A stretch of DNA of 64,000 bases from Clostridium sp. CAG:678 (GTDB lineage: Bacteria; Bacillota; Clostridia; Oscillospirales; Acutalibacteraceae), in the NCBI GenBank assembly GCA_000431535.1, contig HF991825.1, forward strand, positions 54,591-118,590, read 5' to 3'. Positions 1 to 64,000 of the stretch are shown here, in pieces. Below the pieces are notes generated by a model, which saw only the letters and a program-made list of their open reading frames with translations, made no database searches and was not told the DNA's origin. A program made the translations under genes and the position numbers. Positions within the stretch are counted from its first letter, which is position 1; every line of letters starts with the position of its first letter.

Positions 1-292
1 CTATGAGTGGACGGATATGTATGCCACCTTTGCAAAAGAGGCAAGGGAAGAAGGCTTTGAAGATATTGCTTTTCTGTTTGAAAAAGTGGGCGAGATCGAA
101 AAGGAGCATGAGCAGAGATATCTGAAACTGCTGGAGAATGTTGAGGGCGGCCTGGTGTTCAGCCGTGATGAAGACAAAATCTGGAAATGCAGCAACTGCG
201 GCCATATTGTGATCGGCAAAGAGGCGCCGGAAGTGTGCCCGGTATGCGCACACCCCAGAGCGTATTTTGAGATTAAAGCGGAAAATTATTGA
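1..292 (+). CDS. Rubrerythrin, C-terminal part (5' end outside window)
   Basis: The frame is open from the first bases and reads [14 protein letters not shown] before the first internal Met, so the gene enters from the left. The remaining ~96 residues hold the last di-iron helix ([10 protein letters not shown]) and a C-terminal rubredoxin domain with two iron-binding pairs, CSNCG and CPVCAHP. This domain order (di-iron, then rubredoxin) is classical rubrerythrin, a cytoplasmic peroxide reductase of anaerobes. A second rubrerythrin of reversed order lies at 21950-22489. The gene is followed by its own terminator. Confidence 0.9.
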
Positions 293-303
293 TTTATGCC
301 CTG

Positions 304-340
304 AAAGTGCCCTGCGGCGTAAGCCGTTGGGCACTTTTAA
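304..340 (+). terminator. Intrinsic terminator after rubrerythrin
   Basis: AAAGTGCCC (304-312) pairs with GGGCACTTT (329-337), with an inner CGGC/GCCG stem, followed by a short T-rich tail. It lies between the rubrerythrin stop and the ribosome binding site of the next gene. Confidence 0.75.
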
Positions 341-356
341 AAGCGAGAGGTATACT

Positions 357-1301
357 ATGTTTTATCAGTTTCAGGATGAAGTTACCACTGTGGATGTGGA
401 TGAGATAGACAGCCATTATGTTACGGCAGGTTATGTAACGGTGGATCAGTTTGAGAAGATCTATGATAAATTCGGCTTTGCGGCGTCAACCGTGGAGGCG
501 GTCAAATCTGATAACATGTTTTTTCACGCGCGCTTCGGTGTGGAGGTCTACGACGATTACTGCTTTACGAAAATGAGCGTGATTAACGCACTGGATTTGA
601 ACGGCGAACGGGATGTGGTTGCCGTGTATATCAAGAAAAATCTGCTGATCGTTGTGGATGTGAAAGATAAGGACTGTTCCACAAGGGATAAGTTTTTGGC
701 AAGCCTGGATAAGTATTCTCCGATTAACATTACGCTTGAAAAACTAATCTATGCTTTTTTGGATAACCTTACGAATAAAGATAATAAAGCCATAGAGGAT
801 AAGGGCTTTGAGATCACGAAACTGGAAGAGATCGTTCTGCACGGCAACGCCGGCGATAATTTTAATCTGGATCTGCTTCAGATGAAAAAAGAATTGCTTT
901 CCATGCGCAATTATTATGAGCAGCTGATCGATATCGGCGAGGCGCTGGAGGATAACGAAAACGAGATCTTTGATGAAAATTACCTCAGATATATTGCAAA
1001 CTTTACTAAAAAAACAGTCCGCCTGCGTGATGATGTGGAACTTCTGCGCGGTTCTGTTGTTCATTTGCAGGATGCGTACCAGTCGTTTATAGATCTGAAA
1101 ACGAATCATACCATGCAGATCTTTACCGTTGTTTCCACCATCTTTTTTCCGCTTACGCTGATCGTGGGCTGGTATGGCATGAACTTTAAATATATGCCTG
1201 AACTGCAGTGGAAATACGGGTATGTGTTTGTGATTGCGCTGTCTGTAATCGTTGTGGCAGTGCTGGCAATTATAGGAAAGAAGAAAAAATGGATAGGTTA
1301 A
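357..1301 (+). CDS. CorA-family divalent metal ion transporter
   Basis: A 314-residue protein with the CorA layout: a long soluble N-terminal domain, a long helical stretch, then two C-terminal membrane helices. The signature YGMN (in GWYGMNFKYMPEL) follows the first membrane helix (IFTVVSTIFFPLTLIVGW); the second helix ends in a basic KKKK tail. The family carries Mg2+, Co2+ or Ni2+ (family knowledge). The frame is open further upstream to 267, but ATG 357 is chosen because GAGAGG precedes it and the upstream stretch overlaps the rubrerythrin end and its terminator. The gene sits four bases before tex, so the two are probably co-transcribed. Confidence 0.9.
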   Translation: MFYQFQDEVTTVDVDEIDSHYVTAGYVTVDQFEKIYDKFGFAASTVEAVKSDNMFFHARFGVEVYDDYCFTKMSVINALDLNGERDVVAVYIKKNLLIVVDVKDKDCSTRDKFLASLDKYSPINITLEKLIYAFLDNLTNKDNKAIEDKGFEITKLEEIVLHGNAGDNFNLDLLQMKKELLSMRNYYEQLIDIGEALEDNENEIFDENYLRYIANFTKKTVRLRDDVELLRGSVVHLQDAYQSFIDLKTNHTMQIFTVVSTIFFPLTLIVGWYGMNFKYMPELQWKYGYVFVIALSVIVVAVLAIIGKKKKWIG

Positions 1302-1305
1302 TTTT

Positions 1306-3447
1306 ATGAATATCATCGAAACACTTGCAAACGAATTCGGCGTTAAGATCCACCAGATCGAAAACACCGTAAAACTTCTGGACGACGGTAATACGATCCC
1401 GTTTATCGCGCGTTACAGAAAGGAAGCCACCGGATCGCTGGATGATCAGATCCTGCGCTCTATCAGTGACAGACTGGATTATCTGCGTTCCCTTGAAGAG
1501 CAAAAAGAAAAGGTAACGGCATCCATCACAGAACAGGGCGCGATGACAGCGGAGCTTGCCGCCGCGATCGATTCGGCAAAAACCTTAACGGAACTGGACG
1601 ATATCTACCGCCCTTACAGACCCAAACGAAAAACAAGAGCCTCCGTTGCCAAGGCGAAAGGCCTGGAGCCGCTGGCAAAAGATATACTGAAACAATCCGA
1701 TACCTTTGATCCGCTGAGCTCTGCCGCGCAGTACCTGAATGATGAAGTTGCAACCGCTGAGGAGGCAATCAGCGGCGCGCGCGATATCCTTGCGGAGATC
1801 ATTTCGGATGACGCAAATGTACGCCGCCAGCTTAGATATATGCTACGTGCCCACGGCGCGGTTGCCGTAAAAGCCGCTGCTGAGGACCCGGGCGTTTACG
1901 AAAATTACGCGGATTATAAAGAGCCGGTCTCCAAGATCGCAAACCACAGAATCCTTGCGGTCAACCGCGGCGAAAAAGAAAATATACTTAAGGTCAGCAT
2001 AGAACTGGATAAAGCAATCGGTATGAGCGTGCTCACAGGGCTCTATGTCAACGGCGCAAATGCCTCGGCGGATCTCGTGCGCGAGGCGGCGGAGGATTCC
2101 TATTCCCGTCTTGTTTATCCGGCGGTGGAGCGGGAGATACGAAATGATCTTACCGCCCGGGCAAGTGCGGACGCCATTAAGGTCTTTGCTGCCAACACGG
2201 CACAGCTGTTGATGCAGCCGCCTGTTCGCGGCAAGGTTACGATCGGTTTGGATCCGGGCTACCGCACCGGCTGCAAGGTAGCCGTTGTGGATGAAACGGG
2301 CAAGGTGCTGGATACCGCGGTGATTTATTGCGCGCCGCCGCACAGCAAAATAGAAGAAGCAAAGAAAATCATTAAAGATCTTGTAAAGCGCTACGGTGTT
2401 CAAATGTTTGCCATCGGAAACGGAACGGCGTCTCACGAAACGGAAGTTTTCGCGGCGGATGTTATCCGGGAACTGGATTGCGGCATCACCTATATGGTGG
2501 TCAGCGAGGCAGGCGCGTCTGTTTATTCAGCGTCCAAACTTGCTGCGCAGGAATTCCCACAGTATGATGTTTCGCTGCGCAGCGCCGTTTCCATTGCAAG
2601 AAGGTTGCAGGATCCGCTTGCAGAACTGGTTAAGATAGATCCGAAATCCATAGGCGTAGGGCAGTATCAGCATGATATGCCGCAAAAGGAACTCAATCAT
2701 GCGCTGGACGCCGTTGTGGAGGACTGTGTAAATTCCGTTGGCGTTGATCTGAATACGGCGTCTCCGTCTCTTTTGCAGCGGGTTTCCGGCGTTTCCGCTT
2801 CCGTTGCGGAAAATATTGTTCGCTACAGGGAAGAAAACGGCGCGTTCACTTCCAGAACGGAACTTCTAAACGTCCCCAAACTCGGCCCCAAGGCGTATGA
2901 GCAGTGCGCCGGATTTTTAAGAATTCCCGGCGGCAGAAATGTGCTGGATAATACAGCCGTGCATCCGGAATCTTACGAAACGGCAGAAAATCTTTTGAAA
3001 ATCTGCGGCGTTTCCAAAAGCGATGTTGCAAACGGAAAGGTAGCGGCGCTTACCAACACAGTAAAATCACGCGGCATCAAAACGCTTGCAGCCGAACTCG
3101 GCACCGGCGAGCCCACGCTTGCCGATATCGTTTCAGAGATCAGCAAACCCGGCAGGGATCCGCGTGAGGCGTTGCCTGCCCCGATGCTCAGAACGGATGT
3201 GATGGGCATGGAAGATCTGAAACCGGGTATGGAACTTAAAGGCACCGTCAGAAATGTAATTGATTTCGGCGCTTTTGTGGATGTCGGCGTTCATCAGGAC
3301 GGGCTTGTGCATATTTCCCAGATCTCCGATAAATTTATCCGGCATCCGTCGGAGGTGCTCAAAGTCGGTCAGATCGTTACGGTTTGGGTGCTTTCTGTGG
3401 ATACGGCTAAGAAACGTATCTCCCTCACCATGAAGAAGCCTGAATGA
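1306..3447 (+). CDS. tex: Tex-family RNA-binding transcription accessory protein
   Basis: At 713 residues this has the full Tex layout: N-terminal helical domain, a YqgF/RNase H-like core (GLDPGYRTGCKVAVVD, about residue 320), helix-hairpin-helix repeats (VGVDLNTASPSLLQRVSG, about 480), and a C-terminal S1 domain (GMELKGTVRNVIDFGAFVDVG, about 640) ending in RISLTMKKPE. Tex binds nucleic acid and is linked to transcription and stress tolerance. It follows the CorA gene by four bases and ends at a strong terminator. Confidence 0.96.
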   Translation: MNIIETLANEFGVKIHQIENTVKLLDDGNTIPFIARYRKEATGSLDDQILRSISDRLDYLRSLEEQKEKVTASITEQGAMTAELAAAIDSAKTLTELDDIYRPYRPKRKTRASVAKAKGLEPLAKDILKQSDTFDPLSSAAQYLNDEVATAEEAISGARDILAEIISDDANVRRQLRYMLRAHGAVAVKAAAEDPGVYENYADYKEPVSKIANHRILAVNRGEKENILKVSIELDKAIGMSVLTGLYVNGANASADLVREAAEDSYSRLVYPAVEREIRNDLTARASADAIKVFAANTAQLLMQPPVRGKVTIGLDPGYRTGCKVAVVDETGKVLDTAVIYCAPPHSKIEEAKKIIKDLVKRYGVQMFAIGNGTASHETEVFAADVIRELDCGITYMVVSEAGASVYSASKLAAQEFPQYDVSLRSAVSIARRLQDPLAELVKIDPKSIGVGQYQHDMPQKELNHALDAVVEDCVNSVGVDLNTASPSLLQRVSGVSASVAENIVRYREENGAFTSRTELLNVPKLGPKAYEQCAGFLRIPGGRNVLDNTAVHPESYETAENLLKICGVSKSDVANGKVAALTNTVKSRGIKTLAAELGTGEPTLADIVSEISKPGRDPREALPAPMLRTDVMGMEDLKPGMELKGTVRNVIDFGAFVDVGVHQDGLVHISQISDKFIRHPSEVLKVGQIVTVWVLSVDTAKKRISLTMKKPE

Positions 3448-3489
3448 CCGCAGGGTATTTTTAATTACCGTATATAGGAACATAATAAA

Positions 3490-3526
3490 AAACGGGTCTG
3501 CTTTAAAAAGCGGACTCGTTTTTTTA
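3490..3526 (+). terminator. Terminator between tex and nadC
   Basis: Stem ACGGGTCTGC / GCGGACTCGT (with G-T pairs and a TTTAAAAA centre) followed by seven T residues. The left flank has an A-run, so it can also end nadC transcription arriving on the minus strand. Confidence 0.8.
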
Positions 3527-3570
3527 TCTTTTTTGCTTTTATGCGGATTATGAACGGTTGCCGCGCCGTT

Positions 3571-4410
3571 TTATTCAACAGGCTTCAGATTTTTCAGGCT
3601 GATATCCAGCACGGGAGCGGAATGGGTCAGCGCGCCGCTGGAAACATAGTCCACGCCGATCTCGGCTATTTCTTTCAGCCTTTCTTTCGTTACATTGCCG
3701 GAACATTCGGTCTCGGCTCTGCCGTTGATAAGCGCAACGGCTTTTTTCATCGTATCATTATCCATATTGTCCAGCATAATGATGTCGGCGCCGGCGTCCA
3801 GCGCCTCTTGCACCTGTTCCAGGGTTTCCGTTTCGATCTCAATTTTTCTTACGAACGGCGCGTAGGCCTTTGCCATTTCTATGGCTTTCGTAACGGAGCC
3901 CGCCGCGCCGATGTGGTTGTCTTTGAGCAGTACGCCGTCAGAAAGGTTGTAACGATGATTTCTTCCGCCGCCTACGGTTACGGCATATTTTTCAAACGGG
4001 CGCATATTCGGGGTTGTTTTTCTTGTGTCCAAAAGCGTTGTCTTTGTTCCCGCAAGTTCTTTTGCGTATTCGTTTGTGATGGTTGCAATGCCACTCATGC
4101 GCTGTAAATAATTCAGCGCGGTCCGTTCGCCGGAGAGCAGTGCCCTGATATCGCCGTAAAGCGTTCCGATCAACTCGCCTTTTTTTACCGGTTCTCCGTC
4201 TTTTACTTCTGTTTCAAAGCGGAAAGACGGATCCAGCAGGGTAAATGTCCGCACAAATACTTCCAGCCCGCAGAGGATACCGCCCGCCTTGCAGATCAGC
4301 TGTGCCGTACCCTGCCGGTTCTCCGGCATAACGGCGTTTGTGGAAACGTCCTCGCTGGTAATGTCTTCTTTCAGCGCGTGCAGGATATACTCATCCATAT
4401 TAATCTTCAT
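3571..4410 (-). CDS. nadC: Nicotinate-nucleotide pyrophosphorylase (quinolinate phosphoribosyltransferase)
   Basis: A 279-residue protein, normal for NadC, which turns quinolinate and PRPP into nicotinate mononucleotide. Signature regions are visible: RTALNYLQRMSGIAT, LDTRKTTPNMRPFEKYAV, then GGGRNHRYNLSDGVLLKDNH, and IMLDNM near the C-terminus. The start is set at MKINMDEYIL (4410) rather than the longer frame from 4428, giving the usual N-terminus. The start lies inside the last codons of nadB (11-base overlap), pointing to translational coupling. Confidence 0.95.
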   Translation of the reverse strand: MKINMDEYILHALKEDITSEDVSTNAVMPENRQGTAQLICKAGGILCGLEVFVRTFTLLDPSFRFETEVKDGEPVKKGELIGTLYGDIRALLSGERTALNYLQRMSGIATITNEYAKELAGTKTTLLDTRKTTPNMRPFEKYAVTVGGGRNHRYNLSDGVLLKDNHIGAAGSVTKAIEMAKAYAPFVRKIEIETETLEQVQEALDAGADIIMLDNMDNDTMKKAVALINGRAETECSGNVTKERLKEIAEIGVDYVSSGALTHSAPVLDISLKNLKPVE

Positions 4411-5722
4411 CGTTACACCACTTATCATAAAAAGCCCTGTCCTTTCTTTTGATCTCGTTCATGATCAGGTCTCTGAATTCCTTTTCGCGTTGCGCTTTTG
4501 GCGGCAGGGAATCCCAGTCCGTCTGCGGCGCATAGGTCTCTTTTTCACTGCTGTCTTTAGCAATCAGATCCGCTGCCCGTTTGGAGAATACCATGCTTTC
4601 CAGCAAACTGTTGGAGGCAAGCCGGTTTTTACCGTGCACGCCGTTGCATGCGGTCTCGCCAACGGCAAACAGATGCGCCATGGAAGTTCTGCCGTTGATG
4701 TCGGTCTTGATCCCGCCCATCATATAATGCTGGCCCGGGGTAACGGGAACTTTGTCTTTGGTAATATCGTACCCCTCTTCCATGCACGCCTCAAAAATAT
4801 TTGGAAACCGCTTTTGCGCCTGTTCGCTCGTCATGGTAGGCAGTGTGATGTAAACGTGATCCGTTCCGAATTTTTCCATCTCCTTGCAGATCGCGTCGGT
4901 TACCACATCTCTCGGCTGCAGTTCATCCGTAAATCTTTCTCCGTTTTCGTTGAGCAGTATGGCGCCTTCTCCTCTTACGCTCTCGCTGATCAGAAAACGC
5001 CTGCCGCTCTTTTTGCTGTAAAGCGTGGTGGGGTGGATCTGTATGTAATTCATGTCTTTCATCTCAATGCCGTGCTTGAGCGCAAGGGCAAAGGCGTCGC
5101 CGGTGATGTGCGGAAAGTTTGTAGAGTTTTTAAACAGCCCGCCGATACCGCCAGTGGCAAGTATAATATCCTTTGCCAGTATGGCGCCGCGTTCGCCGTA
5201 TTCGTCTTCGCAAACAATCCCGTAGCAGATATTGTCTTTTTCAATCAGATCTATCATCGTGGTTTGCGCTATAAAGGTAATATTTTTCCGCTTTTTTGCA
5301 ATGGAAAGCAGTGTGGCGGTGATCTCTTTCCCGGTCTCATCCTTGTGGTGCAGAATCCGGTTGCGCCGGTGCGCGCCTTCGCGCGTGTAATCATAAGAAC
5401 CGCTGCTGTCCGTGTCAAACTGAACACCCAGCTGAATCAGAGTGCTGATCACATCCGGCGAAGATTCTATCATCACCCGAACGCTTTCCGGGTTGTTTTC
5501 ATAGTGCCCCGCCCGCATCGTATCCTCAAAATAGCAGTCAAAATCCTTTATATCTTTTAAAACGCATACGCCGCCCTGCGCAAGGTAGGAATCGCATTCT
5601 TTCAGGTCTTCCTTTGTTATAACCAGAACCTTTTTGCTTTCCGGCAGGCACAGCGCGGCAAACAGGCCCGCAACGCCGCTGCCAACGATTACTGCGTCAG
5701 TTTTAATAAAATCTCTTTTCAT
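4400..5722 (-). CDS. nadB: L-aspartate oxidase
   Basis: A 440-residue flavoprotein that oxidises L-aspartate to iminoaspartate. It shows an N-terminal FAD-binding glycine motif (VGSGVAGLFAA), the QGGVCV region, MNYIQIHPT, SESVRGEGAILLNENG, and the C-terminal GETACNGVHGKNRLASNSLLE. It is shorter than the roughly 530-residue proteobacterial form and seems to lack most of the C-terminal helical extension, as other clostridial versions do. ATG 5722 is preferred over the GTG at 5755 because it places the FAD motif at the usual distance, although its ribosome binding site is weak. No nadA is next to it here. Confidence 0.93.
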   Translation of the reverse strand: MKRDFIKTDAVIVGSGVAGLFAALCLPESKKVLVITKEDLKECDSYLAQGGVCVLKDIKDFDCYFEDTMRAGHYENNPESVRVMIESSPDVISTLIQLGVQFDTDSSGSYDYTREGAHRRNRILHHKDETGKEITATLLSIAKKRKNITFIAQTTMIDLIEKDNICYGIVCEDEYGERGAILAKDIILATGGIGGLFKNSTNFPHITGDAFALALKHGIEMKDMNYIQIHPTTLYSKKSGRRFLISESVRGEGAILLNENGERFTDELQPRDVVTDAICKEMEKFGTDHVYITLPTMTSEQAQKRFPNIFEACMEEGYDITKDKVPVTPGQHYMMGGIKTDINGRTSMAHLFAVGETACNGVHGKNRLASNSLLESMVFSKRAADLIAKDSSEKETYAPQTDWDSLPPKAQREKEFRDLIMNEIKRKDRAFYDKWCNDED

Positions 5723-5951
5723 AACTATACCCGTTGTGCCGGGCACTCCTCCCACATGTTTATATTAATATATAATTAATTCCCGCTAAAGTCAAGAAAA
5801 TAAATCCATATGTCTTGCCAGCGCGCGGTTTTTTTGTTAATATGGAAATGGATTTATGCTGCAAAACTTCTGAAATTTGTATTTTTTCTTCCAGCATTTG
5901 ACATAAATTTGACTTTGTTTAAACTTGAACTTGAAAAACGGGGTTTATAGT

Positions 5952-6524
5952 ATGGACGTTAATGTCTACGATTTTGACAATACAATCTATGACGGCGAAA
6001 CACTTGTTGATTTTATTTTGTATTTTGTGCGCAGAGATATAAAAATATGGAAATACCTGCCCAAATTGATCGTGATCGCCTTTAAGGATATGCTTCACCT
6101 TTTCACGGTGGAGGATGCCGTGGAGGCGTATGCTTCCTTTTTGGAGGGTTATTACGTAAATGCCGGCGATTTTTCCGGCGCGGTGGTCGATTTCTGGAAC
6201 AAAAATGAGAAAAAGATCAAACCGTGGTATGCAGCGGTGCGCAAAGACAGTGATATCATCGTTTCCGGCACTACGGATTTCATATTGGATGAGATCATGA
6301 AAAGAATGGGCATAAAGCATTATGTTGGTTCCAGCATAGATAAGAAAACAGGCAAATTCCGCCGCCTTTGCTTTCTCGAAAACAAGGTAAAGATCTTTCG
6401 TGAACTTTATCCGAATGCACATATTGCCAATTTTTATACGGACAGTATGAATGATAAAGCCATGATGGATATTGCGGACCATGTTTACCTTGTGAAAAAG
6501 AACAAGATCACAAAAATCAAATAA
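5952..6524 (+). CDS. HAD superfamily (subfamily IB) phosphatase
   Basis: A 190-residue protein that opens with the HAD motif I in the form VYDFDNTIYDGET; the two aspartates are the nucleophile and general acid. Motif II is IIVSGTTDFILDEI, and the later acidic motif is in NFYTDSMNDKAMMD. The sequence resembles SerB-like IB phosphatases, but the substrate cannot be assigned. ATG 5952 is chosen over 5925 because motif I then starts immediately and an ACGGGG ribosome binding site precedes it. It lies 18 bases before a GPH-family symporter and may act on a product of its cargo (inference). Confidence 0.82.
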   Translation: MDVNVYDFDNTIYDGETLVDFILYFVRRDIKIWKYLPKLIVIAFKDMLHLFTVEDAVEAYASFLEGYYVNAGDFSGAVVDFWNKNEKKIKPWYAAVRKDSDIIVSGTTDFILDEIMKRMGIKHYVGSSIDKKTGKFRRLCFLENKVKIFRELYPNAHIANFYTDSMNDKAMMDIADHVYLVKKNKITKIK

Positions 6525-6542
6525 AACTTTAGGGGGAGAATC

Positions 6543-8063
6543 ATGGGGAAGTTTAATGTAAAAGAATTTCTGAACAGCAAGATCATTAAAACCGATGTCG
6601 GCGAAGAAACTTACCTTACCTGGAAAGAAACGCTGTCTTACGCTGTCGGCCGCGGCGCGCAGGGTATGAATACCAGCATGACTTCGTCCAAATACATCAA
6701 CTTCTTTTTAACGAATGTTCTGTTCAAAAAGCTGAAAGACCCAATGGGCACAGCATCCAAAATACGCCTTTTCTGCGGCATTTTTGACGCGATCAACGAT
6801 CCGATGATGGGCGTGATCGTGGATAAAACCAGAACCAAAGACGGCCAGATGCGGCCGTATATCAAATGGGCGCCGATCTTTGTTTCGATCGTTATGATCC
6901 TGTTTTTTATCGGCAGCGCGGACGCTTCGCCTGTTTTTAACATTATTTATACAACGCTTTTGTTTATCGGGCTGGATGTTACATACACTGCTTTTGATAT
7001 CCCGATGGGCGCGCTTGCTTTTTCCATTACACCAAGCGGTATAGAGCGAACAAAGCTTTTCGGCGTGAGTTCCATTATCCGTTCGGTATTGGGCGCGCTG
7101 CCGCAGGTGTTTGTTGCCGGCGCCGCGCTTCTTCCTTATTTTAAGGATCACACGCCGCAGGCTTATCTGACTTCTGCTATCATTTCCGCCATCGGCATTG
7201 TATTTTTAACCAGATTTACCTTTAAGAACACAAAGGAAAGGGCGGAGCACAGAGAGGATGTGCCTTCCGTAAAAGAATGCGTAATGCTTCTTTTCAAAAA
7301 CAGGCCGCTGCTGATGCTCTTCCTTGGCAACATCTTCTTTGTGATCTGCAAGATTGCGGAGCAGGTATCTTTCTATTTCGTTGCCGATCTTATGTTTAAC
7401 AGGCAGTATAATATCTTTATTGATGTTGTAAAATTCCCCGGATTCCTGATTGCAGGTCTGCTCGTTCCGAAGATCATTGAAAGGCTCGGCAGAAAGGCAG
7501 ACAGCAAAAAGTTCTATCAGGCTTGCTGTATCGCAGCCATCATCCTGCATGCGCTGTTTGCGATCACATGCTATAACGGGCTTATGAACAAAGCTGCCGG
7601 AGACAGTGTGCCGCTCTTTACCGGCATACTGGTTGTGCTCTTTACCGGGCTCACCTCCATTCCGCTGGAATTCAAAAACCTGATCCAAAAGGAAATGGAA
7701 GCGGAAACCGTAGACTATATTGAGTGGAAGACCGGCACCCGTGTTGAGGGTATCATGCTTTCCATCATGAGCTTTACCGGCAAGATCGAGAATACGTTTT
7801 CTTCTTCAATCGGCCTTGCGATCCTTGGTTTTACAGGTTATGTGCAGCATACCGAAGGCTCGCTCATTCAGAATACGGAAACCAACTGGGCGCTCTTCCT
7901 GCTTACTACGCTTGTTCCTGCGATCGGCTATCTGCTCATGCTGATTCCGATGCATTTCTATAACATCACCGGAGACGGCCACAGACAGATGATGAAAGAG
8001 ATCATGGAAAGAAGAGCGGCGCGCAAAGCGGAAAAAGAAACCGCCAAAGCCGTAAACGAATAA
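6543..8063 (+). CDS. GPH-family (glycoside/pentoside/hexuronide:cation) symporter
   Basis: A 506-residue polytopic membrane protein with about 12 predicted hydrophobic helices. The GPH signature region FDAINDPMMGVIVDKTRTKDGQ (between helices 2 and 3) and the later EAETVDYIEWKTGTRVEGIM are both present. The C-terminus is basic and cytoplasmic (MERRAARKAEK). The ribosome binding site AGGGGGAGA precedes the ATG. The family moves sugars or glycosides with Na+ or H+; the substrate is unknown. A second, distant member is at 19857-21296. Confidence 0.9.
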   Translation: MGKFNVKEFLNSKIIKTDVGEETYLTWKETLSYAVGRGAQGMNTSMTSSKYINFFLTNVLFKKLKDPMGTASKIRLFCGIFDAINDPMMGVIVDKTRTKDGQMRPYIKWAPIFVSIVMILFFIGSADASPVFNIIYTTLLFIGLDVTYTAFDIPMGALAFSITPSGIERTKLFGVSSIIRSVLGALPQVFVAGAALLPYFKDHTPQAYLTSAIISAIGIVFLTRFTFKNTKERAEHREDVPSVKECVMLLFKNRPLLMLFLGNIFFVICKIAEQVSFYFVADLMFNRQYNIFIDVVKFPGFLIAGLLVPKIIERLGRKADSKKFYQACCIAAIILHALFAITCYNGLMNKAAGDSVPLFTGILVVLFTGLTSIPLEFKNLIQKEMEAETVDYIEWKTGTRVEGIMLSIMSFTGKIENTFSSSIGLAILGFTGYVQHTEGSLIQNTETNWALFLLTTLVPAIGYLLMLIPMHFYNITGDGHRQMMKEIMERRAARKAEKETAKAVNE

Positions 8064-8082
8064 TTATATTGAAAGAGAGAAA

Positions 8083-8121
8083 ACAGGCAGATCCTTTTAT
8101 GCGGGATCTGCCTGTTCTTTT
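8083..8121 (+). terminator. Terminator after the GPH symporter
   Basis: A 12-base stem, ACAGGCAGATCC (8083-8094) with GGATCTGCCTGT (8104-8115), followed by TCTTTT. Confidence 0.85.
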
Positions 8122-8175
8122 GTAAGGCGCTTGCATAACCTTTACCGTTTAAGTATAATGAAAGTAGGTGATACA

Positions 8176-9546
8176 ATGAAAATAACCTTTATTGCGGATA
8201 CGCATTATTATTCAAAATCCTTGGGAACAAGCGGAAAGGCCTATGAGCTCCGCTCCGGATCGGATCAGAAATGTCTTGCCGAAACCGGGGAGATCATAGA
8301 CGCCGCATTTCAGCAGATCGCAAACAGTGATACGGACGCTGTTTTTATTCTCGGTGATGTTACAAACGATGGCGAAATGGTGTCCCACCTTGAATTCCGG
8401 GAAAAACTTTATCAGTTGAAAAAGAAAAAGCCGGTCTATTTGATTACAGCAACGCATGACTGGTGCTGTGATGAAAATCCCCGCCGCTTTGAAGGGAATA
8501 AAACATTTCACGATGTTCCGGTTATGAAAAGTTCTGATCTTCCTGCGTTTTACAAAGATTTCGGTCCCGCGCAGGCGGCGGATTCTTTTATTACGGATAT
8601 CGGAACGGTCTGCTACACGATCCAACTTTCAGATAAAATACGGGTACTGTGCCTGAATGATGATAAGAATGAAAACGATCACGCCGGCTTTACGCCCGCG
8701 TGCAGAACGTGGATCGTTCGTCAGCTTCAAAAGGCAAAGGCGGACGGCGCTTTGATGATCGGTATAGAGCATCATTTGCTTATGCCCCATGTTTCACCGC
8801 TGATCACAGGCGGTTCCACGTGCGTTGAAAACCGGGAAGAGGTTGCCTCGTTCTTTGCCGATAACGGACTTCGGTATATGTTCGTCGGGCACAGCCATAT
8901 TCAGGATACGGATTTTTTTGTCAGCCCCTCCGGCAATAAAATTACGGAAGTCAATGTCGGTTCCCTGTGCGGCTATCCCGCACCAATCGTGAACGTCACC
9001 GTTCAGGCGGGCGGCATGCTTTCTTATAAGGTAGAGCATCTGAAAACATTTATTCTCAACGGCAGTCAAACGGATGCGCAGCAGTTTCTTGCAAAGCACG
9101 CCTGTGATCTGCTCTTTAATGTAACAAAGTGCCGGGATAAAAATGAATTTATGGAGCGTGCGGACGCTCTGCAGCTGAACGGGCGTGCACTCGGCAGATA
9201 TTGGTTCCTGTTTAAACCGCTTTTACACAAGATCGATACTGCTCTCGTTTGGGACGCATATAAACTTTTGCGCGCGTGCGGTCTTGCAACAGGCGTTTCC
9301 AAAGCAGATGCCATGCAGTTCAGATATAAGCCGCTGCGTGAAATGATCGGCGAAATATGGCTCTCCATATTGGATGGCGCAAGAACGCCGCATTCCAGAA
9401 ACAGCGCTTATTACCGTGTGGTTATGTGCGCGATGCGCGCCCCGTCAAGATTATTTAAAAAGAATGAAGATCTTAAAAAACTTACGCTTGCGGCAGATCA
9501 TATCCTTACAGGCGGCGAGATCAATAATCAAAACGCAGTGATTTAA
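8176..9546 (+). CDS. Metallophosphoesterase (calcineurin-like)
   Basis: A 456-residue protein carrying the calcineurin-type metal motifs: FIADTHYY near the N-terminus (D and H), ILGDVTNDGE, TATHDW in place of the usual GNHD, IGIEHHLL, and FVGHSHIQD. The C-terminal ~170 residues (helical, after KVEHLKTFIL) are unassigned. Start 8176 has a clear GTAGGTGA ribosome binding site; an in-frame ATG at 8161 is less well placed. There is no signal peptide, so it should be cytoplasmic. The substrate is unknown. Confidence 0.82.
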   Translation: MKITFIADTHYYSKSLGTSGKAYELRSGSDQKCLAETGEIIDAAFQQIANSDTDAVFILGDVTNDGEMVSHLEFREKLYQLKKKKPVYLITATHDWCCDENPRRFEGNKTFHDVPVMKSSDLPAFYKDFGPAQAADSFITDIGTVCYTIQLSDKIRVLCLNDDKNENDHAGFTPACRTWIVRQLQKAKADGALMIGIEHHLLMPHVSPLITGGSTCVENREEVASFFADNGLRYMFVGHSHIQDTDFFVSPSGNKITEVNVGSLCGYPAPIVNVTVQAGGMLSYKVEHLKTFILNGSQTDAQQFLAKHACDLLFNVTKCRDKNEFMERADALQLNGRALGRYWFLFKPLLHKIDTALVWDAYKLLRACGLATGVSKADAMQFRYKPLREMIGEIWLSILDGARTPHSRNSAYYRVVMCAMRAPSRLFKKNEDLKKLTLAADHILTGGEINNQNAVI

Positions 9547-9641
9547 GGCAAGAGAAAATATCGGTGTGCAGACTGCTCAAAAACAGCCCTGACTTGCGTT
9601 CAATAAGCCAGAGTCGTTTTATATATTAAAAGTGTAAAGAA

Positions 9642-9673
9642 AAAAGGCGCTGTTTCAGCGCCTTTTCGTTTTT
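9642..9673. terminator. Bidirectional terminator between convergent genes
   Basis: AAAAGGCGCTG / CAGCGCCTTTT around a TTT loop, with A-run and T-run on the two sides. It serves the metallophosphoesterase on plus and the CNNM gene on minus. Confidence 0.85.
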
Positions 9674-9694
9674 TAACAGAAATCATCTGCGGCA

Positions 9695-11083
9695 TTATTC
9701 GTTGTTGTTTTCTTTTTCCTGATTCCCTTTGGTATTTTGTTTTTCGACCTCGCTATCTTCCTTTTTCGGGCTTGCTTTGCACACGATAGCCGTCTGCACC
9801 TGATGGTTCTTGACTTTTGTAACTTTAATCACCAGGCCGTCCGTCTCCACTTCAAACGGGTCGCATTCATCGTCCGGAATGGAGCCGAGCGCCTCAAAAA
9901 CAAGACCGCTGAAGGTGTCGCATTCCTCATTCTTAAGGGAAATATCCAGCGCTTCCTCAATATCGTCAATCGCCGGGTTGCCTGTGATCTTCCATGTTTT
10001 TGAATCCAGGCTTTCTATGGATTCAATCGGGCGCGGCTCATTGCTGTCATCATAGTCAAAGTCGCCCACCAACTGTTCCACAAGGTCGTTGATCGTAATG
10101 ATTCCCGTTGTGCCGCCGTATTCATCCAAAACAATGGCAAATGAATTCTTGCTTTTTTTCATGTTCTGGAAAAGCACATCCAGTTTTACGCTTTCCGGCA
10201 CAAAATATGCGGGGTGAACGGCTTTTTTCATTACCGTGGCTCTGTCTTTTGTGCCAAGGCGGAAGTAGTCTTTTGCATTCAGTATGCCAACCACATTATC
10301 AACGGTCTCGTTGCATACGGGATAGATCTTGTGCCTGCTGCCGTGAATCGTTTTATCCCATTCCTCAGGGCTCTCTTCCAGCCACAGCAGGGAAACTTCG
10401 GTTCTGTGAACGGCAATTTCGCCGGCAGTGAGATCGTCAAATTCAAAAACATTCTGAATGAATTCCTTTTCCGTGCGGTCTATGGCGCCGCTTTCGCTGC
10501 CCACATCCACCATCATGCGGATGTCTTCTTCGCTGACCTCTTCATCGTTTTGGTTGGGGTCTATCTTAAACAGCCTCAAAACCAGATTTGTGGATGCCGT
10601 AAGCAACCAAACGATCGGCTTGAAAATTTTTGAGATAGCGTAGATAAGCCCCGAAATGCCAAGCGCATACGATTCCGGGTTGCGCATCGCAATCCGTTTC
10701 GGCACCAGTTCGCCGAAAACGATGTTGATAAACGAAATGATCAGCGTGATCAGAAATACAACGATGCTGTTCAGCAGATTTTCGGGAATTCCGATTCCCG
10801 TTTTTATAACAGCCTCTACAATTACGTCTGAGAAACTTTCCGCTGCCGAAGCGGCTCCCAGAAATCCCGCAAGCGTTATGGCGATCTGAATGGTGGCAAG
10901 GAATCTGGAGGGCTGGCTCGTCAGTTTTACAAGGCGCGCAGCCTTTTTGTTCCCTTCCTTTGCCATCTTTGCCATTTTGTTGTCATTCATGCTGACGATT
11001 GCTATTTCCGCAGCGGCAAAAACGGCGTTGAGCGCGATCAATACTACCTGCAGTAATAGCAGAGGCCATATAGAGTCGTCCAA
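9695..11083 (-). CDS. CNNM/CorC (HlyC-CorC family) membrane protein with CBS domains
   Basis: A 462-residue protein. The first ~170 residues form the DUF21/CNNM membrane domain with several hydrophobic helices (LLLLQVVLIALNAVFAAAEI; FLITLIISFINIVFGELVPKR). A CBS pair follows (roughly 200-320, EVSLLWLEESPEEWDKTI and GTTGIITINDLVEQLVGDF), then a CorC_HlyC domain (roughly 340-430). The last 30 residues are charged and low-complexity. The start is a TTG at 11083, behind GGAGG with seven bases spacing; the longer ATG frame would add a stretch containing that site. The family is linked to Mg2+ or cation efflux, despite older 'hemolysin' naming. Confidence 0.9.
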   Translation of the reverse strand: MDDSIWPLLLLQVVLIALNAVFAAAEIAIVSMNDNKMAKMAKEGNKKAARLVKLTSQPSRFLATIQIAITLAGFLGAASAAESFSDVIVEAVIKTGIGIPENLLNSIVVFLITLIISFINIVFGELVPKRIAMRNPESYALGISGLIYAISKIFKPIVWLLTASTNLVLRLFKIDPNQNDEEVSEEDIRMMVDVGSESGAIDRTEKEFIQNVFEFDDLTAGEIAVHRTEVSLLWLEESPEEWDKTIHGSRHKIYPVCNETVDNVVGILNAKDYFRLGTKDRATVMKKAVHPAYFVPESVKLDVLFQNMKKSKNSFAIVLDEYGGTTGIITINDLVEQLVGDFDYDDSNEPRPIESIESLDSKTWKITGNPAIDDIEEALDISLKNEECDTFSGLVFEALGSIPDDECDPFEVETDGLVIKVTKVKNHQVQTAIVCKASPKKEDSEVEKQNTKGNQEKENNNE

Positions 11084-11616
11084 AATTAATCCTCCGTAAA
11101 AAAATAAAAAATTAATAAAAAATGTATATTTACGCTTATAATACAATATGTAAATCGATTTGTCAATATTCTATGTATATTCAGGATAAAACATTTGCAG
11201 ATTTTGTTTCACAAAATACTTTGCAAAGTTGTAAATAATCAGCATTTTGTTTCAAATACTATTTTTGCTGCTTTTTCTGCGCCGCATTTTAAAGGTAAAA
11301 AACAGAACAAATGTTTTATTGATTTGCACTGAAAATATTGTAATATTTTTGTAATTAATGGGAAAAAGGGAAAATTTAAAAATTTTTTTAAAATTTTTAC
11401 ACCCCTCTATATTGCACGGTTTTAGGCAGTATTACCATATATCTTGTTGTTTTTTTAGCAAATTTATATATTACAAAAGTGTATCGAATTATTAAAAGGT
11501 CTTTATTTTTACAGTCCATTCTGCTATAATATGCAAGGTTAAGGAAAACCGTACTTATATTATATACTACTTTTTTACAATAGATTGTTATTCCGGGTTT
11601 AAAGAGGGAAAGAAAT
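11084..11616. other. AT-rich divergent intergenic region (533 bp)
   Basis: No coding sequence is seen. The stretch is strongly AT-rich, with A/T homopolymer runs at about 11370-11400 that form weak inverted repeats. It must hold the promoters of the CNNM gene (minus) and murA (plus); the murA promoter is listed separately. No riboswitch or RNA gene is recognised. Confidence 0.6.
11522..11530 (+). promoter_or_regulatory. Extended -10 promoter of murA
   Basis: TGCTATAAT, an extended -10 with the consensus hexamer at 11525-11530, 87 bases before the murA start. The hexamer 17 bases upstream (TTTATT) is a weak -35, as is common with extended -10 promoters. Confidence 0.6.
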
Positions 11617-12903
11617 TTGGAAAATTTTGTGATTAAGGGCGGCAAAGAGCTGTTCGGCGAAGTCAATATCAGCGGCGCGAAAAACGCAGCCGTTGCGATT
11701 ATCCCCGCCGCTGTGCTTGCGGATGATAAAGTTAAGATAGAAAATATACCCAATATTTCCGATGTTTCACTGATTATAGAGATACTGAGCCAGATGGGCG
11801 CCAGCATCAAACTGCTTTCAAAAGATTCTATAGAGATAGACACACGCCCAATCAAATGCCAGAGCGTGCCTTATGAGTTTTCTTCCCGTTTCAGGGCAAG
11901 TTATTATCTGATCGGTGCCATGCTCGGCAGATTCAGAAAGGCAGAGGTGGCTCTGCCCGGCGGCTGTGATTTTGGCGACCGACCGATAGATCAGCATATC
12001 AAAGGGTTTGAAATGCTCGGCGCGGATGTCAATATCGTAAACGGCATGGTCTGCGCAGAGGCGGAAAAACTGGTTGGCACAACGATCTATATGGATGTTG
12101 TTTCCGTTGGCGCAACCATCAATGTTATGCTTGCCGCAGTGCTTGCCAGAGGGCTTACTGTTATTGAAAATGCCGCCAAAGAGCCGCATATCGTTGATCT
12201 GGCAAACTTTTTAAACTCTATGGGTGCTGATGTCCGCGGCGCGGGCACGGATGTGATCAAGATCCGCGGCGTGGAAAAAATGCACGGCTGCACCTATTCT
12301 ATTATTCCGGATCAGATTGAGGCGGGCACTTATATGGTGGCTGCCGCTGCCTGCGGAGGAGATGTGCTGATCAAAAACGTGATTCCAAAGCATTTGGAAT
12401 CCATCAGCGCAAAATTGGAAGAAGCAGGGGCGGAGATCATAGAGTATGATGACGCCGTTCGTGTTACAAGATTTAAACCGCTTACCAGGTGCAATGTGAA
12501 AACAATGCCGCATCCCGGTTTTCCAACGGATATGCAGCCGCAGATGGCAGTGCTGCTTTCCGTTGCCAAAGGCACTTCCATTCTTTCCGAATCGGTTTGG
12601 GATAATCGGTTTCAATATGTTGGTCAGCTCCTTAGAATGGGCGCCAATATTCAGGTGGACGGTAAGATTGCCGTTATTGAGGGCGTGGATCATTTAACGG
12701 GCGTAACCGTTAAGGCAACGGATCTGCGCGCAGGCGCCGCTATGGTTATTGCAGGGCTGATCGCCTCCGGCGAAACGGTTGTGGAAAAAATAGAGTATGT
12801 GGACAGAGGCTACGAAAATATCGTTGAAAAACTCACAAAACTCGGAGCGGATATCAAACGGGTTCGCGCCGAAGTCAGCGGCAGTGTTGCGCACGCCGGC
12901 TGA
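11617..12903 (+). CDS. murA: UDP-N-acetylglucosamine 1-carboxyvinyltransferase
   Basis: A 428-residue enzyme of the first committed peptidoglycan step (enolpyruvyl transfer from PEP to UDP-GlcNAc). [13 protein letters not shown] near the N-terminus is the family signature. The catalytic Cys is in [13 protein letters not shown] (about residue 117), so fosfomycin sensitivity is expected. The C-terminal [14 protein letters not shown] block is also present. The start is TTG, with AAAGAGGG as ribosome binding site; no upstream ATG fits. Confidence 0.96.
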
Positions 12904-12925
12904 TACACGATCACACAAAGAAAAC

Positions 12926-12950
12926 GGGGGGCGAATCATCGCCCCTTTTT
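12926..12950 (+). terminator. Terminator after murA
   Basis: GGGGCGA / TCGCCCC hairpin with a four-base loop, followed by five T residues. Confidence 0.85.
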
Positions 12951-13005
12951 GAATATTTATTTTTTAGATCGTATTTTAAAATCATATTTAACAGGAAGAT
13001 TATCT

Positions 13006-13794
13006 ATGGCAAAAGTATGTCAGCTCTTTTCGGGCAGCAGCGGAAATTCAATTTACATAGGCGGCAGAAACGGCGGGATTCTGGTTGATATCGGTGTATC
13101 TGCCAAAAGGTGCGCCGCCGCGCTCAGGAATATCGGCGTAGATCCGGATCAGATCAGGGCGGTTTTGGTAACGCACGAACATGCAGACCATGTTGCCGGC
13201 GTGCGTGTTTTTGCCTCTCGCCATAAAACACCGGTCTTTGCGACGCCTGCCACGCTGGAGGAACTGCGTTTCAGCGGCATTGCCAATAATACGGTAACAT
13301 CCTATGAGATAAATTCCGTGCTGGATCTCGGCGATATGTATGTTTCCGCTTTTCATAATTCCCACGATGCGGTGGATTGCGTGGGGTATAAAATTGAATT
13401 GTCAGACGGGCGCACGGTATCCGTATGCACCGATACGGGCTATGTTACGGATGAGGCAAAAAAAGCGGTGACCGGTTCGGATCTGGTGTTTCTTGAATCC
13501 AATCATGAGATTTCCATGCTGCAAAACGGCGCGTATCCCTATCCGCTCAAGCAGCGTATTCTTTCCGAAAAAGGGCATCTTTCAAATCATGCGGCGGATT
13601 CATTTGCAAAAGAACTGCTGGAAAGCGGTACCACAAGATTTGTGCTTTCCCATTTGAGCCGGGAAAATAATGTGCCGGAGGTTGCCCGCCTATCCGCGGT
13701 TTGCGCGCTTGGAGAACTCGGCGCAAAGGAAAATGAGGATTACCGCCTTTATGTTTCCAAGCCTGAAAATGACGGGGGGCTTATCGTTCTGTGA
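13006..13794 (+). CDS. MBL-fold metallohydrolase, YycJ/WalJ-like
   Basis: A 262-residue metallo-beta-lactamase-fold protein. The metal motif THEHADHVAGV is intact, with later ligands in SVCTDTGYV, LESNHE and VLSHLSREN. The start FSGSSGNSIYIG is typical of the YycJ (WalJ) branch, linked to cell-wall and DNA processes in Firmicutes. ATG 13006 follows AGGAAG; the frame is open upstream but lacks a start with a good site. It overlaps rlmH by four bases (GTGA), so the two are coupled; this order next to rlmH is common in Firmicutes. Confidence 0.87.
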   Translation: MAKVCQLFSGSSGNSIYIGGRNGGILVDIGVSAKRCAAALRNIGVDPDQIRAVLVTHEHADHVAGVRVFASRHKTPVFATPATLEELRFSGIANNTVTSYEINSVLDLGDMYVSAFHNSHDAVDCVGYKIELSDGRTVSVCTDTGYVTDEAKKAVTGSDLVFLESNHEISMLQNGAYPYPLKQRILSEKGHLSNHAADSFAKELLESGTTRFVLSHLSRENNVPEVARLSAVCALGELGAKENEDYRLYVSKPENDGGLIVL

Positions 13795-14270
13795 TCCATA
13801 TCAGCATTCTCTGCGTAGGTAAACTGAAAGAGCAGTATTTAAAAGACGGGTGCGCTGAATATTTAAAGCGGCTCGGCGCATATGCCAAGGTGCAGATCAC
13901 AGAAATCGCCGAGGAGCGCGCCTCGGATTCGCCTTCCGAATCGGAGATATGCAATATCATAGAAAAAGAGGGCGAAAGAATTCTGGCTAAGATTCCGAAG
14001 GGCGCGGCGGTTATTCCGCTTTGCATTGAGGGCAGGGAATACTCCTCGCCCGAATTTGCCTCCCGGATCGAAGAGATCAGCCTTCAAAATTCTAAGATCG
14101 TTTTTGTGATCGGCGGTTCTTTCGGTCTTTCGGAAAAGGTAAAATCCCTTGGTAAGATCAAGTTCTCATTCGGCAGGATCACCCTGCCGCACCAGCTTGC
14201 GCGCCTTGTTCTTTTGGAACAGATCTACCGCGCTTTTTCCATCTTAAATCATGCAAGGTATCATAAATGA
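13791..14270 (+). CDS. rlmH: 23S rRNA (pseudouridine1915-N3)-methyltransferase
   Basis: A 159-residue SPOUT methyltransferase that modifies helix 69 of 23S rRNA. The family marks are LCIEGREYSSPEFA, the knot motif FVIGGSFGLSEKV, and the strongly conserved C-terminus LLEQIYRAFSILNHARYHK. The start is a GTG whose last bases form the stop of the preceding gene; the following GNAT gene starts inside its stop (ATGA). Confidence 0.96.
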   Translation: MIHISILCVGKLKEQYLKDGCAEYLKRLGAYAKVQITEIAEERASDSPSESEICNIIEKEGERILAKIPKGAAVIPLCIEGREYSSPEFASRIEEISLQNSKIVFVIGGSFGLSEKVKSLGKIKFSFGRITLPHQLARLVLLEQIYRAFSILNHARYHK

Positions 14271-14728
14271 TCAGAAGATTCAGCAAAAAAGATACGGATT
14301 GTGTTATGCGCATTTGGTTGGATGCCAATCTGGACGCGCATCCATTCGTTTCCGCCGCTTTCTGGCATGAAAATTTTGAATACGCAAAAGCGCAGATCCC
14401 GAAAGCCGAAACGTATGTTTATGAAAAAAACGGCATTGTTGCCGGCTTTATAGGGCTTAACGGTAATTATATTGAGGGTCTCTTTGTTAAAAAAGAATTT
14501 CGATCTTCGGGCATTGGCACCGCCCTTTTGGATCACGTTAAAAAACAAAAAAGCAGTCTGAAACTTCATGTGTATTGTGAAAATCAGAATGCGGTTGCAT
14601 TTTATATCAAAAACGGTTTTTCCGTAAAAGAAAAACTTGGATCCGCCCCTGCGGATGAGTACGCTATGCTGTGGGAGAAAGAAGATGGATCAGAAAACCG
14701 CGCAGGACTATGTAAAAGAGTATTATAA
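14267..14728 (+). CDS. GNAT-family N-acetyltransferase
   Basis: A 153-residue protein with the GNAT core: the acetyl-CoA loop KKEFRSSGIGTALLDHVK and the end-strand LHVYCENQNAVAFYIKNGF. It starts in the ATGA overlap with the rlmH stop. It resembles YjaB/PhnO-like small acetyltransferases; the substrate is unknown. Confidence 0.85.
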   Translation: MIRRFSKKDTDCVMRIWLDANLDAHPFVSAAFWHENFEYAKAQIPKAETYVYEKNGIVAGFIGLNGNYIEGLFVKKEFRSSGIGTALLDHVKKQKSSLKLHVYCENQNAVAFYIKNGFSVKEKLGSAPADEYAMLWEKEDGSENRAGLCKRVL

Positions 14729-15476
14729 TGCATATGACGAGGAAAGCAGATTTGACCGCAGATTCAACGCCGTTGAATATATCACCACCATGCGGTATAT
14801 TGAAAAGTATCTGCGCCCCGGTATGCGCGTTGCGGAAATCGGCGCCGGCACAGGCAGGTATTCGCTTGCGCTTGCGGATCGGGGTTATACCGTGGACGCG
14901 GTTGAACTGGTGCAGCATAATATTGACGTGTTTAAAAGCAAAATGAAACCGCATCAGAATGTAACGATCCGGCAGGGAGATGCGGTCAGTCTGCCGCTTG
15001 CAAGTGAAACCTATGATATAACGCTGCTGCTGGGGCCGATGTATCATCTGTTCAGCAGGGAAGATGCGCTGCGTGCTTTGGGTGAGGCGCTGCGCGTTAC
15101 AAAGCGCGGCGGAAAAGTTTTTGCAGCGTATGTTATGAACGATCTTGCTGTTTATGATAGCCTTTTTCGCCGAAAAAATCTTAAAATGTATAAAGAAAAT
15201 AAATATATAGATTCTGAATATAATATGAATTTTTCACCCGAATTGGTCTTTAAACTATATCGCACAGAGGATATTGATTCGCTCATGGCAGGTTTTAACG
15301 TAAAACGTCTTCATTTTGTGGCAACGGATATGATTTCTTGCCTGTTAGAAGAATGCATAGATAATATGGATGAGGACACATTTTCCGATTATATGGATTT
15401 CCATTTCAAAATCTGTGAGCGGCGGGATATGCTTGGCATGACCAGTCATTCCCTTGATCTTTTTGAAAAAGAATAA
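14685..15476 (+). CDS. Class I SAM-dependent methyltransferase
   Basis: A 263-residue protein with the SAM-binding motif VAEIGAGTGRYSLALADRGY at about 50-70, the acidic VDAVEL and the motif IV-like ITLLLGPMYHLF. The start at 14685 has GGGAGAAAG just upstream and overlaps the end of the GNAT gene. The substrate cannot be told from the sequence. Confidence 0.87.
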   Translation: MDQKTAQDYVKEYYNAYDEESRFDRRFNAVEYITTMRYIEKYLRPGMRVAEIGAGTGRYSLALADRGYTVDAVELVQHNIDVFKSKMKPHQNVTIRQGDAVSLPLASETYDITLLLGPMYHLFSREDALRALGEALRVTKRGGKVFAAYVMNDLAVYDSLFRRKNLKMYKENKYIDSEYNMNFSPELVFKLYRTEDIDSLMAGFNVKRLHFVATDMISCLLEECIDNMDEDTFSDYMDFHFKICERRDMLGMTSHSLDLFEKE

Positions 15477-16308
15477 GATCCGGCTTGGAAACGGCTTTGC
15501 CGCTAAACTTTCAGAAAATGTGAAACCAGCGCAAGATGGCGAGATCCGCATTATGAGTTTCAATCTTCTGGTCGGTTATAAAAGCTGGGGCGGTCTTCCG
15601 GTAAAACCGCGCGCCGCAATGTACATTTCTCTCATACAAACCGTTAAACCGGATGTGATCGGTGTGCAGGAAATGTGTGACGGGTGGTATTGTGCGATCC
15701 GCAATAATCTGCCTAAAGGGTATAAAATGCTTTATCCGTTTTCAACGGGTGTTTTTGTCCGCATGACTGCCATGATCTATAATGCGGATCGGCTGGATGT
15801 TGTGCAGAGCGGTCAGGTCAAATATGAAAAAGGCGATAATCCGCGACTTCGCAGAGCGGTATGGGCTGTGTTTGAGGATAAGCAGAGCAAAAAACGCTTT
15901 GCCGTTACGAATACGCATTTTGATCTGCTGCGCGAGGGTCAGGAAGAGCAGGGGATGCAAACGATGCAGGCGCAGTGTGATGAACTGCTGGAACTGATTC
16001 GTTCGCTGCATGCGGGATATGACTGCCCCGTATTTGCAACCGGAGATTTTAATACAAAAGAAGATACGCCTGAAACTCCCGCTATAGATGCGCCGGAGAT
16101 CTATGAGCGCCTTGCAGGTGAACTGGCAGACAGCAAATATGCGGCAGAAGAGTGTTCTTTTGGCGCGGAAAGCAGTTTTGCGGATCCGTCATACGATCAT
16201 ATTTTTATTAATGGCACGGCAACGGCCAAACGGTTTACTATGCTTTCCGATTCCTATATGAATGCCATGAGTGATCATTATCCGATCTATACCGATCTGG
16301 AGATCTGA
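15454..16308 (+). CDS. Endonuclease/exonuclease/phosphatase-family protein
   Basis: A 284-residue protein of the EEP fold: RIMSFNLLVG (Asn ligand), VIGVQEMCDGW (catalytic Glu), ATGDFNTKEDTPE (Asp/Asn) and C-terminal DHYPIYTDLEI (Asp-His). It could act on nucleic acid, phospholipid or phosphoinositide. The start is uncertain: TTG 15454 gives the given length, TTG 15463 is also possible, and both lie within the methyltransferase gene, so expression is coupled. There is no clear signal peptide. Confidence 0.8.
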   Translation: MIFLKKNKIRLGNGFAAKLSENVKPAQDGEIRIMSFNLLVGYKSWGGLPVKPRAAMYISLIQTVKPDVIGVQEMCDGWYCAIRNNLPKGYKMLYPFSTGVFVRMTAMIYNADRLDVVQSGQVKYEKGDNPRLRRAVWAVFEDKQSKKRFAVTNTHFDLLREGQEEQGMQTMQAQCDELLELIRSLHAGYDCPVFATGDFNTKEDTPETPAIDAPEIYERLAGELADSKYAAEECSFGAESSFADPSYDHIFINGTATAKRFTMLSDSYMNAMSDHYPIYTDLEI

Positions 16309-16390
16309 GGATGATCTTGGGCGGCGGTGAAAACAGCAAAAAAAATTTGTCGTTTTTCCGTTTTATAGAATGTATTTTCCGATTTTTGTA

Positions 16391-16418
16391 TTGCCTAATT
16401 TTTTATAAATGGTACAAT
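16391..16418 (+). promoter_or_regulatory. Promoter of the putative small RNA
   Basis: TTGCCT (16391-16396), 16-base spacer, TACAAT (16413-16418). No coding gene starts downstream, so it most likely drives the structured RNA that follows. Confidence 0.6.
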
Positions 16419-16424
16419 GATATC

Positions 16425-16552
16425 AGTAAAGGATGTTACTTCCTTTCCTATTGCTGCGCCGCTTGTTATAAGCGGCAGCCCGCGCGGAAAGAGGCAGAGC
16501 CGTTCACCCATTGCGATTCTGCCGGAGAGGGTCTTTCCGAGCGGGCTTTTTT
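16425..16552 (+). ncRNA. Putative structured small RNA, family not recognised
   Basis: About 128 bases between a sigma-A-type promoter and a T-run. A first hairpin is GCCGCTT / AAGCGGC (16458-16476). A long interrupted hairpin follows: AGCCCGC (16477-16483) with GCGGGCT (16541-16547), GGAAAGA (16486-16492) with TCTTTCC (16532-16538), GGCAGA (16493-16498) with TCTGCC (16518-16523). The T-run at 16547-16552 makes the base stem a terminator. No open frame with a ribosome binding site fits. It does not carry the SRP RNA core motif and is short for 6S RNA. Confidence 0.5.
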
Positions 16553-16571
16553 GTTTCATTCGTTTACATAT

Positions 16572-16609
16572 AAAAAACGCGCTCTGTAATTTTACAAAGC
16601 GCGTTTTTT
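16572..16609. terminator. Bidirectional terminator
   Basis: AAAAAACGCGCT / AGCGCGTTTTTT hairpin. It ends the minus-strand Nudix gene and backs up the small RNA terminator on plus. Confidence 0.85.
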
Positions 16610-16648
16610 ATGCTTATTTCAGAATTTTTTAATTTATATTTTCCGCTT

Positions 16649-17125
16649 TTACTCATATTCCGTAATTAAAGTGAGCTCATCGGGCAGATCAAAAATTTTC
16701 TCTTTTAAAAATTCAGGGTAAAAATATTCGCTTTTCAAACTTTGAAACGGCAGCCATTCAAATTTGTGTGTATGTTTCTTTTCATATAAAGTGAATTGCT
16801 CGCCCAAAGCCAGAAGATTTGAATCTGAAATATCCATAAGAAAATAGATGCACAATTCATGATAACTGCGTTTGGTAACATCTTCCGTAAAAAAAGCCTG
16901 GTTGATCCAAAGCGGTCTTGCGATTTTCAGATTTGTATTCAGTTCTTCCCGTACTTCGCGCAGTACGGCATGTTCGGCTGTTTCTTTTAAATTCACCCTT
17001 CCGCCGGGTAAATAAAAATACGGTGATCTTTCATCGTGCATGGCAAGTATTTTTTCCGCATGCAGGATCACTGCGCAAACACGGTAATTAAAAACGCCTT
17101 CGCTTGTATTGAATGTGATATCCAT
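16649..17125 (-). CDS. Nudix hydrolase
   Basis: A 158-residue protein with a complete Nudix box: GGRVNLKETAEHAVLREVREEL. The preceding YFYLPG region fits substrate-binding in this family, which cleaves nucleoside diphosphates linked to other groups. MDITFN (17125) is preferred over the Met at 17143 because AAAGGA precedes it at good spacing. Substrate unknown. Confidence 0.87.
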   Translation of the reverse strand: MDITFNTSEGVFNYRVCAVILHAEKILAMHDERSPYFYLPGGRVNLKETAEHAVLREVREELNTNLKIARPLWINQAFFTEDVTKRSYHELCIYFLMDISDSNLLALGEQFTLYEKKHTHKFEWLPFQSLKSEYFYPEFLKEKIFDLPDELTLITEYE

Positions 17126-17301
17126 TTTTTTATCCTTTGCCATGCCGTTTATCCATTGCTTATCTTTACCATGGTTTTATGCCGCAGGTACTTAAAGTTG
17201 CCCATTTGCTTAGAAAAACGGATGTTGATTTCTTTGCCGGTTTTCGGAGAAAATCGCCCAAGCGCATCTGTTATATTTGATCTGAACGGCGCGGCTCTTT
17301 T

Positions 17302-18180
17302 TTATATCCGCTGCCACAGCAGCAGATTGTTGTGAAATACCGCGCTGATTTTTCCGCTGTCTTTCAGCCAGGACAGATAAGAACGTACTGTGCTGCCAAC
17401 CAAAACATACTGCTCAAAATTCATGGTCAGTTTGTATTGCGCAAAAAGCTTTTGCAAAAGGAGTTCAAAGCAGATCGGCTCGGAGCAGAAACATGTTATT
17501 CTTTCTGCAATTTCATACACTTTGTCTATATTGTATTGCGCCAAATCGGAAATTTCCGCGGTTGCCTCGGCATGTGCCGGCACAAACATTTTGGCGGTCA
17601 GGTTTTTTACTTTTTCCAGGGTGTTCAAATAGGCGGCAACATCATAGATGAATCCGATTTGATATTTTTCCAGTGTTTCGCGGCTGGACAGGCAATCCGC
17701 CAGAAAAACAACGTCATCCGGTGTGCGAAAGCCTACCATATCAAAAAAATGCCCCGGAAGTTCAATGATCTCAAAGCCGTCCGGCAGGTTTTGTTTTGTC
17801 AGCTCTTCCGCCGGGCTTTCCTGCGCCATCAAAAATTTGTGCCGCAGATCTTTGCAGGGGTAACCGCCGTATAAGAAAGCGGGTTCTAAAACCGGGTGCC
17901 TGGTAAAACTGCACTCGATCCCCGGCGCGTATATTTTGCAGCCCGTTTGCCCTTGCAGATACCGGTTGCCGCCAATATGGTCCGCGTTGGAATGCGTGTT
18001 TAAAATCACGGCCAGATTCCAATGCTGCGCATCCAGAATCTGCCGCACCTTTCGCCCGGCGTCTTTATCGTTTCCGCTGTCGATCAGGCAAACCTCCTGA
18101 TCGTTCAGTTTTACAAGCCCGATCTTGGCGGGGCACTGGATATAGTAACTGATTTCGGAAATTTGGATCAATTCATACAT
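17302..18180 (-). CDS. MBL-fold metallohydrolase
   Basis: A 292-residue protein. The fold's metal motif appears as NTHSNADHIGG, with Ser replacing the second His of the usual HxHxDH; later ligands are in ELPGHFFDMVGF, VFLADCL and VPAHAEATAE. The C-terminal ~70 residues (YNIDKVYEIAERITCF onward) resemble the helical tail of glyoxalase II-like members. It is minus-strand, 32 bases downstream of the PurF-type gene and possibly co-transcribed with it. Specific role unknown. Confidence 0.82.
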   Translation of the reverse strand: MYELIQISEISYYIQCPAKIGLVKLNDQEVCLIDSGNDKDAGRKVRQILDAQHWNLAVILNTHSNADHIGGNRYLQGQTGCKIYAPGIECSFTRHPVLEPAFLYGGYPCKDLRHKFLMAQESPAEELTKQNLPDGFEIIELPGHFFDMVGFRTPDDVVFLADCLSSRETLEKYQIGFIYDVAAYLNTLEKVKNLTAKMFVPAHAEATAEISDLAQYNIDKVYEIAERITCFCSEPICFELLLQKLFAQYKLTMNFEQYVLVGSTVRSYLSWLKDSGKISAVFHNNLLLWQRI

Positions 18181-18212
18181 TGCCGTTTTCCCTCGCTTTT
18201 CGCATCACGGGT

Positions 18213-19619
18213 TTATTCTTTTCCGCTCCAGCAATAGGTGCAGAGTTTTTCTTCCCCAATGCCGACGGATTCGATCAGATCGTCCAGCCGGTTGTATCTG
18301 AGAGATGTAAAATGCAGTTCTTTGCCGATTTCATCCACCATTTTCTGGTATTTTTCACTGTCCGGATCCGCATACTCCCTAAGCGTTGCGTCATCCGGGT
18401 CTTTGCCCTCCAGTTTTTTGATCACGCGCCTTGTGATCAGCTCCATTTCCGATGAAGTGCGGGAGAAATTCAGATATTTGCACCCGAAAAGAAGCGGCGG
18501 GCACGCCGGGCGGATGTGCACTTCTTTTGCGCCGCTGGCGTACAGGAATTCCGTTGTCTCCCTAAGCTGTGTGCCGCGAACGATGGAATCGTCTATCAGC
18601 AGCAGGCTCTTACCCTCGATCAGATCATGGATCGGGATCAGTTTCATCTTAGCGATCAGGTTGCGCTTGCTCTGGTGCGTCGGCATAAAGGATCTGGGCC
18701 AGGTCGGCGTGTATTTTACAAACGGGCGTGAAAACGGGAATCCGGATTCATTGGCATAGCCGATGGCATGCGCCGTGCCGGAATCGGGAACACCGGCAAC
18801 GATATCCGGTTTTACATTATCTCTCCGGGCAAGCAGTTTGCCGCAGTTGTAGCGCATTTTTTCCACGCTGATTCCCTCGTAGGAAGAGGAGGGATAACCG
18901 TAATACACCCAAAGGAATGTACAGATCTTCATATCTTTTCCGGGCTTTACAAGCGTTTTAACTCCGTTTGCCGTCATGACTACGATCTCGCCGGGGCCAA
19001 GTTCCCTGCAATCCGTGTAGCCCAGATTCAGATAGGCAAAACTCTCAAAACTTGCGCAGTAACCGCTGTCTTTTTTGCCGATCACGATGGGTGTTCTGCC
19101 CAGCTTGTCCCTTGCGCAGTAAATGCCTTTCGGGGTCAGGATCAGCATGCTCAGCGATCCGTCAATAATCTCCTGCGCATAGCGGATGCCGTCAATAAAG
19201 TTTTCTTTTTGGTTGATGATCGCCGCAACCAGTTCCGTCGGATTGATATCTCCGTTGCTCATTTCAAAAAAGTGCACGTTGGATTTTATGATCTGATCCA
19301 CGATCTCTGCCGCGTTATTGATCTTGCCCACCGTTGTAACGGCAAAGGTGCCGTGGTGCGAGCGAACAAGAATCGGCTGTGCCTCAAAATCTGAGATGCA
19401 GCCAATGCCGAGCGTGCCGTGCATTTCGTTGGATTCTTTGGTGAATTTGGTTCTGAAAGGTGCGTTTTCTATATTATGTATTGCCCTTTCAAATCCACTT
19501 TTCTCATCATAAACGGCAAGGCCCGCACGCCTTGTGCCAAGATGGGAATGGTAGTCCACCCCGAAAAACAGATCAAATACGCAGTCCTCTCTGGACGCGG
19601 TTGCGAAAAATCCGCCCAT
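18213..19619 (-). CDS. purF: Amidophosphoribosyltransferase (PurF family)
   Basis: A 468-residue class II glutamine amidotransferase fused to a phosphoribosyltransferase. The N-terminus MGGFFATASREDCVFD carries a Cys at position 13 as the presumed nucleophile after propeptide removal. HLGTRRAGLAVYD and SNGDINPTELV belong to the glutaminase half, and the PRPP loop is SLLLIDDSIVRGTQL. The start MGG is set by GGGAGGA upstream. It is not in a purine operon here, so it may be a second, distinct PurF-type enzyme rather than the main biosynthetic copy (inference). Confidence 0.88.
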   Translation of the reverse strand: MGGFFATASREDCVFDLFFGVDYHSHLGTRRAGLAVYDEKSGFERAIHNIENAPFRTKFTKESNEMHGTLGIGCISDFEAQPILVRSHHGTFAVTTVGKINNAAEIVDQIIKSNVHFFEMSNGDINPTELVAAIINQKENFIDGIRYAQEIIDGSLSMLILTPKGIYCARDKLGRTPIVIGKKDSGYCASFESFAYLNLGYTDCRELGPGEIVVMTANGVKTLVKPGKDMKICTFLWVYYGYPSSSYEGISVEKMRYNCGKLLARRDNVKPDIVAGVPDSGTAHAIGYANESGFPFSRPFVKYTPTWPRSFMPTHQSKRNLIAKMKLIPIHDLIEGKSLLLIDDSIVRGTQLRETTEFLYASGAKEVHIRPACPPLLFGCKYLNFSRTSSEMELITRRVIKKLEGKDPDDATLREYADPDSEKYQKMVDEIGKELHFTSLRYNRLDDLIESVGIGEEKLCTYCWSGKE

Positions 19620-19856
19620 ATATATCCTCCCTTTTGAAAACAATGAAAATTTTGATGATGCTTGCTAAAAATTTTCTGAAAACATTATAGCAAAAACACG
19701 CATAAACATAAATATAAATTTGAAAATTATTTTAATTTTATCTGCAAAGCGGCAATTTATACAAAATCACGGGCATTTTCTTGTTATTTTTACATATGTT
19801 TTTAAATTTGGTTTTGTGATAGAATGAAATTGTAGCATGGCAGGGGAGGGGCTGTT

Positions 19857-21296
19857 ATGAAATATGTTTCCAAAAAGGAAAAGATAAACTATTATGCCGG
19901 CCTTTGCGGCCAGAATATGGTCTATTCGCTGATCGGCGGATCGTTTTTTAATTACTTTTTAACGGATATTGCGCTGTTTCCGGCCATTGTGGTTTCCGTT
20001 CTGCTGATCGTAATGAAAGTGTGGGACGGCGTTAATGATCCCGTGGTAGGCTCGTATATTGATAAGCATACTTTTAAAAGCGGCGAAAAACTGCGCCCGT
20101 TTTTAAAATATACGCCTCTGCCCGTTGGAATCTTCACCGTTTTGATGTTTGTGGTTTTCTCCACAAAAGAAGATCTGCTCTGGCTGCGTGTTTCGTATTT
20201 CATCATTATGTATATCTGTTGGGATCTTTGCTATACCTTGCAGGATGTTTCCATTTGGGGCATTACTTCCAGTGTTTCCCCTGATTCACAGGAGCGGGAT
20301 TCTTTTGTGCAGTGGGCAAGAACGCTCGGTTCCTGCGTTTACGGCGCGCTCAGCGCAGGGATCCCCATGGTGCTTGAAATGATCGCGAATGCCACGGGAG
20401 GCAGCATGGCGCTGCTCACGCTTGTGTTCGCCATCATTTTCGGACTCGGCGGCGCAATGCTCAGTTACCGGTGCAGCAGCGCGCAGGAAAGGGTAAAGGT
20501 CGTTAAGGCGCAGCAGCAGGCCACGTTAAGGGAAAGTTTTTCTCTTCTTTTTAAAAACAAGATGCTGCTGCTCGTAACCGTGGCAAATCTGCTCGGCTCG
20601 CTCGGCTTTGGCGCAAATCTTGTTACGTATTTGTTTAAATATGAAATCCCTGCCGATTTTCTTGGTCAAAACAGTATCATCGGCGCGCTTGGGCTTACTA
20701 CCATCTATTCCGCCATAACCGGCTTGCCGGGTTTCATCGGTATGTTCTTTGCCGATAAACTTAAAAAGTGGTGCCATGGTTATGTGAATGCGCTGATCAT
20801 GATGCAGGCGGCGAATGTGATCGTCCGCGTAATTGCGTATTTCATCGGTTTTGAGGGCAACAATCTTTGGTTTGCCCTTGCGCTGATCGGTTTGGGCTGT
20901 ATTCCGATGGGTGCCAATTCCATTGCGCAGACTTCTATCTTTTGCGACAGTATTGACTATATGGAATGGAAAACAGGCAAGCGCACGGAGGGCATCACGT
21001 TTTCTATGCAAACGATGTTTACCAAGATTTCCAGCGGGATAACCGCCGGCCTTGCCGCGCTTGCGCTGCATCTTTTGGATTATAAGGCGGTAGAGGGCGC
21101 TTCGGTGTATGTGGGCACGCAGTCCGCCGCATTTGATCAGTGGATCTGGCCGCTCGTGATCCTCACCCCGGCGATTGCCAGCCTGCTTTATATCGTGCCG
21201 CTGCTGTTTATCAGATATACGCCCGCTCAAAGGCAAAAGGTGGAAACAGAGCTTGCCGCCCGCCGTGCCGCGCAGGGAAATGCAAAAACGGAATAA
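19857..21296 (+). CDS. GPH-family sugar:cation symporter
   Basis: A 479-residue, roughly 12-helix membrane protein. VWDGVNDPVVGSYIDKHTFKSG is the GPH signature between helices 2 and 3, and SIDYMEWKTGKRTEGITFSM is the matching late motif. It has the ribosome binding site GGGGAGGGG and its own terminator; it reads divergently from purF. The cargo is probably a sugar or glycoside. It is only distantly similar to the symporter at 6543-8063. Confidence 0.9.
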   Translation: MKYVSKKEKINYYAGLCGQNMVYSLIGGSFFNYFLTDIALFPAIVVSVLLIVMKVWDGVNDPVVGSYIDKHTFKSGEKLRPFLKYTPLPVGIFTVLMFVVFSTKEDLLWLRVSYFIIMYICWDLCYTLQDVSIWGITSSVSPDSQERDSFVQWARTLGSCVYGALSAGIPMVLEMIANATGGSMALLTLVFAIIFGLGGAMLSYRCSSAQERVKVVKAQQQATLRESFSLLFKNKMLLLVTVANLLGSLGFGANLVTYLFKYEIPADFLGQNSIIGALGLTTIYSAITGLPGFIGMFFADKLKKWCHGYVNALIMMQAANVIVRVIAYFIGFEGNNLWFALALIGLGCIPMGANSIAQTSIFCDSIDYMEWKTGKRTEGITFSMQTMFTKISSGITAGLAALALHLLDYKAVEGASVYVGTQSAAFDQWIWPLVILTPAIASLLYIVPLLFIRYTPAQRQKVETELAARRAAQGNAKTE

Positions 21297-21306
21297 AGCA
21301 CGGGCA

Positions 21307-21352
21307 AAAAAACCGCCGCAGCGCAAAACATACGCGCCGCGGCGGTTTTTTA
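21307..21352. terminator. Bidirectional terminator
   Basis: AAAAAACCGCCGC and GCGGCGGTTTTTT flank a GC-rich inner loop. It lies between the convergent symporter and flavin reductase genes. Confidence 0.8.
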
Positions 21353-21369
21353 TATCCTTGAAGCAGCCC

Positions 21370-21870
21370 TTATTCGCCCTGATAGGTAGGTGCGTTTTTC
21401 GGGGCTTTTCCTTTGATCACATTGTGGTAATATGCGTAGGTCATCGGCACATCGTCGTTCAGAATATCGGCGTCAGTCACTTCGCCCAAAAAGACCGTGT
21501 GTGTGGAGGTCTCCATTTTATCTATAACTTTGCAGGTGATGTAGCCGCTTGCTTTCGGCACAATGGGCATAAAATTCTTGATTGCCGGCGCATAATCGGC
21601 AAATTTATTGCTGTCTCTTCCGCTTTTAAATCCAAAATTGCCGATCACCATGGGGTCGCAGTGCTCTCCCAAAATGTTGATCGCAAATACGCCGGAATTG
21701 CGGATGCATTCGTTTGTGAAATTATCATGGTTTATGGAAACGGCAACCGTTGCCGGCGAAGAGGTGATCTGCATTGCAGAATTAGCCGTGCACCCGGTGG
21801 GTTTTCCGTCATTCCAGGTGGTTACAACGTAAACGCCGTAGGATAAGTTATACAAAGCGGATTTGTTCAT
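21370..21870 (-). CDS. Flavin reductase-like FMN-binding protein (flavoredoxin type)
   Basis: A 166-residue protein with the flavin reductase domain: LSYGVYVVTTWNDGKPTGCTANSAMQITSSPATVAVSI and FLGEVTDADIL. In anaerobes this family is found next to rubrerythrin and rubredoxin genes and can pass electrons to them. It has its own AAAGGAGAG ribosome binding site. A terminator-like hairpin separates it from the upstream rubrerythrin gene, so it may be transcribed partly by read-through. Confidence 0.87.
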   Translation of the reverse strand: MNKSALYNLSYGVYVVTTWNDGKPTGCTANSAMQITSSPATVAVSINHDNFTNECIRNSGVFAINILGEHCDPMVIGNFGFKSGRDSNKFADYAPAIKNFMPIVPKASGYITCKVIDKMETSTHTVFLGEVTDADILNDDVPMTYAYYHNVIKGKAPKNAPTYQGE

Positions 21871-21898
21871 TTCATCTCTCCTTTAAAGTAATGAAAAG

Positions 21899-21931
21899 TA
21901 AAAAAATGCGGCAGAAAAACACTGCCGCAAA
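21899..21931 (-). terminator. Hairpin terminator after reverse rubrerythrin
   Basis: GCGGCAG / CTGCCGC stem, followed on the minus strand by a run of seven T residues interrupted only by the stem edge. It may be a partial terminator between rubrerythrin and flavin reductase. Confidence 0.7.
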
Positions 21932-21949
21932 TTATGTATATTCTTTTGA

Positions 21950-22489
21950 TTATTCGCCGAAGTATCTCTTAAGGAGACCTGCAAACGCTCTGCCGTGGCG
22001 GGCTTCGTCTCTTGCCATTTCGTGAACGGTGTCATGAATTGCGTCAAGACCCTGCTCTTTCGCCAGTCTTGCAAGATCTGTTTTGCCCTGTGTTGCGCCG
22101 TTTTCCGCAGCAACACGCATTTCCAGATTCTTCTTTGTGGAATCGGTTACAACTTCACCAAGAAGCTCTGCAAATTTTGCAGCGTGCTCTGCCTCTTCGT
22201 AAGCCGCTTTTTCCCAGTAAAGGCCGATCTCCGGATAGCCTTCTCTGTGGGCAACCCTTGCCATTGCAAGATACATACCAACTTCGCTGCATTCGCCGTT
22301 GAAGTTGTCGCGAAGGCCCTGAAGGATCTCTTCGCTTACGCCCTGTGCAACGCCAACAATGTGCTCAGCAGCCCAAGCCATTTCGCCGCCCTCTTCACGC
22401 TCTTTCATAGCAGCGCCGCAGATGGGGCACTTTTCGATCGGTTCGTCACTTTCGTATCCGCATACGGGACAATAATACTTCTTTGCCAT
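21950..22489 (-). CDS. Reverse rubrerythrin
   Basis: A 179-residue protein with the rubredoxin domain first ([25 protein letters not shown]), then the four-helix di-iron domain ([48 protein letters not shown] and the late [14 protein letters not shown]). Reverse rubrerythrins are strongly peroxide-inducible NADH:peroxide/oxygen reductase partners in clostridia. It lies 21 bases downstream of the PerR-like regulator on the same strand, so control by that regulator is likely. Confidence 0.93.
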
Positions 22490-22510
22490 AATAAATACTC
22501 CTTTTCAAAA

Positions 22511-22924
22511 TTAATTTTTTGATTTATTGTTACAATCGGGGCAAATCCCGCTGTAATAAACATCTTTTCGGGTAACGGTAAATCCGTTCAGCCCATTTCC
22601 CACGGGCTCAGGAACGCTGAAATCATAGATCTCACCGCATTCGCTGCAAATAAAATGCCCGTGAAAATGCACATTTGCATCATAATGTGTTTTATCTTCG
22701 TCAATGGTAACGGGAATCAGAAATCCGCTTTCGCAAAGAGACCTTAACGCATTATAGACTGTAGTTTTGGAAAAACTGGGATTGTTTTTCAGCACGTTTT
22801 CATAGATCCGGGATGCGTCCGGGTGTGTTCTGTGGCCGTATACATATTTATAAACGGCGATCCTTTGCGGCGTAGCGCGGAAATGCTTTTCTTTAAAAAG
22901 GGAAATGATCTGCTCGTTCTGCAT
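22511..22924 (-). CDS. perR: Fur-family regulator, PerR-like
   Basis: A 137-residue winged-helix regulator. The DNA-binding part has RATPQRIAVYKYV and SKTTVYNALRSL; the regulatory part carries HFHGHFICSECGEIYDF and the C-terminal CPDCN, which give two structural zinc Cys pairs and the His-rich regulatory site. ATG 22924 follows AGGTGGT. It is first in a unit with reverse rubrerythrin, which fits a peroxide sensor; an iron-responsive Fur role cannot be excluded from sequence alone. Confidence 0.85.
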   Translation of the reverse strand: MQNEQIISLFKEKHFRATPQRIAVYKYVYGHRTHPDASRIYENVLKNNPSFSKTTVYNALRSLCESGFLIPVTIDEDKTHYDANVHFHGHFICSECGEIYDFSVPEPVGNGLNGFTVTRKDVYYSGICPDCNNKSKN

Positions 22925-22952
22925 CGAGCACCACCTTGCATTAATTATTATC

Positions 22953-22967
22953 TTGTACCAAGTACAA
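22953..22967. promoter_or_regulatory. Operator palindrome of the perR-rubrerythrin unit
   Basis: TTGTAC-CAA-GTACAA, a near-perfect 15-base inverted repeat placed just downstream of the -10 box, where a bound repressor would block transcription. It lies 29 bases upstream of the perR start and is probably the PerR autoregulatory site. Confidence 0.65.
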
Positions 22968-22971
22968 TTTA

Positions 22972-22999
22972 AGTATAGCATAAAAAAAAGATTTGTCAA
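22972..22999 (-). promoter_or_regulatory. Promoter of the perR-rubrerythrin unit
   Basis: On the minus strand TTGACA (22999-22994), 16-base spacer, TATACT (22977-22972). A near-consensus promoter directly abutting the operator palindrome. Confidence 0.7.
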
Positions 23000-23105
23000 C
23001 ACCTTTTTTAAAAAATTTGACTAATTTAAGCAGATTTGGTATCTTTAGTAAAAGATTTAAAAAAATGTTCGGTTTCAGCCGTTTTAGGGATAAGGAGAAT
23101 GCATT

Positions 23106-25139
23106 GTGATCCATGTTGACTGGAAAAAGATTAAACCATATGAAAAGGCGCCGTTTGCCATACCCGTTATTGTGGCCTTGTTGGTGCTTTTTTTGGCCGC
23201 TGTTGGAATTGCGTTTATCAATCCGCTTTTGTATATGCCGCTTAAGGTGCTTACGGCAGTTTTTGCTTTTATTACGGTTGCTTTCGGCGTGCATATAGAA
23301 TCCCGCATGCTGCAGATTTATATGCTGCTCGGTGTTTTGGATCTTTCCATGTTTGCCGCGGTGCTGATGCCGTTTCCGCCCGGGCTTACGATTTTCTTTT
23401 TTATCGCCTCGCTTATAGCGGCAATCGCGTCGGCGGGCGTGTCTTTGTTTGCAGGCGTATTTTTTACAAAAGAGACGCTTTATGATTTCCCCGAAACGGA
23501 GCGTAACACTGTTTTTTCGGGCAAAAAGGTTATGTTTTTTGCCCCGCATGAAGATGACGAGACCAATCTTTACGGCGGCGTGATCGAGCAGTATGTCAAA
23601 AGCGGCTCTGAAGTCAGAATTGTTTTTTCAACCAACGGTGATTTTTATCGCTTGGGAAAGTGCCGGATCCGGGAGGCGCTTTCCGTTGCCGAAAGTTATG
23701 GCATAGAGCAAGATCACGTTTTGTTCCTCGGTTTCAGTGACAGTATTACGGATAAAAACGGCCGCCATATTTACAATGCCGCCGGCAATGAGGTCATTCG
23801 CTCCGCCGCCGGATATACGGAAACCTATGGCACAAAAAGCAAGCCGCCTTTTGCAAAGTGTGATTTTACAAGGCAAAATACTCTGCGTTCGTTTATAAAT
23901 GTAATCGAAAAATACAGCCCAGATACGATCTTTTGCTGTGATTATGACGGCCATGCGGACCATCGCGCGCTGAGTCTGTTTTTTGAAGAGGCGCTTGGCG
24001 ATATACGCAAACGCAAGCCGTACTATACGCCCCTTGTGTTTAAGGGCTTTGCCTATTCCACGGCGTGGGACGGCGCCGCAGATTATTACAGCCTGAACGC
24101 GCTTTCCACCAGACTGAAAGCGCCGTCTGAACTTATGCGTGAAAGCAATGTTTACGCCTGGAATCAAAGGGTGCGTTTCCCTGTGGCAAAAGAAAGCCTT
24201 TCGCGCGTTATGCAGAATACTTCCGGTTACAGGGCAATGCAGCGCTATTCCAGCCAAACGGCAACGGATCACGCAAACTCAATCATGAATTCGGATAAGG
24301 TGTTTTGGCTCAGAAAAACAGACAGTGTCCTGTATAACGCGCAGATCACTGCCTCCAGCGGTGATCCGTCTCATCTTGCCGATTTTAAACTGGTGGATTG
24401 CGCGGATATCTGTAAGGATACCGGTCTTCCGCTTAAGGGTATGTGGGTTGCCGATGCTGACGATGCGCAGCGTATCGTTGCGTTTCGGCTGCCGGCACGG
24501 CAAAAGATCTGCCGCATTGTCCTTTATGAAAGCCCGGCGCCAAACAGCCATATTCTAAATGCCCAGCTGATGATCGGCCGAGTTTCCTACAATACCGGCG
24601 AACTGCATAACGGCGGGCCGACGGTGTTTTCGTTCCCGGCGGTGGATACGGATATGATCGGAATAAAAATCAAAAGCGGCACGGGCGATTGCGCGCTTTT
24701 AAAAGTGGAGGCGTTTACACAGCCGGAGAGTCAAAAAGCGGAATTTATAAAAGCGCAGAATAAAAACGGCGATTTTTGTTATGATTATATTGTGAATAAA
24801 TCGGGCAGGGAAGTGTTTACGGTATATTCTTTCCCCGAACAGCAGGATCTGGAGATTACTGCTGAAAGCAGCGACGAAGGTGTGCGTTGCGCAGTGGAAA
24901 ACGGGGATATAAATGTGTATTGCCCTGAGGGCGAACAAGCTGTTATCACCGTCAGATCCAAAGAAAACCCCGATGTGCTTGACCGGTTCAGGGTAAGCAA
25001 TCCGGATGAGCGGGAACGGTATATCCTTTCTTTTAAACAAAGCAATGAACAGAAGATGTGGTCTTTTTCCATGCAGTGGGATTACTACCGCGGACTGATC
25101 CGCCGCCTCGGCGTTTACAGACCGAAGCATAAGAACTGA
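23106..25139 (+). CDS. Membrane-anchored PIG-L family deacetylase
   Basis: A 677-residue protein. The first ~120 residues hold about four membrane helices (PFAIPVIVALLVLFLAAVGIAF and following). The PIG-L/LmbE zinc motif is FFAPHEDDETNLYGG (about 145), with the partner motif DGHADHRALSLFFEEAL (about 283). The C-terminal ~250 residues look like beta-rich, possibly carbohydrate-binding modules (RQKICRIVLYESPAPNSHILNAQL). The family removes N-acetyl groups from GlcNAc-containing molecules; here it probably acts at the membrane on a glycan or glycolipid. The start is GTG after AAGGAGA. Confidence 0.85.
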   Translation: MIHVDWKKIKPYEKAPFAIPVIVALLVLFLAAVGIAFINPLLYMPLKVLTAVFAFITVAFGVHIESRMLQIYMLLGVLDLSMFAAVLMPFPPGLTIFFFIASLIAAIASAGVSLFAGVFFTKETLYDFPETERNTVFSGKKVMFFAPHEDDETNLYGGVIEQYVKSGSEVRIVFSTNGDFYRLGKCRIREALSVAESYGIEQDHVLFLGFSDSITDKNGRHIYNAAGNEVIRSAAGYTETYGTKSKPPFAKCDFTRQNTLRSFINVIEKYSPDTIFCCDYDGHADHRALSLFFEEALGDIRKRKPYYTPLVFKGFAYSTAWDGAADYYSLNALSTRLKAPSELMRESNVYAWNQRVRFPVAKESLSRVMQNTSGYRAMQRYSSQTATDHANSIMNSDKVFWLRKTDSVLYNAQITASSGDPSHLADFKLVDCADICKDTGLPLKGMWVADADDAQRIVAFRLPARQKICRIVLYESPAPNSHILNAQLMIGRVSYNTGELHNGGPTVFSFPAVDTDMIGIKIKSGTGDCALLKVEAFTQPESQKAEFIKAQNKNGDFCYDYIVNKSGREVFTVYSFPEQQDLEITAESSDEGVRCAVENGDINVYCPEGEQAVITVRSKENPDVLDRFRVSNPDERERYILSFKQSNEQKMWSFSMQWDYYRGLIRRLGVYRPKHKN

Positions 25140-25143
25140 ATTT

Positions 25144-25186
25144 GATCCGCCGAAACGGGATTTACCGTAAGGCGGATTTTTATATT
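25144..25186 (+). terminator. Terminator after the PIG-L gene
   Basis: ATCCGCC / GGCGGAT stem with an AT-rich loop containing a small inner stem, followed by TTTTTA. Confidence 0.75.
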
Positions 25187-25334
25187 TAACATTTTGACAA
25201 CATTTTATAAGTAATTTTAAAACAAATCACTATTATAATTAAAAATATAAAGGATCCGTTTTTAAGCATCAAAAAGATCGTTTATGGCAATACTAAAAAA
25301 GTGAGGAAAATTTTTCTTAATGGGGGTGAACGTT

Positions 25335-25484
25335 TTGCAGACTTCTGATAAACAGGCGCTCATAAACCTTGCCGTTTTAACGGTCCAGGCTATGCGTCAC
25401 AGCGGAAAAACAGACGAAGAAGTGAAATATATACTCTCCAAACGCCTGAATTTTTCCGATATTATGATTGAGCAGATCATGTAA
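25335..25484 (+). CDS. Small hypothetical protein (49 aa)
   Basis: The frame reads MQTSDKQALINLAVLTVQAM, continues RHSGKTDEEVKYILSKRLNF and ends SDIMIEQIM. TTG 25335 is preceded by GGGGGTGA at ideal spacing; ATG 25320 or GTG 25326 in the same frame would add five or three residues but lack a good site. The product is predicted to be two or three amphipathic helices with the motif KTDEEVKYILSKR, typical of a compact helical protein. It has its own upstream AT-rich promoter-like stretch and a strong terminator, so it is a separate unit. Function unknown. Confidence 0.65.
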   Translation: MQTSDKQALINLAVLTVQAMRHSGKTDEEVKYILSKRLNFSDIMIEQIM

Positions 25485-25500
25485 AGCCATATAAACGCAT

Positions 25501-25542
25501 AAAAAAATTCCGCCCGGTTCTGTATCGGGCGGAACTTTTTTA
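25501..25542. terminator. Bidirectional terminator
   Basis: TTCCGCCCG (25509-25517) / CGGGCGGAA (25526-25534), with an A-run before and a T-run after. It is shared by the small gene and the NatB-like gene. Confidence 0.85.
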
Positions 25543-25548
25543 TAGGAT

Positions 25549-26787
25549 TTATGAATTTTTGAGTGCTTTTATAATGGAACGCAGTTTCGGCGTTGTGCCG
25601 TAAAGCAGCACGCCCACTCTGTAAATCTTAGCGCTCAGAATGCCGATTCCGATTACGCTTGCGGCAAGGATCACAACAGAAATGATGATCTCATGGGGCG
25701 GAACTGTGCTCATGGCGATCCTTGTAAACATTGCCATGGGTGAGGTGAGCGGTATAAATGAACAAATCTTCAGCGCAAGATTATCCACGTCTCCGCTGCT
25801 CATGGAGAAGATGACCACCATAAACGCCGCTACAAAAAGCAAGGTCAGCGGCATGGACAGCGTATTGATATCCTCCACTTTATTGGCGGTGGAGCCGAGG
25901 GCGCCGTATAGGCAGGCGTAGATCATAAAGCCCAGTATAAAGAACAGAATCATGTAAAGCAGCAGGCTGAGCGGCATATCAAAGATAGATGCAACTATGG
26001 CATTCCCTGCCCAGTAGGTTTGGTTAAGATTGTAAAAGAGATATGCGCTGCCGAATATTGCAACAAGCTGTGTAAATCCTGCAAGGCACGCAGCAGTGAT
26101 CTTGCCGAACATCATCGCCGTCGGCTTTGCGCTTGTGATCAGCAGTTCCATTGCACGGGAACTTTTTTCCGTTGCCACACTGGTTGCAACAAGCTGGCCG
26201 TACATAATGATCATCATATAAAGCGCGAAGATCATAATATAGGTGTAAAAGAAATTCTGTGTGTGGTCTTTGCCAAGGCTTTCTATCGTGCTTTGCGGTG
26301 TGACGGAAAGGATTTCCTGCACTTCGCCCGGCGTGATCCCGCGCTGTGAAAGCGCGTCTATTCTGTATACCTGCTGTAAAGCGGTGTCTGCCGCCGCGGT
26401 ATTGGTGTCATACATCGTCAGGTTGCCCACAAGATACGTATACTCCGTAAGGCTGTGCAGGAGGAATGCGCAGTCCGCGTTTCCGGCAGAGATCTCGTTT
26501 CTTATGCTGGTTTCGTCCGTTGCGGTTTCAATCCTGTATTCAGGAAAAACTGCCTGAAACGCGCTTTCCACGGCTGTGTTTTCCGGCCCGTCAAACAGTA
26601 TATACATAACCGGCAGATCGGCGGAGTCCGCCGCCTGTTCTGCCCCTGCACCGGAATCTGAGGTGAATCTGGGAAAAAACATGATTACGGCGATGACCAG
26701 AACCAGGCAGATTGTAAGGCCGATAAAAACTTTGTTTTGAAAATAATTGTTCAGTTCAAATTTCAGTATGGTCTTAAACTGTTTCAT
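25549..26787 (-). CDS. ABC-2 type permease, NatB-like
   Basis: A 412-residue membrane protein. One N-terminal helix (VFIGLTICLVLVIAVIMFF), then an ~150-residue extracytoplasmic domain, then about five C-terminal helices: the ABC-2 / NatB layout. ATG 26787 follows AGGGAGGG; the longer frame overlaps the upstream gene. Together with the ATPase it should form an exporter; NatAB of Bacillus extrudes Na+, but other relatives export peptides or drugs. Confidence 0.87.
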   Translation of the reverse strand: MKQFKTILKFELNNYFQNKVFIGLTICLVLVIAVIMFFPRFTSDSGAGAEQAADSADLPVMYILFDGPENTAVESAFQAVFPEYRIETATDETSIRNEISAGNADCAFLLHSLTEYTYLVGNLTMYDTNTAAADTALQQVYRIDALSQRGITPGEVQEILSVTPQSTIESLGKDHTQNFFYTYIMIFALYMMIIMYGQLVATSVATEKSSRAMELLITSAKPTAMMFGKITAACLAGFTQLVAIFGSAYLFYNLNQTYWAGNAIVASIFDMPLSLLLYMILFFILGFMIYACLYGALGSTANKVEDINTLSMPLTLLFVAAFMVVIFSMSSGDVDNLALKICSFIPLTSPMAMFTRIAMSTVPPHEIIISVVILAASVIGIGILSAKIYRVGVLLYGTTPKLRSIIKALKNS

Positions 26788-26800
26788 TTTTCCGCCCTCC

Positions 26801-27691
26801 CTATACCTGATCTCCTGCGTATGCAACAAAAATGTCGTTTAAAGACGGTTCATAAACCCTTACGGATTCAATCTCATATTCGGCGGTGATCTTTTGGATC
26901 TCGCTTTGCAAAGCGCCTTTTTCATCCAGCTGTATGATCAGTTCGCCGTCCTCATTCTCCGTGCACCGTGAGCCGTATTCGGCAAAAATTCTTTCTTTTT
27001 CCGGCGTGCACAGGGCAATTTTGTTGCCGCTCATACTGTGCTTGATTTCTTTCAGAGCGCCGCTCAGCGCAATTTTACCGCCGTTTAAAATGGCGATGCA
27101 GTCGCAAAATTCCTCTATATAATTCATTTGGTGGCTGGAAAACAGCACGATCTTTCCGCGCGCGATCTCTTCTTTCACAACCTCTTTTAAAAGCATGGCG
27201 TTCACGGGGTCCAGTCCTGAGAACGGCTCGTCCAAAATAATGATATCCGGGTCGTGCGCAAGCGCGGTGATGAGTTGTATCTTCTGCTGATTGCCTTTGG
27301 AAAGCGTGTTCAGCTTTTGATTTTTATATTCCGCCATGCCCAGGCGGTCAAGCCAGCGGTCTATGGATTTTTGGGCGTCCTTCGCCCGCATGCCGTTTAA
27401 TTCGGCAAAATACAAAAGTTGGTCGTTTATCTTTTTCTTGGGGTAGAGTCCGCGCTCTTCAGGCAGATAGCCGAGTTTTATGGTGTTGTAATCGATCTTC
27501 TGCCCGTCAATCAGGATTTCACCGCTGTCAGCCGGAAAAACATTCATCAGGATTCTTATGGTTGTGGTCTTTCCGGCGCCGTTTCGGCCTAAAAGGCCAA
27601 ATGCAGTGCCGCTTTCGGCGCAAAGGGAAATGCCTTTAAGCACTTCCTTTCCCGTAAAGCTTTTGGTGATGTGTTTCAGTTCCAGTTGCAT
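26801..27691 (-). CDS. ABC transporter ATP-binding protein, NatA-like
   Basis: A 296-residue ATPase. Walker A is LLGRNGAGKTTT, the signature LSKGNQQKIQL, Walker B IIILDEPFSGLDPVN, and the H-loop SSHQM. The C-terminal ~70 residues form the extra domain seen in ABC-2 exporter ATPases. It starts 14 bases upstream of the permease start region. A 147-base structured leader with a terminator precedes it, so expression is probably controlled by attenuation. Confidence 0.93.
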   Translation of the reverse strand: MQLELKHITKSFTGKEVLKGISLCAESGTAFGLLGRNGAGKTTTIRILMNVFPADSGEILIDGQKIDYNTIKLGYLPEERGLYPKKKINDQLLYFAELNGMRAKDAQKSIDRWLDRLGMAEYKNQKLNTLSKGNQQKIQLITALAHDPDIIILDEPFSGLDPVNAMLLKEVVKEEIARGKIVLFSSHQMNYIEEFCDCIAILNGGKIALSGALKEIKHSMSGNKIALCTPEKERIFAEYGSRCTENEDGELIIQLDEKGALQSEIQKITAEYEIESVRVYEPSLNDIFVAYAGDQV

Positions 27692-27838
27692 ATTTTCCTC
27701 CGTCCGTTAAAAATGCGTGGCCGAAGCCACGCATAAACAACGCGGCTCGGGCTGTTGCAGCACAGTTTATTTCAACGCGGAAAATGCAGACCGGCACACA
27801 TTTGCATGCCTGCTCTGAAAAGAATTAAACTGTGCCGC
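27692..27838 (-). promoter_or_regulatory. Structured leader / riboswitch-like attenuator of the NatAB-like operon
   Basis: Transcribed on minus from about 27838. Ten bases GCACAGTTTA and TAAACTGTGC (27826-27835 and 27760-27769) form a perfect P1 helix closing a ~56-base domain, which contains a second stem (GCATGC with GTGTGC, flanked by GCAG/CTGC). After P1 a linker leads to the terminator at 27706-27734, just before the ribosome binding site. This is the architecture of a transcription-terminating riboswitch. No known class motif was recognised. Confidence 0.6.
27706..27734 (-). terminator. Leader terminator (attenuator) upstream of the NatA-like gene
   Basis: On minus, ATGCGTGGC / GCCACGCAT with a TTCG tetraloop, followed by TTTTT. 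It is upstream of the coding region rather than downstream, so it is an attenuator candidate. Confidence 0.75.
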
Positions 27839-27844
27839 AATTTT

Positions 27845-27873
27845 ATTATAACAAAAGGAAAAAGTAATGTAAA
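27845..27873 (-). promoter_or_regulatory. Promoter of the NatAB-like operon
   Basis: On minus, TTTACA (27873-27868), 17-base spacer, extended -10 TGTTATAAT (hexamer 27850-27845). Transcription would start at about 27838, at the P1 helix of the leader. Confidence 0.7.
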
Positions 27874-27908
27874 TATGAAAATAGTATTATTGGGTCATCA
27901 CTTTCTGC

Positions 27909-28533
27909 TTATGTCGAGCCTGTTTGCAATATACATAAGATTTTTATGTCGCCGTCAACCAGTTTTCCGTTTTGATCGGGCGGAAGATTGATCACCATAA
28001 CATTGTTTGCTTTTTCAAGAATACGGTAATTCTTTATGATCTCTTCCGAATCCATAAGTGGTTTTTGCGCATAGGTGTCTGAATAAAACCAGCTGAATTC
28101 TTTTCGTGAGCAGATTGTCTGCTCAAATGGCAAATAGTATTCTTTGCCGTTAAAAGTGTATATCTTCGGGTCGTCTTCACGGCACATGTTTGGGTCCCAC
28201 AACCTGAAATCGGAGGGAAACATACGAAGCGGATCCCGGTCGCGGTAATTTTTCGGTTCATACCGCTTTTTTGGCATTCCTTTCTTTTCACTGTATTTTC
28301 CCACGGTGTGGTTTACACCGATCTGGCACATCGGCTGCATGGATTTCACATGGCTATATAATCTGTCCAGCTGCCATGCGCGGCAGGGCTTATCCCATGC
28401 CCCGTCAAACCAAAGTTCCACAACCTCGCCATATCTGCCGTCCATGAGTTCGGTAGGCTGCGAGAAATCGAACTGAATTTCGTTTTTTTGCGAGTGGGCG
28501 CCGTACAACGGTACTGCCCCCGAGCAAAAAACG
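27909..28533 (-). pseudogene. GH29 alpha-L-fucosidase, N-terminally truncated
   Basis: About 200 residues equal to the later part of a GH29 catalytic domain: TELMDGRYGEVVELWFDGAW (the Asp of WFDG is the family nucleophile), then FRLWDPNMC, WFYSDTYAQKPLMDSEEIIK and NNVMVINLPPDQNGK. Intact GH29 enzymes need ~200 more residues upstream; here the upstream sequence has no homology and no start with a ribosome binding site. Its first 160 bases recur exactly at 41043-41202. It is probably non-functional, although it lies near the fucose genes. Confidence 0.8.
28374..28533. repeat. 160-bp exact direct repeat, copy 1
   Basis: Identical to 41043-41202, same orientation. This copy is continuous with the rest of the fucosidase fragment (27909-28373) on one side and ends at GAGCAAAAAACG on the other. 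The two copies bracket about 12.5 kb of carbohydrate and resistance genes. Confidence 0.95.
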
Positions 28534-28689
28534 TGTAAGGCAGGTTTTAATCTGCTTGTTATTTTTTTATCTGCTGTTCGGCTTAATTATGCGGAATTTT
28601 AAAACTAAGTATGTTTCACTGGCTTTACATTCGCTGTTTTTGCCTCGTTCATTGCCCCCCCATGTTGCTCCCCAATTTAATAACTTATA

Positions 28690-28724
28690 AAAAAGAGCCC
28701 TGCAACAACGGCAAGGCCCTGTTT
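28690..28724 (-). terminator. Terminator of the GH35 gene
   Basis: On minus, GCCTTGC / GCAGGGC (one G-T pair) with a seven-base loop, followed by TCTTTTTT. Confidence 0.7.
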
Positions 28725-28742
28725 TGTTTTTCGTTTTTAGAT

Positions 28743-30521
28743 TCAGCCAAGGTCATGCTGATCTGTTAGGGTTACTCGGTTTTTAGAAAAACTTTCCATT
28801 TCAAGCACAATGATCTCATTTTCCTCTTTCAGCAGCGCGCCCGGCAGGTAAAGCGACCTCTGCGGGCCTACGTTCCAGTATCTTCCAAGGTTGAAACCGT
28901 TTACCCATACATAACCCTTCTGAAATCCGCTCAGGTGCACAAAGCAGTCCGCTTTGGAGGATGTTTTGAATCTGCCGCGCAGAAATACGGGCAGGGAATC
29001 CGCCTTTGCGGTGTATTCCAGTTTATCCAAATTGTCCAGCGGCATAGTGTACACATCGTATCCCATCTGCCGCTGATTGCCTATGTAAATATCCGTCATG
29101 CCCTTGCGGTCCATTATCTGATCGCCGTAATTTACACGACCCATACTGTCTACCAAAACGCCGATCTTTCGGTTGCCGCTGAGCGCGGGCATCAAAAATT
29201 TTTCTTCCTTTTTCAGCCCAAAAAGGGATTGAATCCCTTTCTTTTTTACGGTGTACTGTGTTCTGTCTATTCGCTTTTTCAGTTTTCCATCAAAGTAGAC
29301 GTAGCCGAAATCGTGCACGTTTCGGAATTCTATGGGCGATAGGTCATATTTTCCGCTGAGTACCGTTTCATAATAGATCAGGCCGAAATTCTGACCAAAG
29401 TATTCCATGCTTTCCGGCACGGCTGCCCTGTGCTTTTCTGCAATATTGCAAAGATTATCAAACAGCGGGGCAAATTCATTCAGTTCTACCGTGCCGATGG
29501 ATTGTAACTTCGGCGCAGGCGGCAGAGCACCCGTTTCTATGCCCTGATGTTCACAGAGGATCTTTCTAACCTCGTGATACGCCGGGGTGTAATCGCCCCA
29601 TTCGTTTAAAAGCGCGCAGTAATCATAACTTGTAACGGTGGGCTGATACCCCTCTCCGGGGTTGAAATTTGCACCGGCGGTGAATCCGAAATTCGTGCCG
29701 CCGTGGAACATATAAAAATTAAAACTTGCGCCGGTATCCAGAAAATCACGGATCTCCTTGCCAACGGAACCGGCGTCTCTTGTGTGATGTTTGTCACGCC
29801 AGTGGTCAAACCAGCCGCACCAGAATTCGCCACACATGTTCGGGCCGTTATTTTCAAAATCTTTCAGGCAGCCAAAAGCCGTTTTTGCCTTGGAGCCGAA
29901 GTTGAGCACCTTATAAATATCGGGCAGCGATCCGCCGGAAAGCATGTTTTTCCAGTTCCCGTCAGAGGTAAAATAAAGTACGTCTATACCGCAGTCGCGC
30001 ATCAGTTTTTCTATGTATCTCAGGTATTCCTTATCATTGCCGTATGAGCCGTATTCGTTTTCCACTTGCATGGCAATAATGTTTCCGCCGTTTGTTTCAA
30101 GCAGGGGCGCCAGCTTTGGGAGCAGGGCTTTGTAAAACCGCTCCACGGCTTTCAGGTAATCCGGATAGCAGCATCTGATCTGCATGTTTTTGTCTTTCAA
30201 GAGCCATGCCGGCAGACCGCCGAAATCCCATTCTGCGCAAATATAGGGCCCGGGGCGCACAATGCAGTATAAGCCCGCTTTTTTTGCGGTCTCTATAAAT
30301 CTTACAATATCCAGCATTCCGTCAAAGCAGAATTCGCCCGGTTTCGGCTCGTGCAGATTCCAGCAAACATACGTTTCAACTGTGTTGAACCCGGCGGCTT
30401 TCAGTTTGGTTAATCTGTCCTCCCAGTATTCGGGCAGGATGCGGAAATAGTGCATTGCCCCGGAATAGATGCTGAAAGGCTTGCCGTTCATATAAAATTT
30501 TTTGTCTTTGATCTCCAGCAT
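28743..30521 (-). CDS. GH35 beta-galactosidase
   Basis: A 592-residue GH35 enzyme. The N-terminal TIM barrel shows SGAMHYFRILPEYWEDRL, NTVETYVCWNLHEPKPG and RPGPYICAEWDFGGLP. The acid/base Glu is in MQVENEYGSYG, the nucleophile Glu in GEFWCGWFDHW. C-terminal beta domains follow (VNGFNLGRYWNVGPQRSLYLPG). There is no signal peptide, so it acts inside the cell on imported galactosides. The site ACGGAGGT precedes the ATG. The neighbouring fucose genes suggest a role in fucosylated host or milk glycan breakdown (inference). Confidence 0.95.
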   Translation of the reverse strand: MLEIKDKKFYMNGKPFSIYSGAMHYFRILPEYWEDRLTKLKAAGFNTVETYVCWNLHEPKPGEFCFDGMLDIVRFIETAKKAGLYCIVRPGPYICAEWDFGGLPAWLLKDKNMQIRCCYPDYLKAVERFYKALLPKLAPLLETNGGNIIAMQVENEYGSYGNDKEYLRYIEKLMRDCGIDVLYFTSDGNWKNMLSGGSLPDIYKVLNFGSKAKTAFGCLKDFENNGPNMCGEFWCGWFDHWRDKHHTRDAGSVGKEIRDFLDTGASFNFYMFHGGTNFGFTAGANFNPGEGYQPTVTSYDYCALLNEWGDYTPAYHEVRKILCEHQGIETGALPPAPKLQSIGTVELNEFAPLFDNLCNIAEKHRAAVPESMEYFGQNFGLIYYETVLSGKYDLSPIEFRNVHDFGYVYFDGKLKKRIDRTQYTVKKKGIQSLFGLKKEEKFLMPALSGNRKIGVLVDSMGRVNYGDQIMDRKGMTDIYIGNQRQMGYDVYTMPLDNLDKLEYTAKADSLPVFLRGRFKTSSKADCFVHLSGFQKGYVWVNGFNLGRYWNVGPQRSLYLPGALLKEENEIIVLEMESFSKNRVTLTDQHDLG

Positions 30522-30753
30522 AGTGACCTCCGTGAAAATCGTTCCATAGAATCGGTGCGCTGCATTCCGGTTTGCCGTATGCAGAGCGGTGTAAAATGTT
30601 GTATTGCCCCACCATTGTACAATAATAAATCCGATTTGTCACTGTTTATTCGATGCAGGATTTCAAATTATTTTGCAAATTTTATGTTGAACAGTAAGAA
30701 AATGCCTATCAAATCTGAATCAATTAAAAACAGATCGCATTGCGCATTTTCAG

Positions 30754-30794
30754 AAAAAAGCGCCGAATACCCGTTTTGGCTATTCGGCACTTTT
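30754..30794 (-). terminator. Terminator of the BceB-like gene
   Basis: On minus, GTGCCGAATA / TATTCGGCGC stem, followed by six T residues. Confidence 0.85.
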
Positions 30795-30801
30795 GTATTT
30801 G

Positions 30802-32829
30802 TTATTCCCTTCCGCCGGTAACGATCGTATAGTAGGATCGGGAAGTAATGCGGTAAACGATCACATACAAAACCGCAAAGGTCAGGAAACAGGCAACCGT
30901 TGTGCCGATCAGCAGAGCCGGGTTTGTGAAACCGAGCAGCGTGATTGTTCGGTTGATCAGCGGAAAATTGAATGCAAGGTGGATTCCCGCCATGATCAGC
31001 GGCGCAAAAAAGACGGTGAGCACCTGTGAGTTAATGCTCTTTTTGATCTCTTTTTCCGTCATGCCCACTTTTTTCATAATATCAAACCGCGAGCGGTCCT
31101 CATACCCCTCGGAGATCTGTTTGTAGTACATGATCAGCACCGCGGCAAAAATAAATACGATGCCAAGCAGGATCCCAAGGAAAAACAACCCGCCGTAAAG
31201 CCCCATAAACATATCTAAGCTGCCGGCAATACTTTCAATGGAAAAGCCGCAGCTTGCTGCGGTCAGCGTTGTGTTTGCATGTATGTTTTTGTCAAACGCA
31301 TCGGTCAGATCGTATAGTTTTTCTGTTTCACAATCAAAATCCGAACCTATGATATAATGCGAGCTCATGACCTTGCTGCCGTTTGGTTCTGTTATATCCG
31401 CGAACCGGGCAATATATTCGTCGTAATTCGGCACAAAAAGATAAATGCTGTCGTTTACAGAACTGGTATCGATCCCGTAGCCGATGTAGTCATCCACATA
31501 TTTTTTGATCTTCAGTTCGCCGGTGCCGTTGATGTTGATCGTGCTTTCGTCATAGTCCGAAAGTTTTGTTGTATAGGCGATCGCCTCGTTTTCCCCAAGC
31601 GTTTCGTTTTTGCCCATCAGGCGGTTGTAGTCTTCCAGCGGCACGATCAGCACATTATATGCGCTGCTGTTATAAAATCCGTTCGTAACGATCTGAAAAT
31701 CATTGCCGCTGACATTTGCGGAAAAATCAGAAAGGCGGTAACTGATCTTGTTCAGCGGGGTAACGCCGCTTTCTTTTGCCGTTCTTTCAAATATATCATT
31801 TGTGCCGTTTATGATGCTGTCATCAATACTGCCGTCCTGCGCAGCGGTAATATCTATTACCAGATCGCGGGGATAGCGTGCGCGCAGGCTGTCGTCCATG
31901 CCGGTATACAGGCACACCGTGCAGGAAATCATAACAAGCACCATTGTGCTGAGTATGCAGATGGAGGCAAGCCCCGCACCGTTTCTTTTCATTCGGTATG
32001 CCATGGTGGAAACGGATATAAAATGATTGGTTTTGTAGTAATAATGCTTGTTTTTCTGCAGCGCCTTGCAAAGCGCAACGGAGCCGGAGATAAACAGCAT
32101 ATAGGTTGCAACGATAACCATAATGACGGCAACGAAGTACATTAAGATCGCCGCCATGGGATTGGTGATCGTAACGGCAATCACATAGGCGCCGGCAAGG
32201 ATCAGTGCGCCAAGTACGGCAATCACCCAGTTCGCTTTCGGCGGCTTTTCGCCGGTGCTTTCGCTTTTCAGCAGGTCAACCGGGTTGGTCATATGGATCT
32301 GCCGCAGCGCACTGAGCAGGATCAAAATAAAGATCACGGCAAACCATAAAAACGTTGTGCCTATGGAATCCGGCGAAACGCTTAATGAAAAATCTGCGCC
32401 GGCAGTTAAAATGTTTACCATTAAAAGCTGGGCGAATTTTGAAAACAGCAGTCCGCACGCCAGACCCGCTGCCATGGATATGCAGAAGATTACGGCGTTT
32501 TCCCAAAACAGAACTCTGGAAAGATTGATTTTATCCATTCCCAGAATGTTGTAAAGGCCGAATTCCTTTTTTCTTCTGCGTATTAAAAAGGAATTGGTGT
32601 AAAACAGGATCAGCAAAGAAAAAATTCCAAGCACATAGGTGCCGAAAACCAGAATGCCCTGTATCTGTTCGCCGCCCTTTACTTCAAGCATGGATTCGTC
32701 TTTGCTTAAAAACGCCACAATGTAAAACATGGCGATCATTCCCACACAGGTCAAAATATACGGCAGGTACAGTTTTTTATTCTTTTTTATGCCGTCCCAT
32801 GCAAGGCGCAGGTAAAATGCTTTTTTCAT
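30802..32829 (-). CDS. BceB-like ABC permease (FtsX family)
   Basis: A 675-residue permease. It has about ten membrane helices and a large ~200-residue extracytoplasmic domain (residues ~320-510, ARYPRDLVIDITAAQ to FSIESIAGSL) between the fourth-to-sixth and later helices, the hallmark of BceB transporters that sense and resist bacitracin-like antimicrobial peptides. Start ATG 32829 overlaps the stop of the ATPase gene (ATGA). Confidence 0.9.
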   Translation of the reverse strand: MKKAFYLRLAWDGIKKNKKLYLPYILTCVGMIAMFYIVAFLSKDESMLEVKGGEQIQGILVFGTYVLGIFSLLILFYTNSFLIRRRKKEFGLYNILGMDKINLSRVLFWENAVIFCISMAAGLACGLLFSKFAQLLMVNILTAGADFSLSVSPDSIGTTFLWFAVIFILILLSALRQIHMTNPVDLLKSESTGEKPPKANWVIAVLGALILAGAYVIAVTITNPMAAILMYFVAVIMVIVATYMLFISGSVALCKALQKNKHYYYKTNHFISVSTMAYRMKRNGAGLASICILSTMVLVMISCTVCLYTGMDDSLRARYPRDLVIDITAAQDGSIDDSIINGTNDIFERTAKESGVTPLNKISYRLSDFSANVSGNDFQIVTNGFYNSSAYNVLIVPLEDYNRLMGKNETLGENEAIAYTTKLSDYDESTININGTGELKIKKYVDDYIGYGIDTSSVNDSIYLFVPNYDEYIARFADITEPNGSKVMSSHYIIGSDFDCETEKLYDLTDAFDKNIHANTTLTAASCGFSIESIAGSLDMFMGLYGGLFFLGILLGIVFIFAAVLIMYYKQISEGYEDRSRFDIMKKVGMTEKEIKKSINSQVLTVFFAPLIMAGIHLAFNFPLINRTITLLGFTNPALLIGTTVACFLTFAVLYVIVYRITSRSYYTIVTGGRE

Positions 32830-33590
32830 ACGGCATCACCGCCCGTAGCAAGCATGGTCAGCGTGTCGGAAATGCGCTGGTAAAGCTGTTCGTCCGTGCA
32901 GCCGCCGCGGTAAAGCTGGTGAAACACCTCGCCGTCTTTAATGAAAAGCACTCTGCCCGCGTGGCTTGCCGCCTTAACGGAGTGGGTTACCATCACGATC
33001 GTGTGCCCGGCGGCATTGATCTCCTCAAACAGCCTTAACAGTTCGTCCGTTGCCTTGGAATCCAGCGCGCCCGTGGGTTCATCTGCCAGAATCAGTTTCG
33101 GATTTGTTATTACGGCTCTGGCAACTGCCGCTCTCTGTTTCTGGCCGCCTGAGATCTCGTAAGGATATTTTTTCAGGATCTCCGTTATGCCCAGTTGGGC
33201 GGCGATCGGCGGCAGCAGGCGGTGCATCTCCTCATACTTCATGCCCGCAAGCACCAGCGGAAGATAAATATTGTCCTCCACGGAAAACGTGTCCAGCAGG
33301 CTGAAATCCTGAAATACAAAGCCGATGTTTTGCCTTCTGAATGCGGCAATATTCTTTTCCCGGATAGAGGAAATGTCTTCCCCGGCGATTCTGACCGTGC
33401 CGGATGTGGGTTTGTCCAGCGCGGCAAGAATGTTTAAAAGCGTTGTTTTTCCGGAGCCGGATTCACCCATTACCGCAACATATTCGCCCTGCTCCACGCT
33501 GAATGAAACATTGCGCAGCGCCGTTACCTGATTTCCGCCGAAGCGGGTCTGATAGATCTTTTTGATTTGTTTTACTTCAAGAATACTCAT
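32826..33590 (-). CDS. BceA-like ABC ATP-binding protein
   Basis: A 254-residue ATPase: Walker A MGESGSGKTTLL, Q-loop FVFQDFSLLD, signature EISGGQKQRAAVARA, Walker B LILADEPTGALDSK, H-loop MVTHSVKAA. ATG 33590 follows GGAAAGGAGAG. It forms the antimicrobial peptide resistance transporter with the downstream permease and is controlled by the adjacent two-component genes. Confidence 0.93.
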   Translation of the reverse strand: MSILEVKQIKKIYQTRFGGNQVTALRNVSFSVEQGEYVAVMGESGSGKTTLLNILAALDKPTSGTVRIAGEDISSIREKNIAAFRRQNIGFVFQDFSLLDTFSVEDNIYLPLVLAGMKYEEMHRLLPPIAAQLGITEILKKYPYEISGGQKQRAAVARAVITNPKLILADEPTGALDSKATDELLRLFEEINAAGHTIVMVTHSVKAASHAGRVLFIKDGEVFHQLYRGGCTDEQLYQRISDTLTMLATGGDAV

Positions 33591-33614
33591 TCGTATCTCT
33601 CCTTTCCTGCTGTC

Positions 33615-33690
33615 ATTATAGCAGGAAGGGGAAATGCAAGCCATCGAATGTGCTTACATTTCCCCGCGCATTTCTTACGGTGCTGTAAGA
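33615..33690 (-). promoter_or_regulatory. BceA-like promoter with two inverted-repeat sites
   Basis: Extended -10 TGCTATAAT on minus (hexamer 33620-33615). A long inverted repeat (33628-33641 with 33652-33665; 14-base arms GGGGAAATGCAAGC and GCTTACATTTCCCC, one mismatch) covers the -35 zone. Further upstream, TCTTAC-N6-GTAAGA (33673-33690) is a perfect dyad of the kind bound by BceR-type regulators. Confidence 0.6.
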
Positions 33691-33700
33691 AGTGAAAAAA

Positions 33701-34687
33701 CTATTCCGTTTCCAGTTTTTTGCTTCTCAGATCCAAATAAACCGCGGTGCCTTCGCCGGATTCCGCCCATATGCGGTGGTTCAGGTTATCGCAGATCCGT
33801 TTGCACAGATAAAGACCGAGTCCGCTTGCTTTTTTATCCGCCCTGCCGTTCAAACCGGTGTAGCCGCGTTCAAATATTCTGGGCAGATCTTCGGGCGCGA
33901 TGCCGATACCGGTGTCCTTTATGCAAAGTATACCCGGTGTTTTCATGGAAACTCTGATTTCGCCGCCGGAGGGCGTGTATTTTACGGCGTTGGAAAGGAT
34001 CTGCTCAATCACAAACAAAAGCCATTTTTCGTCCGTAAGCGCCGTAAATGGTGTTTCTTCATATTCCAGTTTCAGTTTTTTTGAAATGAACTGACCGGAA
34101 AAATGCCGAAACGCCTGTTTTAACAGTTTATCCAGATCCTGTTTTGCAATCACATAATCCGTGCTCTCACTGCCCAGGCGCAGATAGCAGAGCACCATTT
34201 CAACATATTGCTCAATCCTGAACAAATCATCACTGATTGTTCGGGAAAGCGGGGAATCTTCATTTTGCAGGGTCAGGCGCATGGAGGCGATCGGCGTTTT
34301 GATCTGGTGCGCCCACACCGTGTAATATTCCACCATATCGCTGAATTTGCTGCTGAACGCCGCTTCCTCTGCTTTGATCTCCTGCCGCAGGCTGGCAATA
34401 ATATTTTGGTAATCTTCATCGTCCTGCGTAATCCGCTCCGGCAGATTATCTATCAGTTCTGCGCGCATTTTTTCGATCTCGCACAGCGTTTTGTGCTTGT
34501 GCCTTGCTTTGGAAAGATCCACTGCCGCGATCACCGAGCCGATACAAAGGCATACAATGGCAGGGTAGACCACCGCGCCTGCGGGCAGATGATATAAAAC
34601 GAACGCGCACAGAAAGATCAGGCAAAACAAAAGAAAAGTCAAAATCAGCGCTTTGCGTTTTCTTAAATACGTTAAAAAGAATTTCAA
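33701..34687 (-). CDS. BceS-like sensor histidine kinase
   Basis: A 328-residue kinase. Two N-terminal membrane helices with almost no extracytoplasmic loop (intramembrane-sensing type), a DHp domain with the phospho-His in VWAHQIKTPIASMRL, and an ATPase domain with NAVKYTPSGG, IKDTGIGIAPEDL and GLGLYLCKRI. The start is TTG 34687 after AAGGTGA. Kinases of this type take their signal from the cognate BceAB transporter. Confidence 0.93.
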   Translation of the reverse strand: MKFFLTYLRKRKALILTFLLFCLIFLCAFVLYHLPAGAVVYPAIVCLCIGSVIAAVDLSKARHKHKTLCEIEKMRAELIDNLPERITQDDEDYQNIIASLRQEIKAEEAAFSSKFSDMVEYYTVWAHQIKTPIASMRLTLQNEDSPLSRTISDDLFRIEQYVEMVLCYLRLGSESTDYVIAKQDLDKLLKQAFRHFSGQFISKKLKLEYEETPFTALTDEKWLLFVIEQILSNAVKYTPSGGEIRVSMKTPGILCIKDTGIGIAPEDLPRIFERGYTGLNGRADKKASGLGLYLCKRICDNLNHRIWAESGEGTAVYLDLRSKKLETE

Positions 34688-34696
34688 TAGATCACC

Positions 34697-35368
34697 TTAT
34701 TCAACAATGTAGCCTACGGAAAATTTAGTTTTAATAAAATTCTGCAATCCTGCGCCGTCCAGTTTTTTGCGCAGACGGTTAATGTTTACCGTCAGGGTAT
34801 TGTCGTCAATAAAACTGTCCGTCTGCCAAAGGCTTTGCATCAGTTTTTCACGGCTCACCGCCTTGCCTTTGTTTCGCATCAGTTCCAGCAGAATCCGGTA
34901 TTCGTTCTTGCTCAGCTCAACCGTTTTTCCGTTATATTCCAGCACGCCCCTGCCTGTGTCCAGCAGCGCGCCTCTGTGTTCCAAGATAGGGGATGCGGGT
35001 GCAAAATCATATGCCCTGCGCAGCAAGGCGTTCATCTTGGCAATCAGCACATGCAGATCAAACGGCTTTGCAATAAAATCATCCGCACCCATATTCATTG
35101 CCATCACCATATTCATATTGTCCGCGGCGGAGGAGATAAACAGGATCGGCACGCTGGAAACGGCGCGGATCTTTTCACACCAGTAATAGCCGTTGTAAAA
35201 CGGCAGGGATATGTCCAGCAGCACCAATTGCGGGGCGTATTCAGAAAACTCGCCTAAAATATTTGAAAAATCATCTGCGGTCTTTGCCGCAAATCCCCAG
35301 CTTTCTGCTTCTTTTTTGATCGCGCGGGCGATCCTTTCATCATCCTCAATAATCAGTATTTTGTACAT
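34697..35368 (-). CDS. BceR-like response regulator (OmpR family)
   Basis: A 223-residue regulator. The receiver has IIEDDERIARAIKKE, the phospho-Asp in LVLLDISLPFYNG and the Lys in IAKPFDLHVL. The winged-helix domain carries VELSKNEYRILLELM and DNTLTVNINRLRKKL. It lies nine bases upstream of the kinase and first in the four-gene module. Confidence 0.94.
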   Translation of the reverse strand: MYKILIIEDDERIARAIKKEAESWGFAAKTADDFSNILGEFSEYAPQLVLLDISLPFYNGYYWCEKIRAVSSVPILFISSAADNMNMVMAMNMGADDFIAKPFDLHVLIAKMNALLRRAYDFAPASPILEHRGALLDTGRGVLEYNGKTVELSKNEYRILLELMRNKGKAVSREKLMQSLWQTDSFIDDNTLTVNINRLRKKLDGAGLQNFIKTKFSVGYIVE

Positions 35369-35438
35369 GTCTTACAGTCCACAGCCTTTCCGGCATACAT
35401 TTTAGCAAATAACGGCGTTTCGTTCAAGCAGATCCCTG

Positions 35439-36020
35439 TTATATTACAATATTGTTAGAATCTTTCTGCTTTTTTATCGATCTTTCTATGAAATCCGCCC
35501 ACTGCCCCTGCACAGCGCCGGGATCCTTTTCCAGATTTTTCAGCCTTTCTCTGTATTCGCTTATCTTGCCGTATATGTGCCGGCCGCATGTTTTCAGTTC
35601 GTATCTTCTGGCAACGGCTGTCAGTTCGTAAACGGCAAGCCCAATGGCATGGCGCTGGGAATGCACGGTTGCGCACGCCTGTCCAACGGCGTGAAACAGC
35701 GCTTTTCCTTCCGCGTCCGTCCACGGCTCTTTTGCCCGCGCGTGGCATTCCAAAATCGCCCGCTTTGCCTGCGGCATTTTTATGGTTCCGCACGCCCAGC
35801 TTTCCGCTGCTTTTATTGCCTGCGCTGCCGCATCCTCAAACGGGTATTTTTCAAAAAGCCGTTTTGCGCATATATTCGCGCCGTCCAGCGCCCAGCGTAT
35901 GGCTATGCGCCTGTCGCATGCGGCCAGTTCCCGGTTCAGCGCACGCAGCAGGTTGCCGTCCTTTGAAAACAGGATCTCCCTTTTGCGGCGCAAGGCGGTT
36001 ACCAGTTCATCGGTTTCCAT
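35439..36020 (-). CDS. Putative immunity protein (Imm-5-like)
   Basis: A 193-residue all-helical protein rich in Ala and Cys. The regions DRRIAIRWALDGANICAKRL, LECHARAKEPWTDAEGKAL and HAVGQACATVHSQRHAIGLA resemble the 'putative immunity protein' (Imm-5-like) family, whose core has the same AHAAARE and GQAxATxHxxxHA pattern. No toxin gene is visible nearby. It starts two bases after the AraC gene ends, so it is probably in one transcript with that regulator. The family call is from memory of the pattern and is moderate. Confidence 0.55.
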   Translation of the reverse strand: METDELVTALRRKREILFSKDGNLLRALNRELAACDRRIAIRWALDGANICAKRLFEKYPFEDAAAQAIKAAESWACGTIKMPQAKRAILECHARAKEPWTDAEGKALFHAVGQACATVHSQRHAIGLAVYELTAVARRYELKTCGRHIYGKISEYRERLKNLEKDPGAVQGQWADFIERSIKKQKDSNNIVI

Positions 36021-36021
36021 T

Positions 36022-36906
36022 TTATTCTTTCCTTTCCGGCTGCTTTGACCACAGCCCGGCGTGCTTTTTTCTGTATTCTGTGGGGGACATGTGCTTTTGC
36101 CGCTTAAACAGGCGGTTAAAGTAACTGAGGTCGCCGAAACCGCATTGCAGCGCGGTCTCTGTTACCGTCATGTACTCAAAACACAGCATCTCCCCGGCGC
36201 ATTCTATCCTGTAGTAATTCAGGTAGTCTATGGGTGTTTTGCCCGTTACCTGTTTAAAGACTTTGCAAAGATACTGCGGATTCAGCCCCGCAATGCGCGC
36301 AAGGTCCTCCAGTTTGATCGGTTTGGAATAGTCGTTTCTGATCTTGGCAAGCACACGTTTTATCCTTGCGTTTTGCTTGTAGATTTTGTTTGTATTGATT
36401 TTGATATCCGATCTTTCACAGGTTTCTATCAGGTTCCCGGTCAGTTGCCACAGCAGCCCGGTTGTCTTAAACACATAGCCGGGGCTTTCCGTTTCCATCA
36501 GTTCAAAAATGCTGTCCGCAAGTTTTCCGTTTCGGCTGTTGCGCTCAAAGATCAGTTCGCGGATCTGCCCGTTCTCACAGGCGTTGCGGTATTCATCCAG
36601 GCATTTGGCGCTGGATCCTAAAAAGGTTTCCATCTGAAAAACAACGCATTCATATACGCAGTTCTCTGGAATGCCGCCGTGTATAAATCCGCCGGGTATA
36701 AATGCGCTCTGCCCGCCGTTCAGTTTTATAGACCTGCCGTTTACGTAAAGGTTAAAAACGCCTTTCAGCACCAGTATCAGTTCGCACTCCATATGCCAGT
36801 GCAGCGGCATCTCATACTGCGGATGATCGCGGTCAACATAATATAACTGGATCGGAAACCCGAATGTGCCGCGTGTGGTTCTTTCCTGAAAATCAGAATA
36901 TTTCAT
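36022..36906 (-). CDS. AraC-family regulator, likely of the fucose genes
   Basis: A 294-residue regulator. The N-terminal cupin-like effector domain (PLHWHMECELILVLKGVF) is followed by two helix-turn-helix motifs (IKLEDLARIAGLNPQYLCKVFKQVTGKTPIDYL and TVTETALQCGFGDLSYFNRLFKRQKHMSPTEYR). It is divergent from fucA with 127 bases between starts, which suggests it activates fucAKI, probably in response to fucose or a phosphorylated intermediate (inference). Confidence 0.9.
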   Translation of the reverse strand: MKYSDFQERTTRGTFGFPIQLYYVDRDHPQYEMPLHWHMECELILVLKGVFNLYVNGRSIKLNGGQSAFIPGGFIHGGIPENCVYECVVFQMETFLGSSAKCLDEYRNACENGQIRELIFERNSRNGKLADSIFELMETESPGYVFKTTGLLWQLTGNLIETCERSDIKINTNKIYKQNARIKRVLAKIRNDYSKPIKLEDLARIAGLNPQYLCKVFKQVTGKTPIDYLNYYRIECAGEMLCFEYMTVTETALQCGFGDLSYFNRLFKRQKHMSPTEYRKKHAGLWSKQPERKE

Positions 36907-36930
36907 AAGGCGGAATGCTCCCCAAAAAAA

Positions 36931-36993
36931 GTGAATATCGTACTAATATATCACATTATACACCAAGTAAGAGCAGTGAATCAACAGTATAAT
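36931..36993 (+). promoter_or_regulatory. fuc operon promoter with a candidate regulator site
   Basis: A consensus -10 TATAAT is at 36988-36993, but the hexamer 17 bases upstream is AAGTAA, a poor -35, which fits activator-dependent transcription. Upstream, GTGAATAT (36931-36938) and ATATATCAC (36946-36954) form an inverted pair that may be part of the AraC protein's site. Confidence 0.45.
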
Positions 36994-37033
36994 ACAAAGT
37001 AGGAAGATATTAATTTAAAAGGAGATCTGAAAG

Positions 37034-37747
37034 ATGAATATGGATGTGATCAAAGATCAGATATGCGATGTGTGCCATAAAATGTGGCAGCTTGGATGGG
37101 TAGCGGCAAACGACGGCAATGTGAGCGCAAAACTGGAGGACGGCACGATCCTTGCTACGCCCACGGGCATGAGCAAATCCTTTATCACGCCGGATAAGCT
37201 GATTCATATAGATGCAAAAGGCAATGTGCTGGAGGCGGCGCTCGGCCTGCGTCCGTCCAGTGAGATCAAAATGCACCTGCGCTGTTATGAAAAAAGAGAG
37301 GATGTTTTCAGCGTGATCCATGCGCATCCGCCGGGAGCAACGGGGTTTGCCGTGGCGCATAAGGCGATGGATATGTATAATATGATCGAAGATGTTTCCG
37401 TGATCGGCAGTGTTCCGCTTACACCTTACGGCACGCCCTCCACCACTGAGGTGCCGGATGCGATCGAGCCGTATTTGGAAGAGCATGATGTGATGCTGCT
37501 TGAAAATCACGGTGCGCTGGCGGTCGGCAGTGATGTTATCACTGCGTTTTACAGAATGGAAAGCCTGGAACTTTGGGCAAAGATCACCATCAATGCAGTC
37601 ATCCTCGGCGGCAGCCACGATATCAGCAGAGATAATATTCAGAAACTGATTGACCTCAGGGGATTTTACAGAGTGACCGGCCGCCATCCCGGTTATAAGG
37701 TGTTTAACCCTGAAGACAAGATGCTGCATGCCGGTGAAGACCAGTGA
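37034..37747 (+). CDS. fucA: L-fuculose-1-phosphate aldolase (class II aldolase family)
   Basis: A 237-residue zinc aldolase. GNVSAKLEDGTILATPTGMSK is the class II aldolase start, the metal ligands are in VIHAHPPGATGFA and LLENHGALAVGS. It should split fuculose-1-phosphate to DHAP and lactaldehyde. Ribosome binding site AAGGAGAT. It opens the operon fucA-fucK-fucI; the order and the isomerase identify the pathway as fucose rather than rhamnose, although the fold alone would not. Confidence 0.88.
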   Translation: MNMDVIKDQICDVCHKMWQLGWVAANDGNVSAKLEDGTILATPTGMSKSFITPDKLIHIDAKGNVLEAALGLRPSSEIKMHLRCYEKREDVFSVIHAHPPGATGFAVAHKAMDMYNMIEDVSVIGSVPLTPYGTPSTTEVPDAIEPYLEEHDVMLLENHGALAVGSDVITAFYRMESLELWAKITINAVILGGSHDISRDNIQKLIDLRGFYRVTGRHPGYKVFNPEDKMLHAGEDQ

Positions 37748-37762
37748 TCCGGAGGTGTCGGA

Positions 37763-39184
37763 ATGAGCAGAGTCCTCGCGTTTGACCTCGGCGCGTCCAG
37801 CGGGCGCGCGGTGCTTGCCGAATACGTCGGAGAAAAGATCAAATATAAAGAGATACACAGATTTGAAAATATGCCCGTTTCCGAAAACGGCACGCTGCGC
37901 TGGGATTTTGATTATCTGATGCGGGAGATCAAAAAAGGCATAGATCTTGCCATAGATTTGGGCGGCGTAGATTCCATGGCGTTTGATACTTGGGGTGTGG
38001 ATTACGGTCTGCTGGATGACAGCGGTAAACTCATCTCGCAGCCGTTTCACTATCGGGATAAAAGAACGGAGCGTCTCCCCCAACAGATCTTTAAACAGAT
38101 GCCGCCGGAGGAACTGTATTCCGCTACCGGTATACAGATCATGCCGATCAACACGCTGTTTCAGCTTGCGGCGGAGAAACACAAAAATATATCGAAATTC
38201 CTGTTTATTCCGGATCTGATCGTTTATGAACTCTGCGGCGCGGTCAGCGCAGAGCAGACGATTGCCTCCACTTCTCAGATGCTGGATCCGAAAACGAAAA
38301 ACTGGAATCCCCAAGTGGTTTCTTTAACGGGTATGCCGCAGCATATTCTGCCGCCCGTTGTGAAAAGCGCAACCCCTGCCGGCGAATATAAAGGGATTCA
38401 GATCATTAAGGCGGCAGGGCATGATACGCAGTGCGCCGTGTGCGCCATGCCGAGCGCGCAGCAGGAAAGCGCCGCGTTTTTATCCTGCGGCACGTGGTCT
38501 TTGATCGGCTGTGAGTGCGATGCTCCCGTAATGACGAAAAAGAGCATGGAGGATGAACTATCCAATGAACTGGGCGCAAACGGCAAGATCAATTATCTAA
38601 AAAATATCAGCGGCCTTTGGCTGATCCAGCAGTTGAAAAAAGATTTTCAGGCGCAGGGCAAAACCTATTCTTATTCTGATATGGAAAACCTTGCCAAAGA
38701 ATCCAAACCGTTTTTGTGCTTTATAGATGCGGATGATCCGGCTTTTTCCCTGCCGGGCGGTATGCCGCATAAAATCATAAGCAGGTGCCGGGAAATGGGG
38801 CAGGCAGTGCCGCAAAGTGACGGGCAGATCATCAGAACGGTATATGAAAGCCTTGCCATGAAATACAGATTTGCCCTTTTGCAGATCGAGGATAACATTT
38901 CCCGCAGGTTGGAAAAACTTTATCTGCTCGGCGGCGGCTCCAAAGATCCGCTGCTTTGCAAAATGGCTGCCTGCAGCACGGGCATACCTGTTGCGGCAGG
39001 GCCTGCGGAGGCAACCGCCCTTGGCAATATTCTGCTTCAGCTGGTTGCCCTTGGCGATATAAACAATATTGAATCGGGCAGAAAAATCATCAGGCAAAGC
39101 GAAAAGATCAGCATTTATGAGCCTGAGAACACAGATCTTTGGGAAAAGCAATATAATAGGTATTTAAAATTATTAAATAAATAA
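37763..39184 (+). CDS. fucK: L-fuculokinase (rhamnulokinase-like FGGY kinase)
   Basis: A 473-residue FGGY-family sugar kinase. The phosphate motif FDLGASSGRAV and FDTWGVDYGLLD (catalytic Asp) are in the N-terminal half; the adenosine motif LLGGGSKDPLLCKMAA is in the C-terminal half. By sequence it is close to the rhamnulokinase branch, but its place between fucA and fucI argues for fuculose as substrate. Clostridial fucose operons commonly use this type. Confidence 0.85.
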   Translation: MSRVLAFDLGASSGRAVLAEYVGEKIKYKEIHRFENMPVSENGTLRWDFDYLMREIKKGIDLAIDLGGVDSMAFDTWGVDYGLLDDSGKLISQPFHYRDKRTERLPQQIFKQMPPEELYSATGIQIMPINTLFQLAAEKHKNISKFLFIPDLIVYELCGAVSAEQTIASTSQMLDPKTKNWNPQVVSLTGMPQHILPPVVKSATPAGEYKGIQIIKAAGHDTQCAVCAMPSAQQESAAFLSCGTWSLIGCECDAPVMTKKSMEDELSNELGANGKINYLKNISGLWLIQQLKKDFQAQGKTYSYSDMENLAKESKPFLCFIDADDPAFSLPGGMPHKIISRCREMGQAVPQSDGQIIRTVYESLAMKYRFALLQIEDNISRRLEKLYLLGGGSKDPLLCKMAACSTGIPVAAGPAEATALGNILLQLVALGDINNIESGRKIIRQSEKISIYEPENTDLWEKQYNRYLKLLNK

Positions 39185-39202
39185 TAAGAGAGGTAAAGAT
39201 TT

Positions 39203-40987
39203 ATGAATTATCCGAAAATAGGGATCCGCCCTGTAATTGACGGCAGATGGGGCGGTGTGCGTGAAAGCCTTGAAAAACAGACGATGGGCATGGCGCAGGC
39301 TGCCGCAAAACTGATTGAGGGCACACTCCGCTATCCAAACGGCGAGTCGGTGCAGTGCGTGATCAGCAGCACAACGATCGGCGGCGGCGCGGAGGCGGCG
39401 GCGTGCGCAAGGCAGTTTGAAACGCAGAATGTGGTTGCCACGCTTTCCGTAACGCCATGCTGGTGCTACGGCACGGAAACCTTTGATATGGATCCCAACA
39501 CGATCAAGGCAGTTTGGGGCTTTAACGGCACAGAGCGTCCCGGCGCGGTTTATCTTGCAGCCGTAATGGCAGCTTATGCGCAAAGGGGCATGCCCGCGTT
39601 CTCTATCTACGGCCATGATGTGCAGGATATTACCGATACAGAGATCCCTGCAGATGTTGCGGAAAAGATCCTGCGCTTTGCCAAGGCGGCAGTAACGGTT
39701 GGCTGGATGAAGAATAAGGCGTATGTGAATCTCGGCGGCGTTGCCATGGGCATAGCAGGCAGTTACTGCAACGCGGATATGTTTCAGAAATATCTGGGCA
39801 TTCGTGCCGAATGGGTGGATATGACGGAGATTCTGCGACGTATCACGCTGGAGATCTACGATCATGAGGAATATGAAAAGGCGATCCGCTGGGTAAAAGA
39901 AAACTGCAAGGAAGGCTTTGACCTGAATGCCGGCAAAGATCTGCCGGAGATCATTCGGCGCTCCAAAGTGGTAGACCCGGATAAGGACTGGGAGTTTATT
40001 ACAAAAATGACTCTTGTTGTGCGCGATATCCTAAACGGTAACACAAAACTGGATGAAATGGGCTGGCATGAAGAGGCGCTCGGTAAAAATGCCGTTGCCG
40101 CGGGTTTCCAGGGCCAGAGGAACTGGACTGACTGGCTCCCGAACGCTGATTTCACGGAATCCATCATGGCGTCCTCTTTTGACTGGAACGGCGCGAAGAT
40201 GCCCACCCCGTTTGCTACGGAAAACGATACGTTGAACGGCGTTGCTATGATGCTCGGTTCATTCATTGCAAACAGTGCGCCTTGTTTTCATGATGTCAGA
40301 ACCTACTGGAGCCCCGATGCGTGCGAAAGGGTAACGGGCGTCCGCCCGGACGGCCTTGCCGCAAACGGATTTATCCACCTGATCAATTCCGGCGCCACCG
40401 CGCTGGACGGCTGTGGCGCCTGCAAAAATGAAAAAGGCGAAAACTGCATGAAACCGTTTTGGAAGATCACAAATGAGGATATCAAAGCCTGCCTGAACGC
40501 TACGGACTGGTGCAGGGCAAATTATGAATACTTCCGCGGCGGCGGTTTCTCCAGCCACTTCAGGTGCAGAGCACAGATGCCGGTCACAATGCTCAGAGTC
40601 AATATTGTGGACGGAGTAGGCCCTGTGCTTCAGCTTGCGGAGGGATATACGGTGGATCTGCCGGATGAGATACATACGGTTATCGATAAAAGAACCGATC
40701 CGTCCTGGCCAACAACATGGTTTGTGCCGAATCTTACAGGTGAGGGCGCATTTAAAGATGTTTACAGCGTTATGGCAAACTGGGGCGCGAATCACGGCGT
40801 AACGGTATACGGCCATGTGGGCGCGGATCTGATCACGCTTGCCTCCATGCTCCGTATTCCTGTAAATATGCATAATGTGGATTCCTCACGCATTTTCCGC
40901 CCCCATTCTTGGAGCGGTTTCGGCACGCAGGATCTGCAGTCTGCGGATTACCGCGCCTGCGCCGCTTACGGCCCGTTGTATAAATGA
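39203..40987 (+). CDS. fucI: L-fucose isomerase
   Basis: A 594-residue Mn2+-dependent isomerase, the normal family length. Recognisable blocks are [18 protein letters not shown], the metal-site region [21 protein letters not shown] with SSFDWNG after it, and the C-terminal [20 protein letters not shown]. It converts fucose to fuculose, the first step of the pathway. Closed by a hairpin (41014-41040). Confidence 0.96.
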
Positions 40988-41013
40988 TCTGACTTTATCT
41001 TAGGTATAACAAA

Positions 41014-41040
41014 ACCGGAACTGCATTTCACAGTTCCGGT
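41014..41040 (+). terminator. Terminator hairpin of fucI, T-run missing
   Basis: ACCGGAACTG / CAGTTCCGGT with a seven-base loop and an A-run before the stem, but the bases after it are CACCATG instead of T residues. The 160-bp repeat copy starts two bases later. Confidence 0.6.
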
Positions 41041-41042
41041 CA

Positions 41043-41202
41043 CCATGCGCGGCAGGGCTTATCCCATGCCCCGTCAAACCAAAGTTCCACAACCTCGCCA
41101 TATCTGCCGTCCATGAGTTCGGTAGGCTGCGAGAAATCGAACTGAATTTCGTTTTTTTGCGAGTGGGCGCCGTACAACGGTACTGCCCCCGAGCAAAAAA
41201 CG
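41043..41202. repeat. 160-bp exact direct repeat, copy 2
   Basis: Base-for-base the same as 28374-28533. It encodes, on minus, the GH29 segment around the nucleophile WFDG, but is cut off on both sides. The flanks of the two copies do not match, so the edges are sharp (CCATGCGCGG at the left, AAAAAACG at the right). Confidence 0.95.
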
Positions 41203-41212
41203 GAAAGCGCAA

Positions 41213-41247
41213 TGCCGCATAAACAAAGTGCTTATGCGGCATTTTAT
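41213..41247 (+). terminator. Hairpin terminator downstream of the repeat copy
   Basis: ATGCCGCATAA / TTATGCGGCAT with a ten-base loop, followed by TTTATCATTTT. Confidence 0.65.
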
Positions 41248-41343
41248 CATTTTGCAGTCTTCGGTTTTGCTGATAAGACTTTATTCATCCGTTTGCTGTT
41301 TTTTCGTTGTCTGTATCTTCAAACGATATGTCGGCGCGGTTCA

Positions 41344-41365
41344 GCCGACTTTATCGACAGTCTGA
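41344..41365. repeat. Short intergenic repeat with TTTATCGACAGTCTGA core, copy 1
   Basis: A 22-base stretch starting GCCGACTTTATC that recurs with one difference at 55849-55870. Both copies directly follow (in minus reading) a stable inverted repeat at the 3' end of a minus-strand gene. Confidence 0.7.
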
Positions 41366-41380
41366 GCGGAATGAACTTGT

Positions 41381-42148
41381 TCATTCCGCTTTATATTCAA
41401 GAATCATAAATGCCAGGGTGGTTTTCAGCGCGTCAACACGGTTGATTTTCGCTTTGTCGCTTTCACTTGTGCGGTAAAAATACGGCGTCATGGAAAACAG
41501 CGTTTTCAGATCGTTTTGCGGTATGTTTACCGTGCGGCTGATCAGTTGCTTGCCGGCAAGTGTCAGTTCGCTGCCGCCCGGGTAACGCGTATCATTCTGA
41601 TATGGTTTTTCATATAATAGTTCTTTCAGTTCAAATAAGTGCTCAGGAGCGGGCACAACGCTGTAAAGCCTGCCGCCCGGTTTCAGCACGCGCGCGAATT
41701 CTTTGGCGTTAAACGGCGCAAAGAGATGCATGGCCGTATCAATGCTCCTGCTTTTTACGGGGATCGCTTTCAGATTGGCAACAAAGTAATGCCCGCCGTT
41801 TTTGCGTTTTGCCGCCAGGCGCACCATTTCCTTGCTTAGGTCAAATCCGTAAAGTTCGCCGCCGTAATCGTCGTAATACCCCTCGCCGCAGCATATATCC
41901 AGCACTGTGCCGCGTAACCATTGTGAAACCTCGTCTTTCAGAAAAGCAAAATACCCCTTTTCCAAAAAGGCATGCCGTGCGCGGGCAGATTCTTTGCTGT
42001 CTCCGGTTCTGTCTCCGCTTTTGCTGCCTGTCAGCAGGTTTACATATCCTTCTTTAGCAAGGTCAAAACTGTGCCCTTTTGCGCAGTAAAGGCGTTTTTC
42101 TCCGGCTTTCAGTTCACCGCCGCAGACCGGGCAGATCATGATTCCCAT
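41381..42148 (-). CDS. rlmA: 23S rRNA (guanine-N1)-methyltransferase, RlmA-like
   Basis: A 255-residue protein. A zinc ribbon at the N-terminus (CPVCGGELKAGEKRLYCAKGHSFD) precedes EGYVNLL, the hallmark of RlmA proteins, and a SAM domain (VLDICCGEGYY) and LFAPFNAKEFARVLKPGGRLY. It modifies G745 or G748 of 23S rRNA; in some bacteria this affects macrolide or tylosin response. ATG 42148 follows GAGGAAAA. Last gene of the nine-gene minus operon; an inverted repeat (41365-41390) overlaps its stop codon. Confidence 0.9.
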   Translation of the reverse strand: MGIMICPVCGGELKAGEKRLYCAKGHSFDLAKEGYVNLLTGSKSGDRTGDSKESARARHAFLEKGYFAFLKDEVSQWLRGTVLDICCGEGYYDDYGGELYGFDLSKEMVRLAAKRKNGGHYFVANLKAIPVKSRSIDTAMHLFAPFNAKEFARVLKPGGRLYSVVPAPEHLFELKELLYEKPYQNDTRYPGGSELTLAGKQLISRTVNIPQNDLKTLFSMTPYFYRTSESDKAKINRVDALKTTLAFMILEYKAE

Positions 42149-42700
42149 TTAGTTTTCCTCATACCGGGGCATATCCACCATTGTTGCCTCGTGGCGGACT
42201 GCCGGCAGAAAGGTATGCAGTATATCCGCTGTTTTGATCGCCAGGCTGGATGTGTTGATGCACGGATGGCAGCCTATGTATTCACCGCTTAAAATATCTT
42301 TGTCTATCACAAGGCGGACTCGGTTTTCTTTGTCATTCATCAGCCCTAAAACCGATACGGATCCGGGTGTGATATCCAGAAATTCCTGCATGAATTCCGG
42401 CTCTGCAAAAGAAAGGCGCGCGCAGCCAAGCTGCTTGGTGATATCTTTTGTTTTAAACGGTTTTGCGCCCGGCATCATCAGCAGGTAGAATTCCGTTTTC
42501 TGCCTGTTTCGCAAAAACAGGTTCTTACAGATCTCAACGCCCAATGTTTTTTCGATCTCCTCGCATGCCTCCATCGTCTGCGCAGCAGGGTGATCCACTC
42601 TTTTGTACCGGATCCCGAGTGCGTCCAGCAGATCGTATACCCGGGCTTCTTTTTCCTGCCTGCCGTTCAGATCAGCCGGCCTTCCGCTTTGTAATTCCAT
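42149..42700 (-). CDS. YbaK/ProX-type aminoacyl-tRNA deacylase
   Basis: A 183-residue protein of the YbaK/PrdX editing family: KRVDHPAAQTMEACEEIEKTLG, CKNLFLRNRQKTEFYLLMM, and GSVSVLGLMND. It resembles the prolyl-tRNA editing type that clears Ala from tRNA-Pro. It ends where rlmA begins and follows alr by 13 bases. Its presence next to an alanine racemase may help against misacylation by small amino acids (inference). Confidence 0.88.
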   Translation of the reverse strand: MELQSGRPADLNGRQEKEARVYDLLDALGIRYKRVDHPAAQTMEACEEIEKTLGVEICKNLFLRNRQKTEFYLLMMPGAKPFKTKDITKQLGCARLSFAEPEFMQEFLDITPGSVSVLGLMNDKENRVRLVIDKDILSGEYIGCHPCINTSSLAIKTADILHTFLPAVRHEATMVDMPRYEEN

Positions 42701-42713
42701 ATTTCAGCCTCTT

Positions 42714-43862
42714 TTAGTACATATAATTTGTGGAAAACATAAATTTTCCGTTCTTATAATAAGTGCGCGGCACCCTGCGGGAGATGCGGCAGGGCAGTTC
42801 ATAGTTAAAAGAATAGGCACTTTCGGAAACTTCTTCCATCGTCAGTTCCTTATCGCCGCTCTTTCCCACCAAAATGACTGTGTCGCCGATCTCAGCGTCA
42901 ATACCGGTAATATCCACCATAAACTGATCCATGCATACTCTGCCCACGATGGGTGCAAACTTTCCGCGGATCAGCACTTTTCCTTTGTTGGAAAGGCAGC
43001 GCGGGTAGCCGTCTGCGTAACCAACGGGAATGGTGGCGATCCGGCGTGTTTCTGTGGTGGTGTATGTGCCGCCGTAAGAGATCTCACGCCCCGGTTCCAG
43101 TTCTTTGATGTGGGAGATATGCGTGCGCCATTCCATAACAGGCGTGATGGGCAGCAGGTTTTTATCCACTTCGTGGGAGGGGTACAGTCCGTATAAAATA
43201 ATGCCCATGCGGCACATATCAAAATATTCGTCAAAATTCATAATGCCTGCGGAGTTGTTAATGTGTTTTATGGGAATGCTGATTCCGCGCGCCTCCAGCA
43301 ATTGGATAAAGGTTTTAAATTTTTCCCGCTGGGCAATGGCTTTGGAAAGGTCTTGTTCATCCGCCGTCGCAAAGTGAGAGAAAAGTCCCTCCGCAACGAT
43401 GCCGGGCAGTTTTGTGATCTTTTCGCAAATATCTGCGTCGCTTTCATTCACCTGAAAACCAATGCGGCTCATACCCGTGTCTACACAAAAGTGAAACGGT
43501 GTTTCTTTGCCCTGCTTTACAGATTCTTCGGAAAGTGCCTTTGCGTCTTCAAAGTGAAAAACGGGAATGCGGATATTATATGCAACCACATCTTTAAAAC
43601 AGGCGCGCGGCACAGTGCCTAAGATCAGCACCGGCGTTTGAATGCCTGCCTTTTTCAGCTCGATAGCCTCTTCTATGCAGGCAACGCCGTAAAAATCCGC
43701 CCTGCCGTCAAAAAGCCTTGCAAGGGGCACCGCTCCGTGGCCGTAAGCGTCTGCTTTAATCACGCAAAGCAGTTTTACGCCTTTTGGCAGTTTTGCCCGC
43801 GTCACTTCAAAATTGTGTTCTGCCGCGTCCAGATCTATCGCGGCATCTGTTCTGAAAAACAT
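42714..43862 (-). CDS. alr: Alanine racemase
   Basis: A 382-residue PLP enzyme. The PLP Lys is in LCVIKADAYGHGAVPLA (about residue 38) and the second catalytic base Tyr is in REISYGGTYTT (about 270). RMGIILYGLYPS and GRVCMDQFMVDIT are family blocks. It supplies D-Ala for peptidoglycan or, in this operon, takes part in D-amino acid turnover. GAGGTAA precedes the ATG; 11 bases after pxpA. Confidence 0.95.
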   Translation of the reverse strand: MFFRTDAAIDLDAAEHNFEVTRAKLPKGVKLLCVIKADAYGHGAVPLARLFDGRADFYGVACIEEAIELKKAGIQTPVLILGTVPRACFKDVVAYNIRIPVFHFEDAKALSEESVKQGKETPFHFCVDTGMSRIGFQVNESDADICEKITKLPGIVAEGLFSHFATADEQDLSKAIAQREKFKTFIQLLEARGISIPIKHINNSAGIMNFDEYFDMCRMGIILYGLYPSHEVDKNLLPITPVMEWRTHISHIKELEPGREISYGGTYTTTETRRIATIPVGYADGYPRCLSNKGKVLIRGKFAPIVGRVCMDQFMVDITGIDAEIGDTVILVGKSGDKELTMEEVSESAYSFNYELPCRISRRVPRTYYKNGKFMFSTNYMY

Positions 43863-43873
43863 GATCTGTTACC

Positions 43874-44626
43874 TCAAATTGCTTCTGCAATCGAAACGGT
43901 TTCTATGTTGTTTCGTTTAAAAGCTTCATTCAGTTTTTTTACAAATTCTATTGCTTTCGGCCCGTCACCGTGTACGCACACGGAGTGGGTTTCAATTTCA
44001 ATATCCTCGCCTGTGTATGCGGTAACCATATCGCATTTTGCCATGCGGATCACACGTTCCACAGCCTCGTTTTCATCCTCTATCATAGCGCCGTTCAATC
44101 CGCGCTGCCTGAGTGTGCCGTCTGCCTCATATGCCCGGTCCGCAAACACCTCGCTGGCATATCGTATTCCAGCCGTCTTTGCGGCTTTGATCATTTCAGA
44201 TCCGGAAAGCGCAAGCAAGATCAGATCTTTGTCGTAGTCATAAACGGCTTTTACGATCGCGTCTGCAACGGCTCTGCTTTTCGCGGCGGTGTTGTACAGC
44301 GCGCCGTGTGCCTTTACATGATCCAGCTTTACGCCTTTTGCATTTGCGATAGAGCCTATAGCGCCAAGCTGGTAAAGTGTAATGTTGTATACTTCCTGCG
44401 GGGAAAGATCCATTTTTGTTCTTCCGAAATTTTCCCTGTCCGGGTATCCGGGATGCGCGCCCGCGCCAACCCCGTATGTTTTGCAAAATTCCAGTGTTTC
44501 TGCCATCATTTGCGCACTGCCGGCATGAAAGCCGCAGGCAATGTTGGCGCTGTTGATATGGGGGATGATGATCTCATCCGCACCCGCGCCTTCGCCAAGG
44601 TCGCAGTTCAGGTTAATTTTAAACAA
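43874..44626 (-). CDS. pxpA: 5-oxoprolinase subunit A (LamB/YcsF family)
   Basis: A 250-residue protein with the unmistakable start INLNCDLGEG, then NIACGFHAGSAQMM, GAHPGYPDRENFGR and DHVKAHGALYN. PxpA works with PxpB and PxpC in ATP-dependent opening of 5-oxoproline to glutamate. The start is TTG 44626 behind GAGCGTGA. In this operon it is split from pxpBC by the DUF1445 gene. Confidence 0.95.
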   Translation of the reverse strand: MFKINLNCDLGEGAGADEIIIPHINSANIACGFHAGSAQMMAETLEFCKTYGVGAGAHPGYPDRENFGRTKMDLSPQEVYNITLYQLGAIGSIANAKGVKLDHVKAHGALYNTAAKSRAVADAIVKAVYDYDKDLILLALSGSEMIKAAKTAGIRYASEVFADRAYEADGTLRQRGLNGAMIEDENEAVERVIRMAKCDMVTAYTGEDIEIETHSVCVHGDGPKAIEFVKKLNEAFKRNNIETVSIAEAI

Positions 44627-44640
44627 AATATCACGCTCTT

Positions 44641-45426
44641 TCAGTATTTCAGGCTTGTGTTTTTTACGTCCGTTATAAACATGTGCCCCGGCGCATGGGT
44701 GATCGCCATCGGCGGTTTTGCGTTCATCACCGCGTTTTGCGGGGTTACGCCGCAGGGCCAGAACACGGGAACCTCGCCGTCGTTCACGGTAACGGCGTCG
44801 CCGTAATCCGGGCTGAAGATATCTTTGATTCCAATCTGTTCCGGGCTGCCGATGTGAATCGGGGCGCCGTGCACCCTTGGCATCGCCGCCGTTACGTTGA
44901 CCGCCTTAACCACAAGGTCATACGGTATCGGGCGCATGGATACCACCATGTTTCCGCCGAATATTCCTGCTGGTTTCAGCGGGATATTGGTGTTGAACAT
45001 CGGTACGTTTCTGCCTTCTTCTATGTGGCGGACGGGGATCCCCGCCTCGATTAATTCCGCCTCAAAAGAAAAGGAGCAGCCGATCAGAAAATAAACGAAG
45101 TCGTCCTGCCACAGATCTGAAATATCATGCGCTTCTTCCGTAAGCACGCCGTTTTTCCAGATCCTGTATTTCGGAAAGTCCGTTGCAACATCGGCGTTTT
45201 CCGCCATTTCCCGGATCTGCCGGGAGCCTGCGTTGCCCACTTCAAGCAGGGGGCAGGGGCGCGGGTTCCTTGTGCAAAACAGTAAAAAATCAAATGCCAG
45301 ATCCTTGGGCAGTATGCAAAGATTTGCCTGTGCATACCCGGCGCACATGCCGCTGGTTTGGCCGGTGATCTTCTGCGCTCTGATCAGATTTCTTATTTCT
45401 TTTGGATTTGCTGATGAATAGTCCAT
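44641..45426 (-). CDS. DUF1445 / putative hydro-lyase (D-glutamate cyclase N-domain family)
   Basis: A 261-residue protein of the DUF1445 (YcsI) family. Markers are SGMCAGYAQANLCILP near the start, FLIGCSFSFEAELIEAGIPVRH, MVVSMRPIPYDLV and FWPCGVTPQNAVMNAKPPMAITHAPGHMFITD at the C-terminus. In mammals this family forms the N-terminal part of DGLUCY, a D-glutamate cyclase. The matching C-terminal family is also in this operon (47097-48158). Start ATG follows AAAGGGG. Confidence 0.9.
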   Translation of the reverse strand: MDYSSANPKEIRNLIRAQKITGQTSGMCAGYAQANLCILPKDLAFDFLLFCTRNPRPCPLLEVGNAGSRQIREMAENADVATDFPKYRIWKNGVLTEEAHDISDLWQDDFVYFLIGCSFSFEAELIEAGIPVRHIEEGRNVPMFNTNIPLKPAGIFGGNMVVSMRPIPYDLVVKAVNVTAAMPRVHGAPIHIGSPEQIGIKDIFSPDYGDAVTVNDGEVPVFWPCGVTPQNAVMNAKPPMAITHAPGHMFITDVKNTSLKY

Positions 45427-45437
45427 GTTTTCCCCTT

Positions 45438-46379
45438 TTAAAGTTTATGGATGTACGCCTGCAATGATGCAAGTTCACTGCGCTGCGTTTTTGCCGCTGC
45501 CTGCGCTTCTTTTACGGAAACTTTTTTGAACCGCACTGTGCAGCCGGGCAGTAACTGCGCCGCAAGCGGCAGATCTGCGGAGATCACGCAGGCGATCTTG
45601 GCGTAACCGCCGGTCGTCTGTCTGTCCGCGCAAAGAAGGATCGGCTGCCCGTTTTCCGGCACTTGAATGCTGCCGGGCGCAATGCCGTCGGAAATGATGT
45701 TCATGCCGTGCCTGCCTTTCAGCACAGCGCCATTCAGGCGGATGCCCATTCTGTCTGCCTCGGCTGTTACCTTGTATGCAGCGGAAAAGAAACGTTCTGT
45801 ATCCTCAGCCGTAAACATAAAGTCCTGCGGTCCGGGCACAGCTCTTAAAACCGTTTCTTGGCTGTACGAAAACGCTTTTGTTTCCCGCTTTTCAATGTGA
45901 TTCAGTTTGCTGTGCGGCAGTATGCCGATCTCGTCCCCGGTTTTCAGCTTTCTGCCATGGAATCCGCCGGCTTTTGCTTTCAGATCCGTTGAGCGGCTGC
46001 CCAGAAAAACAGGCACGTCAATGCCGCCGCTCACTGCAAGATACGCCCTTGCGCCGTTTTTCACATTGCCGCAGATCAGCACATCGCCTGCGGAAAGTGC
46101 ATAAACCTTATTCATCCGAATCGGCTTTCTGTTTACGGCAGCCTCTATCTGTGCGCCGCTTATGCATATGGCGCAGTCTTCTGTAAACACAGCGGCTATG
46201 CCGCTGAGCGTCATTTCCAGCACCGCGGCATTTTGCGTGTTGGAAAGCAGTATGTTTGCTGTTTTCACCGCGCGCGCGTCCATTGCGCCGCACTGTGAAA
46301 AACCATATTTCATATATCCGTATCGGCCAAGATCCTGCACAGTCGTAAGGATCCCGCCGCGCACGATCTTAATTCCCAC
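45438..46379 (-). CDS. pxpC: 5-oxoprolinase subunit C (KipA / biotin-dependent carboxyltransferase-like)
   Basis: A 313-residue protein. GGILTTVQDLGRYGYMKYGFSQCGAMD is the family start; later LAVSGGIDVPVFLGSRSTD and PGPQDFMF, then DGIAPGSIQVPENGQPILLCADRQTTGGYAKIA. The GTG start at 46379 (behind TACGGAGGTG) is used instead of the longer ORF from 46520, which runs antisense-like through pxpB. It overlaps the end of pxpB by 11 bases. Confidence 0.94.
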   Translation of the reverse strand: MGIKIVRGGILTTVQDLGRYGYMKYGFSQCGAMDARAVKTANILLSNTQNAAVLEMTLSGIAAVFTEDCAICISGAQIEAAVNRKPIRMNKVYALSAGDVLICGNVKNGARAYLAVSGGIDVPVFLGSRSTDLKAKAGGFHGRKLKTGDEIGILPHSKLNHIEKRETKAFSYSQETVLRAVPGPQDFMFTAEDTERFFSAAYKVTAEADRMGIRLNGAVLKGRHGMNIISDGIAPGSIQVPENGQPILLCADRQTTGGYAKIACVISADLPLAAQLLPGCTVRFKKVSVKEAQAAAKTQRSELASLQAYIHKL

Positions 46380-47100
46380 GGCGCACCTCCGTACATTCGG
46401 CAGTGTATTCGCCTTTTTCACATGCGTTGTCGATGCGCATGAATTCCTCTTCTGTGATGCGGAAAAATCGGATCCGGTCTCCCGCGCGGTACAGGATCGG
46501 TTCTTCTTTTCTGTCGTCATATACCCTTACGGGCGTTTTGCCGATCAGCCGCCAGCCGCCCGGTGAGTCAGAGGGATAAATGCCGGTTTGATCGCCGCCG
46601 ATGCCCACGCTGCCGCGCGGTATTTTTACCCTCGGCGTTTCCAGACGTGCAACGGCAATGCGTTTATCCATATTGCCAAGATACGCGAAACCGGGCAGAA
46701 ACCCAAGCATATAGATCGGGTAATCGCGCCCCGTGTGTATTTTTATGATCTCTTCTTTGGAAAGGCCGGTCATGTTTTCCACGCTTTGCATATCCGGCGC
46801 AAATTCGCCCTCATAGCAGACCGGTATCTTATAAAGCATGGGCATGAAATTCCCAATGCCGGACCGGTGCTTTTGCGCCTGTTTCAGGGCTTTAATCAGA
46901 TCCTTGCTGCCGGTTTGGCACGGGTCATACAGCACCGTAACGCTGCAAAAAGCGGGTATGTATTCCGTTACGCCTTTAATTTTCGCGTTTTGTGCCGCCG
47001 CCGTAAACGCGGTTACTTCTGCGTTTATCTTCTCGCTGATCTCATTCCCGAAATTTACGGTAATACCACCGTCACCGCTGGGCAGAAATTTTGCTCTCAT
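46369..47100 (-). CDS. pxpB: 5-oxoprolinase subunit B (KipI-like)
   Basis: A 243-residue protein with the KipI/PxpB layout: FLPSGDGGITVNFG at the start, VTVLYDP, then the conserved YPIYMLGFLPGFAYLGNMDKRIAVARLETPR and GSVGIGGDQTGIYPSDSPGGWRLIGKTP. ATG 47100 overlaps the stop of the preceding DUF4392 gene (ATGA), so translation is coupled. It forms the catalytic complex with PxpA and PxpC. Confidence 0.95.
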   Translation of the reverse strand: MRAKFLPSGDGGITVNFGNEISEKINAEVTAFTAAAQNAKIKGVTEYIPAFCSVTVLYDPCQTGSKDLIKALKQAQKHRSGIGNFMPMLYKIPVCYEGEFAPDMQSVENMTGLSKEEIIKIHTGRDYPIYMLGFLPGFAYLGNMDKRIAVARLETPRVKIPRGSVGIGGDQTGIYPSDSPGGWRLIGKTPVRVYDDRKEEPILYRAGDRIRFFRITEEEFMRIDNACEKGEYTAECTEVRRGN

Positions 47101-48158
47101 CGTGTGAAATATCCTTTTTCCAGTGTGTGGGTAAACCATTCCTGTGTTTTGTCCTCCACCGTGGCGGGGTATTCAATCAGCGCCCGCATCATGGCAACAA
47201 GCGGCAGGTTTATATTTTTTCCGATTCCGTCAATATACGGGCGCGGTTTGCCGTACATATCCAGCATGCCGGCAGCGGCAGCAGCGTCCATCGCGGCGGA
47301 TTGCTCCTCCGTGTCATGAAACAGTTCCGGCTTTTTCAGCAGAAATGCAGTTGCCGCCATCAGTGCGTTGCAGCCCCAGTCCGAAACCGTTGCGGTAATA
47401 ATATTATCCGCAACCGTATCTGCCAGAATACCGAATCCGCTGCCTGCCTTGCAGCCGCCCATTTCGGCGTACGGCACATATTTTCGTATATGATCTTCTA
47501 TTGCCGCCATGCCGATCTCGTTTCCGAGATCACCGATGGAAAGATTATAGATCCCCGCATCCTTGCACATTTTAAACAATACGTCATATTTTGCCTCCAC
47601 ACCGGTGGTGTTCACGCCGACGGCGTTGTGGTAAAAGCCGTTTTTGTTGCGCCCCGGCGCCTCAATGCTGATTGCGGCGCACGGCTTGCCGTGGGATAAA
47701 ATCTCTTTTGCCTGAACCGGCGCTTCGTCGCGCTCTTTTGTAAATATAATATAGGTAACAGTGTTTTCACTTTTGTCATCTATATCATCCGTAACAGCAA
47801 AATCAAGCACGTTGGAAATGGCTTTAATCGCTTTTTCACACTGGCTTGGGATCAGCATAACCGGTTTTGCGCCAAACGCTTTCATAATAAATTTCGCAAA
47901 CAGGCAGCTGGATATGATCCCGTCCGTTTCCGCCTCGTTCCAGGGCAGCAAAACAAAACCGGTAAAGATAAATACTTTTTTGCCCTTTTTGATATGCTTA
48001 ATCAGCCCTTTTGCGCCGTTTGTTGAAAGCGGTTCGCCCGTAAATTTACGCGCACCGTCGTAAAGAATACGGCAAACGCCGTATCCTCTGGGGTCAAGAT
48101 TCATCAGTGTGTCCAGATTGCAGCCCACATTAAAAATGGTAAGTTCCTCTTTTGTCAT
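47097..48158 (-). CDS. DUF4392 family protein (D-glutamate cyclase C-domain family)
   Basis: A 353-residue protein of the DUF4392 family. Visible blocks are FIFTGFVLLPWNEAETDGIISS, AISIEAPGRNKNGFYHNAVG, SIGDLGNEIGMA and the Gly/Ala-rich GGCKAGSGFGILADTVADNIITATVSDWG. In vertebrate DGLUCY this domain is the C-terminal half of a D-glutamate cyclase that forms 5-oxo-D-proline. AAGAGG precedes the ATG. Here both halves are separate genes in one operon with 5-oxoprolinase. Confidence 0.87.
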   Translation of the reverse strand: MTKEELTIFNVGCNLDTLMNLDPRGYGVCRILYDGARKFTGEPLSTNGAKGLIKHIKKGKKVFIFTGFVLLPWNEAETDGIISSCLFAKFIMKAFGAKPVMLIPSQCEKAIKAISNVLDFAVTDDIDDKSENTVTYIIFTKERDEAPVQAKEILSHGKPCAAISIEAPGRNKNGFYHNAVGVNTTGVEAKYDVLFKMCKDAGIYNLSIGDLGNEIGMAAIEDHIRKYVPYAEMGGCKAGSGFGILADTVADNIITATVSDWGCNALMAATAFLLKKPELFHDTEEQSAAMDAAAAAGMLDMYGKPRPYIDGIGKNINLPLVAMMRALIEYPATVEDKTQEWFTHTLEKGYFTR

Positions 48159-48191
48159 AGCAAACCTCTTAAAATTGTAATGAAAATCGCG

Positions 48192-49037
48192 TCAGTCCGC
48201 CCTGCACTGTTTTTCAAAATCGGCAACCAGCGCGTCCTGAATCTTTTTGAGCATTTCGGGTGCTTTGCCGCCAACAGGTTTTCCGTCCACGGTCTTTACG
48301 GGTATGCAGAATGAACCGGTGGAATGCACAACGATCTCGTCAGCATTCATCAGTTCATCCAGCGTGTAATCGCGTTCTTCGGTTTCAAAACCAAGTTTTT
48401 CTGCAAACGCAAGCAGCCGCAAACGCGCGGTGCCGGGCAGCACTTTATCGTCCAGCTGATGTGTGATCACTTTGCCGTCTTTAAATATGGAAACGTTGGA
48501 ATGCGCGCATTCCGTAACGATATCGCCGCGGTGGAAGATTGCCTCGTCACATCCTGCTCTGTCCGCAGCCGTTGCCGCAAGGCAGGAGGGAATCAGATTC
48601 AGCGTTTTCGCATTGCAGTATAAAAAGCGTTTGTCCTCATATGTAATCACGTCTATCGGCTTGTATGTGTCCGCAACGGGGCAGGGGGTCAGTGTGATCC
48701 ACAGGTTGGATTGCATATTTTCCTCATAAATGTGCTTTCTAAGTCCGCTGCCGCGTGTTACCTGCATATAAACGAACTGGTCGCCGTCATCCACTTTCGG
48801 CACAAGTTCATGCAGCAGCTTTGCCAGATCTTCCTTTTCAATCGGCATATTGATATCCAGTATTTTTGCGCTTCTGTAAAACCGGTCCAGATGTGCCTGC
48901 AGGTCAAAGATTTTATGGTTATGTGCGTAAGTTGCGTCATATATACCGTCTCCAAACCAGCACACGCGGTCCAGCATCGGTATCTTCATTTCTTCAATCA
49001 GTCCGTATTCGCCGTTATAATAGCCAAGATTTTTCAT
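48192..49037 (-). CDS. dat: D-amino acid aminotransferase (class IV PLP aminotransferase)
   Basis: A 281-residue fold-type IV aminotransferase: LDRVCWFGDGIYDATY, VYMQVTRGSGLR, the PLP Lys in YCNAKTLNLIPS, DEAIFHRGDIVTECAHSNVSIF and GTARLRLLAFAEKLG. The pattern is D-alanine aminotransferase rather than the branched-chain type. It moves an amino group between D-Ala and 2-oxoglutarate, giving D-Glu. MKNLGYY (49037) behind AAGGAGT is the start. First gene of the operon. Confidence 0.88.
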   Translation of the reverse strand: MKNLGYYNGEYGLIEEMKIPMLDRVCWFGDGIYDATYAHNHKIFDLQAHLDRFYRSAKILDINMPIEKEDLAKLLHELVPKVDDGDQFVYMQVTRGSGLRKHIYEENMQSNLWITLTPCPVADTYKPIDVITYEDKRFLYCNAKTLNLIPSCLAATAADRAGCDEAIFHRGDIVTECAHSNVSIFKDGKVITHQLDDKVLPGTARLRLLAFAEKLGFETEERDYTLDELMNADEIVVHSTGSFCIPVKTVDGKPVGGKAPEMLKKIQDALVADFEKQCRAD

Positions 49038-49237
49038 GTCAGCACTCCTTGCCAAAAAATATTTGTTATTAAAAAAGGGCATACGTTGCCTTGATCAGCG
49101 CCGTTGCCCACCAAACCTTATTCTAATACAAAACTTTCTAAAAGTAAATATAAAATTTATTTTTTATATAAATTCTTTAATACAAATTTTACTGTTTTAA
49201 ATTAAACTTGAATCAGGAGTGTTTTAATACATGATTT

Positions 49238-49270
49238 ATTGTAATAAGATTGTAAGAAGTAAATTGTATA
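49238..49270 (+). promoter_or_regulatory. Direct repeats upstream of the ABC remnant
   Basis: ATTGTAA at 49238-49244 and 49249-49255 (11-base step), and ATTGTATA at 49263-49270. Direct repeats with one-helical-turn spacing are typical OmpR-type response regulator sites, and a regulator of that family is (in broken form) just downstream. Confidence 0.5.
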
Positions 49271-49304
49271 CTAAAATCACAAAACAGATTTGGAGGTTTT
49301 AGTT

Positions 49305-49475
49305 ATGGCGATATTTGAAACAAAGGATTTACGAAAGATATACGGCAGCGGAGAAAATGAAGTCCACGCTTTGGACGGTGTATCTATTTCTGTGGACGAG
49401 GGCGAATTTGTCGCTGTGGTCGGCACTTCCGGCAGTGGAATGGAATTTTGTAAAAAAGATCAGGGAAACGGCTGA
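49305..49475 (+). pseudogene. ABC transporter ATP-binding protein, N-terminal remnant
   Basis: A good ribosome binding site (GGAGG) and ATG are followed by ~44 residues of a BceA/LolD-type ATPase, [20 protein letters not shown] onward, up to Walker A VVGTSGSG. There the match stops, and the next bases belong to a response regulator. The frame then ends after [11 protein letters not shown]. The rest of the ATPase and any permease are missing. Confidence 0.85.
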
Positions 49476-49926
49476 AACCCCGGTACTGTTTTTGACCGCC
49501 AATGATACGGAGCAGAATATGCTGGAGGGCTTCGGCGTTGGCTGTGACGACTATATTCCCAAGCCCTTTTCGATTGAAGCCTTGCGTAAGAAGGTGCAGG
49601 CGGTTTTAAAGCGGACAATCAACGATACTGCACGAATACGGTATAAGAATTTGGAAGTTGATACGGATAAATGTCTTGTTCTGCTGAACGGAGAAAAAGT
49701 ACACCTTACCTCGACGGAGTACAAACTGCTCTGCTGTTTAATAGAGAACAAAGGCAGGATCGTAACGAAAGCCATGCTTTTGGAACAGCTTTGGGATATA
49801 GACGGTAATTTTGTTGATGAAAATACCATTCGTGTAAACATTAAGCGGCTGCGGCAGAAGTTAAAAGATGAAAAGCAGGAATATATTGTGACCGTATTTG
49901 GTATGGGCTATACCTTTGGAGAATGA
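49439..49926 (+). pseudogene. Response regulator (OmpR family), N-terminally truncated
   Basis: The remaining sequence reads from about the middle of the receiver domain, [16 protein letters not shown], through VGCDDYIPKPFSIEAL, to a complete winged-helix domain (LTSTEYKLLCCLIENKG; ENTIRVNIKRLRQKL; TVFGMGYTFGE). The first ~50 residues with the phospho-Asp are gone. The five codons before KKIRE fit better in the ABC frame (MEFCKK), so a one-base shift in the run of six A residues (49452-49457) also separates the frames. No start codon of its own is convincing. Confidence 0.85.
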
Positions 49927-49928
49927 CG

Positions 49929-50954
49929 ATGATGCATTTTGGAGTTTATCGAAAACTGATTTTGATTGCAGATACTGTCATAGCGGCGGTATCGATTGGC
50001 GCTGTGTTTTTTATGGAAAACACTTCTGCCCTTATGCTTTTTGTCATTTGTGCCTTTGGGATTTTATGCGGCTTATTGTTTTTGTTCGACTTCCTGCATA
50101 ACCGCTATCATGATGATTTGTTGCAGCAGATCACGCTGCTGATCGAGGCTTTGGTGGAGCAGCAGGAACGGATTGTTTTTCCTGAAAACGAGGACACGCT
50201 GACTGCCCGCCTGCAACATCAACTTTTGAAGCTCCGCAACATTTTAACAGCGCAGAATCAAATGCTGGCACAGGAAAAGGAGCAGATCAAGACACTGATT
50301 TCCGATATTTCCCACCAAATCAAAACGCCTGTGGCGGCGGCAAATACCTTTGCACAGTTACTTGATGATAAAGAATTGTCCGATGAGGAACGCGGCGAAT
50401 ACATTGCCACTTTGCAGACTTCTCTTGAAAAACTGACCTTTTTGACAAACAGCCTGATTAAAATGTCCCGTTTGGAAAGCGGCATGATCAGCCTGAAGCT
50501 CGAAAAGAACAACTTAAATGATATTATTCTGCAAGCAGTAAAAACCGTCTATGCAAAGGCAAAAGAGAAAAACATAACGATTACCTTTGACTGCGTGCAG
50601 AACTTTGAAGCGGTGCTTGATTTCAACTGGACAGCAGAAGCCATTGCGAATATCCTCGACAACGCTGTGAAATACACGCCGAACGGTGGGATTGTCGGAT
50701 TAGAGATCACAGAATATCCGTCCTATCTGCGGCTGGATATATCCGATAACGGGATCGGGATTCCCGAAGAAGAACAGGCGAAGATTTTTGAACGCTTTTA
50801 CAGGGGAAAATACTCTGCCGGTATTGACGGTGTGGGAATCGGGCTGTATTTAACCCGTGATATTATTCAAAAACAGCATGGTTATATAAAAGTGCGGTCT
50901 GATAAAAACGGCAGTTCTTTTTCCGTGTTTGTAAGAAAAAACGCAGCGGATTAA
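49929..50954 (+). CDS. Sensor histidine kinase
   Basis: A 341-residue kinase. Two N-terminal membrane helices (LILIADTVIAAVSIGAVFF; LMLFVICAFGILCGLLFLF), a coiled linker, a DHp helix with the phospho-His in ISDISHQIKTPVAAANTF, and an ATPase domain with ILDNAVKYTPNGG, ISDNGIGIPEEEQ and GVGIGLYLTRDII. All catalytic motifs are intact, unlike those of its partner regulator. Start 49929 has GGAG at seven bases; ATG 49923 is an alternative overlapping the regulator's stop. Confidence 0.9.
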   Translation: MMHFGVYRKLILIADTVIAAVSIGAVFFMENTSALMLFVICAFGILCGLLFLFDFLHNRYHDDLLQQITLLIEALVEQQERIVFPENEDTLTARLQHQLLKLRNILTAQNQMLAQEKEQIKTLISDISHQIKTPVAAANTFAQLLDDKELSDEERGEYIATLQTSLEKLTFLTNSLIKMSRLESGMISLKLEKNNLNDIILQAVKTVYAKAKEKNITITFDCVQNFEAVLDFNWTAEAIANILDNAVKYTPNGGIVGLEITEYPSYLRLDISDNGIGIPEEEQAKIFERFYRGKYSAGIDGVGIGLYLTRDIIQKQHGYIKVRSDKNGSSFSVFVRKNAAD

Positions 50955-50987
50955 AATATCCGCCGCGTTAAGATACGCTTTATTCTT

Positions 50988-51743
50988 TTACAGGTCTGCC
51001 TCAAGTAAAACGGGGCAGTGGTCAGAGCCATATATATCTGTCAGTATATCGGCGTTTTTCAGTTTGCTGTTCAGCCGGGCGGATGTTATAAAATAGTCGA
51101 TGCGCCAGCCGGCATTCTTCTCCCTTGCCTTAAACATATAACTCCACCAACTGTAGATGCCTTCGCGGTCCGGATAAAAATACCGGAATGTATCCGTAAA
51201 TCCATTCTGCAGAATATTTGTCATTTTTGCTCTTTCCGCATCGGAAAAGCCTGCGTTATTATGATTCGTTTTCGGGTTTTTCAGATCAATCTCCTCGTGC
51301 GCAACATTCAGATCTCCGCAAAAAACAACGGGTTTCTTTTGGTCCAGCGCTTTAATATAACCGAAAAAGTCGTCTTCCCATTTCATCCTGTAGTCAAGGC
51401 GCGCCAGTTCGCGCTGTGAATTCGGCACATACACCGTTAAAAAATAAAAATTATCAAACTCCAGCGTAATGAGCCTGCCCTCATGGTCATGCTCATCGAT
51501 CCCCATGCCATAGTTCACTTTTAACGGTTTTTTCTTCGTAAAAACTGCCGTTCCAGAATAACCTTTCTTTTCGGCATAGTTCCAGAATGCATAATAACCA
51601 TCCGGCGCAAAATCAATTTGCCCCTCCTGCAGTTTGGTTTCCTGTATGCAGAAGATATCCGCGTCTGCTTTTTTAAAAAAATCTTCGAATCCTTTATTCA
51701 TACAGGCTCTCAAGCCGTTTACGTTCCAGCTGATCAGTTTCAT
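50988..51743 (-). CDS. xth: Exodeoxyribonuclease III
   Basis: A 251-residue AP endonuclease/3'-exonuclease. KLISWNVNGLRA, IFCIQETKLQ (catalytic Glu), VFCGDLNVAHEEIDLKNPK, YSWWSY and GSDHCPVLLEADL cover all the family motifs. The product repairs abasic sites. It has its own AGGAG ribosome binding site and no operon partner. Confidence 0.96.
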   Translation of the reverse strand: MKLISWNVNGLRACMNKGFEDFFKKADADIFCIQETKLQEGQIDFAPDGYYAFWNYAEKKGYSGTAVFTKKKPLKVNYGMGIDEHDHEGRLITLEFDNFYFLTVYVPNSQRELARLDYRMKWEDDFFGYIKALDQKKPVVFCGDLNVAHEEIDLKNPKTNHNNAGFSDAERAKMTNILQNGFTDTFRYFYPDREGIYSWWSYMFKAREKNAGWRIDYFITSARLNSKLKNADILTDIYGSDHCPVLLEADL

Positions 51744-51839
51744 ATATTCTAAACTCCTGTTTGTGTTGTTTGTGCTGTTTTTAAAATAACATATTTTTTA
51801 AACGCGCGCAATATGCCCGCATTAAATTTTATAAAATGC

Positions 51840-51867
51840 TTGACTTTATCCAAATTTGTGGTAAAAT
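51840..51867 (+). promoter_or_regulatory. tRNA-Val promoter
   Basis: TTGACT (51840-51845), 16-base spacer, TAAAAT (51862-51867), 12 bases before the tRNA. Confidence 0.6.
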
Positions 51868-51879
51868 AAATAGCACTGA

Positions 51880-51955
51880 GGGAGTATAGCTCAGCTGGGA
51901 GAGCATCTGCCTTACAAGCAGAGGGTCACAGGTTCGAGCCCTGTTACTCCCACCA
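51880..51955 (+). tRNA. tRNA-Val (anticodon TAC)
   Basis: 76 bases including encoded CCA. Acceptor stem GGGAGTA / TACTCCC, anticodon stem TCTGC / GCAGA around CTTACAA, T arm ACAGG-TTCGAGC-CCTGT. All stems pair. Confidence 0.97.
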
Positions 51956-51959
51956 GATT

Positions 51960-51996
51960 ATCCTGTCGGCTTTTGCCGGCGGGATTTTGTTTTTGT
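51960..51996 (+). terminator. Terminator after tRNA-Val
   Basis: An 11-base stem ATCCTGTCGGC / GCCGGCGGGAT (two G-T pairs) with a TTTT loop and a TTTGTTTTT tail. Confidence 0.85.
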
Positions 51997-52187
51997 CATA
52001 TTTTGCTATATTTTTTCAATATAATTGTATTTTGTAAAAATATAAGTGTTGAAATTTTATTTAAAGTATGGTATTCTTTTAGCATACAGTTGTTTTTAGC
52101 CGTTGAATATGCTATTTGAAAAATAGTTATTCTTTCAGAAAACAACGGTTTGTTTTAATTAAATATTTTTTAAGAGAGTGATACATT

Positions 52188-52487
52188 ATGACTTTTGGCG
52201 AATTTGTTAGCGAACTTAAAAACAGATACCCAAATTATGTTGGCATCAATCATGTGGATTATGATGTGATGGATGCCGAACGCAATGAGGGCGATGGTGA
52301 CTTTATTTATGAAACGGACCGTTTGGTTATCGGAAGATATATCCACACACTTAAACTGTTTAAGCCCGGCAGTGATGAATATGAAACCGTGGATTTCTGT
52401 GCTTACGGCTTGGGCTATAAGTTTTATGAAACACCGGATGATTATGAGCTGACGGAATATAATAATTTCGAATATCTTTTCGTGTAA
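52188..52487 (+). CDS. Hypothetical protein (99 aa)
   Basis: Not recognised. A 99-residue acidic, soluble protein starting MTFGEFVSELKNRYPNYVGI; aromatic-rich (many Tyr and Phe) with no Cys motif beyond one Cys and no membrane segment. A GAGAGTGA ribosome binding site precedes the ATG, and ~190 bases of AT-rich DNA before it can hold its promoter. It stands alone between tRNA-Val and a MazG-like gene. Confidence 0.65.
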   Translation: MTFGEFVSELKNRYPNYVGINHVDYDVMDAERNEGDGDFIYETDRLVIGRYIHTLKLFKPGSDEYETVDFCAYGLGYKFYETPDDYELTEYNNFEYLFV

Positions 52488-52679
52488 CTGCTTTCGGTAT
52501 ATTTTTATACAGCCCGGCACGGGAAATGACGGAGATCATTACCCACGCCTTGGGATTCTTTCGCTATTTAAACGATTTGTTTAAACGGCGTTTTTCTTTT
52601 GCTTTTATTTGCCCGATATGCTATAGTAAGAGCAGGAAGATTTACCTTTTCATTCAATCAGGTAAATAAGGGAGTTCTT

Positions 52680-52988
52680 ATGAAAGTCTATCAAAAACTG
52701 GTTCGGGATCGCATTCCGGAGATCTGCACAAAAAACGGTCAAAAGGCAAATACCAGCGTTTTGGATGAGGTGTCCTATCAACAGGCGCTGCGCAAAAAAT
52801 TGGTGGAAGAGGTAAACGAATACCTGGAAAGCGGCGAAACGGAGGAACTTGCTGATATTGCCGAAGTGATTGATGCTCTGGCGAAATCTGCCGGAAGTTC
52901 TTTTCAAACTGTGCTTTCCATCAAAGAAGCAAAAGCCGCAAAAAACGGCAAATTTGAAAAAAGACTGGTTTTAGATTCTGTGGAATAG
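52680..52988 (+). CDS. MazG/HisE-like NTP pyrophosphohydrolase
   Basis: A 102-residue all-alpha protein. KVYQKLVRDRIPEIC and KKLVEEVNEYLESGETEELADIAEVIDAL give the metal-binding EExxE and ExxD pattern of the phosphoribosyl-ATP pyrophosphohydrolase-like / MazG house-cleaning family. Start 52680 follows AAGGGAG. It lies nine bases before a frameshifted Nudix gene, another nucleotide-cleaning family. Confidence 0.82.
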   Translation: MKVYQKLVRDRIPEICTKNGQKANTSVLDEVSYQQALRKKLVEEVNEYLESGETEELADIAEVIDALAKSAGSSFQTVLSIKEAKAAKNGKFEKRLVLDSVE

Positions 52989-52997
52989 GGAGAAGTT

Positions 52998-53428
52998 ATG
53001 GTCACATTTTATGAATTGCATGAAATAGAAGATTTCCGATTAAAATTTGCGGTTATCGTTACCAAAACAGAAAGTGGAAAATGGTCTTTTGCAAGCATCA
53101 AAACAGAGATACGTGGGAGTGCCCCGGCGGTCATAGGAAACCGGGAGAGGAAATTACCAAAACTGCAAAACGGGAATTGCATGAGGAAACGGGCGCGATT
53201 GAATATACAATAGATTCTGTGTGTATTTATTCTGTTAAAAGTGAAAATAATTTTGGCGGTGAAGAAACCTTTGGATTGCTTTGCTTTGCGCAGGTGAAAA
53301 GTTTTGAACCGGAACTTCACAGTGAGATAGAAAAAACGATTATTACCGATACACTGCCGGAAAACTGGACTTACCCGGGCATTCAACCGCATTTGATTGG
53401 TGAACTTGCCCGCCGCGGCATTTATTAG
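52998..53428 (+). pseudogene. Nudix hydrolase with a one-base frameshift
   Basis: The N-terminal 28 residues (MVTFYELHEIEDFRLKFAVI to SGKW) are in one frame, and the rest (VFCKHQNRDTWECPGGHRKP and the Nudix box in GGHRKPGEEITKTAKRELHEETG) in another. The join is at about 53080-53083, where one G seems to be missing from TGG-GTC (read TGG-TC). With that base the product would be a normal ~143-residue Nudix protein. It may be a true mutation or a sequencing error. Confidence 0.8.
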
Positions 53429-53439
53429 AGAAAAGTTTT

Positions 53440-53949
53440 ATGAGTGAATTTTGGGATATTTATGATAAAGCCCGGAAATTGACGGGCAGGACGGTTGAAC
53501 GCGGTAAACCCATGGGCAGGGACGAGTACCATATTGTTGTAAATGTTTGGATAAGGAATTCAAAAGGGCAGTGGCTCATTTCAAAACGTACCGCAAACAA
53601 ACATTTTCCGCTTTTGTGGGAGCCTACGGGCGGCTCGGCGGTGGCAGGCGAAAGCAGTTTTGACGCCGCTTTGCGTGAAACACGTGAGGAACTCGGCGTG
53701 GAACTTGACCCGAAAAAGGGCGAACTTTTCACTACCGCTTTAAGGCAGTATAAGGAATTTCCCGATTTCCTTGACGTTTGGGTGTTTGCGCACGATTGTG
53801 ATATAGAAAGTGTAATTCTTCAGCCGGGAGAAACCTGCGATGCAATTTGGGCAACGTCTGCCCAAATAAAACAACTTGTTGAAAACGGCGAATTTGTTCC
53901 GCAAAATGTTTTCCCCTATCTTGACAAATTGTTTGAGGTATATGGGTAA
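53440..53949 (+). CDS. Nudix hydrolase
   Basis: A 169-residue protein whose Nudix box is GGSAVAGESSFDAALRETREEL, preceded by WLISKRTANKHFPLLWEPTGG. The N-terminal WDIYDKARKLTGRTVERG pattern is like IPP-isomerase-like Nudix proteins of Firmicutes. It lies 11 bases after the frameshifted Nudix gene. Substrate unknown. Confidence 0.88.
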   Translation: MSEFWDIYDKARKLTGRTVERGKPMGRDEYHIVVNVWIRNSKGQWLISKRTANKHFPLLWEPTGGSAVAGESSFDAALRETREELGVELDPKKGELFTTALRQYKEFPDFLDVWVFAHDCDIESVILQPGETCDAIWATSAQIKQLVENGEFVPQNVFPYLDKLFEVYG

Positions 53950-53979
53950 CGGTAAGATTTATTAAATCAGGGGGCAGTT

Positions 53980-54726
53980 ATGAATAACACGCAGAAATTC
54001 AGCGGGAAGGCAGATGTATATGCTGCCGCAAGGCCGTCATATCCAAAAGAGCTTTTTACATTTCTTAAAAATAAATATCATTTGGGCGCGGGCACGGTCA
54101 TTGCCGATATTGCGTCGGGTACGGGGAAATTCACTCAGCCGCTCGTTCAAATGGGTTGCAAAGTGTATGCGGTTGAGCCGAATAACGATATGCGCCGCCA
54201 AGCAGAATTGCTTTTAGGCGGATATGAGAATTTTATATCCGTAAACGGCAGCGCCGAACATACCGGGTTAGCGGATCATTGTGTGGATTTTATCTCTGCT
54301 GCGCAGGCGTTTCACTGGTTTGATCCTGCGCGTTTTGCCGCCGAATGTAAAAGAATATTAAAACCGGGAGGTAAAGTGTTTATACTTTACAATTCCCGGG
54401 ATGAAGATGCGGAGATCACAAAGCGACTTTCAGGTCTTTGCCAAAGGCTTTGCCCGAAATTCAAAGGATTCAGCGGAGGCGTAAAAAGCAATAATGTGGA
54501 ATCGTTTTTCAATGGCGGATGTGAACGGTTCACCTTTCCAAATGATCTGTATTATGACCGGGATTCCTTTGTGAAACGAATGCTTTCCTCTTCGTATGCA
54601 CCGCGTGAGGGCGATGAAAATTACAATTCTTTTATAACAGAGTTAAACGCCGTATTTGATGATTTTTCCGATAACGATAATCTGCTTATGCCGAATAATG
54701 CGCAGGTATATGTAGGTTATGCATAA
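53980..54726 (+). CDS. Class I SAM-dependent methyltransferase
   Basis: A 248-residue protein. FSGKADVYAAARPSYPKELF at the start, SAM loop VIADIASGTGKFTQPLVQMG, acidic YAVEPNNDMRR, FISAAQAFHWFDPARFAAEC and LKPGGKVFILYN. This is the common small-molecule methyltransferase type of unknown substrate. Ribosome binding site AGGGGGCAG. Confidence 0.88.
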   Translation: MNNTQKFSGKADVYAAARPSYPKELFTFLKNKYHLGAGTVIADIASGTGKFTQPLVQMGCKVYAVEPNNDMRRQAELLLGGYENFISVNGSAEHTGLADHCVDFISAAQAFHWFDPARFAAECKRILKPGGKVFILYNSRDEDAEITKRLSGLCQRLCPKFKGFSGGVKSNNVESFFNGGCERFTFPNDLYYDRDSFVKRMLSSSYAPREGDENYNSFITELNAVFDDFSDNDNLLMPNNAQVYVGYA

Positions 54727-54762
54727 AGTTAAAACACTTTACAAAAACTTCAGATATAAACG

Positions 54763-54794
54763 AGCCGCAGCAGGATGCTCCTGCCGCGGCTTTG
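54763..54794. terminator. Hairpin between convergent genes
   Basis: AGCCGC / GCGGCT outer stem with CAGGA / TCCTG inner stem, flanked by short AT runs. Confidence 0.6.
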
Positions 54795-54796
54795 CG

Positions 54797-55714
54797 CTAT
54801 CTGTTTAAAAGTTCCAAAGTCATATTTCCGTATTTACAGAATGAATCGTTATCGCAGTACCCAACATTAACAAGGTGTTTTATATCGTCCCAAAATCTGT
54901 AGTACGCGTTTTTTATTTCAAAAATTTCGCTTAACGGAATCTTAGACGCGTAATTTTCCAAAAGCCGGTATTCATTGCCGTTTGAATTCTGAAGTTGAAA
55001 AAGATCAAGTTCTCTGTCCGCAAACGAGCACCCGAAGGGGTCTATCACCGCCGCAAGCCGGTTTGTTGCCGGATCCACCATTAGATTCCATAAGTTATAG
55101 TCGCCGTGTATCAGTGAATTTTGCTTAACCTCAAGGCAAAAAACATCATCAAAACTGTAATAAAGTTTTTCGGCAATGGAAAACGATTGCTTGGAAAACT
55201 TTTTCGGTCTGTCACTCTTCAGACTGCCGAACAAAGAATCAATTTGCAGTTTATAATAATCCTGCCAGCGTTCAAAGTAATTCCCGGAAACAAAATCACC
55301 GAAACCGTTAGGGTTGGAAACGCTGTGTATTGCAATAAGATTATCTACTATTTCATTGCTGAGCCTCATTTTTTCCTTTTCGTCAATAACTTTTATCCTT
55401 GACGCGTCAACTCCGTCAATAAATTCCATAAACAGAATATCAAAAAAGCCGTTTTGCTTTTTGGTATCAATTGCGTATATTTCGGGAATATGCGCCAAGG
55501 AGTGTTTGGCAAGCATTTCAAGTTGCGCCATTTCCCGTTTGGCATAATCATCTTTTTTATATACTTTCGCTACACTCTTTTTGCCGAATGGGTCTGTTAT
55601 CAGAAAAACATAGCCGTAATAGCCCCGGTTTATTTGCTTTACGTATTTTATGCTTTTATTGTGTTGCCTTATTATTGATTTTAACTGCTTTGTTCTTTTG
55701 ATATTCCCAAACAT
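54797..55714 (-). CDS. APH/fructosamine kinase-like phosphotransferase
   Basis: A 305-residue kinase-fold protein: nucleotide loop NRGYYGYVFLITD, Lys in SVAKVYKK, catalytic loop LIHGDYNLWNLMVD, metal motif AVIDPFGCSFADRELDL. These match the aminoglycoside phosphotransferase/fructosamine kinase superfamily. It could be a sugar, choline or antibiotic kinase; no resistance subtype is recognised. The DNA is more AT-rich than the flanks. Confidence 0.82.
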   Translation of the reverse strand: MFGNIKRTKQLKSIIRQHNKSIKYVKQINRGYYGYVFLITDPFGKKSVAKVYKKDDYAKREMAQLEMLAKHSLAHIPEIYAIDTKKQNGFFDILFMEFIDGVDASRIKVIDEKEKMRLSNEIVDNLIAIHSVSNPNGFGDFVSGNYFERWQDYYKLQIDSLFGSLKSDRPKKFSKQSFSIAEKLYYSFDDVFCLEVKQNSLIHGDYNLWNLMVDPATNRLAAVIDPFGCSFADRELDLFQLQNSNGNEYRLLENYASKIPLSEIFEIKNAYYRFWDDIKHLVNVGYCDNDSFCKYGNMTLELLNR

Positions 55715-55786
55715 TTTTTTCTATCCTTTTTTGTTTATATATTAAATATATCATATTGTTCTGAAATAAGCAAATAAAAACGCTGC

Positions 55787-55815
55787 AAAAAACGGACCGA
55801 TGCGGGCATCGGTCC
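55787..55815 (-). terminator. Terminator of asnB
   Basis: On minus, GGACCGATGC / GCATCGGTCC with a two-base centre, followed by GTTTTTTG. Confidence 0.8.
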
Positions 55816-55848
55816 ATACAAAAGTTTATAATATCAATGCTTGTTTTT

Positions 55849-55870
55849 GCCGGCTTTATCGACAGTCTGA
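55849..55870. repeat. Short intergenic repeat with TTTATCGACAGTCTGA core, copy 2
   Basis: 21 of 22 bases match 41344-41365. In minus reading it follows a hairpin (ACGCTCCGC / GCGGAGCGT, 55871-55895) at the 3' end of asnB, just as copy 1 follows the inverted repeat at the end of rlmA. Confidence 0.7.
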
Positions 55871-55898
55871 ACGCTCCGCAAAAGCGGAGCGTTTTACG

Positions 55899-57719
55899 TT
55901 ATACAAAATTTACGTTGTTGTCTTTGATCCAGTAATAGATCTGCACGATATATGCAAGCACCTGCGGGCCGCGCATCAGTTGGCCGTACCACGGTTCGCT
56001 GAGTGCATCCGGGTTATTCATCAGTTCTCTGATTTTGCTTAAATTCAGCATATCGTGCAATGGAGAAGTCTTATCTTTTAAAACCTCTTCCGTCATTTTG
56101 CACACCTCTTTAAAGTAGATGGGGTTATGCGTTTTGGGATACGGGCTTTTTTTGCGCCAGGTTATCTCGTGCGGAAGTTCGTTTTCAAACGCTTTGCGCA
56201 AAACGCCTTTTTCGCGCCCGTCCAGTGATTTTATGCTCCACGGCATATTGTATGCGTATTCCACTATTCTGTAGTCGCAAAACGGCACCCGCACTTCCAG
56301 CGAACTTTCCATACTCATTACGTCTTTTCGCACAAGTAGGGTCTGCATAAACCAGTCAAGGTTCAGCCGGAACATTTCTCTCATTCTGCGTTCCGTTTTA
56401 TTGTCAGTATCAAGGTAAGATGTTTTGGCAACGGTTTCAAGATAGCGCGCGTGCGCGTATTCCGCGCCGTTTGGCAACAACCCGTCTTTTAAAATACTTT
56501 GGCGCACATCGGTTGAGCGGCTCCACGGGAAAGTTTCTTCAAATAAAATATCTTTGTTATGATACCACGGATAACCGCCAAAGATCTCGTCCGCACATTC
56601 GCCGGAAAGCGCAACGGTCTGCTCCTTTTTTACTTCGCGGCAAAACAGCAGCAGGGAGGAGTCTACATCCGTGAATCCCGGTAGATTCCTCGCATAGGTG
56701 CTTTCAATCAGCGCGTGGGCAACGTCTTTGTTATCCAGTATAACATTTTTATGATCCGTGCCCAGATAATCGGAGATCATTCCGATATAGTCGCTGTCTT
56801 TATTCGGCTGAAACAGGCTTTTTTTGAAATATCTGTCATTGTCCGTGTAATCTACGGAATATGTGTCAAGTGTTTTGCCTTTACCTTTGTAATCGTCTCT
56901 TGCAACACGGCTGATGATGGAGGAATCCAGCCCGCCGCTTAAAAAGGTGCACAGCGGCACATCGGAAATCAACTGGCGCCGGATCGCGTCGGTTACAAGA
57001 TCGTGTGTATGTTCAATGGTGCCGCTCTCGTTTTCCGTATGTTCCGCTGCCTCAAGCCGCCAGTATTCTTTAATTTCATAGTTCCCTTGGCGGAATTTCA
57101 GGTAAGCGGCTGGTGGAAGTTCCTGTATATCTTTAAAAACGGCAGAACCTATCGTTTTTGCCGGGCCGAGCATAAACACCTCGTTTAATCCGTTTTCATC
57201 CACATCGCTGGTTACTTCCGGTATCAGCAGCAGGCTTTTTATTCGGCTTGCAAACGCAAAGATACCGTCTTTGTGCGTAAAGTATAACGGCTTTACACCG
57301 ATTCTGTCCCGGCAGAGGAAGAGCTCTTTTGTTTCATCGTCCCAAACGGCATAGGCAAAGATCCCGTTTAGTTTTTTACAACTTTCCTCTTTCCAAAAAT
57401 GGTAGGCTTTCAGGATGACTTCGGTGTCGCAATGCGTGTTAAATGCATAGCCGGCAGAGATCAGTTCTTGCCTTATTTCATCCGTATTGTAGATCTCGCC
57501 GTTATAAACGATCGTATATTTGCCAAAAGTCATCGGCTGGGCGCCCCGTTCGGGGTCAATTACCGCAAGGCGCCTGTGGATTAGCGAGATATACGGCTTT
57601 GTAAGATCTCCGTATCCGTCCGGTCCGCGCATTTTCAGGCTTTGGCTTATGCTTTCGATCAGGTCTCTTCTTTCCCTTAGATCTATGGTTTTAGACAGCA
57701 TTCCTGCGATTCCGCACAT
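55899..57719 (-). CDS. asnB: Asparagine synthetase (glutamine-hydrolysing)
   Basis: A 606-residue enzyme. MCGIAGML puts the nucleophile Cys at position 2; the glutaminase half has LIHRRLAVIDPERGAQPM and YNGEIYN. The synthetase half carries the ATP pyrophosphatase loop FLSGGLDSSII, SGECADEIFGGYPWY, and the C-terminal EVRVPFCDYRIVEYAYNMP. It forms Asn from Asp and Gln. GAGGTGAT precedes the ATG. Confidence 0.96.
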   Translation of the reverse strand: MCGIAGMLSKTIDLRERRDLIESISQSLKMRGPDGYGDLTKPYISLIHRRLAVIDPERGAQPMTFGKYTIVYNGEIYNTDEIRQELISAGYAFNTHCDTEVILKAYHFWKEESCKKLNGIFAYAVWDDETKELFLCRDRIGVKPLYFTHKDGIFAFASRIKSLLLIPEVTSDVDENGLNEVFMLGPAKTIGSAVFKDIQELPPAAYLKFRQGNYEIKEYWRLEAAEHTENESGTIEHTHDLVTDAIRRQLISDVPLCTFLSGGLDSSIISRVARDDYKGKGKTLDTYSVDYTDNDRYFKKSLFQPNKDSDYIGMISDYLGTDHKNVILDNKDVAHALIESTYARNLPGFTDVDSSLLLFCREVKKEQTVALSGECADEIFGGYPWYHNKDILFEETFPWSRSTDVRQSILKDGLLPNGAEYAHARYLETVAKTSYLDTDNKTERRMREMFRLNLDWFMQTLLVRKDVMSMESSLEVRVPFCDYRIVEYAYNMPWSIKSLDGREKGVLRKAFENELPHEITWRKKSPYPKTHNPIYFKEVCKMTEEVLKDKTSPLHDMLNLSKIRELMNNPDALSEPWYGQLMRGPQVLAYIVQIYYWIKDNNVNFV

Positions 57720-57796
57720 AGTATCACCTCTAAAATTATGTTCACTGCTATTATATGCAAAATCGCAATTTGCGGCAATAAAATTGAAAAAAAGGC

Positions 57797-57825
57797 TTGA
57801 CTATGCGCCCCACTTATGCTATATT
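57797..57825 (+). promoter_or_regulatory. Promoter of the tRNA-Thr/tRNA-Tyr pair
   Basis: TTGACT (57797-57802), 17-base spacer, extended -10 TGCTATATT (hexamer 57820-57825), 18 bases before tRNA-Thr. Confidence 0.7.
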
Positions 57826-57843
57826 ATTTAAGCGTTGAGAAAC

Positions 57844-57919
57844 GCTGGTGTAGCTCAGTTGGTAGAGCAGCTGATTTGTAATCAGCAGGTCAGGGGTTCA
57901 AGTCCGTTCACCAGCTCCA
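57844..57919 (+). tRNA. tRNA-Thr (anticodon TGT)
   Basis: 76 bases including CCA. Acceptor GCTGGTG / CACCAGC, anticodon stem GCTGA / TCAGC around TTTGTAA. The T stem (AGGGG with CCGTT) has one G-G mismatch and one G-T pair, unlike the other stems. Confidence 0.93.
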
Positions 57920-57926
57920 TATTTAT

Positions 57927-58012
57927 GGGAGAGTTCCCGAGCGGCCAAAGGGAACAGACTGTAAATCTGTCGCTATTCAGCTTCAGTGGTTCGAATCCAC
58001 TCTCTCCCACCA
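57927..58012 (+). tRNA. tRNA-Tyr (anticodon GTA)
   Basis: 86 bases including CCA, with a long variable arm as in bacterial tRNA-Tyr. Acceptor GGGAGAG / CTCTCCC, anticodon loop CTGTAAA, T arm AGTGG-TTCGAAT-CCACT. Seven bases after tRNA-Thr. A likely integration target, as foreign DNA starts downstream. Confidence 0.96.
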
Positions 58013-58335
58013 AATGATACAGCCGATGGATCCATAGTTTTATGGGTCTATTGGCTCTATCACTTTGATGACTACACAGCATTAGTATTGCTATCCTGTG
58101 CCGGCCCTCGCAGTCCAAGTCGCAAGGTGTGCCACGTATTAAACAGGTATTCTTTTAAATACCTTACCCGGTACCCGCAGGTGTCTATTAAGGTTCAGTT
58201 AATAGGCTCGCTCGTGCTTGAAATGCAGTTATGGCATAGCTCTTAGCAGGTACTTTTGTACCGTTCCTAATGTGTGGTATTCGGTTTTGAAAAAGAAGAA
58301 ACTCACAGCCCGCTGCGAAACAAACTGTGAGTCCC
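58013..58335 (+). other. Hairpin-rich non-coding region downstream of tRNA-Tyr
   Basis: At least five potential stem-loops in 320 bases: GATCCATA / TATGGGTC (58028-58047), GGTATT / AAATACC near 58148-58165, CTATTA / TTAATAG (about 58186-58205), GGTAC-TTTT-GTACC (58250-58263) and ACTCACAG / CTGTGAGT (58301-58332). No coding frame is convincing. Possible readings are a structured RNA co-transcribed with the tRNAs, a degraded transposon end with its RNA, or the attachment region of the integrated element. Its G+C is nearer the chromosome than the AT-rich island that follows. Confidence 0.45.
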
Positions 58336-58535
58336 TACTACTTCTATTCAAAATGTGCGTAAAATTAAATACACACAAATGAAAGCTCTCATAAGTCTTA
58401 CAGATGTTGCTGCATCTTTAAGGCGCATGCCGTTAAGCAACGCCAATTGCTTAATGGCTGTGAGGGTTTTATTTATTTTCTTCTTTTCTCAGTCAATAGT
58501 ATATATCAAAATATATTATATGTCAAGGTGTGTAT
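58336..58535. other. AT-rich intergenic stretch at the island edge
   Basis: Transition from chromosomal composition to the AT-rich island. It must hold the promoter of the NERD gene; no clear -35/-10 pair stands out among the AT runs. No RNA gene is recognised. Confidence 0.5.
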
Positions 58536-59507
58536 ATGGAAAAGTTAAGTGTATTTTTAATTATTGTAATTCTTTTATTACTAACTATATTGATTGTAGT
58601 TTCAAAAGCAAATAAAGATAAAATAAAGAAACTAAAAGAAGAAAAAGAACAGCAATCCCAGAAATATGACAGTCAGATATTAAATATGCAAGAGGAAAAT
58701 CAAAGAGGTTTGGGAAAATTACAAGAGGAGAATCAAAGAAATTTGGGAAAATTAAAGTTTTCCTCCGAAATAGCTTTTAGCAATTTGAATTCCCAGTTCG
58801 AAGCATATAAGAAACAGGTTAACGATAATTTTCGAAAGACGATACCATATGGTGAAATAATATTGATTAAACAGTTTAAGGAATTATTTGAAACACCAGG
58901 ATTCGATAATTGTAAGATCTATGGCCATTTGAATATGCGGGATAAAGAAACTGATAAGAACTACCAAGCAGATTTTTTGATTGTGTGCAGCAGAGGCGTT
59001 TTTGTTGTTGAATCAAAATATTGGAAAGGATTAACTTTAATATATTCTAAATGGCATAGTAACATATTTTCAAATACAGAGTTTTCTTATTTTGGAAAAG
59101 GAAGCGGTCAAGAAATTACTGTTTTTAATGTTAATTCGGATGATGATAAAAATGATACTCTGAAAATCAATAAATATAATAATCCAGTTACTCAGGCAAG
59201 GCAATATAGTGTCATTTTGAGTAAGCATATAAAAAGAGAAGTGAAAAATATTGTTGTTTTTCAGCAGGATGGTAATTGCCAAATAAAGATTGATGATAAC
59301 GATCTTAATCGTTATAAAGTTGATGAGCATACACAAATTACTACTCAAAAGAATTTAATATCTTTACTTCAAAATTCATATCCTGATGAAACACAGCAGA
59401 TAGATATAGAGGACATAACTGACTTTGTAGAAAAGAATTTTCAATATACTATGTATTTGGACTCAAACAATATAAATCAGCCACCATGGGGAGATTTTAT
59501 TTTTTAA
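58536..59507 (+). CDS. NERD-domain protein with N-terminal membrane anchor
   Basis: A 323-residue protein. One N-terminal membrane helix (LSVFLIIVILLLLTILIVV), a ~60-residue coiled coil with an 11-residue repeat (EENQRGLGKLQ / EENQRNLGKLK), then a NERD (nuclease-related) domain: CKIYGHLN, YQADFLIVCSRGVFVVESKYWKG, and YNNPVTQARQYSVILSKHI. The Asp and E-x-K residues fit the PD-(D/E)XK-like core. ATG 58536 follows AAGG. AT-rich codon use, foreign to the left flank. NERD proteins occur in phage-defence loci; a role here is inference. Confidence 0.8.
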   Translation: MEKLSVFLIIVILLLLTILIVVSKANKDKIKKLKEEKEQQSQKYDSQILNMQEENQRGLGKLQEENQRNLGKLKFSSEIAFSNLNSQFEAYKKQVNDNFRKTIPYGEIILIKQFKELFETPGFDNCKIYGHLNMRDKETDKNYQADFLIVCSRGVFVVESKYWKGLTLIYSKWHSNIFSNTEFSYFGKGSGQEITVFNVNSDDDKNDTLKINKYNNPVTQARQYSVILSKHIKREVKNIVVFQQDGNCQIKIDDNDLNRYKVDEHTQITTQKNLISLLQNSYPDETQQIDIEDITDFVEKNFQYTMYLDSNNINQPPWGDFIF

Positions 59508-59590
59508 TTCTAGATTAAACTGAAAATAATTAAAAATGCAAATCTTAAGTTTTAATAACTTATAGATAAGAAATAGATCAAGGTGATATT

Positions 59591-60442
59591 ATGAGTGAAA
59601 ATTTAAATAATAGTTTTTTATCCCTTTTTGATAGTCATTTCATTGATGAAAAAAGAGATATACATAAAGTGAAAATTAATGCTATAGATACACTTTACCA
59701 GAATATTATGAACGAAGAAAGAATTAGTGATGAGGATTTCAGACATAAATGGTCTTATATAGAAAAATTAAATAGTTTAGAAAAAAGCAGGAATTTATTT
59801 AATATTTTTAAAAGAACTTTTCAAATCGAGAAGAATTTTGAAAATGAAAATTTTTCGTTAGGTAATATATCTAGCGATTGGTTATTAGACTTCATGGATA
59901 AGGCTAAAAATATCTCTGACAATGATTTTTCTAAAATATGGAGTGAAATTTTACGAACAGAAGCGGAATATCCTGGCAAAATACCAAAAAAATTGTTAAA
60001 TGTTCTTTATTTAATGGATAAAGAAGATGTTACAAATATTTTGTTTTTTTCAAGATATTGTTTTGCGGATGGTGATAAAAAGAATAAAAGTTTATATCAT
60101 CCAATAATGTTCCTTAAAGATGATTATGCACATTATGTTACATTCGGTATTAAAAATGAACTTTTAGAAAATTTAGAAAATCTTGGTTTAATTATTTGTG
60201 ATTATGAATCAGGGTATTATTTTAGCAAAAAGAAAAAATTCTTTTATAAAGATAAATATATTGAAGTAATTGCTGATAGTAAAATAAAAGCAGGAAATGT
60301 AAAATTGACAAATATAGGACAAGCACTAATGAATTTTATAAATGTTGAACATAGTGATACAATTCTTAAATATACTCTTGAAAAATGGGTGGAAAACGGA
60401 TATATAATTCAAGTAAATAATGAATTTTTCCCAAGAGTTTGA
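59591..60442 (+). CDS. DUF2806-like protein
   Basis: A 283-residue protein with no membrane helix. The middle, SSDWLLDFMDKAKNISDNDF followed by SKIWSEILRTEAEYPGKIPK and LLNVLYLMDKEDVTNILFF, resembles the DUF2806 core (DWxxxFxxxAxxISDExLQxLWAxILAxExxxPGxxSxxTLxxL). The family's activity is not known. It lies 83 bases after the NERD gene on the same strand, with the same AT-rich composition; the two probably form one unit. Start is set by AAGGTGAT. Confidence 0.65.
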   Translation: MSENLNNSFLSLFDSHFIDEKRDIHKVKINAIDTLYQNIMNEERISDEDFRHKWSYIEKLNSLEKSRNLFNIFKRTFQIEKNFENENFSLGNISSDWLLDFMDKAKNISDNDFSKIWSEILRTEAEYPGKIPKKLLNVLYLMDKEDVTNILFFSRYCFADGDKKNKSLYHPIMFLKDDYAHYVTFGIKNELLENLENLGLIICDYESGYYFSKKKKFFYKDKYIEVIADSKIKAGNVKLTNIGQALMNFINVEHSDTILKYTLEKWVENGYIIQVNNEFFPRV

Positions 60443-60539
60443 TAATTAATTTAAGTTAGAAAAGAAAAAACGCTGATTCTCTTTAAAAACAGGCGCAATA
60501 ATCCCGATGAGATTCTTTATTGAAGCGGTTTTTAAATAA

Positions 60540-61274
60540 TTATACTTTAAGTTTACAGGTTCTTATAGATCTATAAACTGAACATATCTTTTTTCTAACT
60601 ACGTTCTTAAGTGGATCTAATTTAGTTGCCCAAAATTTCGAGTACCTGATTTTATTCAAAAAAAGAAACGCTGCTTTTTTGAAAGCAGTGTTTCTTTTTT
60701 TATCCTCAAATTTAATGCTCGAGCCCTGATCCGTGGCATTTTCAGTGATGACATAATTGTTGTGTCCAAAACAGCCGCAATTGCGAATGTAGTGTTTGAA
60801 AAGAAGTATGCCCTTGTTAACCAGAACTTTAACAGATGATATAACGGTATCAATGCAGACATGCGCAAGTTGTGAGATCTGCCTAAGTGAAGGAAATGCT
60901 CTCCCGGCATGGTTTTTCTTACTGATAAGCGCCAGATAGACGGAGAACTGAGAAGGGGAGAGGGAATATGAAAAAATGCTATATTCAAGTTTGATGAAAT
61001 TACCTTTCGGTTTCGCGATGTAATAACCGTTGGCGGTGTTTCTGTGATTGCTTATATAATTCCTTCGTCTGATAATTCGCTTATCTTCAAGCGCGTTTAA
61101 GGCAGTGTAAACGCTGTTTCTGCTTATACGACATCGTTTTGCAATCTGATTGGCTGCGACAACGGTATAGTTATCCTTTGATTTAAAAGAAACTATACCG
61201 GCATAAACGAGCAGCTGTAGCGGTGTAAGTTCGAGTTCAAATATATTAGTTGGAATTTTAATAAAACGCTTCAT
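60540..61274 (-). CDS. HTH protein with two winged-helix domains, possible replication initiator
   Basis: A 244-residue basic protein. Two similar blocks, LTPLQLLVYAGIVSFKSKDN with AANQIAKRCRISRNSVYTAL, and LSPSQFSVYLALISKKNHAG with SLRQISQLAHVCIDTVISSV, look like tandem winged-helix domains, the arrangement of Rep-type initiators and of some element regulators. The C-terminus is rich in Lys/Arg. It lies downstream of ssb in the conjugative element, which fits a replication or control role. No exact family recognised. Confidence 0.6.
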   Translation of the reverse strand: MKRFIKIPTNIFELELTPLQLLVYAGIVSFKSKDNYTVVAANQIAKRCRISRNSVYTALNALEDKRIIRRRNYISNHRNTANGYYIAKPKGNFIKLEYSIFSYSLSPSQFSVYLALISKKNHAGRAFPSLRQISQLAHVCIDTVISSVKVLVNKGILLFKHYIRNCGCFGHNNYVITENATDQGSSIKFEDKKRNTAFKKAAFLFLNKIRYSKFWATKLDPLKNVVRKKICSVYRSIRTCKLKV

Positions 61275-61314
61275 TTGTTTGTGTGTCCTTTCAAAAAATA
61301 TCAGTTTGAAATAA

Positions 61315-61340
61315 GTGGGGTGTCAATATTGACACCCCAC
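61315..61340. repeat. 26-bp perfect palindrome between ssb and the HTH gene
   Basis: GTGGGGTGTCAAT followed by its exact reverse complement, with no loop. It lies ten bases after the ssb stop and 41 bases before the HTH gene start (both minus). It may be an operator, or a terminator: TTTTT follows on the plus side. Confidence 0.85.
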
Positions 61341-61349
61341 GCGTTTTTA

Positions 61350-61760
61350 TCAAAATGGAAGGTCCTCGTCATCATCTATAACCTCAAAATCACTTGCTGA
61401 GGTTTGCTTCGTAGAGATTGGATGGCTTTCTTTTTCTTCTTTTTTGTAGCCGCAGAATGAAATTTCATTGGCTCTGATATAAGTGGTTTTTCTGCTGTTT
61501 CCTTCTTTGTCTGAATAATTGTTTGTTTCGATCCTACCGGTGAGGCTGATCATATCACCTTTTTTGAAATACTTTGAAACAAAATCAGCCGTTTTACGCC
61601 AGGCAACCACGTCAACAAAGTCGGCTTTGTATTCTCCGTCTTTATTTTTGTAAGGTCTGTCTGAAGCAATCTGAAATCTTGTAACTGCTATGCCGGTTGG
61701 TGTGATGCGGAGTTCGGGATCAAATGTAAGTCGTCCTTGGATAGAAACACTATTTATCAT
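61350..61760 (-). CDS. ssb: Single-stranded DNA-binding protein
   Basis: A 136-residue Ssb. The OB-fold shows INSVSIQGRLTFDPELRITPTGIAVTRFQIASDR, DFVDVVAWRKTADFVSKYFKKGD and the acidic tip DDDEDLPF that recruits partner proteins. ATG 61760 follows AAAGGAT; the longer ORF lacks a site. As part of a conjugative element it protects transferred single strands; it is not the chromosomal copy by context. Confidence 0.93.
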   Translation of the reverse strand: MINSVSIQGRLTFDPELRITPTGIAVTRFQIASDRPYKNKDGEYKADFVDVVAWRKTADFVSKYFKKGDMISLTGRIETNNYSDKEGNSRKTTYIRANEISFCGYKKEEKESHPISTKQTSASDFEVIDDDEDLPF

Positions 61761-61794
61761 AATTAAAATCCTTTCAAAAATATTATAAAATATG

Positions 61795-61860
61795 TTGACA
61801 ATAATTATAAAAAGGGTATAATATAATTGCGTACGGAAAGACGAACGCATATTATATAAT
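61795..61860 (+). promoter_or_regulatory. Toxin-antitoxin promoter and imperfect inverted repeat
   Basis: TTGACA (61795-61800), 16-base spacer, TATAAT (61817-61822). Right after it lies an imperfect inverted repeat: ATATAATTGCGT (61821-61832) and ACGCATATTATAT (61845-61857) around a 12-base centre. The dyad overlaps the start region and precedes GGAGATGATAGT-ATG, so it is the likely antitoxin operator. Confidence 0.7.
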
Positions 61861-61872
61861 GGAGATGATAGT

Positions 61873-62121
61873 ATGTATAATGTGAATATAACAAATGCCA
61901 GAAGCAATTTGTATAATCTTGTGGATATGGCGATAAACGACAGCGAGCCCGTAAATATCGTTACGAAAAAAGGAAATGCTGTGCTGATCAGCGAGGCGGA
62001 TTATAACGCATTGATGGAAACGCTTTACCTTTCTTCAGATCCCGAATACAAGAAATCTTTGCTTGACGGTATGAATACTCCGGCAGAGGAATGTGCAGAT
62101 GAAAGCGAGCTGCAATGGTGA
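61873..62121 (+). CDS. Antitoxin, Phd/YefM family
   Basis: An 82-residue protein. VNITNARSNLYNLVDMAINDSEPVNIVTKKGNAVLISEADYNALMETLYL is the Phd/YefM DNA-binding domain with the linker; the acidic C-terminal tail (PAEECADESELQW) should wrap the toxin. GGAGATGAT precedes the ATG. Its end overlaps the toxin start by seven bases. Confidence 0.92.
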   Translation: MYNVNITNARSNLYNLVDMAINDSEPVNIVTKKGNAVLISEADYNALMETLYLSSDPEYKKSLLDGMNTPAEECADESELQW

Positions 62122-62387
62122 AATATACTTTGAAATTTACAAAACTTGCGGTTAAGGACAGTAAAAACCTTAAAGAGGCAGGTCTTGACGAAAAAGCAAA
62201 GCGCCTTTTGAGAATCATAGAAGAAGATCCGTTTCGAAATCCTCCCCCATATGAAAAACTGATCGGGGATCTGAGCGGAATGTATTCAAGGCGTATCAAT
62301 ATTCAGCATCGGCTTGTCTATACCGTTGATGAAAAGGAAAAGATAATAAAGGTCTTGCGTATGTGGAAACATTACGAAATGAAATAA
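62115..62387 (+). CDS. Toxin, YoeB/Txe family mRNA interferase
   Basis: A 90-residue RelE-fold protein. LKFTKLAVKDSKNLKEAGLD, LLRIIEEDPFRNPPPYEKLIGDLSGMYSRRINIQHRLVYTV and the C-terminal MWKHYE carry the catalytic Glu, Arg and His of YoeB, a ribosome-dependent endoribonuclease. The pair is a stability module of the element. Confidence 0.92.
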   Translation: MVKYTLKFTKLAVKDSKNLKEAGLDEKAKRLLRIIEEDPFRNPPPYEKLIGDLSGMYSRRINIQHRLVYTVDEKEKIIKVLRMWKHYEMK

Positions 62388-62395
62388 TGGATAAT

Positions 62396-62428
62396 TAAAA
62401 AGGTGTGCACTGGGTGCGCACCTTTTTA
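62396..62428. terminator. Bidirectional terminator
   Basis: AAAAAGGTGTGCAC / GTGCGCACCTTTTT (one G-T pair). Shared by the toxin gene and the coupling protein gene. Confidence 0.85.
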
Positions 62429-64000
62429 ATTATCAAACATTCCCTTAGTAAGTTTATTCTTTTCTAACGCGCCGAGCATTCTGATCTTTTCACTGTCAAG
62501 CACCTTAATTTCTCTAAACTTGAATTCGATTTCCTGTTTGTATTCCGGATAAACCTTGCAGTAATCTGAATACATAGGTAATTTTGCTTTCATGCTGATC
62601 TGTTCATTTGTACCGCCTGTTTTAATCACAATGAATGTGCCAATGGGTATGGCCATGATTTCTTCCGGAAGCATAAGCGGCCTTTTGATCATCTGATATG
62701 TTGATGTATTGTCCTCATCAAGAATATTATAGATTCGTGTACGTCTTGCGATTGTTCCTGAAAGAACGGTTTTAGATCCAAGAATATCAGATAGTCTTTT
62801 GGCTGTATCATATGCGGTCGGTGCAACATAAGTGAACATTAGCATTTGTGATGAATCAAGTATTATCTCTTCAAAAGTTTTGTTGTAACTTTTCTTAAGT
62901 TGCGAAAAACTCTGGATCGAATAAAGAAATCTTATTCCCCTTGAACGAGCAGCCGTAAACAGAGAATCTACATCTTTGATTGCCGGCATATTTCCAAATT
63001 CATCCCATAAACATAGCACTTTGCGCGGCAAGGTTTGATTTGGGCTTGACTCAGCTATATCTATCAACTGCGTTGTAAAGTATCTTATAAAAAGACTTGC
63101 GAAAAAATGGCGTGAAGTGTCTTCATCAGGGCATATGAGAAAAATTGCTGTAGGTCGGTTGATGAAGTCTTCAGCGTTAAATTCTATATTATGACCGCAG
63201 ATCATTTGCTCGAGTTCTGCGTCAATGAACTCAAGCAGTTTTGATAGTGCTGATGAAAACACATTCATGGAAGTTCGTACATCAGCCTTCACGCTTGCTG
63301 CAACATAGTTTGTTATCCTTGTGTCGTCTATATATCTAAGCAGTTCCATAAGCTTGGAACGCTGCTGTCCGCCTTCTATATTACCGTTTTCAATAAGGCC
63401 GTTTAATTCTACTATCAGTTTGAAAACAGATATTATGTGACGCTCCCCATCTGAACCGTACTGAGATACCATAAGGATGAGTCCGGTTATCAGCCCCTGT
63501 GAAGTATTGTTAAAGAAATCCGATGAACTGTCTTTGACTTCGCCCATTATGTTTTTAACTATGCTTGAGGATACTTGTTTAGCATACCTTTCAGCTCTGG
63601 CATAATGGCGCAGTTTTTCCTCTTCATTGTCTGTGCCCTTGTATTTGTCAATTTCTTCATTAACGCCGTTCATCAGATTGAACTGGGGACTTAAAAGGGG
63701 GTGGCGGAAATCCAAAAACAGAATTTTGTAACCGCACTCTTCAAGTTTATACCCTGAACTTTTAAAGTTTTCGCTTTTTACATCAAGAGATAAAATACTC
63801 GCACCGTTTCCTGTCCGGCGGTTTACCTCTGCATTATAGTAGAGGGTCGGAAGAAAAACAGATTTTGTTTTGCCGGCTCCTGGGGGAGCCATAAGACAAA
63901 GCGTTTTGTCAGTCTGTTCTGTTATCCAAGTGCCGTTTTCACGGCCAACAACAAAACCGGGTGCATCTTCTTTGCCGTCTGGTACAAAAGAATAGTTTTT
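62426..64000 (-). CDS. Conjugative coupling ATPase, VirD4/TraG family (5' end outside window)
   Basis: At least 524 residues, open to the window edge, with PGFVVGRENGTW before the first Met of the partial frame. Walker A is APPGAGKTKSV, Walker B LCLWDEFGNMP; SIQSFSQLKKSY is the usual Gln-rich sensor region, and DSSQMLMFTYVAPTA and GTFIVIKTGG fit T4CP C-terminal blocks. The N-terminal membrane part is missing beyond the window. It marks a type IV conjugation system, so the AT-rich region belongs to an integrative conjugative element or plasmid-like insertion. Confidence 0.94.
   Translation of the reverse strand, partial: KNYSFVPDGKEDAPGFVVGRENGTWITEQTDKTLCLMAPPGAGKTKSVFLPTLYYNAEVNRRTGNGASILSLDVKSENFKSSGYKLEECGYKILFLDFRHPLLSPQFNLMNGVNEEIDKYKGTDNEEEKLRHYARAERYAKQVSSSIVKNIMGEVKDSSSDFFNNTSQGLITGLILMVSQYGSDGERHIISVFKLIVELNGLIENGNIEGGQQRSKLMELLRYIDDTRITNYVAASVKADVRTSMNVFSSALSKLLEFIDAELEQMICGHNIEFNAEDFINRPTAIFLICPDEDTSRHFFASLFIRYFTTQLIDIAESSPNQTLPRKVLCLWDEFGNMPAIKDVDSLFTAARSRGIRFLYSIQSFSQLKKSYNKTFEEIILDSSQMLMFTYVAPTAYDTAKRLSDILGSKTVLSGTIARRTRIYNILDEDNTSTYQMIKRPLMLPEEIMAIPIGTFIVIKTGGTNEQISMKAKLPMYSDYCKVYPEYKQEIEFKFREIKVLDSEKIRMLGALEKNKLTKGMFDN

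What the first reader, a model, noticed from the sequence alone, without database searches (positions are those of the whole stretch)
41381..49037. Operon that puts both halves of a D-glutamate cyclase with 5-oxoprolinase and D-amino acid enzymes
Nine minus-strand genes run with gaps of 0-33 bases or overlaps: D-amino acid aminotransferase, DUF4392, pxpB, pxpC, DUF1445, pxpA, alanine racemase, tRNA deacylase, rlmA. DUF1445 and DUF4392 are the families fused in vertebrate DGLUCY, which turns D-glutamate into 5-oxo-D-proline (established for that protein). Here they are separate genes woven between the 5-oxoprolinase subunits. The inferred path is D-Ala + 2-oxoglutarate to D-Glu (Dat), D-Glu to 5-oxoproline (DUF1445/DUF4392), then Pxp to glutamate. 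The chirality step is the open question, as PxpABC is known for the L-form; alr or a further racemase activity may close the gap. It could be a detox or peptidoglycan salvage route not described as a unit.
Basis: partly seen in the sequence, partly recalled or inferred. Interest (0 to 1): 0.75.

Follow-up and report, generated by a model that had tools for sequence, protein, structure and literature searches.

The report
D-glutamate salvage operon in gut Clostridia
A set of seven bacterial genes that recurs side by side in Clostridia probably turns D-glutamate, the mirror-image amino acid of cell walls, into 5-oxoproline and then into ordinary glutamate, and it offers a handle on what two poorly understood protein families, fused in the vertebrate D-glutamate cyclase, actually do.

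Summary
Nine genes run on the minus strand from 49037 to 41381. Seven (dat, DUF4392, pxpB, pxpC, DUF1445, pxpA, alr) form a module that recurs across Clostridia; ybaK and rlmA stand beside it in 3 and 2 of 80 related loci. In two whole-genome draws 9 of 10 and 31 of 42 DUF4392 genomes have DUF1445, and 17 of 18 and 63 of 64 DUF1445 genomes have PxpB. dat stands in 8 of 11 pxp operons with adjacent DUF4392 and in 0 of 25 without; the NRAMP-family transporter of other pxp operons in 0 of 11 and 16 of 25. The set seems to have been assembled more than once. DUF4392 keeps the six metal-binding acidic residues of TON_0340. Most likely Dat gathers amino groups as D-Glu, DUF4392 closes it to 5-oxo-D-proline, and PxpABC spends ATP to make L-Glu. 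The inversion step is unassigned; I propose DUF1445, with three invariant cysteines. No activity was tested. MurI is present, so Dat is not needed for cell-wall D-Glu. A new variant built from known families; I found no description of it as a unit in the papers searched.

The parts
48192..49037 (-). dat: D-amino acid aminotransferase-like, fold-type IV PLP enzyme
   Evidence: Aminotran_4 5.8e-45 (with the longer start at 49082); best PDB hits are D-amino acid aminotransferase 1daa and its variants; Y33, R100, H102, K144, E176 at >=97% in 71 rows. Below the TIGR01121 cut-off (215.1 vs 277.45).
47097..48158 (-). DUF4392 / GLUCM-like_C, long type; proposed Mn-dependent D-glutamate cyclase
   Evidence: PF14336 298.9 bits; homologue of TON_0340, 4fc5/4dwz, E 6e-17; six metal ligands E77 D79 E166 D210 E214 D310, each >=97% in 80 rows.
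46369..47139 (-). pxpB, 5-oxoprolinase subunit
   Evidence: CT_C_D; TIGR00370 194.3 bits over cut-off 145.55
45438..46520 (-). pxpC, 5-oxoprolinase subunit (true start probably about 140 bases downstream of the longest-ORF start; inference)
   Evidence: CT_A_B; TIGR00724 313.5 over cut-off 230.2, NF045499 291 under its cut-off 500
44641..45426 (-). DUF1445 / PF07286; proposed 5-oxoproline-handling enzyme, candidate for the inversion step
   Evidence: 235.4 bits; NF003969 422.2 over cut-off 324; solved homologues 2pif, 3db9; C58, C117, C225 in 65 of 65 rows of the tree set.
43874..44626 (-). pxpA, 5-oxoprolinase subunit (TTG start)
   Evidence: LamB_YcsF; NF003814 312.1 over cut-off 226
42714..43862 (-). 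alr, alanine racemase
   Evidence: TIGR00492 371.6 bits over cut-off 168; in the run in 42 of 80 related loci
42149..42700 (-). tRNA_edit-domain (YbaK-like) protein; local neighbour, not part of the conserved module
   Evidence: PF04073; far under the YbaK equivalog cut-off; in 3 of 80 loci
41381..42148 (-). RlmA-like 23S rRNA methyltransferase; local neighbour, not part of the conserved module
   Evidence: Zn_ribbon_RlmA; under the NF008300 cut-off (188 vs 303); in 2 of 80 loci
49120..49148 (-). promoter-like site ahead of dat
   Evidence: consensus match only, 9 of 12
41013..41041 (-). terminator-like hairpin, 13 pairs, after rlmA
   Evidence: consensus match only

Best explanation
A seven-gene module that moves D-amino-acid nitrogen one way into L-glutamate. 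(1) Dat passes amino groups of D-Ala and other D-amino acids to 2-oxoglutarate, giving D-Glu; Alr links this to the alanine pool (inferred). (2) DUF4392, a dinuclear Mn-type enzyme, closes D-Glu to 5-oxo-D-proline (inferred from vertebrate DGLUCY, where the fused protein was assayed, from the conserved metal site, and from the tie to dat). (3) The ring is inverted to 5-oxo-L-proline; DUF1445 is the best candidate (hypothesis), unless PxpABC accepts the D form. (4) PxpABC opens it to L-Glu with ATP (known for the family), which makes the route irreversible. The 5-oxoproline is made inside the cell, which would explain why the NRAMP-family transporter of many other pxp operons is missing. Shown here: anatomy, conservation, recurrent assembly, the tie of dat to DUF4392. 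Inferred: all substrates.
For: Module conserved in Clostridia in two main gene orders. DUF4392 with DUF1445: 9 of 10 genomes in a class draw of 245 and 31 of 42 in a phylum draw of 398; with PxpB 9 of 10 and 34 of 42; DUF1445 with PxpB 17 of 18 and 63 of 64. dat in 8 of 11 pxp operons with adjacent DUF4392 and 0 of 25 without; NRAMP 0 of 11 and 16 of 25. All 70 scan loci with dat in the run have PxpB in the genome: 67 beside it, 3 elsewhere. Recurrent assembly: DUF1445 of 42 tree rows from these operons is one clade (SH-aLRT 98), but their PxpABC falls in separate places, one beside an NRAMP-type operon (100; AU test against one clade p = 4e-6, run after the tree was seen), and two deeply separate DUF4392 types serve the same operon. 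Metal ligands conserved. An NRAMP-family PxpT is needed for 5-oxo-L-proline growth in C. glutamicum (PMC13274462, abstract and passages).
Against: No activity was measured. Both domains were in the one protein that was assayed (PMC5339696, passages), so which one cyclises is unknown. TON_0340, a DUF4392 protein, was reported as a weak Mn-dependent phosphatase. DUF4392 paralogues also sit among sugar genes. 3 of the 11 pxp + DUF4392 operons have no dat (L020, L197, L198). The missing transporter is not peculiar to this module: 9 of 25 pxp operons without DUF4392 also lack NRAMP. Excretion of 5-oxo-D-proline by people (reported in PMC5339696) speaks against an efficient 5-oxoproline racemase in the vertebrate fusion. 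MurI is present and could itself interconvert D- and L-Glu. alr is in only 42 of 80 runs.
Confidence: 0.55

Rival explanations
1. The route runs the other way: the operon clears 5-oxoproline of both hands. PxpABC takes the L form; DUF4392/DUF1445 open 5-oxo-D-proline to D-Glu; Dat moves its nitrogen to pyruvate, giving D-Ala, and Alr makes L-Ala. The chirality gap is then closed by Dat plus Alr.
For: Dat and Alr are reversible (recalled); alr is in 42 of 80 runs; Na+:alanine symporter-like genes lie within 1 kb of the module in 2 of 80 scan loci and 1 of 20 drawn loci; it needs no new racemase.
Against: Opening the lactam without ATP is uphill (recalled); no NRAMP-family transporter was found in these operons, though other importers could be encoded elsewhere.
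Confidence: 0.2
2. DUF4392 and DUF1445 act on another small molecule (a phosphorylated or damaged metabolite near 5-oxoproline), and the D-Glu activity is particular to the vertebrate fusion.
For: Weak Mn-dependent phosphatase activity of TON_0340 (PMC5132392, first two of four parts read); DUF4392 paralogues beside GH4, FGGY kinase and PmbA/TldD genes; 11 of 42 phylum DUF4392 genomes lack DUF1445.
Against: Within pxp operons DUF4392 comes with dat, whose product or substrate D-Glu is the assayed substrate of DGLUCY.
Confidence: 0.17
3. Ordinary cell-wall supply: Dat and Alr make D-Glu and D-Ala for peptidoglycan, and the pxp genes are chance neighbours.
For: Dat and Alr have such roles in other bacteria (recalled).
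Against: MurI and a second Alr-like gene are present; the linkage recurs in many genomes and several gene orders.
Confidence: 0.05

Closest known systems
Vertebrate D-glutamate cyclase (DGLUCY, mouse 9030617O03Rik)
   Same: DUF1445 and DUF4392 both present; DUF1445 directly ahead of DUF4392 in 8 pair loci of the phylum draw (L153, L154, L156, L161, L164, L166, L169, L171), the same order as in the fused protein
   Different: Two separate genes in an operon with 5-oxoprolinase, dat and alr; in the window DUF4392 comes first and pxpB and pxpC lie between them; people are reported to excrete the D product
Bacterial pxpABC operons (B. subtilis pxpA/ycsG/ycsI/kipI/kipA; C. glutamicum pxpTABC)
   Same: PxpA, PxpB, PxpC and, in some, DUF1445 (YcsI in B. 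subtilis, recalled; one search finds PF07286 in B. subtilis)
   Different: No NRAMP-family transporter; instead dat, DUF4392 and often alr
TON_0340 (Thermococcus DUF4392, PDB 4FC5, 5GL4)
   Same: All six acidic metal ligands
   Different: Single protein reported as a weak Mn-dependent phosphatase; no D-Glu assay in the half of the text that I read
Split GLUCM_HUMAN homologues in gut bacteria (PMC11580864, table passage)
   Same: Lists 6 split and 0 full-length homologues of the human enzyme in gut bacteria
   Different: A table entry; in the passages seen no operon, dat or 5-oxoprolinase link is drawn

Membership tests
D-glutamate cyclase (DGLUCY type) | DUF1445 and DUF4392 domains | tested here: met
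   PF07286 235.4 bits, PF14336 298.9 bits
D-glutamate cyclase (DGLUCY type) | both domains in one polypeptide | tested here: not met
   separate ORFs 47097-48158 and 44641-45426
D-glutamate cyclase (DGLUCY type) | conversion of D-Glu to 5-oxo-D-proline | not testable with these tools
   needs an enzyme assay
DUF4392 metalloenzyme (TON_0340) | six acidic metal ligands | tested here: met
   E59 D61 E115 D157 E161 D246 align to E77 D79 E166 D210 E214 D310
PxpABC 5-oxoprolinase | three subunits PxpA, PxpB, PxpC together | tested here: met
   PxpB and PxpA over NCBIfam cut-offs
PxpABC 5-oxoprolinase | PxpC equivalog NF045499 (cut-off 500) | tested here: inconclusive
   291 bits, under cut-off; PxpC of three NRAMP-type operons (L180, L176, L186) score 226-277 and also fail, so the cut-off does not separate
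pxp operon with 5-oxoproline transporter | NRAMP-family transporter (PxpT/YcsG type) in the operon | tested here: not met
   none in window 36001-54000 or in the 80 scan loci; present in 16 of 25 class pxp operons without adjacent DUF4392
D-amino acid aminotransferase (Dat) | equivalog TIGR01121 | tested here: not met
   215.1 bits, cut-off 277.45
D-amino acid aminotransferase (Dat) | carboxylate-binding Arg and His and PLP lysine of the Bacillus enzyme (roles recalled) | tested here: met
   aligned with 1daa; R100, H102, K144 at >=97% of 71 rows
Cofactor-free two-cysteine amino acid racemases (analogy for DUF1445) | two catalytic cysteines facing each other across the pocket | not testable with these tools
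   C58, C117, C225 invariant, but no structure could be modelled or measured

The most novel reading that the evidence does not exclude
DUF1445 is a cofactor-free 5-oxoproline racemase that uses a pair of its three invariant cysteines, and DUF4392 is the Mn-dependent D-glutamate lactam-forming enzyme. With PxpABC they form an ATP-driven D-to-L glutamate inverter; Dat makes it a general outlet for D-amino-acid nitrogen. Context for DUF1445 acting on 5-oxoproline: it occurs almost only with PxpB (63 of 64; 17 of 18), it also sits in pxp operons with the NRAMP transporter and no DUF4392 (5 of 16 such operons), and related PxpABC serve both kinds of operon, so no D-specific Pxp lineage is needed.
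Probability: 0.25. Interest if true: 0.8.

Novelty: new variant of a known kind. Interest (0 to 1): 0.62.

Why it matters
D-Glu is an abundant cell-wall amino acid. A conserved bacterial operon that joins both halves of the vertebrate D-glutamate cyclase to 5-oxoprolinase would give these families a bacterial pathway context, allow the two halves to be assayed apart, and make the function of DUF1445, which stands beside 5-oxoprolinase in many bacteria, directly testable. The contrast of transporter versus dat/DUF4392 predicts which pxp operons feed on outside 5-oxoproline and which on 5-oxoproline made within.

Tried and rejected
Viral contigs gave no DUF4392 relative. Plasmid DUF4392 homologues (62 records; 29-32% identity in the 15 rows listed) show no pxp, dat or DUF1445 among the annotated features of the three that I opened (that annotation is incomplete). 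A D-specific PxpABC clade was considered and rejected: PxpABC of the module is not one clade. NCBIfam cut-offs did not separate transporter-type from module-type Pxp. Independent-pair tests on the Pxp tree found only 3 pairs that differ in DUF4392; dat went with it in 2 and did not differ in 1, NRAMP went the other way in 2.3 of 3 on average. That is too few for significance, so the Fisher tests, which ignore kinship, overstate the independence of the rows. Dropped before counts: L159 and L199 (contig cut or gene broken, no pxpB in view), L218 (a PF02682 match inside a 1217-aa ORF, urea-carboxylase-like, not a pxp operon). The DUF1445 tallies include fragmentary matches in G280, G294 and G416. 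Chance neighbourhood and cell-wall supply were rejected on conservation and on the presence of MurI. Papers: no paper in the held library holds both '5-oxoprolinase' and 'DUF1445'; the listings (not all hits are listed) showed no title or abstract start that describes the unit; Niehaus 2017, the paper most likely to list neighbours, is not held.
Full report
What is there. Nine minus-strand genes fill 49037-41381. Pfam and NCBIfam name them dat-like aminotransferase, DUF4392, PxpB, PxpC, DUF1445, PxpA, alanine racemase, a tRNA_edit-domain protein and an RlmA-like methyltransferase. Gaps are 0-33 bases or overlaps. A promoter-like site precedes dat and a hairpin follows rlmA, both consensus matches only. 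Upstream, on the other strand, lies a two-component locus; downstream, convergent, lie fucose-pathway genes. One transcript is likely but not shown.

How far it is conserved. A scan of one genome for each of 84,980 species, with two peptide patterns taken from the long-type DUF4392 alignment, found 220 relatives, of which the best 80 were kept. Beside DUF4392, in one run on the same strand, stand pxpB in 74 of 80, dat 70, pxpC 69, DUF1445 64, pxpA 59, alr 42, ybaK 3, rlmA 2. Several contigs end inside the run, so these are minimum figures. Clustering all other ORFs near DUF4392 gave no further family of comparable frequency: next came an ABC-ATPase-like cluster (by eye) in 22 loci at varied places and an Lrp/AsnC-like cluster in 13 (Pfam for Lrp); an Lrp-like gene lies within 1 kb of the module in 13 of 80. 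The core is therefore seven genes. Two main orders occur: dat-DUF4392-pxpB-pxpC-DUF1445-pxpA-(alr), as in the window, and, in Clostridium, dat-DUF4392-DUF1445-pxpA-(alr)-pxpB-pxpC.

Whole-genome association. In 245 genomes of the class, 10 have DUF4392 over its cut-off, 18 DUF1445, 30 PxpB; 9 of the 10 have DUF1445 (0.7 expected, p = 6e-11) and 9 of 10 have PxpB; 17 of 18 DUF1445 genomes have PxpB. In 398 genomes of the phylum the figures are 42, 64 and 121; 31 of 42 DUF4392 genomes have DUF1445 (6.8 expected, p = 2e-19), 34 of 42 have PxpB, 63 of 64 DUF1445 genomes have PxpB. In 17 of these 31 the two lie within 8 kb. The p values ignore kinship, and PF02682 also matches urea-carboxylase-like proteins. 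DUF1445 is thus almost wholly tied to genomes with 5-oxoprolinase, while DUF4392 also has a life elsewhere: 11 of 42 lack DUF1445, and some sit beside sugar genes.

What dat goes with. I read all 31 class PxpB places (the window is one) and 23 of the 41 other phylum DUF4392 genomes at their DUF4392; by the coordinates none of the 18 unread ones has PxpB near DUF4392 on the same contig. With adjacent DUF4392 there are 11 pxp operons: five in the class (window, L013, L017, L020, L021) and six in the phylum (L155, L157, L158, L168, L197, L198). Of these 8 have dat (missing in L020, L197, L198) and none has an NRAMP-family gene. Without adjacent DUF4392 there are 25 class pxp operons: none has dat or alr, and 16 have NRAMP (Pfam for NRAMP). 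Fisher p = 5e-6 for dat and 6e-4 for NRAMP; class alone 2e-4 (4 of 5 vs 0 of 25) and 0.014. Nine of the 25 have neither DUF4392 nor NRAMP, five of them (L213-L217) from one family, so the transporter is not a universal alternative. Three further phylum pxp loci in genomes whose DUF4392 lies elsewhere (L200-L202) have neither dat nor NRAMP. No NRAMP gene was found in the 80 scan loci. In C. glutamicum the NRAMP-family PxpT is required for growth on 5-oxo-L-proline, and the authors link it to YcsG (PMC13274462, abstract and passages); others call YcsG a Mn importer (PMC10448178, passages). My reading: operons with the transporter take up 5-oxoproline, and operons with dat and DUF4392 make it inside.

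Exceptions that help. Three scan loci have dat and DUF4392 but no pxp beside them (L072, L090, L094); all three genomes have PxpB elsewhere, in L090's genome next to an NRAMP gene. Three others have long-type DUF4392 with neither dat nor DUF1445 in the run (L101, L109, L116; L116 lies near a contig end), and no PxpB was found in their genomes. So all 70 scan loci with dat in the run have PxpB in the genome, 67 beside it and 3 elsewhere.

More than one assembly. In a tree of 65 DUF1445 rows (a chosen part of the loci) the rows of dat-type operons form one clade of 42, SH-aLRT 98, with L155 and L020 outside it. Concatenated PxpABC (53 rows) tells another story: ten Clostridium-type operons group with L188, an operon with NRAMP and no dat (support 100), apart from the other dat operons. 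Holding all 43 DUF4392-bearing PxpABC together is rejected (AU p = 4e-6; the 38 long-type ones p = 2e-4, run after the tree was seen). The DUF4392 tree parts a long and a short type (100), and short-type members serve operons (L157, L158, L168) whose DUF1445 and Pxp belong with the long-type ones. These are quick trees, with long branches in two of them. Repeated joining of the same functions from different lineages is good evidence of a shared pathway.

Mechanism. The mouse protein with DUF1445 and DUF4392 makes 5-oxo-D-proline from D-Glu (PMC5339696, abstract and passages). DUF4392 has a solved two-Mn site (PMC5132392, parts 1 and 2 of 4), and its six acidic residues align exactly to E77, D79, E166, D210, E214, D310 of the window protein, each at 97% or more in 80 rows. 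A dinuclear metal site suits lactam formation or opening (inference). Dat keeps the Bacillus residues that bind the substrate carboxylate (roles recalled), though it misses the equivalog cut-off. PxpABC is known for 5-oxo-L-proline; I found nothing on the D form in the passages read. DUF1445 is my candidate: it goes with Pxp with or without DUF4392, and it has three cysteines, C58, C117 and C225, in 65 of 65 rows, also visible in the two solved homologues. Two-cysteine racemases are a recalled analogy, not a test. Against it: 5-oxo-D-proline is reported as excreted by people, whose DGLUCY contains this domain. The alternative, D-Glu to D-Ala to L-Ala by Dat and Alr, would close the gap without any new activity but runs the cyclase uphill. 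MurI is present in the genome and could also interconvert the two forms.

Novelty. Each family is known; DUF1445 with pxpABC is known from B. subtilis; a table in PMC11580864 lists six split homologues of the human cyclase in gut bacteria (passage). In the searches of the held library (seen as listings) I found no description of dat, DUF4392, DUF1445, pxpABC and alr as one unit. The central Niehaus paper was not available. I class it as a new variant of a known kind.

Noticed in passing
window 49290-49926 (+): An ORF begins like an ABC-transporter ATPase (by eye; no Pfam hit, 61 aa), breaks off after its P-loop start, and the next frame is a response regulator whose receiver domain is matched only from profile position 60 on. 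It looks like a deletion or assembly join; blastn found no counterpart in the loci L042, L071 and L043.
   Followed up: partly
window 47097-48158, residues around C236; 80 DUF4392 rows: Long-type DUF4392 carries an insert with a CxCxC motif in 55 of 80 rows; the window's own clade lacks it but keeps the first cysteine, C236. Role unknown.
   Followed up: partly
L160, L165, L172: DUF4392 paralogues without DUF1445 beside them lie next to FGGY kinase and a sodium:solute symporter (L160), GH4 glycosidase and PmbA/TldD (L165), or peptidase U32 and Amdase-like genes (L172), so the family probably has further functions.
   Followed up: partly
L123 1444-2520 (-), own genome contig C37: A second alanine-racemase-like gene (TIGR00492 170.3 bits, cut-off 168) next to an ORF that looks FemAB-like by eye; it may supply the cell wall and leave the operon's alr free for catabolism.
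   Followed up: partly
L066, L076, L085, L090, L094, L158, L168: An Lrp/AsnC regulator lies near many of these operons, and in some Clostridium loci accB/accC or a Na+:alanine symporter-like gene.
   Followed up: partly
L213-L217: Tight pxpA-pxpB-pxpC operons of one family with low scores to the window's subunits and without transporter, DUF1445, DUF4392 or dat.
   Followed up: no
L118 8550-9422 (-): In this locus dat lies next to the operon but on the other strand, convergent with pxpA.
   Followed up: no
window 37034-40987 (+): Class II aldolase, FGGY kinase and L-fucose isomerase form a fucose-use cluster convergent with the operon.
   Followed up: no
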